Source: Dugong dugon
Lineage: Eukaryota; Chordata; Mammalia; Sirenia; Dugongidae
DNA: 64,000 nt
Direction of reading: 5' to 3'
Assembly: GCA_030035585.1 (NCBI GenBank)
Contig: CM057464.1
Location: 31,947,465 to 32,011,464 of the forward strand
Positions 1 through 64,000 of this stretch are shown piece by piece. The position numbers were made by a program, and so were the translations under genes. Under the pieces are notes generated by a model. The model saw only the letters and a list, made by a program, of their open reading frames with translations, was not told the DNA's origin and searched no databases. Numbering within the stretch: the stretch's first letter is position 1; every line of letters begins with the position of its first letter.

Positions 1-57
1 GGGCTCCATACATATATATATGTATATATATGCCTATATGTGTATATATATGTACAC
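1..57. repeat. AT/GT-rich low-complexity tract
   Basis: Alternating TATATA/TGTATA simple sequence with no coding potential. It abuts an AfroSINE fragment, and a short (TG)n tract follows that fragment near 200-220. Confidence 0.8.
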
Positions 58-200
58 AACAGCTGCTCCATGAGAGAAAGATGTGGCAGTTTGCTTCTGT
101 AAAGATTTACAGCCTGGAAAACCCTATGGGGCAGTTCTACTCTATTCTATAGGGTTGCTATGAGTTAGAATTGACTCAACGGCAGTGGCTTTTTGGTTGT
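58..200 (+). mobile_element. AfroSINE, 3' part
   Basis: The sequence runs from the 'gctccatgagagaaagatgtggcag' region type through 'ctatggggcagttctactct' to the 'gttgctatgagttagaattg' tail. This is the body and 3' end of the afrotherian tRNA-derived SINE seen repeatedly in this window. The tRNA-like head is absent or unrecognisable because the copy abuts simple repeat. Confidence 0.85.
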
Positions 201-224
201 ATATATATGTGTGTGTGTAAAACA

Positions 225-1079
225 AAACAAATAAGCGTCACAGAAACTGATACTTCATAGAGTTAGCCAATCACCTCACAGGATTAGTTGTCTTGATTTG
301 AAGACTTATGGTCATAATCTTGTGCGACAACTTCATCAATTTGCATAATACTTAGTTCATAAGGTTTATATTCTACATCCTAGTTTGGTGAGTAGCATCT
401 AGGGTCTTAAAAGCTTTCAAGAAGCCATCTAAGATACTACTGTTGGTCTCTACTACTCTGGAGCAAAAGAGAAAGAAGGAAACCCAAGATTCAGAAAAGG
501 AACTGGTCCACAGGACTAATTGTCCACATGAAACATGGCTTCCTCTACCTTGAGACTAGAAGAACTAGATGTTACCAGCTACCACTACTGAATTTCTGAT
601 CAGGACACATTAGATGGATCCTGACAGGAAGGGAGAAAAATGTGGAACAGAATTTCAAATTCTAAAAAACTCCATGCTTACAGTACCCATTGAAACTGGA
701 GGAATCTCTGAGACTATTGCCCTGACATACTCTTTAAACCTTGAAGCAAAACTGTCCCTTCAAGTCATCTTTTAGCTAAATAGCATGTTAGCTCATAAAG
801 TAATGAGTATCATACTTGACAACTGTGCTCTTTTAAAAAATCATCTACAAATGATCAACAAATACTCTACAGAATAGATAACAAGGTTGGGGGGCTGTCA
901 GACTAGGCTAATGGGACCAGAACAACTAGAACAGAAATAATAATGAGAATGTTGATACAATGTGAAGAATGTAATCAAAGTCTCCGAACAATATGTGTAG
1001 AAATTGTTGAATGGGAGCCTGCTTTACTGTGAACGATTCCACAGAAAATACAATAAAATATTTTTTTTAGAAAAAAAAA
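225..1079 (+). mobile_element. Old L1 3'UTR fragment with poly-A tail
   Basis: The stretch around 380-470 (features 'gtagcatctagggtcttaaaagc' and 'gccatctaagatactac') matches the 3'UTR of the younger L1s at 34.7 kb and 33.6 kb, but is more diverged. It ends in an A-rich tail at 1060-1079. No ORF2 segment is visible, so it looks like a 5'-truncated, old afrotherian L1. Confidence 0.6.
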
Positions 1080-1354
1080 GGTAGATACAAAGATATTGGG
1101 AGATTGTTGATGATCCAGGCAAGGGATGGATCAGGTTTGTGGCAGTGGGTCAGGAAAGAAGTGGACAAACCTGTGTGTGATTTTGGAAAAAGAACAGTCG
1201 ACATTTATAACAGATTATATATGAGGGGGATAAGAAAAGTGGGGTGATAAGGACAGTAAGAGAGCAAGATATTCTCCAGTTGTAAAATAAGGATACTCAT
1301 GTTTACTGTGTATTGTTGTGTGAATAAAAATATAAATTTGACAATGTATGTTCA

Positions 1355-1537
1355 ACATCTCTTAGAGTGCTTAGCTGGAGAAGAAATTGAAATTGTCAAA
1401 GATTTCATTTTACTTGAAAAAACAATCAATGCCCATGGAAGTAGCAGTCAAGAAATCAAATAGCATACTGCATTCGGCAAATCTGCTGCAAAAGATATCT
1501 TTAAAGTTTTAAAAAGCAACTATGTCACTTTTATGAC
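1355..1537 (+). mobile_element. RTE-class LINE fragment, left part (split by LTR)
   Basis: The segment resembles the RTE ORF region just upstream of the C-terminal part. It includes a phrase like 'atttcattttacttg', then 'catggaagtagcagtcaag' and 'aaatctgctgcaaaag'. It stops exactly where the LTR at 1538 begins and resumes at 2031. The reading frame is broken. This region is missing from the RTE copy at 20-21.5 kb, so the two fragments complement each other as evidence for the family. Confidence 0.7.
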
Positions 1538-2025
1538 TGTCTTAGTCATCTAGTGCTGCTACAATAGAAATACCACAAGCAGATGGCTTTTACAAAGAGA
1601 AATCTATTTCTTCACAGTAAACTAGGCTAAAAATCCAAATTCAGGGCATCAGCTCCAGGGGAAGGCTTTCTCTCTCTGTTGGCCTTCTTCTCATCAATAT
1701 TCCCCCGGACTAGGAGCTTCTCCCTGCAGGGATCCCAGGTCCAAAGGACACGCTCTGCTCCTAGCACTGCTTTCTTGGTGGTATGAGGTCCCCCTGTCTC
1801 TCTGCTCACGTCTCTCTTTTATATCTCAAGAGATTGCCTCAGGACACAATCCAATCTTGTAGATTGAGTCCTGCCTTACTAACACAACTTCTGCCCATCC
1901 TCCCTCATTAACTTGGTAGAGGCAGGATTTATAACATACAGGAAAATCACTCAATACTGGGAATCATGGCCCAGCCAAATTGACACACTTTTTTTTGCGG
2001 GGGGGACATAATTCAATCCATGACA
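1538..2025 (-). mobile_element. Solo LTR, MaLR/MLT1-like
   Basis: On the minus strand the element begins TGTCATGG and ends with the ACTAAGACA type terminus (TG...CA), like the LTRs at 42075 and 54794. A perfect 5-bp target-site duplication, ATGAC, lies at 1533-1537 and 2026-2030. No internal retroviral-like sequence is present, so it is a solo LTR. It is inserted within an RTE fragment. Assignment to ERVL-MaLR rests on overall resemblance to MLT1-type LTR ends and on the 5-bp TSD. Confidence 0.75.
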
Positions 2026-2030
2026 ATGAC

Positions 2031-2465
2031 TAAGGTCCAACTTTTCTATCACCTCATATGCATGTGAAAGTTGGAAAGTGCAAAAGACAAAAGAATTAAT
2101 GCATTTGAACTGCGGTGTTGGTAAACAATACTGAATATACCATGGACTCCAGAAGAATGAACAAATCAATCTTAGAAAAAATACAACTCCTTAGAAGTGG
2201 GGAGGCAAGATTTCAACTCACTTACTTTGGACACGTCATCAGGAAAGGCCAATTGTTAGAAAACAATATCATGGATGGTGAAGTAGAGGGTGAAGGAAAG
2301 TGAGGGAAATCCTCAGTGAGATGGATTAACACAATAGCCGCAACAATGAATCAAACATACCAACAATTATGAAGATGGCACAGAACTGGGCAATATTTTG
2401 TTGTGTTATACATTAGGTCTCCATGAGTTGGAGCCAATGCAATGGCAACTAACAGCAACAGAGTG
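2031..2465 (+). mobile_element. RTE-class LINE, 3' end (right part)
   Basis: This continues the RTE interrupted by the LTR. Translation of 2115-2303 gives the RTE C-terminal signature around LTYFGHVIRKGQ, also seen at 21.2 kb as LTYFGHVIRRDQ. It ends near 2460 in a CAAC-rich tail after 'ctccatgagttgg', the same terminus as the AfroSINEs. Frames are disrupted. Confidence 0.85.
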
Positions 2466-4297
2466 CCTAGTTCATAACAGATACTAAAAAAGAAGAAAAT
2501 GGTGATTTTTATAGTGACACCAAACAAATTATGCAAGCTGGCTTTTTTTCTGAGTCAAATTCCAAATCTGTGAACTCTCCCGTCATATGCAAAGGGAAAG
2601 AAGTACTGCCAAATGTTACGCTGCTCTGTCACTACATAGAAATAACCTAAATTAAATCCTCCAGATTATGAACTGCCTGCCTTTAAATGTTGGCAGATAT
2701 CCTTTGGACAATTAATGAAAAAATTTTATTTGAGGAAGTACCTAAATCAGATTGGTAACATTTCCTGTTTAAGTTCATGAGGACAATAAAGGCCATAAGT
2801 TTGTATTCTTTTACTGCTATGGGCTGAAACCCTTGCAGTGTAACTCTCTGGGACTGAGCAACATCTTCAGGCTTTGTATAGTACACCACACATTGGCCAA
2901 GACAAAGTCCTGGAGGACTGCAGGACTGTGGTCAGGCCCAGGCAACAGGTGAAGATTGAGTAGGGACTTTTGCTGTTGGCCACAAGTTGACATCCTGGGG
3001 GGTAGGACATGGGAGAAGGGTAGCAATACAATCCTGAGACAGGAGGAGCCTGCTCTGTTTTGCTAGGGACACAGATCATTATGACTGCCACCAAGGAGGA
3101 AGGCAGCTTTTTTATGCTGCATATTAACATGCATACATTTAGACTTCACGTTTTTAAGATCTAACCCTAATAAAAGAACAAGCACTGAACAACCACTTTA
3201 TAAATTTATAAGATCTGCTTATCATTATGCAAAATTATTAATTTCTCCCTGAGCATTCTATTGTACCACATAGTGGAGTCACATCTTACTCAGCAGTTAA
3301 GTCAGTGGGGAAAAGAAATTACACAGTCAAAATTACTCTTGAACATTTCTTAAATCACCCACGAAGAACAGTATACATGGTTTTGTACATATGTCACTGT
3401 CTTGCAATAAGCCTCACACAGGCAGTTTTTCTTCCAGCTGTTTCTTCAGTTGAGAAACCAGATGAAATATCAGGACCACACTGAGCTGCTGTACTGTAAA
3501 AATACATTTTTTTGTTTGTTTTCTGCTTTTTTTATTCAAGCACATGTAGTTGAATACGTTCAAACCATGTAACTTCACTGTATACAAAAGAAAATTACTT
3601 TCTTACTCTATATTCAAAATTAAAACTCAGATAAAATCCCACTCTAATTATTGAAAGAAACTGTCAAGAACAATCTGAACCACTGCATTATCTAATTTAA
3701 CTAGTAAATTAGCTATCCCTTTTTTTTTTTTTTCCATCTCATTAGAAACCATAAAGTAAAATTAAGCAGACTATTTGTGTTCTTAATGAACTGGAATCTT
3801 AAATGTGCAGAAAGAAAAACTAACATATTTTAAGATTCTCCTCTTCTTTCCTCATCTACACATGTACATAAATCCAAATTGCTTCCAAAGTCCCCTCATT
3901 TCATTTCCTTCATAAATTCTCATTTAATTTCAGAGCTAGAGGAAAATTTCAAGATCTCCTGCTATGCCAGGTACCTCCCATTTGTTCCTCCAGATCTGCT
4001 ATCTACCCTGCTCTCTGCCCCACAGGCTGAGCTGTATGGATCATCTTAATAGGTCCCCATGTTCTCTGCTTTTGATTTAGTTCACCCAGGGGGGACCCCT
4101 GGCAGGAGATGAATGGAAGGGGAGAGAATAAGGTCAGTGTATTTATTCCCTTGGCTTCCTCCTGTCAAGTTTTTCTTCAGATCCCAGTCACTACTCCTTC
4201 AAGGCAGCCTGATCTACAAGACTCTCCCCCGTTCAGCTTCCAGATACTCCTCCACCCTCTCATTCTTTTGTACCTAGGGCACTGTGATCATTAAGGT
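2466..4297. other. No gene or named repeat recognised
   Basis: AT-rich sequence with only short open frames on either strand. The overlapping minus-strand frames at 2683-3130 have no family signature. Several T-runs occur (3508-3535, 3720-3734), but no splice or promoter structure could be supported. Confidence 0.5.
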
Positions 4298-4853
4298 TGT
4301 GTATCAGCTTGGCTGGGCCATGATTCTCAGTGGTTTTGCACTTATGATGTAGTTTGGCAGCAGTATAATGATGTGATCACCTCCATAAAGAGATCTGATA
4401 TAATGTGATCACCTCCATGATGGGATCTGCTGTGAGTAGCCAATCAGCTGAAAGAGAGTTTCCTTGGGGGTGTGGGCTGCATCAGATATAGGTGGACTTT
4501 TTGGCAGGGTTTACTGGCTTTTGCTCACTCTGGATCCTGCAGCTGGTTCTTGTTCATCTGACCTCCAGTTCTTGGAACTTGAGCTAGCAGCTTACCTGCT
4601 GTCTTGTCTGCCAATCTTGGGATTCATCAGTCTTCACAGCCTGTGAGCAAGAGCCCTGCTGTCTGACCTGACATTGGGTTTGCCAGTCCCTGTAGCTATA
4701 TGAATCAGGAGAAGCCTCCAGCCTGACATATGGATTTGGCACGTTCCAGCTTCTACAAATGCGTGAGCTATTTCCTTGATATAAACCTCTCTATATATAC
4801 ATATTTATATGCTTTACTGGTTTTGCTTCTCTAGAGAACCCAGACTAAGACAG
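4298..4853 (+). mobile_element. Solo LTR, MLT1-like (ERVL-MaLR)
   Basis: It starts TGTGTATCAGCTTGGCTGGG and ends with 'gcttctctagagaaccc' then 'agactaagaca', typical of MLT1-type MaLR LTRs. A degenerate polyadenylation region lies just upstream of the T-rich 3' portion (4780-4815). No flanking internal region is seen, and a clean TSD is not visible, consistent with an old insertion. Confidence 0.65.
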
Positions 4854-4924
4854 GTAGTAACGGCCCATCTACTACTACCCAATTGCCATGCCTTTATAAA
4901 CAGTCCTTGAAATGTTCTGAGTAT

Positions 4925-5065
4925 TTCATCTGTTTTCTGTTTGGACCGTAAATAATACAATTTAATTTTACAGATGACAAAACTGAACGTGAGAAAAGTT
5001 TAGTGGCATGCCCAAGGAAACACAACTACTTAGCCAGTTAATGAATGGTGGAGTGAGAATAAACC
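4925..5065 (-). mobile_element. MIR SINE fragment
   Basis: On the + strand 'acagatgacaaaactga' followed by 'catgcccaaggaaacacaac' is the reverse complement of the conserved MIR core (accttgggcaag ... cagtttcctcatctgt). This is an ancient mammal-wide SINE. Confidence 0.7.
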
Positions 5066-5353
5066 AGAACACTTGGTTGCCAGCAACAGAAACTTCTCTG
5101 AAATGAATTAAACAGATAAAAAAGGTGATTTTCATTGGATCACATAGCTTGGAAGTTCAGTGGGTGAACTGAGTTTGAATATGGGTAGAGACAGGGGCTT
5201 GACCTTTGTTATCAGGAGTGTGTCTCTCTTCTCTATCCCTTTGGTTTGCTTTTTTTGCTTTATTATGTGGACAAGCTGTCCCCACATAATACAAAACATT
5301 GCCACTAGAAGTTGTAAGATTACTTCTCCCAGTAGTTCTAGCAGAAGTTCCCT

Positions 5354-5542
5354 ACCAAAACAAAACCAAACCCACTGCCATTGAGTTGATTCCGACTCAT
5401 AGTGACCCCATGGGACAGAGTAGAATTGCCCAATAGGGTTTCCAAGGCTGTAAATCTTTACGGAAGCAAACTGCCACATCTTTCTCCCACAGAGTGGCCG
5501 GTGGGTTCAAAGCACAGACCAGTGCACTACCAGGGCTCCTTA
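5354..5542 (-). mobile_element. AfroSINE, near full length
   Basis: In reverse orientation: the tail 'gccattgagttgattccgac' at 5377-5396, the body 'ctgccacatctttctcccac', and a tRNA-like head ending 'ccagggctcct' near 5541. It is the same subfamily body as the copy at 7374. Confidence 0.9.
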
Positions 5543-7373
5543 AAAGTCCCACAGATGATTATAACTGAGCTAGCATTAGTTATATGCTCACCCATGAACT
5601 AATCACAGTGAATTCTGATTGGTCAGATAAACAATTTCTAGGGTTAGATGATAGAGTCAGCTGCACTCAAAAAACATCAAATGAGGTGAGGAATCAATCA
5701 TTCCTGAAAGAAAGGGCGGGGGGGAGGAACTTGCCCAAGATGTAAGAGTAAAGGGAATACTGGACAGGCAGAACCAACAGATATCTGGTAAATAGAAGCA
5801 AGGATGGAATCAATTATTCTAATCCCAGGTCAATTTATGTTTCACTATGATATGTAGTAAACAAAATAACATTTATCTAGCCTGAATCTGATTTCATGGA
5901 AGCCAAAGAAAATTATGAAGTTGTAAATATCAGTTATTGACATCTGCACGACACAATTCATCATCTTTCACATTCATCATCTCATTTAATTCAGTTATTA
6001 CAATCAAGAATTCCAAATTCCTAGCCTATAGCAATTTTTTTTGTTGGTTTCTTTTGAGGTCAGACAAATGTTTGTGAATTTCAAAACTCCCAAGACTATT
6101 TCTAAATGTTTCGATTATGTTCACATGTTGTTAAGAAAAGACAGTGTAAACGTTTGAGAAACTCATGGTTATCAGTTTTATTGTGCTAAGAATCTCTGTG
6201 GAAATTCAGCCAGAGACCCATCAAGATCTATTTCTGGGCCAAAAGCTAAAGTTCCTCTGCTGGTCATGTCTTCTTTTCTCCAGTCTGCATTTTACCCAGG
6301 ACCTAGGGGTCACTTTAATACTAAAAATACAGCTTCCCCACCTCCTTAGAAAACAACTTGACCAAGACTTTTACCAAAATACTGCTGAAAATCATGGAAT
6401 ATATGTGCTCACTTACTTGATGTGGTTATCAAAAAAATCTCAAACCAAACACTGAAGAGGTCAAAGCTGGCAAATTCTGGTGACAATTTTGCAGCAAATG
6501 GTGGAATTTAATGGTCAGAAAACACAAGAAGCCCCCCCATGATGAAGCATTTAACAAGACAGGAAATAGTAACAAACTCTTTCTGGATCTCATTAAATTT
6601 AGAGTGAAAATTAGGACTTGATTCATAAGGTGGGAAGGAAAGAGCAAAATATGCTACCCTGAAAGACTGAGCAGAATTTGTTTTTACCTGTTCTTAATAA
6701 AAATAAAAAATACATTAAACACAAATGACCTTTATAAATATCAAAAGGTTAAATGTGTTAAATATTTTACACATATATAATACATTAAAAAAAACTTCAG
6801 GTTTTCTAAAATTTCTGAGCTAGGGCAACAGATGGTTATTTTAATTTTTTCCTTGCAGTAACTGTTGATGTAAGAGGAAGAGGCTCTGAAGAATCACCTA
6901 ATTCTGCAACTGAGAGTCACATCATGTAATTTTCTTAAAACTATGTCTTACTGAAAAGTGACAATGTTCACTGATCAGACCCAATCAGCACACTTAAGGG
7001 CAGTAATCCGTTTATTTTGTGCTACTGGTTAGAAAAACTGAACTGGATACTTCTGACAACACTCAAAAAATATTTTAAAAGTGTTTGACATGAAAGGCAA
7101 GTGAAAATATCTACTCTCTGGAGAAAAAGTCCAGAACAAGTGACGGATAGGATATGCGGATAAAAAAGGAGGAATAAGTGAATGAAAGGTGACTCAAAGG
7201 TCCTGAGCGCCTACATGCACAGTCATTCAACAAGGCTTAAAAGATCCCTTTTTCTTATAAATTGCAAAATGGTAGAAAATGAAATTGTCCAAGTCTCTCT
7301 TCCTTTTTTCAACAATTAGTTATTGATCGACATAAGAAGGAATCATTTTAGGGTGTGTGATTTCATTTTGATA
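5543..7373. other. No gene recognised
   Basis: AT-rich intergenic sequence. The longest + frame (6165-6455, 96 codons) and the overlapping minus frame at 6429-6647 lack codon bias, splice context or a family signature and are judged to be chance ORFs. A G-run at 5715-5725 is the only compositional oddity. Confidence 0.5.
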
Positions 7374-7575
7374 TGAAGCCCTGGTGGAAAAGTGGTTAAC
7401 CACCCAGCTTTAACCAAAAGGTCGGTGGTAGAAACCCACCAGCCGCTCCACTGAAGAAAGATGTGGCAGTCTGCTTCCATAAAGATTTATAGCCTTGGAA
7501 ATCCTGTGGGCATTTCTACTCTGTCCTACAGGGTTGCAATGAGTCGGAATCAACTAGACGGCAATAAGTGAGTTT
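7374..7575 (+). mobile_element. AfroSINE, full length
   Basis: It starts 'gaagccctggtggaaaagtg', with a tRNA-like promoter region containing 'ggttaaccac' and a degenerate B box 'ggtcggtggtagaaaccc'. The body is 'agatgtggcagtctgcttcc', and the tail 'caatgagtcggaatcaac' then 'tagacggcaa'. This is the best-preserved reference copy of the type-1 body in the window. Confidence 0.93.
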
Positions 7576-8649
7576 AATTTCATTTTGTAAATATTCAGGA
7601 GGCATATCTTAGGCTATAAGTTACATTTGGGGGAATTATCTAAAGGTAAAGTCAAAGGAACCTGATCAAGCTTTTTTTGTGTGTGTGTGCTTGAAGTTAA
7701 ATTTTTTTTTTTTAATTGTGCTTTAGATGAAGGCTTACAGAGCAAATTAGTTTCTCGTTAAACAATTAATACACATATTGTTTTGTGACATTGGTTGCCA
7801 CCCACACAACATGTCAACACTCTCCCCTTCTCGACCTTGGGTTCCCCCTTACCAGCTTTCCTGTCCCCTTCTGCCTTCTCATCCTTGCCCCTGGGCTGCT
7901 TTGCCCCTTTAGTCTTATTTTGTTTTATGGGCCTGTCTAATCTTTGGCTGAAGGGTGAAACTCAGGAGTGACTTCAGTACTGAGTTAAAAGGGTATCTGG
8001 GGGCCACACTCTTGGGGTTTCTCCAGTCTCTGTCAGGCCAGTAAGTCTAGTCTTTTTTTGTGAGTTAGAATTTTGTCCTACATTTTTCTCCAGATCTGTC
8101 TGGGACCCTCTATTGGGATCCCTGTCAGAGCAGTCAGTGGTGGTAGCCGGGCACCATCTAGCTGTGCTGGACTTAGTCTGGTGGAGGCTGTGGTAGTTGT
8201 GGTCCGTCAGTCCTTTGGACTAATCTTTCCCTTGTGTCTTTGGTTTTCTTCGTTCTCCCTTGCTCCAGATAGGGTGGGACCAGCAGAGTACCTTAGATGG
8301 TCGCTCACAAGCTTTTAAGACTCCAGACGCTACTCACCAAAGTAGGATGTAGAACATTTTCTTTATAAAATATGTCATGCCAATTGAACTGGATATGACC
8401 GAAGACCATGGTTTCCAGTCCTCAGCCCAGTAATTTGGTCCCTCAGGGAGTTTGGATGTGTGTATGAAGCTTCCATGACCTTACCCTGAACAAGCTGTGC
8501 TGGCTTCCCCAGTATTGTGTACTGTCCTACCCTTCACAAAATTTACCACTTATCTATTGTCTAGTTAGTGTTCTTCCCTCCCCACCCTTCCTCTCTCGTG
8601 TAACCATCAAAGATCATTTCCTTCTATGTGTAAACCTTTTCAGGAGTTT

Positions 8650-11600
8650 TTATAGTAGTGGTCTCACACAGTATTTGTCCTTTTGTGATTGACTTATTTC
8701 ACTCAGCATAATGCCCTGCAGATTCATCCATGTTGTGTGGTGTTTTGCAGATTCATCATTGTTCTTTATTGTTGCGTAGTATCCCACTGTGTGTATGTAC
8801 CATAGTTAGTTTAACCATTCATCTATTGGTGGACACTTAGGTTGTTTCCATCTTTTTGTTATTGTGAATAATGATGCAATGAACATGAGTGCCCACATGT
8901 CTATTCATGTGACAGCTTTTCCTTCTCTAGGATATATTCCTAGGAGTGGGATAGCTGGAGCATATGGTGTTTCTAATTATAGCTTCTTAAAGAAGCATCA
9001 TATTGTTCTCCAAAATGGTTGTTCCATTTTGCATTCCCACCAGCAATGCATAAGGGTTCCAATCTCCCTGCAGCCCCTCCAACATTTGATATTTTCTGGT
9101 TTTTTTATTTGTGCCAGTAATGTGGTGAGATGGTATCTCATTGTAGTTTTGATTTGCATTTCTCTAATGGCTAGTCATTGCAAGCATTTCCTCATTTGTC
9201 TGTTAGCCACTTGAATGTCTTCTTTGGTGAAGTGTCTGTTCATTTCCTTTGCCCATTTTTTAATTGGATTATTTCTCTTTTTTTGTGGCAGTGTTGCATT
9301 TTCTCACAGATTTTAGAGAGTAGACCTTTGTCGGATTTATTATAGCTAATGTTTTTCCCCCAGATTGTATGTTCTCTTTTACTCTTTTGGTAAAGTGTTT
9401 TGATGAGCATAAGTGTTTAATTTTTAAAAGATCCCAATTATCTAGCTTATCTTTTGGTGTTTGTGTATGGTTATAGTGTTTTTATTCTATTTACGCCGTG
9501 TATTAGGTCCTCTAGTGTTGATCTTATTTTTTATTGTATGATCTTTATAGTTTGGGTTTTTATATTTAGGTCTTTGATCCATTTTGAGTTAGTTTCTGTA
9601 TATGGTATGAGGTATGGGTCCTGTTTCATTTTTTTTTTTTACAGATGGGCATCCAGTTTTACAAGCACCACTTGTTAAAAAGACTTGTCATTTCCCCATT
9701 TAACAGACTTTGGGCTTTTGTCAAAGATCAGGTGACTGTCGGTGGATGGAGTTACATCTGGGTTCTTGATTCTGTTTCATTGGACAATGTGCCTGTCCTT
9801 GTACTGGTACCAGGCTGTTTTGGATACTGTAGCTGTATAGTAGGTTCTGAGGTCAGGTAGTATGAGTCCTCCTACTTTATTCTTCTTCAGTAGTGCTTTA
9901 CTTGTTCAGGGCATCATTCCTTTCCATATGAAGTTAATGACTACTTTTTCCATCTTGTTAAAGAATGCTGTTGGTATTTGGATCAGGAATGTATTGTGTT
10001 TGTAGATTGCTTTGGGTAGAATTGACTTTGTCACAATGTTGAGCCTACCTATCCATGAGCATGGTGTGTTTTTCCATTTATTTAGGTCTCTTTTGGTTTC
10101 TTGCAGTAGTGTTTTGAAGTTTTCTTTGTATAGGTCTTTTACATCCCTAGTTAGATTTATTCTTAAGTATTTTATTTTTTTAGGGGCTGTTATAAATGGT
10201 ACTGCTTGCTTGATTTCCTTCCGTAGTTTTCTTTATTGGTGTATATGAATCCAACTGAGTTTTGTATGTTTATCTTGTATCCTGCTACTCAGCTGAATCT
10301 ATTAGTTCCAACAGTTTTCTTGTGGAGTCTTTTGTGTTCTCTATATATAGTATCGTATCATCTGCAAATAGGGACATTCTACTTTTTTCTTACCAATTTG
10401 GATATCCTTTATTTCTTTTTCTTGCTTTATTGCTGTAGCTAGGACATCCACCACAATGTTAAATAGGAGTGGTGATAAAGATCCTTGTCTTGTTCCTGTT
10501 CTCAGAGGGAATGTTTTCAGCCTCTCTCTGTTAAGAATGATGTTGACTGTTGGTTTTGTATAGATGCCATTTATTATGTTGAGGAATTTCCCTTCTATAC
10601 CTATTTTATTGAGGGTTTTTATCAGGAATGGATGGTGGACTTTACCAAATGCTTTTTCTACATTGATGGAGATGATCATGTGATTCTTTTCTTTTGTTTT
10701 ATTTATGCGGTGGATTACATTGCTTGATTTTCTAAAACTGAATCATCCATGCACAGCTGTTATGAATCCCACTTGGCTGTGGTGTATTATTGTTTTATCT
10801 GATGCTGAATTCTATTGGCTAGAATTTTGTTGAGAATTTTTGCATCTATATTCATGAGAGATATTGGTTTTAATTTTCTTTTTTTTGTGGTGACTTTGTC
10901 TGGTTTTGATATCAGGGTTATTCTGGCTTCATAGAATGAATTTGCAAGTATCCCTTCCTTTTCTGTGTTCTGAAATAGTTTGAGTAGTACAGGTGTAAGC
11001 TCTTCTCCAAATGTTGGTAGAATTCTCCAGTGAAGTCATCTGGGCCAGGGCTTCTTTTTGTTGGGAGTTTTTTTTTTAATTACCTTTCCTATCTCTTCTC
11101 TTGCTATGGGTCTTTTCAGATTTTTGACATCAGTTTGTGTTAGTTTAGGTAGGTAGTGTGTTTCTAGAAATTTGCCCATTTCTTCTAGGTTTTCAAATTT
11201 GTTGGAGTATAGTTTTTCATAGTACTCTGTTATGATCCTTTTTATTTCAGTTGGGTTTGTTGTAATGTCCCCCATTTCCTTTCTTTTTTAGGTTATTTGC
11301 ATCTTCTCATGTTTTTCTTTTGTCATTTTGGACAATGATTTGTTGATATTGTTGATCCTTTCAAAGAACCAATTTTTTGTTTTGTTGATTCTTTCTATCG
11401 TTTTTTCTATTCTCTATTTCAATTATTTCTGTTCTGATCTTTATTACTTCCTTTCTTCTAGTGGCTGTGGGCTTTTTTTGCTGGTCTCTTTCTATTTGTT
11501 TGAGTTGTATAGCTAATATTTTGATTTTGCCCCTTTCTTCTTTTTTGAGGTGTGCATCTATTGCTATAAATTGACCTCTGAGGACTGCCTTTGTGGTGTC

Positions 11601-12441
11601 CCAAAGGTTTTGGTATGATGTATTTTCATTCTCATTTGATTCTAGGAATTTTTTTATTCCATCTTTGATTTCTTCTACTACCCAGTGGTTTTTAAGCAAG
11701 GTGTTATTCAGTTTCCATGTATTTGATTTTTATTTACTTTTTTGCTTGTTCTTTCCATTATTAATTTCTACTTTTATGGCATTGTGATCAGAGAATATGC
11801 TTTGTATTATCTCAGTGTTTTGGATTTTGTTGAGGGTTGCTTTGTGGCCTAAGACGTGGTCTATTCTGGAGAACGTTCCATGTGCATTGGAAAAGAATGT
11901 TTACTTTGCTACTGTTAGGTGTTCTATATAGCCTATGAGGTCAAGTTGGTTGACTGTGGCCTTTAGATCTTCTGTATCTTTGTTGAGTTTCTTTTTATAT
12001 GTTCCCTCCTTTACTGAGAGTGGTGTGTTGAATTCTGTCACTATTATTGCGGAGCTGTCAATTTCTCTTTTTAGTGCTATTAGAGTTTGTTTTATGTATT
12101 TTGGAGCACTTTCATTGGGTGCATAGATATTTATTATGGTTATGTCCTCATGGTAGATTGTATTTTATGGTGGATTTTGTTTTAAAGTCTATTTTATCTG
12201 AGATTAGTATTTCCATTCCTGCTCTTTTTTATTTTTAATTGCTATTTGCTTGATATATTTTTTCCATCCTTTGATTTTAAAATAAGTTTATGTCTTTGTT
12301 TCTATGGTGTGTCTCTTGTAGACAGCATATTGATGGGTCCTGTTTTTTATCCATTCTGTCACTCTGTGTCTCATTATGGGTACATTTAAGCCATTTATGT
12401 TCAGTGTTGATTATTGATGGGTGTGAGTTTACTGCTGTCAT
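8650..12441 (-). pseudogene. L1 ORF2 remnant (endonuclease-reverse transcriptase)
   Basis: The ATG at 12441 opens MTAVNSHPSIINT, the start of the apurinic-endonuclease-like domain, with CCLQETH about 36 codons later (catalytic Glu). Further fragments cover the linker (11361-11699, containing [10 protein letters not shown]), the RT N-terminal region (11036-11275, [17 protein letters not shown]) and RT motif A to B (10341-10679). Motif A reads [10 protein letters not shown] where sister copies have [10 protein letters not shown], so the catalytic Asp is Asn. A frameshift follows before the FADD motif. The C-terminal region (about 8650-9500) is recognisable only in pieces. The C-terminal boundary is set by homology to the copy at 45460. 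It is inactive. Confidence 0.88.
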
Positions 12442-12870
12442 TTTGTCATGCTTTTTTTTTTGTAGTGATGCCATCTGCTTTGTTCCTCTTACTCTACTTT
12501 GCTGAATTCCTTTTGTTTGTGGATTTTTTTTTTGTTTCTTTCATTTTTGTAGATTTTGTGTTTACTCAGACTTTATATTTTTCTTTTTATTTTGATGTGT
12601 AGGTTTGCTAACTTTTTTCATGGTAACCTTGAAATTTACCCTTATCTTCCTGAGTTTAAATCAGTCGTTTATGACTTGATATCGCCTTGACTTCCTCTCC
12701 ATTTGGAAGTTCTTTACCTACACTGTTTATTCCCTCTTTTGTTGTTCTGACATTGTTGTCATTTGCAGACTGAACTCTGGTTCCCTACTGTAAATCTTTT
12801 AGTTTTCTTTCATCCTTGAGAGTCCATTACCTAAGCTGGTATCTGGCTGATGCTGTCCTGTGTCCTAGAT

Positions 12871-13913
12871 TCAGGTTGCTGTCTGATGTTGTTGGTTCTC
12901 TAACCAAAGGACTCTCTTCAATAATTCTTGTAAGTTTGCTTTGGTTTTTAAGTACTCTCTTAATTTCTGCTTATCTGGAAATGTCCTAAGATCACCATCA
13001 TATCTGAGTGAGAGTTTTGCAGGATATATTGTTCTTGGTTGGCAATTTTTTTCTTTCAAGGTTTTATATATGTCATCCCATTGCTTTCTTGTCTGCATGG
13101 TTTCTGCTGAGTAACCAGTCTTATTGTTTCCCCCTTTGCATGTAACTTTTCATTTTTCTCAGGCTGCTCTCAGGACTCTTTGTCTTTGGTTTTAGCAAGA
13201 GTGCTTATGATTTTTCTTGGTAACCCTCCTTTGGGGACTATCCTATGTGGGGTTCATTGAGCTTCTTGGATGGTCAGCTTTTCATCTTTCATTATATTAG
13301 GCAAGTCTTCAGTCAGCAAATCTTCAAAGATCCTCTCTGTGTTTTCCATTTTCTCCCCTTGTTCTAGAACACCGATCACATGCAAATTTTTGCTTTTGAT
13401 TTTAACCCACATTGTTCTCAGGGTTTCTTCATTCTTTTCTGTTTGTTCCTCAAAAAAAGTGGTATCCAAGGGCTTAGTCTTCAATTTCACTGATTCTGTC
13501 TTCCATTGATTCAAATTTGCTCCTAAAACCTTCTATTGTGCTGTCCATTTCTGAAATCTTGTTGATTATCCTTTGGATTTCTAGCTGCTGTTTTTGTATG
13601 ATTTCTAGCTGTTTATTTATATTGGAATTTTGTTCCTGTATTATTTTCCTGAATTCTTACATTGCTTTGTCTGTGTTTTCCCTGATTTTGTCTGCATTTA
13701 CCATGATTTTCTCTTTTTCTTATTTTTGTCGGCATTTTCCTTCATCTCTTGGAGACCCCTGAATATTAAGAGTTTTTAATTCCCTATCAGGTAGTTCCAG
13801 TGCCTCTTATTCTACCAGAAGGTCATCTGGTGTTTTATTTTGGTCGCTTTCTGGACCCATCCTGTCCTTTATTTTTAAATATGTTTTGATATTATCTACT
13901 GTCTTTGGGACAT
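12871..13913 (-). pseudogene. L1 ORF1 remnant (RNA-binding chaperone)
   Basis: The C-terminal domain is clear at 12871-13098 (MQTRKQWDDIYKTLKEKN, then QPRTIYPAKLSLRY), and the RRM-like middle at 13254-13514 (NLHVIGVLEQGEKMENTERI). The N-terminal coiled-coil region (13517-13900) is rich in Gln/Lys but broken by stops. The start is inferred at the ATG at 13913 by analogy with the MPQRQ start of the copy at 50736. Family role: trimeric nucleic-acid chaperone of the L1 ribonucleoprotein. Confidence 0.8.
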
Positions 13914-15641
13914 TTAGGAATTATTTTCATTTATTCATTGTAGATTTGTTTGTTTCATTCTGATTTTTTATTTTATTTGGTTATGTCTGGGCAGGCAAGC
14001 TGGGCATGTTTTGTTGCTTGCTGGCCTGTGGTCACGATAGTTCTCACTACTTGTTCAGGTAGACAGGGTCATTCGCTCAGCTATGATACAGCAGGGCAGT
14101 CCAGTGAGGGTGAAGAGTGGAGATGGGTCATTTGCAGCACATACTGGGGCTGACAGACCTGCGCCAGGGGGCAGTGCAGGGCAGGGACTGGTGGTCTGCG
14201 CCTGTGCTGCTCAGGGGCATGGCACTTGGCACGCAGTGTAGATATGCAAGAGAGAAGGGAGAGGATGTGATGTGTGGAGCTAAGTGGGTGAGAGAAATAC
14301 AAGAGAGAAACAGAAGCAAAAAAAAGCCAAAAAACAAATGAAGGAAAAAAGAAAAAAGTAAATAAAATGGCAGTGCAGTAGGATTCCGTAGATGGGTGTG
14401 GGGCCAACCTGGAGAGGCCATATGCTGGTGGCTATCTGAGCCATGCAGCTCAGCCTGTTGAGAAGGGGCATGGGTGGCAGACAGTTCTACGAGGGCAGAA
14501 GAAAGGAAAGGAAAGATGGGAAAAAGAGACAAGAAACAACAACAACAACAAAAAGAAAAAAACAATAAAAACAACAACAAATAAATAAATAAATATTGTG
14601 CTGGGGGAGCCTGCCTTTGGGGATGGGGTGGAATTGGGGTGGTGACAAGCTGATGTCTCTCTCGCCAGGCAGCACAGCACAGCCCATCAGGAAGGGGTGG
14701 AGGCAATGCAGGGCCTCGATGGGAGGCAGAAGGAAAAGGGGTAAAATAAAGAAAAATAAAAAATATGATACTGAGGGAGCCAACCTATGGGGCAGTGCAG
14801 ACCTGCAGATCCAGGGAGTTTGTGTGCCAGAGGCTCTCTAGCCGAGTGGTACAGCAGAGACCATCAAGAAGGGGGAGACAGTGAATGAGCTAGTTGGGTG
14901 GGAGAAAGAAAAGGGAGAGATAGAGAAGAAACAATAACAACAACAAAACAAACAAACAAACAAACAAAAATATGGTGCTGAGGGAACCTGCTGGTGGGGG
15001 CAGCATGGACCTGAGGAGGCCATGTGCCTGTGGCTCACTAGCCAAGCAGTGTGGCACACCCCATCTAGAAGGGGCAGGGATGGCACATGGGGCTAGCTGA
15101 GCAGGAGAAAGGAAAAGAAGGCAGAGAGAGAGAAGAAACAAAAACATGCCAAAAAAAAAAAGAAAAGATGACACTGAGAGAACTGGCCAGTGGGGCAGGG
15201 TGGACCTGGGTGACAGTGAGCTGGTGTCTCTCTGGCCAAGCATCCATGGCCTGTTGGAAAGTGGTGGAAGCTGCATAGAGGGAAGAAAGATGGGGGGTGG
15301 GAAAGCATGTATCCCTGGTTACCAGGTGCTGTGTCTCCTGTTGGAAGCTCCACAAAGTTGCCTTCCATACTCCTTGTATGCCATTCTTGGTGGCTGAGGT
15401 CCAAGATGGCAAATCCATGCCTCGTTAGTTGGTAGGGGACCTCCACACCACAGCTGTCCTCGTTCTCTGTTCTCTGTCAGCTTCTTGTTCCATCTGGTGC
15501 TTGATCAAGTTCTTTATCCCTTCATTCGATGCTTAGGGTCCCAGCGTTGACGTTTGTATCTATTTTACTTAGTTTTGCAGATCTTTGCTGTTGAAGGACA
15601 ACATGGTGCTTCTATCTATAGCGCCATGTTGGTTCCGCCTT
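13914..15641 (-). promoter_or_regulatory. L1 5'UTR with tandem monomers and YY1-like 5' end
   Basis: On the + strand at least four similar units begin with 'ctg(a/g)gggagc'-type sequence near 14601, 14771, 14978 and 15174, with a more diverged one near 14371. Spacing is about 170-230 bp. Each unit carries a purine-rich stretch and a CAACAA/AAACAA-rich linker. The extreme 5' end on the minus strand has CCAACATGGCGC, matching the YY1 core AANATGGCG. The long minus-strand frames here (for example 192 codons at 14128-14706) are pyrimidine-rich artefacts of this repeat. Confidence 0.7.
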
Positions 15642-15657
15642 CTGATCAAACTTTTTG

Positions 15658-18290
15658 AGGCATTCTTGGAGTTTCAGTTGAAATGAGCTATGGTTCTGAT
15701 AACCAAGATTCAAATCACAGTTGATCCAGATCCAGGACCAATTTAACATCTATCCAAGTGTATCGTATCAGGTCAACCTGGAGGCTCCCAGTTTTCTCAA
15801 AAAGACTGCCTAGTATCATTTAAAACCTACCATTCAGAAGATTTAAAGTCTCACATATGAACTATAACATCTTAAGATTGGGTTGGAAAAAAAGTTTCAA
15901 CTAAATAAATTCATCAGAGATTGAGAAGCAAAATAAAAGCTATTGTTATGGAAAGGTTAATACTGCTTCACCTAACCTTTAACATGATAACCAACAGGCT
16001 AAGGCAAAGTTAAGAAACAGATCCAATCTCAAGATGCAATCCCTGGACCTCTCTTTTTGAGCTTTACATCCTGAACCAGTGGAACCTCAGAATGCTATAG
16101 CTATTATAGTTCACCATCACCATTTCAGAAAAGCCCAGAGAAAAGAGGTAGTGTTGGCTGGAGAGCTGCTTTTATACAATCTTACTTTCACAATGATTAA
16201 TATTTACTTTCTAGCAAATCAGAGTATGTATGCATGATATAGGTGTCAACTAAGTATTAATATTACTTAGTAAATAGTTTTCATGTATAAATGCACACAT
16301 AAAACGACAGGTCCTAATGATATCACAAAGTACATTAAATACAGAAAAAGTCAGTCTTATCCCAAAAGGTTGCATAATTTAAACTAAAGATATAATTATA
16401 CTGTACCTAGAACAAACAGTCATACAATGAGTCCTTAAAAAACATTCTATCAATGGAAAAAAACAATGCAAACCAATTTTCTGGGAATTAAATAATCTGA
16501 AGGATTAATCCGCATTATCTTGGTGGTTCTCTTTGTATATTCTCCCTTAATAGTCTACTGGCTCCAATCAACCGTAAATAATTTGCATTCCAAAAGTGGG
16601 GATGGAAGTAACCTAAGTGTACAAGATTATCACAGGTTCAGGCAATTAATAAGAAGATTGCTCTACACCCAGGGTCCTTGGGGACCCATCAAAAAGCAGT
16701 AAAGAGACATTCAAGGTCTCAGCTCAGTTACAAATAGAATTAAGTAGAAAAAAGTTATTCACCCTGTTCTCATTTTCTCCATTTTCTTTTGAAATTGAGA
16801 ACACACATAGAATTCACTTTGAAGTAAGGGCTGCCTGAATATGATATTATTGATTTCCATAACATATTTTTGCTCTTCAATGTGGATGTGCATTTTTCAA
16901 ACATATTAAGCAAGGCTTTGATCTGATTTGTTCCACCAGAGCACTGTATAGAGGCTGAAAACCATTTCTATATAAGGGTTTGCTCTGCTGACAGGAAGAT
17001 TGCTCTGGCTTGAAAGAGGTTGGAAATATCCCATCTGAAAGCTCTTTTCAGTCCTCCTCAGCCTAAACATTTTACTGAGAAGGGTCAAAGGTCACCAACT
17101 GTCAAAACAAAACCAAAATTACACAGTGCTCCTGCAAGGAAGCTAAGCAGAGTGGAAACTTGGAGTTCACAACTGGACTGCTTAAGAGAGCATGTAACAG
17201 ACAGTAAAACTGCTGTTAAAAAAGAACAGGTATATTCTTCTGAATCCTACTAATTTTTACAAGTTGTCCAGTAAGTTTAAAAGACAAGCCTCTTAGGTAT
17301 CAGTGTAGAGACTGAACTGAACTATTCTAGAAGGAGGAGTGAGGGGACAAGCCCATACTTTGAACCGTCAAAGCAACTGGCCTGCATCTCCAAAGCACCA
17401 GATGGTTTCATAAACCCGAAGGTTCATAAATCTCCCTTTAAAGTTTCCAATTTCAAAAAGAGGTTGTTTGCTTTGTGGGTTTGGGGAATGGGTGAAATTT
17501 TTGCCATTGGTTATCTGACCCAAAAACCCCAATAGACTTTTAAGTTTTCTTGCTGCAGTCAGATCAGTGACCAGCAAGCTCAAAGAACCATGTAATCCAC
17601 CAGCCAAGTCACTGTGGAAAGAAGAGCTGAGCTTCTGTTTTTCAACCTAGACTGTCTTGTCACCATTTAAAGAAGTTCTAAGGGTTTATACACTCAGGGA
17701 CTGGGTGTATCCATTCAACCTTTAGTCAGGGCCTTTGCAAATAATTCTCTTTTTTTGTTTAAATATAGCACAAGACTTCTAGCTTTTGAATTGTATTCAA
17801 CAGTGCTCAGAACAAAATGAGGAAACGATTTCTCTGAGGTCCACCTAAACGGAGGTAACATCAACTTTTGTGAGCCAATTTTGTCCCCACACTGTTTATA
17901 ACCTGACAGTGGAACAATCAGGAAGGGCACAGAAAGAAGGAAAAGAAAGCAATGGGTGGCCACAATGCAGATAATGGTTCATTTCATTTTTAAAGATCTC
18001 TAAGTGATGTTCTTTGGTGCACCAAAAATTGGAATCAATGTCCATGCAACCAGGGAAGGGTTTACAAAAAATAGGAGGCTTAGATTTTGATATAAAAATT
18101 AGTAAACTGGAAAAAGGAAACTGTTCTAGACAGATACATCTATGATATATTGCTTGGTAATTGAAATACATAAAAACAGCATTATTTTATGCTCTCATAT
18201 TCATCTCTTTCTCTGTCTGATCCTGCATTTCACATTAGAACAACTTCACTCTCCTCCCAGATTTATTCCTTCCTGGCCTAAGTGAATAAC
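15658..18290. other. No gene or named repeat recognised
   Basis: Single-copy-looking sequence of moderate AT content. Frames at 17020-17253, 17368-17607 and 17715-18171 are short, overlap on both strands and show no family signature. It could hold conserved noncoding elements, which cannot be judged without alignment. Confidence 0.45.
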
Positions 18291-18299
18291 ACAGCACCT

Positions 18300-18415
18300 C
18301 CCTGCTTATCACAATTTTCCTGGAAAGATCAAATGAAAGAGAGTATGGAATTGAAAGTGCTTTATAAACTATGGAGCATTATACTAATGTCAATTATGAT
18401 TATTAATTCAAATGC
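18300..18415 (+). mobile_element. MIR SINE fragment, 3' part
   Basis: 'gatcaaatgaaagagagtat' then 'gaaagtgctttataaactat' and 'actaatgtcaattatgatta' resemble the 3' half of MIR (taaatgag...aaagtgctttgtaaac...aaatgttagttattatta). Confidence 0.55.
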
Positions 18416-19904
18416 CAAAATGCACAAAAGACAGAATTTATGGAAAGACATATGAGAAATGTTAAATTGTTTACCTTAAAGAAAATTAGGTTCAAGGTCA
18501 TTCAGTAACTAACTTCAAGTATATTAATGATTATTTATTAATGATATTGCAGTAAGGAGGATCTTGAGCTCTATGGAGAACAGAAAAAAATTATATGGGG
18601 TGAGGGTGACTTCCAGTTTCAACGTATGTATAGTAAGAAATTCCAACAGTCTGGGTCGTTGAGCACTGGGATGGATGAATCATTAAAGGAGACTGTGGTC
18701 TGGTCTACCCATGAATTGTGTAAGGAACAGAATGGTCATCGACCGATGTGGCTCATACTTTCTGTCCAAGCAAAAGGAATGAGAGCAATTAGGACACCCC
18801 AAAAATATTTTCCAGTTTCAAATGTTACCGCATTGAAATAACACAACCTAGATAGTATAAATCAAAGAGGTTTATTAAGGATTTTAAAAGATGATTCAAA
18901 TTGGGAAGAGCATGGCTCACTGAAATGACACCACGTGGCTCAAGGCAGGCATCTTGGGCACAAGCTAATATAGGGATAAGGCAATTACCATTGGATGCTG
19001 AGAATAATACACAAGTGAAAAATACAACAAGTGGTAGGTCATTGGTTACATACTTCTACTGAAATAGAATGCTGCTGCAGGGTGCAGCAAGTGGCAGCTC
19101 ATTAGTTATATTCTAATTAACACTGAAGTTACATTTCTTAAAGAGAAAGTTTACCGAACTGGGGACTCGCCTTTAACCTCAGCCATTTCACTTTAGGTAA
19201 AAAGCCTTACAGAAATGTTTCTCCCACACACAAACTAGTTAAAGTATTATTTTTTAAAACTTTATGTGGAGTTCTTGTAATTTTAATATACGAATACATA
19301 CATTTTAAAAGAACAAAATCTATTAACTGAAAAATCTACTTTAAAAGTTCATCTACTGTGCTGATAATTTATAAAAATGTTTGTAATACAATATGCACTA
19401 CACAGTAAATTGAAACATTAGCAGCAGTCATTTCACCTGAGACTTCTGTTAACAAACTCCCCAACAGGTTCAAAACTATATCACAGAGGTGGTAACAGTA
19501 ACACAAGAGCAAGTTTGTCTGCTTTTATTTGTAGGTCCACAAAGCCTTTAAAACCAGAGGTGTCCAGGAAAAATCTTTCAACAAAATCTAAAAGTTCTAT
19601 CCTTTCAGTGGCCAGTCATCATAGACACCATCACAGGTCTGTCAGACAAAAGTTAATGGCATTCTTGTTAAGAGACCCTTCAGCTACATCTTAAGCATTT
19701 GTACATTTATGTGTATAGATATATATTTACATGTATGTATATGTAAATTGCAAGTGTAATTTTATTGTGTTTATTTATTTATTTCTTTTTCTTTTTCAGA
19801 GAATGAAGGGAAAGTCAACATTCTTTCCTGACTTCAAGATTTTTGTGCTGTTGTGTTTTCACTACTCGTACTCAGATTTTACTCTGCAAAGGGCTTTAGG
19901 CAAG
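18416..19904. other. No gene recognised
   Basis: The interval 18850-19210 has a 'gaggtttattaagga' start and a composition that could belong to an old LTR, but no termini or TSD were found. The remainder is AT-rich, with TATATA-type simple sequence at 19714-19745. Confidence 0.4.
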
Positions 19905-20164
19905 AATAAAAATTAACTGAAGTACTTTGGTGGTTCCTCAAAAAGTTAAACATATAATTAACATATAACAACTGCAATTCCACTGCTAGATATATACTCA
20001 AAAGATATGAAAGTACTATGTTCATAGAGCACTATTCACAATAGTCAGAAGGCAGAAACTGTCCAAATGTCCATCAACGGATGAATGAATAAGCGAATTG
20101 TAACAATACATACAATGAAATATTATACAGTCAAAAAAAGGAATAAAGTACCTCTACAACGTGG
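19905..20164 (+). mobile_element. Old L1 3' fragment, left part (split by RTE)
   Basis: It contains the end-of-ORF2 signature of old L1s: 'tggttcctcaaaaagttaaa', 'gcactattcacaatagtcag', 'ccatcaacggatgaatgaat'. It is interrupted at 20164 and resumes at 21513 with 'acattatgctaagtgaaag', the next expected L1 segment. A near-identical fragment lies at 23890-24010. Confidence 0.8.
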
Positions 20165-21512
20165 CCAACATTCAACCATTTCAGGAGATAGCACGTGATT
20201 AAGAACCGAGGGTACTGAACAAAGAGGTTCAAGCTGCACTGAAGGCATTGACGAAAAACAAGGCTCCAGGAATTGAAGGAATACCAACTGAGATGTTTCA
20301 ACAACTGGACGCAACACTGGAGGTGCTCACTTGTCTATGTCAAGAAATTTGGAGAACAGCTTCCTGGCCAAGTAACTAGAAGAGATCCATATTTGTGCAC
20401 ATTCCAAAGAAAGGTGAGTCAACAGATTGTGAAAATTATCGAACAATATCATGAATATCACACACAAGTAAAATTTTTCTGAAGACCATTCAAAAGGGGT
20501 TGCAGCAGTACATTGACAGGGAACTGCCAGAAATTCAAGCTAGATTCAGAAGAGGACACGGAACCAGGGTCACTGCTGATGTCAGATGGATCTTGGCTGA
20601 AAGCAGAGAATACCAGAAAGATGTTTACCTGTGTTTTATCGACTGTGTAAAGGCATTCGACTGTGTGGATCATGACAAACTACAGATAACATTGCAAAGG
20701 ATGGGAATTCCAGAACACTTAATTTTGCTCATGCAGAACCAGTATGTAAATCAAGAGGCAGTCTTTTGAACAGAACAAGGGGATACTGCGTGGTTTAAAG
20801 TCAGAAAAGGTGTGTGCATCAGGGCTTATCCTTTGACCATACTTATTCAATCTGTATGCCAAGCAAATAATCCAAGAAGCTGGACTATATGAAGAAGAAT
20901 GCAGCATCAGGATTGGAGGAAGACTCATTAACAATCTGCGTTATGCAGATGACACAAGCTTGCTTGCAGAAAGTGAAGAGGACTTGAAGCACTTACTGAT
21001 GAAGATCAAAGACTACAGCCTTCAGTATGGATTGCACCTCAACATGAAGAAAACAAAAATCCTCACAACTGGACCAATAAGAAACATCATAATTAATGGA
21101 AAGCTGGACAACGAATAAGGAAGTCCAAAGAATTGACACCTTCAAATTACGGTGTTGGAGAAGAATACTGAATATACCACGAATGGCCAGAAGAACAAAT
21201 AAATCTGTCTTGGAAGAAGTACAACCAGAATGTTCCTTAGAAGCAAGGATGGTGAAACTTCGTCTCACGTACTTTGGGCATGTTATCAGGAGGGACCAGT
21301 CCCTGGAGAAGGAAATCATGCTTGGTAAAGTCAAGGGTCAGCAATAAAGAGGAAGACACTTAATGAGATGGATTGACCCAGTGACTGCAACAATTGGCTC
21401 AAATATAACAATGATTGTGAGGATAGCGCAGGATCAGGCAGCGTTTCGTTCTGTTGTACATGGGGTCGTTATGAGTCGGAAATGACTCAATGACACCTAA
21501 CAACAACAACAA
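20165..21512 (+). mobile_element. RTE-class (BovB-like) LINE fragment
   Basis: It carries most of the RT domain and the true 3' end. The 3' terminus is 'gggtcgttatgagtcgg' followed by a CAACAACAAC tail. It is inserted into the old L1 tail, with a short TSD (ACAACGTGG at 20156-20164, GCAATGTGG at 21517-21525). It is 5'-truncated and has an internal deletion near 21098 that joins the region after 'accaataag...attaatgg' directly to 'aaagctggac'. Confidence 0.9.
20210..21345 (+). pseudogene. RTE reverse transcriptase remnant
   Basis: The frame at 20500-20769 gives RT motif A region VYLCFIDCVKAFDCVDHDKL. The catalytic motif B/C region further on includes 'cgttatgcagatgacaca' = RYADDT near 20939-20956, so the YADD box survives. 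The C-terminal part (21096-21347) shows RRILNIPRMARRTNKS and LTYFGHVIRRDQSLEKE, characteristic of the RTE/BovB clade. Upstream, 'gcattgacgaaaaacaag' codes the ALTKNKAPG-type segment. Frameshifts, stops and the internal deletion make it non-functional. RTE enzymes copy their own RNA and are thought to mobilise AfroSINE-like partners. Confidence 0.88.
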
Positions 21513-21850
21513 GAACGCAATGTGGATGGACCTCCAAAACATTATGCTAAGTGAAAGAAACAGACACAAAAGACTATATATTGTACAATTCCACTTATAC
21601 GAAATATCCAGAATAGATAAAGCCACAGAGACGTTATACAGGTTCAATGATTGCCAGGGGCTAAGGGGAAAGATGAAAATAGAGAGAAAATGTTTAAGAA
21701 ATAAAGGGTTTTACTTTAGAACAATGGAAATGTTTTAGAACTAGATAAGTGGTAGCTGCACAACACTGTGGATGTACTAAATGCCACTGAATTGTTCACT
21801 TTAAAATTCAAGTTATTTAAATTTCACCTCAATAAAATATTTTTAAAATA
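21513..21850 (+). mobile_element. Old L1 3' end, right part
   Basis: It continues the L1 interrupted at 20164: 'acattatgctaagtgaaag', 'ttgccaggggctaagg', 'tgccactgaattgttcac', and an AATAAAAT tail at 21830-21840. This 3'UTR type (ending cactgaattgt...accicaataaaa-like) is that of old mammalian L1s, unlike the younger afrotherian L1s here. Confidence 0.85.
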
Positions 21851-21959
21851 TTAATTGAATAGCCTAAATTTAAAATCTTCATGAAGTGGAAGGTGGGGTC
21901 CTAATTTTAAGTTGCTTGCCAATAGCTATAAATAACTTCACTGTGGGATTTGATATAGA

Positions 21960-22012
21960 TAACAAGATGCACACACACACGTGTATAAGTGTATGTGTGA
22001 GTGGTATGCATA
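21960..22012. repeat. CA/TG-rich microsatellite
   Basis: An interrupted (CA)n run followed by TGTG/TATG alternation. Confidence 0.7.
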
Positions 22013-22019
22013 TACATAA

Positions 22020-22712
22020 GCATTTCTATTATCAAAAAGAAATGGAAAATAACAAGTGTTGAGGAGGATGAGGAGAAATTGGAATCCTAGTCCATTGCTG
22101 GTGCCAATGTAAAATGAAGCAGCTCCTAGGGAAAACAGCTTGGTGCTTCCTCAAAAGGTTAAATATACGATCACCATACGACCCAGCAATTCGATTTCTG
22201 GGTCCAAAAGACTTGAAAGCAGGGAAGCAAACAGATACTTGTACACAATGTCTGTTGCAGCATTATTCACAATAGTCTGAAGGTGGAAATAACCCAAGTT
22301 AAGTGTTCATCAACAGGTGAATGGATAAACACAATTTTATATTTTATATTATTTAGCCATAAAGAGAAATGAAGTTCTGATGCATACTGCAACATGGATG
22401 AACCTTAAAACGTTATGCTAAATGAAATAATTTAGACACAAAAGGGCAAATAATATCTAGAATAGGCAAATGCATACAGACCAAGGTAGATTAGTGGTTA
22501 CCATGGGCTGTGGGGAGGGGTCAGTGAGGAGTCATTGCTTAAGTGGTGCTAAGTTTCTTTTTGGAGTAACGAAACACTTTCTGAAATAGATACTGGCAGT
22601 TGTACCACGTTGTGAATGTAACTAATGCCACTGAATTGTACACTGAATTAAAATTGGTTAAAATGGTAATTTTTTTGATATATATATTTTACCACAATAA
22701 AATTATTTTTTC
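22020..22712 (+). mobile_element. Old L1 3' end
   Basis: Contiguous old L1 sequence from the end of ORF2 ('ccattgctggtgccaatgta', 'gcagcattattcacaatagt', 'acatggatgaaccttaaaac') through the 3'UTR ('ggttaccatgggctgtgggg', 'tgccactgaattgtacac') to the 'ttaccacaataaaattat' tail. It is 5'-truncated. Confidence 0.88.
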
Positions 22713-23321
22713 AGTTACAATGGACTTCTAGATATTATCTGCTCTATTGTTGGATGTAAAAATTATATTTAAAGGGTTTGGAAAGAAAGGGAATTTATTT
22801 TAAAATGCTTGATATATTTTACATGAATAGATATTGAAACCAAAGACAGAATACCAATTTATAAAACATATTTACCAATTTGTAGACTTGAAAATTAGAG
22901 ATTAGCATATAGTTCCTTTTTGAAGAACAGCCAAATGCTATCCTAAGACTTTAAATTGATGACAGGCATCAGCATTTTAAAATGTTGATGATTGAATCTG
23001 CCTAAAAATATGGGGTGTATGAAATTTGAATGCAATGAAAATTCAAACATGTCTGTCAGCACAGATGGATATTAAGAATACTTATGATGATTAAAACATA
23101 TTGCTGATTTTTAAAAATTATTAATAATTACAGGTAGGGATTTCTAAGGGAAACATAGCTTACAAGGAAGAAAGTTATTATTTTTCCAAAACAAGTTTCT
23201 TTTAATCATTTAGTAAGTCATACAGTCTATATTACTTCATTATAAACATTGTGAAATAATCTATAATTTGACTACTTTAAAAATCACTAACCCAATCTAA
23301 CCTTACCAGAGTCAGAGTAAG
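22713..23321. other. No gene recognised
   Basis: Very AT-rich sequence without usable ORFs or an identifiable repeat. Confidence 0.5.
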
Positions 23322-23490
23322 TTGGAAACCTTGGTGGTGTAGTGGTTAAGAAGCTACAGCTGCTAACCAAAATGCTGGCAGTTCAAATCCACCAGGTGCT
23401 CCTTGGAAACCATATGGGGAAGTTTTATTCTGTCCTCTAGGGTCATGATAAGTCAGAACTGAATCGACAGCAATGGGTTTGTTTTTTTTA
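23322..23490 (+). mobile_element. AfroSINE, internally deleted
   Basis: The head 'ggaaaccttggtggtgtagtggttaag' type is present with a B-box-like 'agttcaaatccacc', then it jumps from 'caggtgctcc' to 'ttggaaaccatatgggg', omitting about 60 bp of the usual body. The tail is 'aagtcagaactgaatcgac', followed by a T-rich tract. Confidence 0.88.
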
Positions 23491-23884
23491 TTTTTGTTTT
23501 TTTGTTTTTTGGGTAGGAGTAAGTTACTTTTTATTAAATCTGAGTCTTTTAATTCATGCTTGATTCTGTGAGGTAATGGAAGCCCATGGTGTACCTCCTT
23601 TACTCAATAGCAATCACCCCACAGTGAGCTACAGCATTGGCCCTAGAGTAGCCTCAAACATGGCAAAAATTAATATTCATTTCCTTAATAATGAGCACAT
23701 GAAAAACAAGGCAATTTCAACACTTTAACAATACATTGTTCTCTAAATTCTCTTTCAAAACTGAATCCCGGATTCAGAAAAAATAAACTAGGGGACCCAA
23801 TAAAATATGGATAGAAAACAGTGGTAGAATTTGTAGATTCTATAATTTGGAAGAGGGTTACTATTACATCATTATCCACAAAGA

Positions 23885-24012
23885 AGGGGTTTAGGCAACA
23901 ACAAAAATTAATTGAAGTACTTTGGCAGTTCCTCAAAAAGTTAAACATAGAATTCACACATGATACCACAATTCCACTCCTAGGTATATACTCAAAATAT
24001 TTGAAAACAGGT
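23885..24012 (+). mobile_element. Old L1 fragment
   Basis: 'gaagtactttggcagttcct', 'caaaaagttaaacatagaat' and 'ccactcctaggtatatactc' match the end-of-ORF2 region and the fragment at 19905-20000. Confidence 0.75.
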
Positions 24013-26015
24013 TATTTTTCTTTTAACTCTTTTTTTTTTTAGCTTTAAGAAGTTTTTTAACTCTCTGATACATCAGGCTAATATTAGATCATGAAGATTA
24101 ATAGCAAGGTAGAATACATGGTACTGAAATTATAATAGACAAAATATGAGAGGGAAGAAATGGAATTGCAGCAATGGGACCAAGATGAGGGCACCATGGC
24201 CTACAGAAAATGCAGAAGTGGTTGCTTGAGAAGCTAAGGACAAACCAGAAGGGAAGAGCCAGTCTAGGCTGAATAGCAGAAATTATATCAGTAAGAAAAC
24301 TAAGTTCACAAAGAGTACGATGAAACCAAAAGGCTAGACCATTAAGAAAAGCTGAGTATGTATATATAGATACTGAAATTCAGGAGCAGAGGTAGATCTG
24401 AAATAAATTACATTAATGAGAATAAGGAAAACCAAAGACAGCCAGAAAAGTGAGCCATCAAGAGTCTCACTAATCTGAGCAGAATTTGAAGAACAACAGA
24501 AACCAAAGAACAAAGCCAAAATACAAAGGCTTGTGCAACAGTAGGAGCCAGAGGTTGCACATGTGTGAAAGTACAGGACTTTGTGGACCAGAGATCAGAA
24601 GACAAGCTCCAACATCAGGAGCACAGTCTCTGAGGCAGTTTTCCCATCTAAGTGCTCCTTCCAGAATTACACCAATGTTAATGCTTAGAGACTATAGTAC
24701 TTGCATGTGAAGGCAGGTATGGTTAAATCTTGCTGTGACACAGAGTCAAAGAAAATAGTGTTTGTCAGTTTATTTTTCTCATTAAACTATGAAGACAATG
24801 CATACTTAAATCTGATGATTATTGAGGAATTCCATTTATAGTCTAAATGACTCATCAAAACCTTCTTTGGTGATATATTGGATATTTAGTTATGTTATTT
24901 GGTCATAAATTAACATTTTTAACACAACAAATCATACATTCGCTCATCTACCAATATATTACTGATTATAATACAATTCAGGATATTCAGTTATATTCAT
25001 TGCCTCATATAAAATCTAACATAGATACAGCTAAGGTGCTATGTAAAGATATAAATATATATTTATAGTTATGCAGAACACATATATACCTACACAGAAT
25101 ATATTTGCACAAACATATCTGTGTTATATGAGTTATTATGCCCCTTTACCTACCACAATAAGCTCTCAGTATGTTGAGAGATATAGTCACATGTTTCTAC
25201 AATTCTTTCCTTCTTTTGGAGGGCCATTTCTTTTGTGTCTATCACCTAATTATAAATAACAATTGTGTTTTTAGATATCATGCCCAGTTCCAATTGACTA
25301 ACAGTAAAGAAAAACTGGTAAATGCCAATATCTTACTCTTAATTTAATTACCACTGTTCTAATAAACTGGAGAAACAGTAACGTTCAGCTCTCATTCAAA
25401 ATGATACAATCTCTCTCATTCATCAGGCTTTGCCCAGGATAATTTTTTGCTCATTTCAATCTTGAATTATGCTTATTTACCAGGTAACTAGCTACATTAT
25501 TCTTCTCCCCTAAAATCAGTTTCTCAGTACATTTTTTTCTAGTTGCAGGGGGAAAATATACCAAGATTTTATGACAACATGAAAATTGGAGCTGGTTGTG
25601 GCAGTCTTTGCAGTCATATCTTTTTAAAATTCTCACCTCAGAGACATTTAAAAAGTAAGAAATTAAAAATAAATATATTTAAAATAAGGGTATTAAAACA
25701 CTTTAGATAAAGAAGGATATTTACTTTCTAATACCCTTTATATTAAGAGGAAAATAAGGAAATACTTTTGTGAAACACTATTGGGACTTATTATTTTTTT
25801 TTTGTCCAACTGCAATAAAACTATTTTTACAAAGAATAAATCATGGTTTATCACATAACTATGGGAATGTTTATATTGCTCTGTAAAATGTCAAAAAAAT
25901 TCTGTTTTGTTGAATTTCAAAGAAGATTTTATCATCTTAAAATTGAAATACACTTGAATTTCCTGTCATATTCTATAATTCTGTTGATAACCACTATGAA
26001 CTCTAGACAAAACAC
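24013..26015. other. No gene or named repeat recognised
   Basis: AT-rich with scattered short frames (24334-24605 minus, 24486-24710 plus) that overlap on opposite strands and lack any signature. Confidence 0.5.
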
Positions 26016-26182
26016 TGAGATAGAAGATAGATAGATGGATATAAATAGACAGATAGATACATAGACAGACAGATATGGAGGGAGAGAAGGAGGAAGAGGG
26101 AAAGAGAGTGAAGGAGCAAGAGAAGAAGAAAGAGAGACAGAAAAAAAGAAAGATAAAGACAGACAGACAAGCAAAAACCTAC
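26016..26182 (+). repeat. GATA/GACA tetranucleotide and polypurine tract
   Basis: Interrupted (GATA)n/(GACA)n at 26020-26075, then GA/GGA/GAAA-rich purine sequence to about 26160, then (GACA)n again. The minus-strand 147-codon frame over this tract is low-complexity Leu/Ser and not a gene. Confidence 0.85.
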
Positions 26183-26341
26183 CAGAACACAGTGGAGAGT
26201 GACACCAAAAGAAATGAGTTTCTGGAGAGAAGAGTGAACATTTGGAAGAAAGGACTGGAATAGGTAGAATTCCTGCATTGTATGCCTATTAGCTTGAGAG
26301 AAGATTGCAGTAATGCCGTGTTGACTGGTTAATAGTTTGAT

Positions 26342-26517
26342 ACCAAATACCAAAAACCCCCTGCCATTGAGTCGATCTCGACTCAGCAACCCCATTGGGT
26401 TTCCAAGGCTGTAAACCTTTATGGAAGCAGACTGCCATGGAACCACTGGTGATTTTGAACCGCCGATCTTTCAGTAAGTAGTCGAACATATTAACCAGTG
26501 CACCACCAGAAACCTCA
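26342..26517 (-). mobile_element. AfroSINE
   Basis: Reverse orientation: tail 'tgccattgagtcgatctcgac', then 'gggtttccaaggctgtaaac', and head 'ccagtgcaccaccagaaacc'. The body is shortened where 'actgccatggaaccactgg' replaces the usual 'gccacatctttctcc' stretch. Confidence 0.88.
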
Positions 26518-28090
26518 TATTTCTGGGCAATTATAGCCACTGGAAAGTTAGAGAGGAATCTCAGAAAGAAAAGAGCCGGCAAGGGGAGTTCAAGATTCAA
26601 TGTGTAAACTCTCTGAAAATTTCTGGTTGATCCCTGTGTGTGTGTGGCAGACAGCAAGCAACAGCTAAAGATTAAAGAACTGAACTGAGGAGAGGCGGGG
26701 CCAAGATGGAAGAGTAGGTAGATGCTTCCTGTGGTCCATCTTACAACAAAGACCAAAAAGACACGAGTGAATCGATTATATATGACAATCTAGAAGCCCT
26801 GAACATCAAAGGCAAAGTTGAGGAATTGGACGGACGGGCAAGGGGAAGGAGAGACGCTTCAGAAGCAGCAAGGAGTTGCCAGAACTGACCCAGTGGGAAC
26901 CAGCACCTTGCAGGCCAGACTGGCTGACATACGTGGTGAGGCAAACACTAGTGCTCGGGACGCGTTTTCCACATTGGGAGAGACCGAGCAGTGGAGAGTC
27001 TACTCACGCCTCCAGAACCAGGGAAAACTGGCACTCAAACGACAAAAGATAACTACATGCATCTAGCCTAACATGCAGATCACCCTCTTTGGGAAAAACC
27101 TCTCTCCCATTTACCTGCTCCCTCCCCACACTGCACGGGGTCCCAGGCCAGCTTCAGCCATTGCTGCGTTCCCTGGGCCAGAATTAGGATCCATCACGTG
27201 CCCTGAGCCATTCTCCCAGCCTTGGAGAGGGATCAAATTAACAAACAGGAATAAATAATTTGTCAGCTCCCCTAAACCAGGAACTTAGGGTAGGCACAGC
27301 TCCTTTGCCTAGGCACAGCTCCTTTGCCTAGGCACAGGCATAAGGTGTCCATAGATTTGAATGTCTTTGACCCCTGCATAGACCTGTAAGGGCTCATTTC
27401 AAAAGCATAGGCCCTCATTAGCACAGTACAACAGGGTATACACCCGAAGCCTAAATTCAAATGTATCAGCTATATGATGGAGTTGCAGGTTCATGACATT
27501 AGACACCGCTCTGCCCATTGAGCAGTGTCGTCACCTACCCACACCAGGGGCCTCAGGATTGGTGGCTCCACCTGTGCCACTTAGCCACCCACAACAGGCA
27601 TCCAAGAATAAGTGATGCCTCCCAGTCCTTATATACAACAGCACTGGGTGCCCATAGTCTGGCTGCAAAATCCACCCACCTAAGCGCTCTAGGGAACAGG
27701 GACACGCTTTACACCCAGACACTCAGGGGCAGCCATGAGCCCCCTGCCTTGATCAGCACATGACCCCTTACTGCAGCCAGATACCTGTGCCTACACCAAT
27801 CACCCCTAACTGCCAAGGACTATAGGTGAGAGCATGTACCACACATTTGGTGACCGACTACCTGGACACCTGACCTGAATCCATACAAGAAAAGTAAACA
27901 GACTCCTGGGCTTACATACCTAGTAACAGCTCTAACCACCTGGTGACAGGACATTAGAGCTTCAAAGATGCAAATAAACAAACTAGCTCACACAAGCAGC
28001 CAATTTGGGTATATCAAAAAAAAGAAAAGCAAAACAAGAAGCTAGGACACAGTAGGTAAACATAAAATAAATAAATATAATAACTTATTG

Positions 28091-29058
28091 ATGGCCCAGA
28101 GACAACAGTCGATACCAAATCACATAAAGAAGCAGACCATGATGGCTTCAGCAAGCTCCCAAATCAAAGAATAAACAAATTTAACAGAGGAAGAGAACTT
28201 CTTGGAATTACCAGAGGTAGAATACAAAAGATTAATATACAGAACTCTTCAAGAGATCAGGAAGGAGATCAAACTAAATGCAGAACAAGCTAAGGAACAA
28301 GTAGACGAAGCAATAGAGGAATTTAAGAAGATTACAGAAGAGCATAATGACAAATTTAATAGGCCACAAGAATCCATAGAGAGCCAACAAACAGAAATTC
28401 AGAAGATTAACAATAAAATTTCAGAATTAGACAACCCAATAAAGATTTAAGACAAAGCACGTGATACCAATTATCTGAAAAAATAAGATAAAAGAATTTA
28501 AAAAAATAAAGAAACCCTAAGAAATAAGTGGGACTATATCAAGAGGAACAACCTGCGAGTGACTGGAGTACCAGAACAGAGAGGATAACAGAAAATACAG
28601 AGAGACTTGTTGAAGATTTGTTGACAGAAACCTTCTCTGATATCATGAAAGATGAGAAGATATCTATCCAAGATGCTCATTGAACCCCACATAAGGCAGA
28701 TGGCAAAAGAAAGTCAGCAAGACATATTATAATCAAACTTGCCAAAACCAAAGACAAAGAGAGAATTTTAAGAGTGGCTAGGGATAAAAGAAAAGTCATC
28801 TATAAAGGAGAGTTAATTAGAATAAGCTCAGACTACTCAGCAGAAACCATGCAGGCAAGAAGGCAATGGGATGACACATATAAACACTTGAAGGAAAACA
28901 ACTGTCAGCCAAAAATTATATATCCAGAAAAACTGTCTCTCAAATATGATGGCGAAATTAGGGCATTTCCAGATATACAGAAGTTTAGAGAATTTGCAAA
29001 AACCAAACCAAAATTACAAGAAATACTAAAGGGAGTCCTATGGTTAGATAATCAATGA
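28091..29058 (+). pseudogene. L1 ORF1 remnant
   Basis: It begins MAQRQQSIPNHIKKQ at 28091 and hits an in-frame stop about 27 codons in. The coiled-coil region at 28202-28450 includes EIRKEIKLNAEQAKEQVDEA and EIQKINNKISELDN. The RRM-like region (about 28500-28770) is frameshifted. The C-terminal domain at 28774-29058 shows ETMQARRQWDDTYKHLKENN then QPKIIYPEKLSLKYDGE and ends ILKGVLWLDNQ. It is non-functional. Confidence 0.85.
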
Positions 29059-29494
29059 CATCAGATAACAATGCAAGACTAGAACACAGGACAGAGCTAC
29101 CAGATATTGACTCAGATAGGGAAGTCAAAAATACATCATGGCTAAAACATTGAAAATAGGGAAACAGAGATATCAATATGCAAAAAAGGACTACATTAAA
29201 ACAACAAAGAGGGACTTAAAAAATACAGACATTGATTTTTCATATGGAGAGGAAGTCAAGGTGATATAAAGTAATAAAAGACTGGTATAAACTTAGAAAA
29301 ACAGGGGTAAATATTAAGGTAACCACAAAGGAATCTAACAATCCTACAAATCAAAATTTAAAAAGTAGCCAGCAAACACAAAATCTACAACAATCAAAAA
29401 GATGGAAAGAAAAAAACATAAAGAAAAACGACTCAATATGTAAAATTAAGGTGAACAAAGAAACTGTGAGCAACACACAAAAAGAGACATGAGG

Positions 29495-32400
29495 ATGACA
29501 GCACTAAACGCATACCTATCAATAATTACACTGAATGTAAATGGACGTAATGCACCAATAAAGAGACAGAGAGTGGCACATTGGATAAAAAAAGGCACGA
29601 TCCATCCATAAGCTGCCTACAAGACACACACCTTAGACTTAAAGACACAAACAGGCTAAAACTCAAAGGATGGGAAAAAATATGTCAAGCAAACAACACT
29701 CAAAAAAGAGCAGGAGTGGCAACATTAATCTGACAAAATGGACTTTAAAGTAAAATCCACCACAAAGGATAAGGAAGGGCACTATAAAATGATTGAAGGG
29801 TCAATACACCAAGAGGAAATAACTATAATAAATATTTATGCACCCAACAACAGGGCTCCAACATACATAAAACAAACTCTAACAGCACTGAAAAGAGAGA
29901 TACACAGCTCCACAACAGTAGTAGGAGACTTCAACTCATCACTTTCGGTGAAGGACAGAACATCCAGAAAGAATCTCAGCAAAGACGCGGAAGAGCTAAA
30001 TGCTACAATCAACTAACTTGACGTCATAGACATATACCAAACACTCCAACCAACAGCAACCAAGTATACTTTCTTTTCCAATGCACATAGAACATTCTCC
30101 AGAATAGACCACATATTAGGTCATAAAGCAAGCCTTAACAGAATCCAAATCATCAAAATATTACAAAGCATCTTTTCTGACCTTAAAGCCATAAAAGTAG
30201 AAATCAATAACAGAAAAAGCAAGGAAAAAAAAAATCAAATACATGGAAACAGAACAACACCTTGCTCAAAAACTATTGGGTTATAGAAGAAATTAAGGAT
30301 GGAATAAAGAAATTCATAAAATCAAATGAGAATGAAAACACATCCTACCAGAACCTTTGGGACGAGCAAAAGCAGTGCTCAGAGGTCACTTTATAGCAAT
30401 AAATGCACACATCCAAAAAGGAGAAAGGGCCATAATCAAAACATTAACCCTACAACTGGAACACGTAGAAAGAGTACAGCAAAAGAAGCACACAGGCTCC
30501 AGAAGGAAGAAAATAATAAGAATTAGAGCAAAATTAAATGAAATAGAGAATAGAAAAATAATCAAAAGAGTTAACAAGACCAAAAACTGGTTCTTTGAAA
30601 AGTTCAATAAAACTGATAAACTATTGGCCATACTGACAAAAGAAAAACAGGAGAGGAAGCAGATACCCCACATGAGAAATGAGATGGGTGATATCACAAC
30701 AGACCAAACTTAAATTAAAATTATAACAGATTACTATGAAAATATGCACTCTGTTGAAAACCTAGAGGAAATGGACAAATTTCTAGAAAGTCACTACCTA
30801 ACTAAATTAACACAAATAGAGGTAAAACAACTACAAAAACCCATAAAAAAGGAGATTGAAAAGGTTATTAAAAAAACTCCCAACAAAAAACAGCCCTGGC
30901 CCAGATGACTTCACTGGAGAATTCTACCAAACTTTCAGACAAGAGATAACACCACTTCTACTAAAGGTATTTCAGAGCATAGAAAAGAATGGAATACTCC
31001 CAAACTCATTCTATAAAGCCAGCATAATCCTGATACCAAAATGAGGTAAAGACACCACAAAAAAACAAAATTACAGACCAATATCCCTCATGAACATTGA
31101 TGCAAAAATCCTCAGCAAACTTCTAGCCAACAGAATTCAGCAACATAACAAAAATTAATTGACCATGACCAAGTGGGATTTATACCAGTTATGCAGGGAT
31201 GGTTCAACATTAGAAAAACAATCAATGTAATCCATCACATAAATAAAACAAAAGACAGTAACCACATGATCTTGTCAATCGAGGCAGAAAAGACAGTCAA
31301 TAAAGACCAACATCCATTCATGATAAAAACTCTCAATAAAATAGGAATAGAAGGGAAATTCCTCAGTATAATTAAGGGCATTTATACAAAGCCAACAGCC
31401 AACATCATCCTAAATAGAGAGACTTTGAAAGCATTCCCCTTGAGAACAGGAACCAGACAAGGATACCCTCTATCACCACTATTATTCAACATTGTGCTGG
31501 AGGTCTTAGCCAGAGCAATTAGGCTAGAAAAAGAAATAAAGGGCATCCAAATCAGTAGGGAAAAAGTCAAAGTATCTCTATTTGCAGATGATTTCATCTT
31601 ATACACAGAAAACCCCAAACAGTCCACAAGAAAACTACTGGAACTAATGGAAAATTTCAGCGAAGTTTCAGGATACAAGATAAACATACAAAAATCAGTT
31701 GGATTCCTTTACACCAAGAGAGAGAACCTTGAAGAGGAAATTACCAAATCAATATCATTTACAGTAGCCCCCAAGAAGATAAAATACTTAGGAATAAATC
31801 TAACCAGAGACGTAAAAGATCTATACAGAGAAAACTAAAAGATACCACTGCAAGAAACTAAAAGAGACCTGCATAAGTGGAAAAACATACCTTGCTCATG
31901 GATAACTAGACCCAACATAGTATCAATTCTACCCAAAGCAATCTACAGATACAATGCAATCCCGATCCAAATTCCAGCAGCATTTTTTAATGAGATGGAG
32001 AAACAAAGCAACAACTTTGTATGGAAAGGGAAGAGTCCACGAATAAATAAAGCATTACTCAAGAAGAAGAACTAACTGGGAGGGCTCACACTACCTGATT
32101 TTAGAACCTATTATACTGTCACGGTAATCAAAATAGCCTGGTACTGGTGCAACAACAGATACACAGACCAATGGAACAGAATTGAGAATCCATATATAAG
32201 CTCTTCCACCAATGAGCAGCTAATATTTGACAAAGGCCCAAAGTCCATTAATTGGGGAAAAGACAGTCTCTTTAACAAATGATGCTGGCATAACTGGAGA
32301 TCCATCTGCAAAAAACTGAAACAAGACTCATACCTCACACCATGTAAACAAACTAACTCAAAATGGATCAAAGACTTAAATATAAAAGTGAAAATGATAA

Positions 32401-33305
32401 AGATCATGGAACAAAAAATAGGGACAACACTAGGAGCCCTAATACATGGCATAAACACAATACGAACCATAAGTAACAACGCACAAGCACCAGAAGAGAG
32501 AGTAGATAAATGGGAGCTCCTAAAAATCAAACACTTATGCTCATCAAAAGACTTCACCAAAAGAGTAAAAAGACAACCTACAGACTGGGAAAAAAATTTT
32601 GGCTATGAAAAATCCAATCAGCATCTAATCTCTAAAATCTACAAGATACTGCAAAACCTCAGCAACAAAAAGACAAATAAACCAATTAAAAAATGGGCAA
32701 AGAATATGAACAGGCACTTCACCAGAGAGGATATTCAGGTGGCTAACAGACACATGAAGAAATGCTCACGATAATCAGCCATTAGAGAAATGCAGATCAA
32801 AACTACAATGAGATATCATCTCACCCCAACAAGGCTAGCATTAATCCAAAAAACACAAAATAATAAATTCTGGAGAGGTTGTGGAGAGACTGGAACACTC
32901 ATACACTGTTGGTGGGAATGTAAAGTGGTACAACCACTTTGGAAATCCCTTTGGCGCTTCCTTAAAAAGCTAGAAATAGAAGTATCATACAATCCAGCTG
33001 TCACGCTCCTTGGAATATATCCTAGAGAAATAAGAGCCGTCACACGAATAGATATATGCACACCCATGTTCACTGCAGCACTGTTCACAATTGCAAAAAG
33101 ATGGAAGCAACCTAGGTGCCCATCAATGGACGAATGGATAAACAAATCACGGTTATATATCCATACAATGGAATATTACACAATGATAAAGAACAATGAT
33201 GAATCTGTGAAACATCCTATAACATGGTGGAATCTGGAACTTATTATGCTAAGTGAATTTAGTCCATCACAGAAGGACAAATATTGTATAAGACCACAAT
33301 TATAA
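29495..33305 (+). pseudogene. L1 ORF2 remnant
   Basis: It starts MTALNAYLSIITLNVNGRNA at 29495 (endonuclease domain). Endonuclease pieces at 29738-30016 include INIYAPNNRAP and VVGDFNSSLSVKDR. The linker is at 30357-30713 and the RT N-terminal region at 30856-31044 ([14 protein letters not shown]). The longest piece, 31173-31838 (221 codons), has [20 protein letters not shown], motif A as [10 protein letters not shown] (altered), [20 protein letters not shown] and an intact [10 protein letters not shown]. The Cys-rich C-terminus lies at 32790-33305 ([16 protein letters not shown]). Multiple frameshifts and stops disable it. Confidence 0.9.
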
Positions 33306-34320
33306 GAACTCAAGAAAAGGTTAAAACACAGAAGAAAACATTCTTTGATGGTTACAGGGGTGGGGAGAGAGGATGAGGGTTATTCACTAACTAGATAGTA
33401 GATAAGAATCATCTTAGACGAAGGGAAGGCCAGCACACTCTGCAGGGGAATTCAGCACAACTGGAGTAAATCAAAGCTAAGACGTTTCCTGAATGCAATC
33501 AAATACTTCGAGAGACAGAGTAGCAAAGGTAGGGGTCTGGGGATCATGCTTTCTGGGGTCATCTAGGTCAATTGGCATAACAAAGCTTATTAAGAAAATG
33601 TTCTGCATCCTACTTTGGTGTTTGGGGTCTTAAAACCTTGCAAGTGGCCATCTAAGATGCATCAATTTGTCCAAACCACCTGGAGTAAAGGAGAATGAAG
33701 AAAACCAAAGATGCAAGAAAAGTATTAGCCCAAGAGACAGAATGGGCCACATAAACCAGAGACTTCATCAGCATGAGACCAGCAGAACTAGATGGTGCCT
33801 GCCTACCCCCAATGAACATCCTGGCAGGGAACACAACAGAGAGTCCTGGATGGAGCAGCAGAAGGATGGGGTGCAGAACTCAAAATCTAGTAAGAAGACC
33901 AGACTTAATGGTCTGTCTGATAGTGGAGGTACCCCGGAAAGCATGGTCCCTGGACTCTCGATCAGCCCAGAACTAAAACAATTTCTGAGGCCAACTCTTC
34001 AGACAGGGATTGGACTGGACTGTGGGACATAAAGTGATACTCATGAAGATTGTGACTCTTAGTCAAGGAGATACAAGAGACCAAAGGGGCAGCTTCTGTG
34101 CAGAGGTGAGATGGGAAGGCAGAGAGGGTTAGGAGCTGGTTGAATGGTCATGGGGAATCAGGGGCGGAAAGGAGGAGGAGTGTGCTGTCACAGAATGGGG
34201 TGAGCAGTTAGGGTCATATAACAATGTATGTATAAAATTTTGTATGGGAGACTAACTTGAAATGTATACTTCATTTAACTACAACAATTAAAAAAAAAAA
34301 ACAAAACTTGCAACAAAAAA

Positions 34321-35583
34321 AAGTCCTGGAAAATGGAGGACATTATGCTGAGTGAAATAAGTCAATCACAAAAGGACAAATATTGTATGAGACCTGTACT
34401 GTAAAAACTCATGAAAATGTTTACACAAAAAAAGGAAACAATCTTTATTGGTTCCCAGGGATGGGGGGGGGACTAAATAGACAATAGATAAGTGGTAATT
34501 TTGGTGATGGGTAACAGTACACAATACTGGGAAAGCCAGCACAGCTTGTACAAGGAAAGATCATGGAAGCTCCATAGACACTTCCAAACTCCCTGAGGGA
34601 CAAAATTGTTGGGCGGAGGCTGTGAGGACCATGGTACTGGGGAACATCTAGCTCAACTGACATAACACAGTTTATAAATACAATGTTCTACATTCTACCT
34701 TGTTGAGTAGCGTTTAGGGTCTTAAAAGCCTGTGAGCAGCCATCTAAGATACTCCACTTGGTCTCAGCCCTTCGGGAGCAAGGGAGAATGAAGGGAACAG
34801 GCTATAAGGAAAAGATTAGTCCAAAGGAATAATAGACCACAGATACCACAGCCTCCACCAGACTGAGTCCAGTACAGCTAGATGGTGCCTGGCTACCACC
34901 GCTGACTGCTCTGACAGGGATGACAACAGAGAGTCCTGGAGAGAGCTGGAGAAGGATGTAGAACAAAATTCTAACACACACAAAAAAGACAACAACACAC
35001 AAAAAAGACAAGATTTACTGGCCTGAAAGAGACTGGAGAAACCCTGAGAGTATGGTCCCTAGACACCCTTTTAGCTCAGTGGTGAAGTCATTTCTGAGGT
35101 TCACCATTCAGCTGGGACTAATGAGGCACAGCAGTCCAGAGACAAGGACTAGAAGGCAGAAGGGGACAGGAAAGCTGGTGATAGGGAACCCAAGGTTGAG
35201 TAAGGACAGTGATTGACATGTAGTGGGGTTGTTAACCATTGTCATAGGGCAACATGCGTACTAACTGTTTAATGAGGAACTATTTTGTTCTGTAAACTTT
35301 CATCTAAAGTGAGAATAGCAGAATAACTGGAAGAAAGTAATTGATGTCACTGAACTGTGCATGTAGAAATTTTTGAAATGGTGTATCTTTGGCTATGTAT
35401 ATTTTCATCAAAAAAAAAAAAAAAGGTTGAGAAGGGTGAGGGCTGACATGTCGTGGGGTTGTTAACCAATGTCATAAAACAATATGTGTACTGACTGTTT
35501 AATGAGAAACTATTTGTTCTGTAAACCTTCACCTAAAGTACAATAAAAGGAAAAAAACTGAAATAAAAAAAATTAAAAAAAAA
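34321..35583 (+). mobile_element. L1 3' end with duplicated chimeric tail (middle segment)
   Basis: It begins within the last ORF2 codons ('acattatgctgagtgaaat', 'caaatattgtatgagacctg'), followed by a 3'UTR that matches the minus-strand L1 at 44.3 kb. Its tail occurs twice (about 35170-35300 and 35426-35570), separated by a 125-bp insert ending in a poly-A run at 35410-35424. It ends in an A-rich tail at 35560-35584. Confidence 0.85.
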
Positions 35584-37958
35584 ACCGCTGTTTTCACTGG
35601 AGAATTCTACCAAACTTTCAGAGAAGAGTTAACACCACTACTGCTAAAGTTATTTCAGAGTATAGAAAAGGATGGAATATTTCCAAACTCATTCTATGAA
35701 ACCAGCATAATGTTGATACCAAAACCAGGCAAAGACACCACAAAAAAATGAAAATTATAGACCAGTAACCCTCAAGAACATTGATGCAAAAATCTTCAAC
35801 AAAATTCTAGCTAATAGAATTCAACAACATATCAAAAAAATAATTCACTTGACCAAGTGGGATTCATATCAGTTATGCAGGGATGGTTCAATATTAGAAA
35901 AACAATCAATGTAATCCATCACATAAACAAAACAAAAGACAAGAACCACATGATCTTATCAATTGATGCAGAAAAAGCATTTGACAAAGTCCAACACCCA
36001 TTCATGATAAAAACTCTCAACAAAATAGGAATAGAAAGGAAATTCTTCAACATAATAAAGGACATTTATACAAAGCTAACAGCCAACATCATCCTAAATG
36101 GAGAGAGTCTGAAAGCATTCCCCTCGAGAATGGGAACCAGACAAGGATGCCCTTTATCACCACTCTTATTCAACATTGTGATAGATGTCCTAGCCAGAGC
36201 AATTAGGCTATAAAAAGAAATAAAGGACATCCAAATTTGTATGCAAGAAGTAAAAGTATCTCTATTTGCAGATGATATGATTTTATACACACAAAAGCCC
36301 AAAGAATCCACAAGAAAACTACTGGAACTAATAGAAGATTTCAGCAAAGTATCAGGATACAAGATAAACTTACACAAATCAGTTAGATTCCTCTATACCA
36401 ACAAAGAGACCTTCCAAGAGGAAATCACCAAATCAATACCATTTACGATAGCCCCCAAGAAGATGAAATACTTAGGAATATATCTAACCAGAGACATAAA
36501 AGACCTATACAAAGAAAACTACAAGACAATAATGCAAGAAACCAAGAGAGACCTACATAAGTGGAATAACATACCTTGCTCATGGATAGGAAGACTCAAC
36601 ATTGTGAAAACATAAATTCCACCCACAGCGATCTATAGATACAATGCAATCCCAATTCAAATTCCAATGACATTTTTAATGAGATGGAGAAACAAATCAC
36701 CAACTTCATACGGAAAGGGAAGAGGCCCAAGATAAGTAAAGCATTACTGAAGAAGAAGAACAAAGTGGGAGGTCTCACACTACCTGATTTTAGAGCCTAT
36801 TATACCACCACTGTAGTCAAAACAGCCTGGTACTTGTACAACAACAGACCAGTGGAACAGAATGGAGAATCCAGATGTAAATTCATCCATCTATGAGCAG
36901 CTGATATTTGACAAAGGCCCAAAGTCCATTAAACGGGGGAAAAGACACTTTCTTTAACAAATGATGCCGGCAAAAAATTTAAACAAGACCCATACCTCAC
37001 ACTACACACAAAAACTAACTCCAAATGGATTAAAGACCTAAATATAAAATTGAAAATGATAAAGATCATGAAAGAAAAAATAGTGACAATGCTAGAAGCC
37101 CTAATACATGGCATAAACAGAATACAAAGCATTACTATCAACGCACAAACACCAGAAGAGAAACCAGATAACTGAGAGCTCCTAAAAATCAAACATTTAC
37201 GCTCATCAAAAGACTTCACCAAAAGAGTAAAAAGACAACCTACGGAATGGCAAAAAAGTTTTGCCTACAACAAATCTGATCAGGGACTAATCTCCAAAAG
37301 CAACTAGATACTTCAAAACCTCAACAACAAAAGACAATCCAATTAAAAAATGGGCAAAGGATATGAACAGGCACTTCACCAAAGAAGACATTCAGGTGGC
37401 TAACAATACATAAGGAAATGCTCATGATCATTAGCCATTACAGAAATGCAAATCAAAACTACTATGAGATAACATCTCACCCAAACAAGGCTAGCATTAA
37501 TCCACAAATCACAAAATAATAAACGTTGGAGAGGTTGTGGAGAGACTGGAACACTTACACACTGTTGGTGGGAATGTAAAATGGTACAACAACTTTGGAA
37601 ATTGATTTGACGCTTCCTTAAAAAGCTAGAAATAGAAGTACTATACGATCCAACAGTCCCACTCCTTGGAATATATCCTAGAGAAATAAGAGCGGTCACA
37701 AGAATAGATATATGCACACCCATGTTCATTGTAGCACTGTTCACAATAGCAAAAAGATGAAAACCACCTAGGTGCCCATCAACAGATGCATGGATAAACA
37801 AATTATGGTAAAGTCACACAATGGCATACTACACAACAATAAAGAATAACAATGAATCCATGAAACATCTCATAACATAGATGAATCTGGAAGGTATTAT
37901 GCTGAGTGAAATTAGTCAGCTGCAAAAGGACAAATATTGTATAAAACCACTATTATAA
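35584..37958 (+). pseudogene. L1 ORF2 C-terminal remnant
   Basis: The frame at 35857-36213 reads [20 protein letters not shown], then motif [17 protein letters not shown] intact, then [20 protein letters not shown]. The frame at 36241-36615 has [16 protein letters not shown], so both catalytic Asp-containing motifs survive, but they lie in separate frames. A later piece (36684-36896) has [14 protein letters not shown]. The C-terminal Cys/His region near 37510-37600 is recognisable on translation. It is broken by stops and frameshifts. Confidence 0.85.
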
Positions 37959-38954
37959 GAACTCAAGAAAAGGTTTAAATACAGAAGAAAACATTCTTTG
38001 ATGGTTACAAGGGTGGGGAGGGAGGGACAGGGGTATTCACTAACTAGATAGTAGACAAGAATTATCTTAGGTGAAGGGAAGGACAGCACACACTACAGGG
38101 GAAGTCAGCACAACTGGACTAAACCAAAAGCTGAAAAGTTTCCTGAATACAACCAAACACTTCGAGGGACAGAGTAGCAGGGCTAGGGGTCTGGGGACTA
38201 TGCTTTCAGTGGACATCTAGGTCAACTGGCATAACAAAGCTTATTAAGAAAATGTTCTGCATCCCACTTTGGTGAGTGGCATCTGGGGTCTTAAAAGCTA
38301 GCGAGCAGCAATCTAAGATGCTTCTATTGGTCCCAACCTACCTGGAGTAAAGGGGAATGAAGAACACCAAAGACACAAGGAAAATATTACCCCAAGAGAC
38401 AAAAGGGCCCCATAAACTGGAGACTCCATCAGCCTGATACCAGAAGAACTAGATGGTGCGCAGCGACCACCAATGACTGCCCTGGCAGGGAACACAACAG
38501 AGAGTCCCTGATGGAGCAGGAGAAAAGCTGGGTGCAGAACTCAAATCCTAGTAAAAATACCAGACTTAACGGTCTGAGTGAGACTGGAGGGATCCTGGAA
38601 GACATGTCCCCTGGACTCTCTGTTAGCCAAAAGTTAAAACCATTCCTGGAGTCAACTATTCAGACAAAGATTAGACTGGTCTATAAGACATAAAATGATA
38701 CTCATGAAGATTGTGCCTCTTAGCTCAAGTAGATACATGAGTCTAAATGAGCAGCTCCTGTCTGGAGGTGAGATGAGAAGGCAGAAAGGGACAGGAGCTG
38801 GTTGAACAGACACGGGAAATCCAGAGTGGATAGAGGAGTGTGCTGTTACAGTACAGGGAGAGCAACTAGGGTCACATAGCAATGTGTATATAAATTTTTA
38901 TATAGAAAACTAAATTGAACTGTAAACTTTCACTTTAAGCACAATTTTAAAAAA
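35584..38954 (+). mobile_element. LINE-1 segment 3 (ORF2 C-terminal half and tail)
   Basis: It starts abruptly at the ORF2 position corresponding to about 30903 in segment 1 ('ttttcactggagaattctacc' versus 'acttcactggagaattctacc') and runs to the L1 3' end at 38954. The 3'UTR (37959-38950) matches segment 1. By eye the two segments differ at roughly one site in ten, so they are separate old copies rather than a recent duplication. Confidence 0.85.
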
Positions 38955-38970
38955 AAAGAACTGAATTGAG

Positions 38971-40425
38971 ATTTGAACTTCACTCAAGAGATGGAGTATT
39001 AAGTTTGAGTCTTGCTAAGTCCACTGCCAGCTAATACAAACAAATAAACAATGTTCTCAGTATATGACAACAAAATATAAACCCAATCTATCATTAACAA
39101 TGACAAAGGTGCAATCCAAAATTATTTGACACATGAGGAAACAGGAAAATGTCACTCATTATCAAAAGAAAAGACAACTAGCAGAGTTCAAGCTTGAAAT
39201 GACTGGGTGTTAGAACTTCCACACAAGAATTTTAAAACAATTTTTATAACTATAATCAGTTGTATCAAAGAAAATATGCTCATAATGAATGAAAAGGTAG
39301 ATCTTGGCAGACAAACATATTAGAAAAGAACCATAAAAAATTCCATAAATACTGAATCTAGAATATTTTTTTTAAAAATCACTGGATGGGCTTAGTAGCA
39401 GAATCTCAATGACAAAGAAAAGAGTAAATTTTAAGATGGAACAATATCAATTATCCACTTTGAAGAACAAAGAAAAAACAAAAAAAAAAAACAGAGAGAG
39501 CCTCAATGACTTGTGAGACAATTATAAAATGTCTACTATACAATTAATTGGAGTCACAGAAGAAGAGGAGAACATGGGGCAAAAAAAAAAAAAAAAAAAG
39601 AGTAAATAATAGCCAAAAAGTAATCAACTTTGGAGAAAATAATAAACTAACAGATACAAGAAGCTCAATGACACCCAAACATTATAAATTCAAAGACAAC
39701 CATGCCTAGGCACATCATAGTCAAAATGTTGAAAACCAAAGATAGGAAAACAAAAACAAAAACCTGAAAGCAGTAAATAGAAAACAATACAGTACACACA
39801 GAGAAACCATGATTGCCTAATGACTGACTTATCATCAAGAATTATGAATGTCAGAAGACATTGGGAATAACATATTAAGTGCTGAAGAGAAACAAAACAA
39901 TGAACTAAAAATTTTATATATGTAAAATGTGTATTACTGTTGAATGTGTATATATTGTTAATTTAGCTATCCCTCAAAAATAAAGGAAAAATAATGATAT
40001 TTTTAGATAAGCAAAAAAATTAGAGCATTTGCTATCAGCAAATCTGAACGATAGGAAATGCTAAATAAATTTTTTTTGCTGAAGGAAAATGATACCGGTG
40101 GGAAACTTGGACCTCTAAGAAGGAATGAAGAATGCCAGAAATGGTGACTATCTGGGTAAATACAAAAGACTTCCTTTTTTCTCTTAATTTCTATACAAAA
40201 CATATGACTAAAGCAAAAACTGTAACATTTTTGAAGTGTATAATGAATGTAGATGCAATACATATGACAACTACAGCATAAAGAAGGAGACTCGGAGAGA
40301 GATAATGGACCTATATGGGTGCAAGGCTTCTACATTTTACCTAGAATGCAACATTACTAACTCTATCCTTTGAAAAGTTATAAATATTGTAATCTCTAGC
40401 ATCACCACTAAAAAATGTACATGGA
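38971..40425 (+). mobile_element. Ancient L1M ORF1/spacer region
   Basis: Features such as 'ttggagtcacagaagaagag' (39549-39568), 'caaagacaaccatgcctagg' and the later 'attgtaatctctagcatcac' with 'cactaaaaaatgtac' resemble the ORF1 3' half and ORF1-ORF2 spacer of old L1M/HAL1-type elements. No open frame survives. The composite L1 seems to have inserted into its left part. The left counterpart may be 26560-26689. Confidence 0.55.
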
Positions 40426-41482
40426 CTCAAATGTCATAATAACTCATTTTCAAGACTATGATACTCATTCAAATCTAAGGAAGTGAATAAGTTATAATAA
40501 AATAGCTGTTGACATTTCACCCTTAATAAAACTTCTTTTGCATTATTTTCAGTGTCTGTTGTCAGTGTCACTACATTATATGATAGAAATTAAAAATAGT
40601 TCAAGTGGAACTGTAAAGCACCGATTTAGTCACAACAGTCAATAGGTTCACAATTTCAACTTCACTGTTAAGGTAGTTTTCTATCACTCTTTCACATAAA
40701 GACATATAAAATTTTTTATCACAGTAATGTTTATAGTGCAGGGAGGGGTAGCAACTTGGAAGAGTGAAAAAGTAAAATGTGTATACACTCAACAAATTAT
40801 TATAAAGAAGTTAGAAAACATAGCAGCCTAGATGTACATGCATCAACATGATCGCATCTTCTAAATCTAGTTGGTTGAAGACAAAGACCAGAATAAATCT
40901 CTAACACAATATCTATGAGCTAAATTAAAAATATATGCACATGTAACAACAATACACATCCTACAAGAACATATACAAACAAAAGAATTCATACAAACAT
41001 ATTAGAATAGTTGCTTGTGAGGAGAATAAAGGAAGTGGAGAAGGAGATAAAAAGAGATGATAGATATAATAAACAAAAAGAAAAATACGAGTGCTATGCA
41101 CAGAACAATAATGGTGATGTACTGTGAAATAAAGAGTATAAATAATATCTGTACCTAAGGTCCATCCAAAACAGAAAAGAAAGGGACTCATCTTTTCTGA
41201 GCAATATTTAATTTATTTATGTATTTTCTTTCTTTTACTGCTGTAGGTATCTAGGATTAATTTCCACACTAATTTTATAATTTCAACTGATTAACAGGTT
41301 TTATGACAAACCATTAAACCATGTTGGGGTACTTCCTTGAAATTAAAATTGAAAGCATTAGCAGATATTTACAGTGTTCAGTATAGATGCAGAGTCAGAT
41401 TTTCTACATCTACACATCCCTAAAACCAAATGAAAAGTAATTCAATTATAAAGTTTGATTTGTACCACTGTAATTATTTAGG
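40426..41482. other. No gene recognised
   Basis: AT-rich sequence. The minus frame at 40961-41191 and others are short and unsupported. It may include further decayed L1M sequence. Confidence 0.4.
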
Positions 41483-41704
41483 CCAGGTATTAGACAACTA
41501 CGGCCAGTTTTCAGGCCAAATCCAGCCCGCCATTTTTTTTTTTTTTACAACCTAGGAGCTAAGAAAGGTATTTACATTTTTCAGTGGCTGTATTTTAAAT
41601 TGTTATATAAGTACCTATACAATATCCTCCTTTTTTACTCTTGGCTAGAAAAGCCTAAAATATTTACTATCTGGCTCTTTAAGGAAAAGTTTGCCAACCT
41701 CTGA
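41483..41704 (+). mobile_element. hAT-like nonautonomous DNA transposon fossil
   Basis: The left end 'caggtattagacaactacgg' with 'gccaaatccagcccgcc' and the right end 'aagcctaaaatatttactat' to 'aaagtttgccaacctctg' match the termini of a common mammalian MER-type hAT element. The terminal inverted repeats are degenerate. The middle is shortened. Confidence 0.6.
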
Positions 41705-42074
41705 TCTAGACTCTGGTAAGATAAAATAATAATTTCTGGTATTTTTTCTTTTGAAAGACTTGTGTCCCAAGTTATAAGAAAAGGATTGAGAAACAGTTTC
41801 GGGGGGTGGGGGGAAAGAGGAATCTGACATCATCCAAAAACCCTTGAAATAGAATATGGGAGAATGTGCTGTTGGTTAAGTAAAAACTACCCATTAGATG
41901 GCAAACATCAAAGGTCATTTGCAGGATAATTTAAAGAGCAAGCATAATATCAGCACTAGAATACAATGATTATTAAAGCAGAATGTTTTCCAAGATAGAC
42001 ATGACAGAACCTTGCATTCCACATAATGTTCTTACAAAGTGATGTCGACACTCATCACACTGAAAGATGGGGTC

Positions 42075-42547
42075 TGTCTTAGTTATCTAGTGCTGCCATA
42101 ACAGAAATACCACAAGTGGATGGTTTTAACGAAGAGAAGCTTATTTCCTCACAGTCAAAGTAGTCAAATTCAGGGCGTCAGCTCCAGGGGATGTCTTTCT
42201 GTCTCTGTCCGCCTTCTCATCAGTGTACCCTGCGGACAAGGAGCTTCTCGGCACAGGGACCCCGGTCCAAATGACGCGCTCTGTTCCCAGTGCTGCTTTC
42301 TTCATGGTATGAGGTCCCCCTGGCTCACTGCTCACTTCTGTCTTTTGTATCTCAATACATTGCCTCAGGACACAATCCAGTCTTGTAGATCAGGTCCTGC
42401 TTTACTAACACAACTGCCACCCATCCTCCCTCATTAACATCATAGAGGCAGGTTTAAAACATACGGGAAAATCACACAGTACCAGGAATCATGGCCTAGC
42501 CAAATTGGTACACACATTTTTTGGGGGACATAATTCAAACCATGACA
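42075..42547 (-). mobile_element. Solo LTR, MaLR/MLT1-like
   Basis: Same family as 1538-2025 and 54794-55330. Shared blocks include 'caaattcagggcgtcagctcc' and 'tggtatgaggtccccctg'. It ends TGTCTTAG.../...CCATGACA on the + strand. A near-perfect 5-bp TSD is present: GGGTC at 42070-42074, GGATC at 42548-42552. Confidence 0.75.
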
Positions 42548-42552
42548 GGATC

Positions 42553-44271
42553 TATTATCTCCTCTTGAATCTGGGCTAGGTCATAAAAGGCAATGCGGTT
42601 TCTGCCCAGTTTTTGTGGGTAGGTTGCTACTGGAACCAGCCTCCATGCTGTAAGGAAGCGCAGACCACATGGAGAGTCCATGAATAGGTGCTGTGCCCAA
42701 CAACTCCAGCTGAGACCCCAGCTGACAGTCAACATCAACTACCAGACATGAGTGAGAAAGCCTTCAAAAGCCTGTAGCCCTAGCCACCAAGTGACTATAA
42801 CCTGCATGGAAGACTCCAAGCCCAAACCAGAACCATAAGAGAGAATAATAAATTGATTGTTGTTGTTTTAAGGAACTGCATTTTGGGGTAGTTTTTCTGT
42901 TACTGTTGTTTGGTTTGGTTTTTCGTATCAATAGATAATCAGAACTATCTATAATCTTTTTTGCTGAAGATTCAACATATATTCTAAACATTATCCAATA
43001 TATCATCAAATCAGAACTGCAGAGAGGCCACTATTCCAAATGAGTTACTTGGCCTGTCTGAATTCGTGATACCTTGGAAGGACTAAATATAACTAGAAGT
43101 TGCTAGGCATAGCTGGCTTACAGAGCTTTATGAGCAATAGGGAACATAGGAGGATCAGGAACTTTCACAACAAGACAAATCATACTCTCAAATTTGGTAA
43201 TAAAGTAACTATTTTGTCACAATCATGTAGGTACATCCCTAGTAAGAGAGAAATGGAGCCAATAATATAATTCAAAACTCCTTTTCCCTATTCTATGATT
43301 TACACATAAGTCTATATAACTCCTCAGGAATAAACATACTTCTTTATCCAAAAATCTGGGAGTTTACTCCCAAATAGTCCTTTCTAAAAAGATAAGGATT
43401 AAGATATAAACATGTAAATTGGAGTTGTAATAAAAATAAAAGTTTTAATGCATCTTTTATGAATTGTGCTAAAACGTTTCTGTCAAAAGGGAGAATATAT
43501 CTAATAAAGTCTTTCATAACATTATAAAATAACATTTTTAGTTTTATGTTTGGAATGATAAAGTTCCTTATGCTTGGAATGACATTGAAGTAAACTACAA
43601 TGAAAGATTTTTGAGATTTTTTTTTTTACAAAGACAAACGCATGACATTTCCACATAGCTTTTAGTCTTTACCTTGGAAATCTGGCTGCTTAGGATAAAG
43701 GCAGAGAAAATGAGCAGGAAAGCTTTAGAGGTGGGCAGCTATCATTAAATGCAAATATATTCATTAAGGAATTGGCGAAACAGGAAGGTATATTCCATTT
43801 TTAATGAATTTTTTAAACACACAAATACACTGCAGGTGTGCATTTTTAATCTAATTAACCTTTGAAGAAGTGGTTATCACTGGAAATGAGCCTGGGTGAT
43901 AAGACATTATCTTATTTTTTAACCTTTTATTTTATATACATGTTATAAAATTTTCTAAGTGCATCAAAAGCTGCCTTATTTCCACTTTAATATCCGTAGC
44001 CTTCCTACAGAGCCACTGAAAGCACCGATGGCATAATTTTCATGGAATTTTGATTTTGAGTTGGATTGGTAAAAAGATCTCATATAATGGAAATACTACA
44101 TGTAATTTTTTTAAAAGATACATTTTCTAAAAATTTTAGAACAATGATCAGCAGTTAACATATATTTTGTGTGTAATATGTTTTTGTTATAGACTTGTGA
44201 CAATTATTTGAGTAATTCAGAACAAATACATCTACTGCAGTGCCCACTCACACACTGAGTAAAAGTGACTT
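42553..44271. other. No gene recognised
   Basis: AT-rich intergenic sequence. Minus frames at 42535-42738, 42764-43009 and 43344-43535 lack any recognisable domain. Confidence 0.5.
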
Positions 44272-44288
44272 ATAAGATTTTAAAAATT

Positions 44289-44650
44289 TTTTTTTTTATT
44301 GTACTTCAGATGAAGGCTTACAGAACAAATAGTTTCTCATAAAACAATAGTACACATATTGTTTTATGACATTGGTTAACAACCCCACAACATATCAACC
44401 CTCTCCCTTGTTGACCTTTTTTTTCCCCCCTTTGGTGAAAATACACATAGCCAAAGATACGCCATTTCAAAAATTTCTACATGCACAATTCAGTGACATT
44501 GACTACGCTCTTCCAATTGTGCTGCTATTCTCACTTTAAATGAAGGCTTACAGAACAAAATAGTTTCTCATTTAACGGTTAATACACATGTTGCCCTATG
44601 ACAATGGTTAACAACCTCACAACACATCAACACTATCCTTACTCAACCTT
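44289..44650 (-). repeat. Duplicated chimeric L1 3' tail
   Basis: The tail block ('atgaaggcttacagaacaaa', 'gttaacaacc') occurs at 44308-44400 and again at 44540-44640. The spacer at 44415-44525 carries, in L1 sense, 'cactgaattgtgcatgtag' and 'ttggctatgtgtattttcac' followed by an A-rich stretch. This resembles the 3' terminus of old L1s. The same arrangement exists at 35170-35570. Confidence 0.85.
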
Positions 44651-45459
44651 GGGTTCCCTATCACCAGCTTTCCTGTCCCCTTCTGCCTTCTGGCCCTTGT
44701 CCCTGGACTGCTGTGCCTCATTAGTCCCATTTGGTTTTATAGGGCTGTCCACTTCCCGGCTGAACGGTGAACCTCGGAAATGGCTTAACCACTGAGCTAA
44801 AAGGGTATCTAGGGGCCATACTCTCGGGGTTTCTCCAGTCTCCTTTAGATCAGTAAATCTGGTCATTTTTTTGTGAGTTAGAATTTTGTTCTACATCCTT
44901 CTCCAGCTCTGTCAAGAACCCTCTGTTGTGATCCTGGTCAGAGCAGTCAGTGGTGGTAGCTGGGCACCATCCAGCTGTACTGGACTCAGTCTGGTGGAGG
45001 CCTTGGTAGCTGTGGTCCATTAGTCCTTCGGACTACACTTTTCCTTGTATCCTGTTCTCTTCATTCTCCCTTGCTCCCGAAGGGATGAGATAAGTGGAGT
45101 ATCTTAGATGGATGTACACAGGCTTTTAAGACCCCAGACGCTACTCACCAAGGTAGAATGTAGGACGTTGTCTTTATAAACTGTGTTATGCCAATCAGAT
45201 AGATGTTCCCCAAGACCATGGTCCCCACAGCCCTCCACCCAGCAATTCAGTCCCTCAGGGACTTTGGGTGTATCTATGGAGCTACCATGACCTTTCCTTG
45301 TACAAGTTGTGCTGGTTTCCCCTGTATTGTGTACTGTCTCACCCTTCACCCAAGATACCACTTATCTATTGCCTTTTTAGCATTTCTCCCCCAAGGCCTT
45401 GCATCCCTGGTAACCGACAAAGATTGTTACTCTTTGTGTGTGAACATTTTCATGGGTTT

Positions 45460-48400
45460 TTACAACAGAGGTCTCATACAATATTTGTACTTTTGTGATT
45501 GACTTATTTCACTCAGCATAATGTCCTCCAGTTTCATCCATGTTATGAGATGCTTCACAGATTGATCATTGTTCTGACTGCATAGTACTCCATTGAGTGT
45601 ATGTACCATAGTTTGTTTATCCATTCTTCTGTTGATGGGCATCTAGGTTGTTTCCATCGTTTTGCTATTGTGAATAATGCTGCCATGAACATAGGTATGC
45701 ATATGTCTATTCGAGTGACGACTCTTATTTCTCTAGGATATATTCCTAGGAGTGGGATTGCTGGATCAAATGGTATGTCTGTTTCTAGCTTTCTGAGGAA
45801 GCGCCATATCATTTTCCAAAATGGTTGTATCATTTTGCATTCCCACTAGCAGTGCATGAGAGGTCCGCTCTCCCCACAGCCCTTCCAACGTATGTTATTT
45901 CCAGTGTTTTTGATTCGTGCCAGTAAAGCCAGGGTGAGATGGTATCTCATTGTGGTTTTAATTTGCATTTCTCTAATGGCTAGTGATCACGAGCATTTCC
46001 TCATGTGTCTGTTGGCCATTTGAATGTCTTCTTTGGTGAAGAGTCTCTTCATTTCCTTTGCCCATTTTTTAACAGGATTATTTGCCTTTTTGTTGCAGAG
46101 GCGCTGGATCTTCTTGTAGATTATGGAGACTAGACCTTTGCCTGACTTGCAATGTCCAAAAATTTTTTCCCAGTCTGTAGGTTCTCTTTTGACTCTTTTG
46201 GTGAAGTCTTTTGAAGAGCATAGGTGTTTGATTTTTAGAAGATCCCAGTTATCTAGCTTATCTGCTGGGGTTTCTGTGTTGATGGTTATGGTTTGTATCC
46301 TGTTAATGCCGTGTATTAAGGCCTGTAGTGTTGGTCCTATTTTTCCCTCTAAGAACTTTACAGTTTTAGGCTTTATATTCAGGTCTTTGATCCATTTGGA
46401 AGTAGTTTTTGTATACGGTGTGAGGTATGGGTCCTGTTCCATTTTTTTGCAGATGGATATCCTGTTTTGCCAGCACCATTTGTTAAAAAGACTGTCTTTT
46501 CCCCATTTGATGGACTTTGGGCCCTTGTCGAAGACCAGGTGCCCGTAGGTGGATGGATTTACATCTGGGTTCTCAATTCTCTTCCTTTGGTCAATGTATC
46601 TGTCATTGTACCAGTACCAGGCTGCTCTGACTACTGTAGCTGTATAGTAGGTTCTGAAGTCAGGTAGTGTGAGTCCTCCAAATTTATTCTTCTTCTTCAG
46701 TAGTGCTTTACTTATTCAGGGCTTCTTCCCTTTCCGTATAAAGTTAATGATTAGTTTTTCCATCTCTTTGAAGAATGTTGTTGGTATTTGGATCGAGATT
46801 GCATTGTATTTGTAAATTGCTTTGGGTAGAGTTGTCATTTTCACAATGTTGAGTCTGCCTATCCATGAGCATGGTATGTTTTTCCATTTATGTAGATCCC
46901 TTTGGGTTTCTTACAGTAGAGTTTTGTAGTTTTCTTTGTATAGGTCTTTTACATCCCTAGTTACATTTATACCTAAGTATTTTATTTTTTTCAGGGCCAT
47001 TATAAATGGTGTTGTTTTCCTGATTTCCTTTTCATCATTCTCTTTATTGGTGCATAGGAATCCAACTGATTTTTGTATGTTTATCTTGTATCCTGCTACT
47101 CTGCTGAATCTTTCTATTAGTTCCAGTAGATTTCTCATGGAGTCTTTAGGGTTTTCTATGTATACTATAATATCATACGCAAACAGGGACACTTTAACTT
47201 CTTCATTACCAATTTGGATGCCCTTTATTTCTTTTTCTTGCCTTATTGCTCTAGCTAGAACTTCCAACACAATGTTAAATAGGAGTAGTGATAAAGGACA
47301 TCCTTGTCTTGTTCCTGTTTTCAAGGGGAATGTTTTCAGCCTCTCTTCATTAAGAATGATGTTGGCCATTGGTTTTGCATAGATGCCCTTTATTATGTTG
47401 AGAAATTTCCCTTCTATACCTATTTTATTGAGAGTTTTTCTCAGGAATGGGCGTTGGACTTTGTCAAATGCCTTTTCTGCGTCAATTGAGATGATCATGT
47501 GATTCTCTCCTTTCCTTTGATTTATGTGGTGGATTACATTGATTGATTTTCTAATGTTGAACCATCCTTGCATACCTGGTATGAATCCTACTTGGTCGTG
47601 GTGCATTATTTTTTGATATGATGCTGAATTCTATTGGCTAGAATTCTGTTAAGAAACTTTGCATCTATATTCATGAGAGATATTGGTCTGTAATTTTCTT
47701 TTTTTGTGACATCTTTGCCTGGTTTTGGTATCAGCATTATGCTGGCTTCATAGAATGAATTTGGAAGTGTTGCTTCCTTTTCTATGCTCTGAAATAGCTT
47801 GAGTAGTACTGGTACAAGCTCTTCTGTATATGTTTTGTAGAATTCTCCAGTGAAGCCATCTGGGCCAGGGCTATTTTTGGTTGGGAGTTTTTTTATTACC
47901 ATTTTGATCTCTTCTCTTGTTATGGGTCTGTTCAGATTTTCAACATCATTTTTTTGTAATTTGGGTAGGTAGCGTGTTTCTAGCAATTTACCCATTTCCT
48001 CTAGGTTTTCAAATTTGTTGGAGTATAGTTTTTCATAATATTCTGTTATAATCCTTTCTATTTCAGTTGGTTCTGTTGTAATGTCCCCCATTTCGTTTCT
48101 TATTTGGGTTATTTGTGTCCTCTCCTGTTTTTCTTTTGTCAGTCTGGCCAGTGGTTTGTCGATTTTGTTGATTCTTTCAAAGAACCAACTTTTGGTTTTG
48201 TTGAGCCTTTCTATTGTTTTTCTGTTCTCTATTTCATTTATTTCCACTCTGGTCTTTAGTATTTCCTTTCTTCCAGTGGCTGTGGGCTTTTTTTGCTGTT
48301 CTATTTCTATTTGTTTGAGTTCTGTAGTTAATGTTTTGATTTTGTCCCTTTCTTCTTTTTTGATGTCTGCATCTATTGCTATAAATTGTCCTCTGAGGAC

Positions 48401-49275
48401 TGCCTTTGCTGTGTCCCAAAGGTTTTGGTATGAAGTGTTTTATTCTCATTTGATTCTAGGAATTTTTTGATTCCATCTCTGATTTCTTCTATTAGCCAGT
48501 GATGTGTAAGCAGGGTATTATTCAGTTTCCATGTAATTGATTTTTTTTCCTTGCTTTTTCTGTTGTTAATTTCTACCTTGATGGCATTGTGGTCAGAGAA
48601 GATACTTGGAATTATCTCAACGTTTTGGATCTTTCTGGGGATTGCTCTGTGGCCTAAGATGTGGTCTAGTCTGGAGAACATTCCATGTGCATTGGAAAAG
48701 AATGTGTACTTTGCAGCGGTTGGATGGAGTGTTCTATATATGTCTATGAGGTCAAGTTGGCTGATTGTGCCCTTTAGGTCTTCTGTATCTTTGCTGAGTT
48801 TCTTCTTAGTTGTTCTGTCCTTTACTGAGAGTGGTGTGTTGAAGTCTCCTACTATTATTGTGGAACTTTCAATTTCTCTCTTCAGTGTTGTTGGAGTTGG
48901 TTTTATGTATTTTGGAGCCCTGTCATTGGGTGCATAGATGTTTATTATGGTTGTGTCTTCATGATGGATCGTCCCCTTAATCATTATATACTGTTCTTCT
49001 TTGTCTTTTATGGTGGATTTTGTTCTAAAGTCTATTTTATCTGAGATTAGTATTGCCACTCCTGCTCTTTTTTGGTAATTGTGAGCTTGATATATTTTTT
49101 TCCAACCATTGTCTTTTAATAAATTCACATCTTTGTTTCTAAGGTGTGTCTCTTGTAGACAGCATAATGAATCCTGTTTTCTTATCCATTCTGTCACTCT
49201 CCATCTCTTTATCGGTGCATTGAGTCCATTTACATTCGGTGTAATTATTGATAGATGTGAGTTTGTTGGTGTCAT
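45460..49275 (-). pseudogene. L1 ORF2 remnant, best preserved
   Basis: The endonuclease domain is open from the ATG at 49275 for 298 codons (49275-48379): ITPNVNGLNAPIK (Asn), CCLQETHLRNKD (Glu), IIVGDFNTPLSVKDR (Asp/Asn), SRLDHILGHRA (Asp) and SDHNAIKVEI (Asp/His) keep all expected catalytic positions. Next come a 213-codon frame (48247-47606) with [14 protein letters not shown] and a 231-codon frame (47606-46911) with motif [16 protein letters not shown] and [16 protein letters not shown]. Its catalytic box reads [10 protein letters not shown], so FADD has become FAYD. Further frames are at 46442-45987 and 45833-45460. Role in the family: nicks target DNA and primes reverse transcription; inactive here. 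Confidence 0.92.
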
Positions 49276-49701
49276 TTTGTAGTGCTTTTTTTTGCGGTGC
49301 TGACGTTTTCTTTATTCTTTTTACTCTCCTGTGCTGAGTTACTTTTGTTTGTGGATTTTTTTTTTTCATTTCTTTTGTTTTTGTAGGTTTTGTTTTTGCT
49401 GAGACTTTATGTTTTTCCTCTTTATTTTTATGAGTATGTTTGTTAACTTTCTTTGTGGTTACCAGGAATTTTACCCTTATCTTTCTAATTTTGAAGCAGT
49501 CTACCATTACTTGGTATCGCTTTGCTTTCCTCTCCATTAGAAGATTCTATACCTATGCTGTTTATTCCCTCTTTAATTGTTTTGATGTTGTTGTCATTTA
49601 CTGATTAACTGCTCTGATTCCCTGTTGTATTTCTTTTGGTTTTGGATAGTCCTTCAGCGTTCATTTTCTAGACTGGTATCTGGCTGGTATGATCCTGCAT
49701 C

Positions 49702-50736
49702 CTAGATTCTGCCTGTGAGCTGAAGTTGTTTGTTCTCAGATCGAAGAACTCCCTTTAATAATTCTTGCATGTTTGGTTTGGATTTTACATATTCCCTTAA
49801 TTTCTTTTTATCTGGAAATGACCTGATTTTGAACAAGAGTTTTGCAGGATATATTATTCTTGGCTGGCAATTTTTTTCTTCATGATTTTATATATGTCAT
49901 CCCATTGCCTTCTTGCCTGCATGGTTTCTGTGGAATAATCTGAGCTTAGTCTTATTGTTTCTCCTCTGTACGTGACTTCTTGTTTTTCATGAGCTGCTCT
50001 CGGGATTCTTTGTTTGTCTTTGGTTTTTGCAAGTGTGAATATGATATGCCTTTGTGACTTTCTTTTGGGGTCTCTCCTATATGGGGTTCATTGAGCTTCT
50101 TGGATGGCCAGATTTTCATTTTTCATGATATTGGGGAAGTTTTCTGTCAGCAGTTCTTCAATGATCCTCTCTGTGTTTTCTGTTTTCTCCCCCTGTTCTG
50201 GAACTCCAATGACTCCCAAATTTTTACTTTTGATGGTATCCCACGTAACTCTCAGGGTCTCTTCATTTTTCTTTGTTCTTTTTTCTGAGTTTTCCTGAAA
50301 CAGAGTTGTATCCAAGTGTTTGTCTTCAATTCCACTGATCCTGTCTTCCACCACTTCAAATGTGCTTCTCAGCCCTTCTATGACACCATCCATTTCTGAA
50401 ATCTTGTTGTTTATCTTTTGTATTTCTAATTGTTTTCTTTGTATAATTTCTAGTTGTGAATTTATTTTGGCATTTTTTCCTGCATTATTTTCCTGAATTC
50501 TTCCTATTTTTTGTCTGTATTTTCCATGAATTGTCCATTTTTTCCTCATATTTGTCAGCTTTTTGCCTCAGCTCTTGGAGAATTCTGAGTATTAGAGATT
50601 TGAATTCCCTATCAGGTAGTTCTAGTGCCTTTTCTTCCACTGGAGAGTCATCTGGTGTTTTATTTTGGACACCTACTGGAACCATCCTGTCCTGTTTTTG
50701 TAAATGTTTTGATATTGTCTGCTGTCTTTGGGGCAT
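49702..50736 (-). pseudogene. L1 ORF1 remnant
   Basis: It starts MPQRQQTISKHLQKQDRM at 50736 with VEEKALELPDREFKSLILRI. Then comes a Lys/Gln-rich coiled coil (50549-50088: QLEIIQRKQLEIQKINNKIS) and an RRM-like part KNLGVIGVPEQGEKTENTER. The C-terminal domain at about 49740-49930 is recognisable after a frameshift near 50088, with codons for the QARRQWDDIYK-type motif and PAKLLFKIRS. The 3' boundary is approximate. Confidence 0.8.
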
Positions 50737-52360
50737 TCAGTAGTTTTTTTTCTCATTTATTGATTGTAGGTTTGTTTGTTTTGTCCCCTTTTTTAAAAAA
50801 TTTTTGACTATGTCTGAGCAGGCAGACTGTGTGTTATTTGTTGTTTGCTCCTCTGTGGGCACAATACTTTTCACCTCTTTCTCCAATTGGCAGGGTCAGT
50901 CACTCAGATATGGTACAGCAGGGCAGTTCTAGCTGAAGAGGAGTTGCTGGGATGGGTTGTTTGTGGCACTTACTACAGCCAGCAGAGCGGGTCGGTAATC
51001 AGTGCAGGGCAGGTTCCAGTAGACCATGCCTGTGCTGCTTGGTGGTGTCATGTTAAGCCCACAGTTCAGGTAGGCAGGATGTAGTGGGGAGATTGTTATG
51101 TGTGGAGCTAAGATGGATATGGGAGAGAAGAGAGAGGAACAGGAGCCAAAAACATACAAACAAAGAAAAAAGAATGCTAGGGGAGCTTGCTGTTGGAAGA
51201 GATGAGAGACTATGAAATGTAGAAAAACAAAAAGGGGAAGAGGAACAAAAAAAGAATAGAATGAATAAATAAAAATAGGAAAGGTTAAAGAACAGCAAAG
51301 TTCCCAGGGATCCCACCGGTGCGGCTATGAGGTCTGGGGAAGTTGTTCTGAGGTGTTGCAGTACAGTCTGGCTAGAAGGTGTAGAGGTATACAATGCCAT
51401 GTATTCAGGGAACATGAAGAGAAGGAAGATATAGAGAGACGAGAAAATGAGTAATGAAGAAAGACAAAAAGGGAAAAAGAGGGAAAAGAAAACAAAACAA
51501 ATTTTTTAAAAAAGAGCAAGAAAACAGAAGAAAAATAAAAACCATCGAACAAAGAAATGTCCTCAGGGATCCCTCTGCATGTCTGTGCAAGCTGAGGAGT
51601 AAGTTCCAAGCCACACAGCACCACCTGGCCAGATCGGACTCCCAACTGAAGAAAAGGAAAAGAAAACAAATAAACAATTCAAAACAAACAAACAAACAAA
51701 AGCCCCAGGATCCCACCAGCATGGCTGCCCAGACCGGGAAGCATCTCCACACTCAAACGGAGCTCCACAGCCCCTCAGGAAGAAGCAAAGATGGTGCACG
51801 GAGCCAGGTATTTGAGCAAAAGGAGGGGGAGGTGGTGAGAAGTGAGGAAGAAATCAAAAGAAACAGATAAAAGCAACACCAGCGGCCAACAAATGGCACT
51901 CAGAGAGCCGGCCCTTTCCAGTGGGTGGAATCCAAGCAGCCAGTGCTTCTGGGACAAGAGATTGTGGCCACGGGAAGCAGAGAAGGCCGAATGTGGGTGA
52001 AGAAGGGTAGGGAGTGGGAAAGGGTATATCACAAATTACCGGTTGTTTTGTCTCCCGCTGGAAGCTCTGTGAAGCTGCTTTCTCATACCTCCTGTTTGCT
52101 GGTCTCTGATAGGAGTCCAAGATGGTGGATCCATGCTGTGTTAGCTGATAGAGGACCTCTGCATGACTCTCTCCGAGCTCTCTCTCCATTCTCTGTCAGT
52201 TTTCACACTCCATTTGGTGCTTGGCTGAGTTCTTTATCTCTTCATTTGATGTTTTAGGGTTTCAGGATTGTTGTTTTCTCTGTCCAGCTTAGTTTTTTGG
52301 ATCTTTGCTGTGGAGGGACGGCGTGGCGCTTCTGCTTAGAGTGCCATTTTACCAGAAGTC
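50737..52360 (-). promoter_or_regulatory. L1 5'UTR with repeated units; possible antisense promoter facing PRL
   Basis: Units sharing 'cagggatccc(a/t)c' followed by a G-rich CpG-containing block recur near 51308, 51564 and 51710, each trailed by a purine-rich A tract. At the 5' end on the L1 strand, GGTAAAATGGCACTC carries an ATGG core like the YY1 site at other L1 5' ends. On the + strand, plausible splice donors exist: CAG|GTAGGC near 51068, GA|GTAAGT at 51599-51604 and CAG|GTATTT near 51807. These could let antisense transcripts splice toward PRL. Promoter activity is inferred from L1 biology and not shown by sequence. Confidence 0.5.
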
Positions 52361-52596
52361 TAGGATTTTTAAATTTAGAATAGTCAAGTAACATTGATAA
52401 AATTTACCCTTCAGTGTACATGTTATAATGTTCTGATCAGAGCTCTAAAAAAAAAAAGGTTTTCATTCTTTTAATCATCATTTGGATCATCGAGACATTT
52501 GAAAAGTAAAAATTATTAATGACTATACTAACAGTTGCCTAGGGTCTGCAAAGTCTACCAACAAGTTTGATGGATTGTTTTTAACTGTCCAATTTT

Positions 52597-52778
52597 CTGG
52601 AGTCCCTAGGTAGTGCAGTTAAAGAGCCCACCCAGAGGCATCTTGGAAGAAAGGCTTTGTGACCTACTTTCCAAAAATCAGCCATTGAAAACTTTATGGA
52701 GCACAGTTCTACTCTGACACATGTGGGGTCACCACAAGTTCGAATCCACCAGACAGCAACTGGTCTGGTATCTAATTT
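52597..52778 (+). mobile_element. AfroSINE, second body type
   Basis: The head 'ggagtccctaggtagtgcag' is followed by 'agaggcatcttggaagaaag' and 'gtgacctactttccaaaaat', then 'tatggagcacagttctactc' and a tail 'caccacaagttcg'. The body differs from the 'agatgtggcagtctgcttcc' type and matches the copy at 63043. Confidence 0.88.
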
Positions 52779-53199
52779 GCTAACAGGTAAACAAAAATAT
52801 AAAAGGTTATGACAGAAAAAATAAGACCCAATATACACATATACATGGAAAATGCAATGAATATTTGTTTAAATTCCTTGAAAAAAATGGTGAAAAAGTC
52901 CTCTTTTAACATTTGAAAATTATCTTTACATTGAATCATATGAATAATTATTTCATTTTTAAACTTCATACAGGTAGTCAAGAGTTTGGAAGAAAGAGTT
53001 ACATCACACACTTATCTTCAAAAAATATTTTTAAATAATCAAATATGTGTTCCCATTCATTTGACGTGACCTTAAAGTAACGAGAAAGTTTTCTATAAAC
53101 CAAACGTGAAAATATTCTCACAATTTCACAGCTATTCCCAATATCATTTTCATTTATCTCAATGAACATTTTCTCTGTTTTTCAGGTACAGCTAAAGAG

Positions 53200-53372
53200 A
53201 CCAGTATTTGCCTCTGTAACCTACCCAGCAGCTCTGCAGGAGAAAGACCTGCAATCTGCAGCCAAGAAAAGATTACAGCCAAAAAAAACCCTATGGGGCA
53301 GTTCTACTCTGTCATATGGGGCTGCTATACATTGGGATTGACTCGACAGCATCCAACAACAGCAGCAACAGT
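53200..53372 (+). mobile_element. AfroSINE, third body type with RTE-like tail
   Basis: 'caggagaaagacctgcaatc' then 'gaaaagattacagcc', 'ctatggggcagttctactct' and the tail 'gggattgactcgacagca', ending CAACAACAGCAGCAACA. The CAACAA terminus is the same as that of the RTE at 21512. Confidence 0.85.
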
Positions 53373-54793
53373 AAAGACTGTTATTCTGCAGTTATTACCA
53401 AAAAGTCATAATTTATATTCATTCTCCTTCTTTCTCTCTGAAATTGATGCTTATTTCTGGAAGACACCTTCTGTTTCTCATCTATTATGTTATCTTATAG
53501 GATATGAGTACTAAATGGCCTATATAAGAGAGAACATTTAAATGCCACATCACCTGTAATGGTAATAGTAATACTGCTTCTCTAAAGTGGTCAACAGATA
53601 ACCTTTTTTTGACTTTCTTTGACTTTCATTCTACTAATGCTGTAGAAGTGACAAGTGAAAATTAAATGAAGATTTCATGACATACGCAAGACTCATATTA
53701 GTGAAAGTGTTCTTAGAGACCAAAATGGTAGATAAATCAAAGACCAATTTGAAGAAGAAAAAATTTGCTAATAGCTTTCCATGCCTTATATACATAACTT
53801 ATTAAGAAATATTTTAACAAATGTATTGTTTTTATAATGTAGAATCACACTTACATACTCTTTGACAGCAACAATGTTTCCTTAAAGGCCCCAAAGAATT
53901 TAAAACATTCGATTTATTTTTCCTCTCTCTCTCTTTGGGAACCAAATTATCTTGGCCTTTTCTCTATTGATAATAATGTATTTCTCAATGTGTCCAAGGT
54001 CACATCTATATCTCTTCACCAAGACTTACTATCCACTGTATAAAAAGCTCAGTGGGCATACAAGTAGGAGTGTATGAGACAAGAAGAAATATTACTAGTC
54101 TGACAAGCAAGAAAGATCAAGCATTCTAGCGCCAGTTTCATCAATAATTAAATATGTTTACCTCATTTTCTTCACCTGTAAAATGTGCTATTTAGTTATA
54201 TTAACTACATAATTCCACTAACTCTCAAATACTATGATTTAGACAAGCTGGAGATTGTTCCAAAGTTGTCCTTCAGGATGATTACTCTTCCTGATTGGAA
54301 AAAAAAAAGATTAAAATTGAAGTGGGCATAGGCAGAAGAAAATGGAAGAGAAACTATATAAATATACAGGTCAAGATAACCTAGAAAGAGGGGGAAGGAG
54401 AATTTTATGGAGGTAACAGAGGTAGGATAATTGCAACATACCAACTGGTTGAGTGTGGTGGCAAAAGAAAAGGAAATAAACACAACTCCAAGATACTAAG
54501 CATGGGTGGCAGAGGATACTGGTTTGAGAGAAAAGACAAATAATTAAGGATTTTCTGTGAATAATTCAACATATCTAGGGACATATAGGTTGAAATGTTT
54601 AGCAAGTAGATGTCAGCTCATAAGAGAAGTCAGGGCAAGATAGAGTTGGGATCATCTTCATGAGAAGACAGGCAAAGCCATAACATTGAATAAGACTGCC
54701 AAGGAGAGTATAGGGTTGAATGCTGAAAGAATTTAACATAGATAAGGACTCAGGGAGTTATTTAGAATCAGCAATTAAATAATCATTGGTGAC
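53373..54793. other. No gene; weak MIR-like piece
   Basis: The segment 54125-54235 ('acctcattttcttcacctgt', 'aaaatgtgctatttagttat') is MIR-like. The rest is AT-rich with no supported gene or promoter. Confidence 0.4.
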
Positions 54794-55330
54794 TGTCATG
54801 GATTGAATTGTGTCCCTCAAAAATATCTGTCAACTTGGCTGGGTCATGATTCCCAGTATTGTATGATTGTGTACCATTTTGTAAATCTGATGTGATTTCC
54901 TTATGTGTTGTAAACTCTATCACTAGGATGAGGTTATATGTGATTTCCTCATGTGTTGTAAACTCTATCACTACAATGAGGTTATACTGATGAGGTTTGC
55001 AAGATTAGATAGTGTCTTAATCCAATCTCTATTGAGATATAAAAGAGAGAAGCAAGCAGAGACACATGGGAACCTCATACCACCAAGAAGGCAGCGCCGG
55101 GAGCAGAGCGCATCCTTTGGACCTGAGGTGCCTGCACAGAGATGCTCCCAGACCAAGGGAAGATTGACAACATGGACCTTCCTCCAGAGGTGAAAGAGAA
55201 AGAGTTCCCTTGGAGCTGACGCCCTGAATTTGGACTTGTAGCCTACTGGACTGGGAGAGAATAAACTTCTCTTTCTTAAAGCCATCCACTTGTGATATTT
55301 CTGTTACAGCAGCACTAGATGACTAAGACA
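54794..55330 (+). mobile_element. Solo LTR, MaLR/MLT1-like, best preserved
   Basis: It starts TGTCATGGATTGAATTGTG, ends GATGACTAAGACA, and is flanked by a perfect 5-bp TSD, GTGAC (54789-54793 and 55331-55335). A polyadenylation signal AATAAA lies at 55260-55265. An internal near-duplicate of about 45 bp occurs ('tgatttcct(t/c)atgtgttg' at 54891 and 54941). It lies about 5.1 kb upstream of PRL exon 1 in the same orientation. Confidence 0.8.
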
Positions 55331-55737
55331 GTGACCATTAAGAGAAAACAAAACAAAAAACTGAACTACTTACATATTTGCATTGCATAGTGTTCCAGTT
55401 TTTAGAAAATTGTTACATTTCTCATTATGGTAAAGTATAATGTCATTTGCTGCAGATGTTTCAACAGGTGCTTGAAATTATGTCTTGGTTAATTTCTCCT
55501 TGCATTTTCTAAATATATGCATTATGTTTTGATGCTATTATTGAGTGCATGAAGATTAGTAACAGCTTTATCCCCATTGTAGATTGTGCCTAATGTCACA
55601 AAATACTGTTTGTACTTTGCTTCTTTTAACATTTTTTGCCTGAAATTTAAACTTATTACTATTATTAAATAGTTTTAATAATACTATTCCAGAAATTTCA
55701 AATAATTTGTTTGATAGGGTTTTATTGTACTTAACCA

Positions 55738-55938
55738 AAATAAAACCAATGGCATTGAGTTGATTCTAACTCATAGCAACCCTGTAGGACAGAATAGAAC
55801 TGCTCCATAGGGTTTCCAAGGCCATAAATCTTTGGGCAAGCAAGTTGTCATATCTTTCTCCCACTGAGCGGTTGGTGGATTCGAACCACCAACCTTCCAG
55901 CAGCCGAGTGCTTAACCTCTGGGCCACCAGAGCTCTTC
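55738..55938 (-). mobile_element. AfroSINE, full length with clear B box
   Basis: In reverse orientation: the tail 'ggcattgagttgattctaac', body 'tcatatctttctcccactga', B box GGTTCGAATCC (reverse complement of 55877-55887) and a tRNA-like head 'gtgcttaacctctgggccac'. The A- and B-box spacing is tRNA-like, but the rest has no cloverleaf, so it is a SINE and not a tRNA gene. Confidence 0.92.
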
Positions 55939-55964
55939 TAACTTTTTTTCGGTACTGCATTTTA

Positions 55965-56208
55965 GATCAGGGTTTCTCAGTAGCATTGGTATTAACGTTT
56001 TGGATCGCATGGTAATTTTGTTTGGGGTTTGTCTTGCACATCGTAGTAGGTTTAGCAGCATTCATGGCTATTACCTACTAGATGCCAGTAGCACCCCCAT
56101 CTTTCAGTTACCACAATCAAAAATGTCTTCAGACATTTCCAGATGTCCCTTGGGAGGCAAAATCAACACCACCACCACCACTGCCCTTTAAACACCACTG
56201 TTTTAGAT
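55965..56208 (-). mobile_element. MER5-like hAT DNA transposon
   Basis: 'cagggtttctcagtagcatt', 'agcacccccatctttcag' and 'aaaatgtcttcagacatttc' then 'cagatgtcccttgggaggca' correspond to a MER5-type element in reverse, related to the copy at 60648. Confidence 0.75.
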
Positions 56209-58150
56209 ATATCACTTGTATACAGCATCTAACTGGAATTAACATTTTTACAGAAATTGAGTCATTTTGTTTGATTTTGTTCTGGCCTCTACTTTTATAT
56301 TTTTTGTTGTTGTTTCTGTTTACTTTGTTGTCTTACATCAGGCACTAAAATGTGTCCAAAGGTACGGATGGTTCAGAATAGGCATGTGACAAGAAACCTG
56401 TAGGATAAGCTAACACACAGAACTCAGCCAGTTCAGAGGATATGAATGTTGTATCAGTTAAACACAAACAAGCAACAACAACACAGCAATAACTGGAGAA
56501 ATTTCCAAACGCTCCCACTGTGGCTTTCTTATTTAAGGATCAAGTGCCCTCAAAACACTGCCAAAGGATTAGGAATTTGAGTTCTGGGATCACTTAGGGA
56601 CGCTGATGATCTGTAAAGCCTCAATAAGAAACAAGCATTGAATACGGAATTTAGGGGAAAGAAAATGTATGTCTTAATATGCATGTGTTAATCTAAATAG
56701 TAGGATAAAATTAAATTGTTAAATTTTGCCCACCCTGAAACAGAGCCATTCAAGAAAGCACCATTATGATTGATCCTGTCCCCAATATGCCCTTAACATT
56801 TTCTGATTACTTTATATTGAAAACAACATATATGCTATCTGATCTTGCAGTCTAAGTTTTGGAAAATGGCTGTTTGGAATATATAAATCAATAAAAAACA
56901 TGTATTTAGTCCTTTGCAAATTTCACTTTATTAAAGATAATTTATTACTAGTATATAATGAAATATTTTTCTGAGGATTTTTAAATCCTTTAATAGTTTC
57001 CATTATATCTTGCAGTAGACACCTTTCAAGTTATGTGAATCATTTTAAATAGTTTTGTGTAAATTACAGAAGAAAAGACAAAAGTATTCCAAAATTAAAA
57101 ACAGGAAAACATAAGAAAATATAAACTTCATTCCTAGTTAGGAATGAAAACCAACCTGATGTTATTCAATGTTAAAAATTAGAAGTATTTAGAAAAGATG
57201 GTAAAATGGCTTATTAGTTTTAGGTACTAAAAAGAGCATGTGGACTTTAGCATCATTTGAGCTATTTATTCAGCTACTCAGTCACCAGCACTTAGTTTAA
57301 CTATATGTCCTCAAATGAAAAATGGCAAACAAATGAATTTATGCAAACAAATCAGACAAGTCCGTTTTTAGTGAACTTCTTTATTATTCTACATTTGAGA
57401 GAATTTAGATTTGATAAAGAGGAAGTTTGATAAACTTTTTTTTTTAGTTTCATAAGGAGGAAGGCCTGCAAAAGAGTACATACAATACAGAAGACCACAA
57501 CAGAAATAGATACAGTGAAACCTGTGAGAGCTGGAGCTTGACAGGACTGCCTTGTCTTTCTAGAGTCTCAAGTTTTTCATCTGTCTTTGACAAGGTGTCT
57601 ACTCTCTTATCTATCACTTGTTTCAGTGGAAAATATTTGAGTTTTCCTTCTCTGACAAGTTTCTGCCTTACACGGGTTCCAGCTTTTGCACTTACACGTG
57701 TAAGTGACATATAAGTAACACATATAGCAGTTAGAAAAAAGAGAGGCAACTCTGACTTTCGCATAAAATATGACTTTTGCATTATTTAGATATTGCAATA
57801 TCCTGTAAACAGGAATTGTGGGACTATGGATCAGCAAGGAAGCACATGATAAATTTTACAGCAATACATACCTCTTTGGAGTCAGTGGGCCTCTGCTGAG
57901 AAATCACAACTCAGAGTTTCTCAGGTTACTCTTATCCTGGCTATCTATAAAAGCTGCAACACCTTTAAATTTTAAGATTAAGTTGTCAGTTCTTATGACA
58001 GGCTTTTTTATTCTTGGGTTTCTAGGAGAGGAGGGGAATACAGGGCAGTATTAATTTCTCTACCACACTGCCCTGCTCTCTTAATAATTCAGACTTTCAC
58101 CATCTGAGGGTAAAAATGTAGAACTAGTATGAATGTATGGAATCCTGACC
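56209..58150. other. PRL upstream region, no gene recognised
   Basis: AT-rich. A minus-strand frame of 110 codons at 57450-57782 has a hydrophobic N-terminal part and a basic middle, but no family match and no promoter context. It overlaps another frame at 57607-57837, so it is treated as chance. Confidence 0.4.
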
Positions 58151-58172
58151 CAGCTTTTAGAGTAATAAACCA

Positions 58173-58352
58173 AAAAAAAAAAAAAAAAAAACCAAACCTG
58201 TTGCTGTCAAATAGATTCTGACTCACAGAGACCCTATAGGTCAGAGTAGAACTGCCCCATAGGGTTTCCAAGGAGTGGCTGGTGGATTCGAACTGCCCAC
58301 GTTTTGGATAGCAGATGAGCTCTTAACCACTGTGCCACCAGGGCTCCTCTAG
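58173..58352 (-). mobile_element. AfroSINE, internally deleted, with poly-A
   Basis: In reverse: an A-run (58172-58190), the tail 'tgctgtcaaatagattctga', 'gggtttccaaggagtggctg' (body deletion like the copy at 23322), B-box-like 'ggattcgaactgcc' and head 'ccactgtgccaccagggctcc'-type end. Confidence 0.9.
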
Positions 58353-58559
58353 AGTGATAGAGCCTCTAAGTCATCATGTTTATAATTCAAAATCTAGGAC
58401 TGTTTAAGCAAAGGCAATGAGGAAGACAGTTTTTCAGTAAATTTAGTCTTTGTTAAGATTTCTAGGGCCCCATAAGAGCAGTTAATCAGATACTTGCTAA
58501 AGTACATATGTGGCCTGAGCAACAATAGAAAAAGTAAATGCTATAATAAGTGATTATTT

Positions 58560-59000
58560 TTTAATGATCTCATCCGTCACAGTGTACTCTAAGAGACATA
58601 CGGTAAATCTAAATTAAAGGTCACAAGCTGCTTTACTTGCCCACCACATGGACTTCAAAATGAGAGAAATCGTCAACAGCTCAGTTCTTATTCATCATAA
58701 TCATTTCATGTAGGAAATCTTTCAAAGGTGAATGGAACTTTTGAGGCCACGAAAAATGAATTTTTCTCACGTTAGCCCCAGAATGGCTCCGAGTCAGAGA
58801 AGGTAAAGTGATCATAAGTTAATAACAGGTTATCCATTATTACCCTTGAGGACAGTAGGAATGACTAGCTAGAATTTTGGTTTACTGTATCATATATTAG
58901 GATGTGTATGTGCATGTGTATATTTGCCTTTGAAAACCACTATATCGCTTCCCCAAAATAAACTCTCTAAGGTCAGAGGTGATGTCTTGTTCATTTTAGA
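58560..59000 (+). promoter_or_regulatory. PRL: Candidate PRL distal enhancer
   Basis: CGTCACAGTGTACTCT (58575-58590) resembles the imperfect estrogen-response element of the rodent PRL distal enhancer. AT-rich Pit-1-like sequences ('tcatcataatcatttcatg', 58690-58710) and a direct repeat AGGTCAGAGGTGA (58970-58982) lie downstream. It is about 1.4-1.8 kb upstream of exon 1, or about 0.9-1.3 kb without the L1 tail at 59090. Position and motif content fit the known enhancer of other mammals, but the assignment is inference. Confidence 0.4.
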
Positions 59001-59089
59001 ACACAGGGTGGGTATACAGCAATATTTGATAAATGGTTCATTTTCCAACCTTCCTCACATCCCTCCTGATATCTGTTAAAGCAATAATC

Positions 59090-59630
59090 CTTCCAGAAAG
59101 ATTAGTCCAAAGGACTAATGGAGCACAACTACTACGACCTTCACCAGACTGAGTCCAGTATAACTAGACGGTGCTCGGCTACCACCAATGACTGCTCTGA
59201 CCAGGATCACAACAGAGGTCCGAGACAGAGCTCGAGAAAAATGTAGAACAAAATTCTAATTCACAAAAAAAGACCAGACTTACTGGACTGACAGAGACTG
59301 GAGAAACCCCAAGAGTATGGCCCCCGGATACCCTTTTAGCTCAGTAATGAAGTCACTCCTGAGGTTCACCCTTCAGCCAAAGATTAGACAGTCCCATAAA
59401 ACAAAAAGAAATTAATAAGGCACAGCAGTCCAAGGACAAGGCCTAGAAGGCAGGAGGGGACAGGAAAGCTGGTAATAGGGAACCCAAGGTTGAGAAGGGG
59501 AAGTGTTGACATGTCATGAGGTTGTTAACCATTGTCATAAAACAATATGTGTACTAACTGTTTAATGAGAAACTTTTTGTTCTGTAAAGCTTCATCTAAA
59601 GTACAACTAAAAAAAAAAAAAAAAAAAAAG
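59090..59630 (+). mobile_element. L1 3' tail, 5'-truncated, between PRL enhancer and promoter
   Basis: It begins in the 3'UTR ('agtccaaaggactaatgg', 'cagactgagtccagtataac') and ends with 'aactgtttaatgagaaact', 'ttcatctaaagtacaact' and a run of about 20 A. It lacks the duplicated tail of the copies at 35.4 and 44.4 kb. It is in the same orientation as PRL and about 760 bp upstream of the pituitary start. Confidence 0.92.
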
Positions 59631-59664
59631 AATTGACAAGAAAAAGAAATAATCCCTACAGGGT

Positions 59665-59815
59665 CTAACTTGACTAATTGCTTCTTCTATATCCTTGTCA
59701 TTTAATCTCCCTAAACCTCTGTTCTTTAATCTGTAAACTGGGGATAATAATCCAACTTTATACAGTGTTAAAAGAGATAAACAGAGGGCAATACACATTA
59801 TAAAACAAGCCCCAT
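59665..59815 (+). mobile_element. MIR SINE
   Basis: 'tcatttaatctccctaaacc', 'gttctttaatctgtaaactg' and 'gggataataatccaacttta' match the MIR core and 3' half. Being mammal-wide, it predates the afrotherian insertions around it. Confidence 0.75.
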
Positions 59816-60199
59816 TCATACTTGCAATTTTTAAAAAAAAACAAATCAGAATGTGTAAAAATGCAAGAAAAAAAATTAGGGAAACGTAATGAGAATGTAA
59901 CGGGAACTGAAAATTCTACTTTTTCAATTCTTATTGTATCTTTCCTAGTTTTAGAGTGCCAATTTTGAAATCTTGACTGCACCTAGAAATCTTGATTAAC
60001 CCTTTGATAATACTCAAAACTATCACCTCAGTGAAACATAATGCTATATATTCAAGAAGCTGCAGAGAAAAAAAGATAAATTTTAAAGTAAATGACTTCT
60101 GTAGTTTTACAGATCTTCTAACCTAAACTAGTCTCCAGATCTCACCTTCATCATTTCTCTCATTTCCTTTTGGTCTAATTAATCAAAATCCTTCCTAGA

Positions 60200-60390
60200 A
60201 TGTTCATGTCTGGCCAGTATGTCTTCCTGAATATGAATAAGAAATAAAATACCATTCGATGTTTGAAATAATGGGGGTAATCTCGATGACGGAAATGGAT
60301 AATCAGGTAGAGGGAAGGAATGCCTGATTAATAGATTCATGAAGATGTCAAAGGCTTATAAAGTCTGTATCTGGGAAAGGGAAAGCTGTG
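60200..60390 (+). promoter_or_regulatory. PRL: PRL pituitary proximal promoter
   Basis: TATAAA at 60357-60362 sits about 30 bp before the expected start near 60388. Upstream lie a Pit-1-like site TGATTAATAGATTCAT (60325-60340), a second AT-rich site CTGAATATGAATAAGAAAT (60227-60245) and TGACGGAAAT (60287-60296), a cAMP-responsive/Ets-like element known from mammalian PRL promoters. In the family, POU1F1 (Pit-1) drives lactotroph expression through such sites. Confidence 0.85.
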
Positions 60391-60440
60391 GAGTTCCAGC
60401 TCTACTCTGGTGAAGGGTGTTTCCTGTGATTATCACCACT

Positions 60441-60468
60441 ATGGACAACAAAGGGTCATCGCCAAAAG
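60441..60468 (+). CDS. PRL: Prolactin, coding exon 1
   Basis: The ATG at 60441 is followed by 28 coding bases for MDNKGSSPK plus the first base of the next codon, ending in donor GTACGT at 60469. This short first exon, with a phase-1 break after 9 codons, is typical of PRL. The transcribed exon probably begins near 60388, giving about 53 nt of 5'UTR. The ATG context CACTATGG is acceptable. The encoded residues start the signal peptide, and exon 2 supplies the rest after a 2277-bp intron (60469-62745). No competing upstream ATG in frame is seen in the presumed leader. Confidence 0.95.
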
Positions 60469-60647
60469 GTACGTGCAACAACTCATCCAGTTGTTGGCTT
60501 TATCAATACTCCTTTAGGGGTAGTAATGTGAAATTTTAGAAATTTTATTTTTTATTTTATTTTATTTTCTGTTAGCAAAAGGCTTCAGATTTACACCTTT
60601 TAGAAGCTTTTGGAAAGCAGCTGTATATGGACACACTAGAAAAGAGC

Positions 60648-60838
60648 AGTGGTTCTCAACCAGGGGTGATTTTTCCACCCCAGGAGAAATTGGACAACGT
60701 CTGGAGATGTTTTTGGTTGTCATAACTAGCATCTGGTGGGCAAGGGCCAGGGATTCTGTTAAACATCTGACAATGCAGATGATACCCTTCCACAAGAAGG
60801 GATTATGCAGCCCCAAATGTCAAGGTTGAGAAGCCCTG
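60648..60838 (+). mobile_element. MER5A-like hAT transposon in PRL intron 1
   Basis: The left end CAGTGGTTCTCAACCAGGG and right end 'ggttgagaagccctgg' form imperfect terminal inverted repeats. The interior has 'gtctggagatgtttttggtt' and 'tctggtgggcaagggccagg'. The length of about 190 bp fits MER5A. Confidence 0.88.
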
Positions 60839-61985
60839 GACTAGAAAAAGACCATAAGAGCCTATGGGTCCAATTTTTTATATCTCCAGAAGGCAGAAAA
60901 CAACATTTTCTCACTCCCAGAACTCTTATGCGGCTTGGCAAAGTTGAGTCAGTCTGATGAAAACTTTCAGTTCTGAAGCGATAATATAGAAAGTGATAGC
61001 AGCAGTGTCTCTCATACTACTTCGTCAATTTGGTTTAAACCAAAAGACATTTTAATAGAAAAACGAGGCTAGTAATAACTGATTGCCTTTACTTCCTTGG
61101 GTGACATTTGCAAGGAATGGAAATTAGCGACAATCATAACATTTATTTTCTGAATCAAAAACAAAAACATTTGCCTATTTTATCTCACCTTACATTGTGA
61201 GAATCCTTCAGATGATGCTGATGCAAAGGCACTCAGAGTTTAAAAAAAAAAAAAAATCTATCCAATTATATTAATTTCCTAGAGTCGATATTCCAATTTC
61301 TTGACCTACAAAGCTCGTTTTATTTACACATGTAGATAAAATATCCATTCAGCTGCAATTATATGACTATAACATGTATAAAATAAATTTTTCAGAAGTA
61401 TGATGTTTTTGGAAAATTAAAAATCTATTATATGAGTTATCTCACAACATTGATTTTTGTATTTTGCATTTAAAGGGTTATTTTGTTATATTCTATACAC
61501 AATTTATGTTTAGGCATTTTTTTCACACATAAATCCTTAGCACTTGCCTAGTTTTATCTTGGGCATTCCCAACTGCATTTATTGAAGTTTCCATGGAAAA
61601 TTAGTTTCTCATAAATACGTATTTATATCAGATATTCTTTTGGAGTAGTTTCAAGGAAGTGAAAAATTGATTTTAATCTACTAGCTACATAGTGTTTCCT
61701 TTTGAAAGTGTAAATTATTAATATTTTGTTGTCTCTGATCATTGTCTCACAAAAAGTGGGTGTTTTATAGATAGAGCAGAAAAAGTGAGCTAAATCAAAC
61801 TTCCTAGGGCCTCCGTTATCACATAATCAAGGGCAAAGTGTTGTTCTTGACAAGCAATGGCAGGGACCTCTGCAAACACTGAGGCCTGGTGACCGCAAGC
61901 ACAGTCCCTGTTAGTCATATGCAGATCAAGAGCCACTGGTGTGGGATGTAACATGGTGGGCTGGAAAAGACCACAATATTGACCT
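60839..61985. other. PRL intron 1, no feature recognised
   Basis: Intronic AT-rich sequence. The minus frame at 61790-62032 is unsupported. No additional exon was identified. Confidence 0.5.
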
Positions 61986-61989
61986 CCTG

Positions 61990-62215
61990 CCTCCTCCACC
62001 TGCTTATAATAAAGGGACTTGGAAAAAATCACTTAACCTTTATAAGCTGTCTGTTTCATCAAAAGAATTTGATGATAATAAGGAAGACCCGTTGTACCTC
62101 ACAGGGTTATTGTAAAGTTCACATGAGAAAAACTTTGAAAGCCTTTGGTAAAATGTTCAAGCAAACGCATATTATTATCATGGTAATTTATCAGATGCAG
62201 GCTACAGCATCATTT
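61990..62215 (+). mobile_element. MIR SINE in PRL intron 1
   Basis: 'aaaatcacttaacctttata', 'ctgtctgtttcatcaa', 'acctcacagggttattgtaa' and 'cttatattattatca'-like sequence follow the MIR consensus order. Confidence 0.65.
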
Positions 62216-62745
62216 TTATTAGAATTCTCTTCGCACTATTAGCAATCCATCAATCATATGTTTATTCTTATCCGTCATGAAGATAAAAACAAACCGATTA
62301 ATGGTGCTCTTCTTGTCATTTCAGTGTCTAATGTGCAAGTATTTTGGGCACGTAAAGTTAAAAAATTGCAAACTCCTAGAGAGCTCTGCTGCTGAAAATG
62401 CTGCAGAAACTCCCAGGATATTAAACTATCTTAAGAGAATGACCTAAACACCCTGGCTCAAAATTAATTCAAGTTCCAAACGTTTGCTAAGTACAGAAGC
62501 ACTTCTGGGAGCGATACAAAAATGCACGGAGTAACCTACTTCTCAAACTATAAATCTGTGCAAATATAATTATATATCTAAATTTACACAGTGGAAGGTG
62601 TTGATTCTTCCTGCCTCAGCTATTACACTGCCAAATCATGCAGCTGGGGGCAATGGGAGCAATAAGGCTTCCTTCCTCAAGATTGCTTTTGATAACCTCG
62701 GCTGAATAGATCGTCTCAGCATGGCTCCTGTTTTAATTTAAGCAG

Positions 62746-62927
62746 GGTCACTCCTGCTGCTGCTGCTGCTGGTGTCAAACCTGCTCCTATGCAAGAGCGT
62801 GGCCTCCCTGCCCATCTGTCCCAGCGGGGCTGTCAACTGCCAGGTGTCCCTCAGGGACCTGTTTGATCGTGCAGTCATCCTGTCTCACTACATCCATAAT
62901 CTCTCCTCAGAAATGTTCAACGAATTT
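62746..62927 (+). CDS. PRL: Prolactin, coding exon 2 (signal peptide and mature N-terminus)
   Basis: The acceptor AG at 62744-62745 and donor GTAAGT at 62928 bound a 182-bp exon. Joined in phase to exon 1 it completes a 30-residue signal peptide with a seven-Leu core (CTC then six CTG codons, 62751-62771), ending KSVAS before mature [11 protein letters not shown]. Mature Cys4 and Cys11 form the N-terminal disulfide typical of tetrapod prolactin. The helix-1 region [20 protein letters not shown] is present, with an N-glycosylation sequon NLS at mature residue 31. It ends ...FNEF at mature residue 40. Prolactin is a secreted pituitary cytokine-fold hormone acting through PRLR. Growth hormone and placental lactogen paralogues are excluded by the [16 protein letters not shown] signature. 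The remaining three exons are outside the window. Confidence 0.97.
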
Positions 62928-63042
62928 GTAAGTACTGCACTTCTCCCTTCCTCCCAGAAGGAATGATAGGGCTGCAAAATTTTAAAGTAGAAAATTTCAT
63001 AAGCCATATTTCAAATAACACAACTTAATAGGTAAAAAAAAG

Positions 63043-63245
63043 GAGTCCTTGGATGGTGCAAACAGTTAACGTGTTAACCAAAAGGTTGGAGGTTCAAGTC
63101 TACCCAGAGGCACTTTGGAAAGAAAGGCCTGGCGATCTACTTCCGAAAAGTCAGCCATCGAAAACACTATGGAACACAGTTCTACTCTGACATACAGGGG
63201 TCGCCGTGAGTCAGAATCAACTCAGCTGCAACCGGTTTGGTTTTA
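63043..63245 (+). mobile_element. AfroSINE in PRL intron 2, second body type
   Basis: The tRNA-like head has 'tggatggtgcaaacagtta' and B box 'ggttcaagtc'. The body 'agaggcactttggaaagaaa' / 'gcgatctacttccgaaaag' matches 52597. The tail is 'gtcgccgtgagtcagaatca'. A TSD-like pair flanks it: AGGTAAAAAAAGG (about 63030-63042) and AGGTGAAAGAAGG (63246-63258). Confidence 0.93.
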
Positions 63246-63515
63246 AGGTGAAAGAAGGCATAAGCTAAAGAAATGTGGAACAAGAAGCAAGGGACAAGTT
63301 CATGACATCTCAGTGTTCCAATTTTTTCAAAAAGTATAAAAATGATTTTTTTTAATTTCCTTCTAGTTCACTTTATTTTAAAATTTTTAAATATAGTTTT
63401 AAACACTTGACATAAAGTACCTTCAGGTGGGACTGAGGAAAAGGAAGAGTGTTGATTTCTTGCTCTTGCACATAAGGGCCATGTCTCTCCAGTCATACTT
63501 CATCTATCGCACAGA

Positions 63516-63734
63516 GCTTCAAACCAGTTCCTTCCAGTTCAAACCCCTGCTGAAAATTTGCATTTCTAACAAGTTCCTATGAAGTTATATATAAGAATCA
63601 CCTGGGGATCTTGTTAAACTGTAGATTCTAATTCAGTATATCTGGGGTGGAAATGCAAATTCTCAGCAGGGAACTTGTTAGAAATGCAAATTATCGGCAG
63701 GGGTTCGAGGCAGGGGTTTGAACCAGTTTGAAGC
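63516..63734. repeat. Long imperfect inverted repeat in PRL intron 2
   Basis: Arm 1 (63516-63577: 'gcttcaaaccagtt', 'caaacccctgctg', 'atttgcatttctaacaagtt') is the reverse complement of arm 2 (63671-63734: 'aacttgttagaaatgcaaat', 'ggcaggggtttg', 'aaccagtttgaagc'). The loop is about 93 bp. A partial direct repeat of 'gaaatgcaaatt' lies at 63652-63663 and 63681-63692. The loop contains 'aatcacctggggatcttgtt' and 'aattcagtatatctggggtg', typical of MER-type hAT elements, so a palindromic DNA transposon is likely. Confidence 0.7.
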
Positions 63735-64000
63735 CCTCCTAGCACATTGTAGATACCCAACAAATGAGAACTGCACTGTAGCAAACTGGGTGGATTAAAC
63801 TACATTAAATTAAGCTAAATTCCATATCAAGACAACAAATAAATAATAATGCCTTTTCAGACACCCCCAAAATGCTAGGAATCATTGTTCTAATATTTCC
63901 AATATATAGGTTTACAATTACAACAGAAAGGGTGGTTTAGAAGTAGAAACAATTTTTTTCTTTCCGATTAATTTACCTTTGAAAGTTGCATGTTAACTTT
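63735..64000. other. PRL: PRL intron 2 sequence
   Basis: AT-rich intron. Neither exon 3 coding sequence nor a further named repeat is visible before the window ends. Confidence 0.6.

Follow-up and report, generated by a model that had tools for sequence, protein, structure and literature searches.

The 64,000-nucleotide stretch of DNA analysed here (the window) carries the first exons of the prolactin gene PRL on its + strand. The coding part of the pituitary-type first exon was read from the sequence at 60441-60468, where it is followed by the donor AAG/GTACGT, and exon 2 lies at 62746-62927, where it is identified by matches to prolactins in the PDB (1.3e-17 for the translation of 62748-62924 against solved prolactins). 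Exon 5 is found further downstream in the genome (match 5.1e-33). The genome yields no PRL retrocopy preserving the 5' exon: searching it with 62746-62925, 180 bases out of the 182 in exon 2, recovers only that segment itself. A search of 44-64 kb with Rfam at gathering thresholds also returned nothing. The same interval contains a 48-bp unit in two head-to-tail copies (54890-54986), next to a repeat at 55000-55332 that recurs at 1.5-1.9 kb and 42.1-42.4 kb.

Upstream of PRL, on the minus strand, lies a full-length L1 with broken coding frames (44289-52360; hereafter copy B), which was delineated by Pfam domains, L1 self-alignment, the 5' end common to 39 other genomic copies and a poly-T tract on the + strand. 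Its coding region is split into several minus-strand frames, and those at 46.9-50.6 kb contain the endonuclease (PF03372, 3.8e-16) and reverse transcriptase (PF00078, 1.5e-32) domains. The RBD-like domain of ORF1 (PF02994) scores 22.3 bits, just below the cut-off of 22.4, and one of the five frames has no Pfam match. The first base of the ORF1 ATG, read by eye, is 50736 on the minus strand. Together with the 5' edge and the 39 copies, this delimits a minus-strand 5'UTR at 50737-52360, whose antisense reading, on the + strand, runs toward PRL. This UTR is matched by all 39 fetched copies, each extending to a point within 52350-52363; in one of them the match begins no earlier than 50789, and another is gapped at 51057-51148. 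The aligned columns agree well as far as 52360 and drop to background level over 52361-52363, and from this alignment we place the 5' end of copy B at 52360 or one to two bases further. At the 3' end the poly-T of the + strand begins at about 44289. The element is flanked by a putative target-site duplication, 44273-44288 on the 3' side and 52361-52376 on the 5' side, with 13 of 16 positions matching. The score of this duplication is not significant alone, being matched by 63 of 300 shuffles, and it counts as evidence because of its position at both ends of the element. Near the 3' end the segment 44303-44406 is duplicated at 44533-44638 (83%), and another L1 copy, at 34.3-35.6 kb, can be aligned through this region.

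Copy B thus combines ORF1 and an ORF2 with endonuclease and reverse transcriptase, a poly-A end with a target-site duplication, and a complete 5'UTR with a shared 5' end; it is an inactive, full-length L1 of an abundant genomic family, antisense to PRL. The original prediction held that a minus-strand L1 at 44.3-52.4 kb keeps its 5'UTR and that antisense transcription from it, about 8 kb upstream of PRL, would head toward the gene. The Pfam domains and the edge at 52360 in the 39 copies bear out the former statement, and the latter agrees with the measured distance of about 8.1 kb between the 5' end of copy B and the PRL ATG (60441), the gene lying downstream on the + strand. Two further L1s lie at a greater distance from PRL. 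L1-A (7700-15650, minus strand) is a second full-length L1, much older than copy B, and its 5'UTR matches its genomic relatives in several separate stretches at each place, as a multi-unit UTR would. L1-C (26694-28120, + strand), read by eye, has a different 5'UTR that begins near the motif CCAAGATGG and is sense to PRL.

The family of copy B was sampled by a genome search with 51300-51800, from which the best 39 other places among 5970 first-look candidates were all fetched. These best 39 are 87-90% identical to copy B over 500 bp, which fits a lineage-specific age of the family, the host being taken as an elephant. The best genomic match outside the window lies at 31866031-31866542 on the same contig, in opposite orientation and ~81 kb before the window. 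In 18 of the 39 copies the 5'UTR carries, after 51864, an additional unit of about 295 bp. Judged from these alignments, the family UTR is built of tandem units, either one or two of them, and the PRL copy has one. Relative to the majority state, 67 of 1481 non-CpG sites differ in the UTR of copy B (rank 34 of 40, counted from the least diverged) and 121 of 3885 in its body, both being underestimates in that scoring was restricted to columns in which at least 70% of the copies agree. Mammalian substitution rates are of the order of 1.3 to 2.2 per billion sites per year, and the insertion would be very roughly 15 to 55 million years old. It probably occurred later than the split from hyraxes and sirenians, if the host is taken as an elephant. 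The region 50600-52450 of copy B contains 20 CpG, the lowest count among the 40 copies (median of the others 32, two-unit copies included), despite the ordinary divergence of its body.

Emera et al. 2012 (MBE 29:239) reportedly described an L1-2_LA-derived promoter of PRL in the elephant endometrium, in agreement with the papers that cite them. Passages of such papers attribute the elephant PRL promoter to L1-2_LA or to an L1 (PMC5745447, PMC3554611), and a passage of PMC7786948 speaks of LINE-1-derived enhancers. The portions of the citing literature that were searched give no position, strand, distance or mapped L1 copy for this promoter. As far as these portions describe it, the elephant promoter resembles copy B in being L1-derived and upstream of PRL, with the host of our sequence again taken as an elephant. 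In human and mouse, L1 5'UTRs start antisense chimeric transcripts, with YY1 near the human start, as described in part of PMC4908685. Copy B shares with them an antisense 5'UTR that points into a gene and YY1-like words; chimeric transcripts are documented for those promoters and would be a prediction for copy B. The decidual PRL promoters from primate MER39 and mouse MER77, to the extent covered by the same sources, are likewise transposons upstream of PRL with a proposed alternative promoter role, but these are LTR elements whereas copy B would act through an L1 5'UTR read antisense. As immunostaining mentioned in part of the review PMC9176407 suggests placental PRL in elephants, the relevant tissue need not be the endometrium alone.

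In the 33 kb upstream of PRL no L1 5'UTR other than that of copy B was recognised; recognition proceeded without a repeat library, such that a diverged one between copy B and L1-C (~26.7 kb) could be missed. The copy B UTR is therefore the leading candidate for the reported L1-2_LA promoter (Emera et al. 2012), an identification that we hold tentatively and rate at somewhat under an even chance. Should the reported endometrial promoter be an L1 of this window, this UTR would be the most probable one. In favour of this assignment the sequence offers a complete 5'UTR facing PRL, an apparently fitting age and orientation, and the + strand YY1-like words listed below, and the literature offers the elephant, human and mouse L1 promoters cited above. 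In such a scenario, antisense transcription would be initiated by RNA polymerase within the UTR, on the + strand, the first exon would end at one of the UTR donors (51070, 51599, 51842 or 52007), and splicing would then span some 10 to 12 kb to reach PRL exon 2, or lead to an acceptor near exon 1. The tissue in which copy B would drive PRL is likewise one that we infer. We also considered position as evidence and rejected it: about 1% of genes should have an antisense copy of this family at most 10 kb upstream, a rate computed from the 5970 first-look candidates, which are not confirmed copies, in 3.158 Gb. Because the family is common, the position of copy B by itself says little.

The original prediction had named donor-like sites on the + strand at about 51068, 51599 and 51807, and these were recovered with first intron bases 51070, 51599 and 51808. 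The first, CAG/GTAGGC (51067-51075), is conserved in the family and identical in 27 of the 39 copies. The second, GGA/GTAAGT (51596-51604), is private to the PRL copy, with GTAAGT present there in none of the 39 others. The third, CAG/GTATTT (51805-51813), is family-conserved (identical in 32 of 39) and weak, with a score of 0.94. Absent from that list was the strongest antisense donor of the family (51839-51847, first intron base 51842), which reads GAG/GTAAGG in the family, with GTAAG in 36 and AGGTRAG in 35 of the 39 other copies, and is degraded to GAA/GTGAGG in the PRL copy. The remaining sites of the PRL copy are moderate or weak donors, and its best + strand donor scores 5.62, tied for the lowest of the 40 copies (median 7.02). 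All donor and acceptor scores here come from a simple position-weight scheme and are not MaxEnt values. The UTR contains five + strand donors scoring at least 3.5, as against 3.5 expected from 500 first-order Markov shuffles (P = 0.28). An apparent enrichment, five against about 1.5 expected from the 0.89 per kb of the window, is gone when the UTR is compared with shuffles of itself, and was discarded. The real donor of PRL exon 2 scores just 0.25, and its real acceptor ranks 24th among the 722 AG sites in 52361-62800. Weak scores therefore do not exclude splice use. The top acceptor-like AG among the same 722 is at 53186, about 0.8 kb from the L1, in sequence with no other listed match until a repeat at about 53.2 kb; from there to 53700 no donor with a positive score follows it.

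Comparison of the UTR with the body of the element recovers no excess conservation: 65 of 1488 against 121 of 3885 positions differ, and this ratio of 1.40 lies above that of 11 of 14 other copies (20 copies were given, six of which were left out for too little aligned body). None of 13 UTR sub-windows shows a clear dip, the lowest relative rate being equalled or undercut in 21% of copies, and the sub-window 50737-50861 is on the fast side. Among 17 consensus words for decidual or promoter motifs, no gain stands out in the PRL copy relative to the family. The closest excesses are GATA (4 words against a mean of 2.26; 10% of copies reach this count), followed by C/EBP (1 against a mean of 0.31; 28%). 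The YY1-like word AARATGG occurs on the + strand at 51110, 51788 and 52119 and once more on the minus strand (four in total, family mean 3.44), and the strict word AARATGGC is rarer in the PRL copy than in the family (1 versus a mean of 1.87). As a promoter needs few bases, these results are compatible with one, yet they lend it no support. The sequence-based observations that speak against copy B are the lack of constraint or of a clear decidual-motif gain, the loss of the best antisense donor of the family, a donor density at chance level, the lack of an in-frame ATG for the strongest donor (51070), and a position that about 1% of genes should share.

The alternative that survives best, though we consider it unlikely, places the reported L1 promoter in a 5'-truncated L1 3' end at 59096-59620 (+ strand), recognised by self-alignment and genome copies, with the PRL ATG following about 0.8 kb downstream. 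Here a sense start would run from the L1 3'UTR into exon 1. This fragment is in sense orientation and nearest to PRL, its family is abundant and young (89-92% identity to the listed copies), and transcription starts at L1 3' ends are cited in part of PMC4908685, where they are antisense. However, it lacks an L1 5'UTR, contains no + strand donor scoring at least 3.5, and would yield an unspliced leader carrying the pituitary promoter. Unlikely too, and ranked next, is a promoter in a more distant L1, with the copy B UTR inert: L1-C in sense (~26.7 kb), L1-A in antisense (near 15.6 kb), or an element outside the window. L1-C has a 5'UTR-like start that faces PRL, and the same contig carries a relative of the copy B UTR some 81 kb ahead of the window. 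Nevertheless, the distance of these L1s to PRL is much greater, and the UTR of L1-A is old, with best matches of 73-76%. The weakest alternative, which we regard as improbable, is that copy B is inert like any ordinary L1 and that PRL near the placenta arises from the pituitary-type promoter or from an unrelated site in the relevant cell type; the lack of constraint, of a clear motif gain and of donors above chance is consistent with it, but the passages of PMC5745447 and PMC3554611 describe an alternative PRL promoter of L1 origin in the elephant endometrium.

Returning to copy B as the promoter, its UTR also permits a specific prediction for the first exon. A private ATG opens a short + strand frame, MWVKKG (51991-52006), which would join PRL exon 2 in frame via the weak donor 52007. 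The ATG occurs in none of the 39 other copies, and the GTAGGG form of this donor in three. Six of ten donor candidates (50895, 51599, 51842, 51921, 51993 and 52007) have a UTR ATG that stays open into exon 2, while the other four donors tested, among them 51070, the strongest, have no in-frame UTR ATG. Donor 52007 gives the shortest leader, in which MWVKKG would directly precede the hydrophobic core of the PRL signal peptide; donor 51921 would give MALREPALSR. An in-phase ATG at most 15 codons before a donor scoring at least 3.5 is seen for one of five donors in the UTR and six of 54 over 1-60400. As this frequency is at chance level, the MWVKKG exon is a prediction and not evidence. That endometrial PRL mRNA in fact starts in this UTR and is spliced from the ATG 51991 and donor 52007 to exon 2, with MWVKKG replacing MDNKGSSPKG, strikes us as very improbable; if true, one L1 copy would have supplied promoter, first exon and start codon. 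We also examined a single 40-codon antisense frame as a possible ORF0-like frame and set it aside, its ATG being present in 15 and the frame open in 19 of the 39 copies.

An L1-derived elephant PRL promoter is already published, and copy B itself is an ordinary member of its family. Its candidacy is legitimate and rests on the prior literature, not on special features of the copy. To this the present analysis adds exact boundaries for the element, its place within the family, the decay of the family's strongest donor, a donor and an ATG found only in this copy, and the expected frequency of such a position. At present the sequence nominates a candidate. The convergent recruitment of various transposons for uterine expression of PRL is well known, and tying the elephant instance to one mapped L1 copy, with its strand, donors and a predicted first exon, would make it checkable with a handful of reads.
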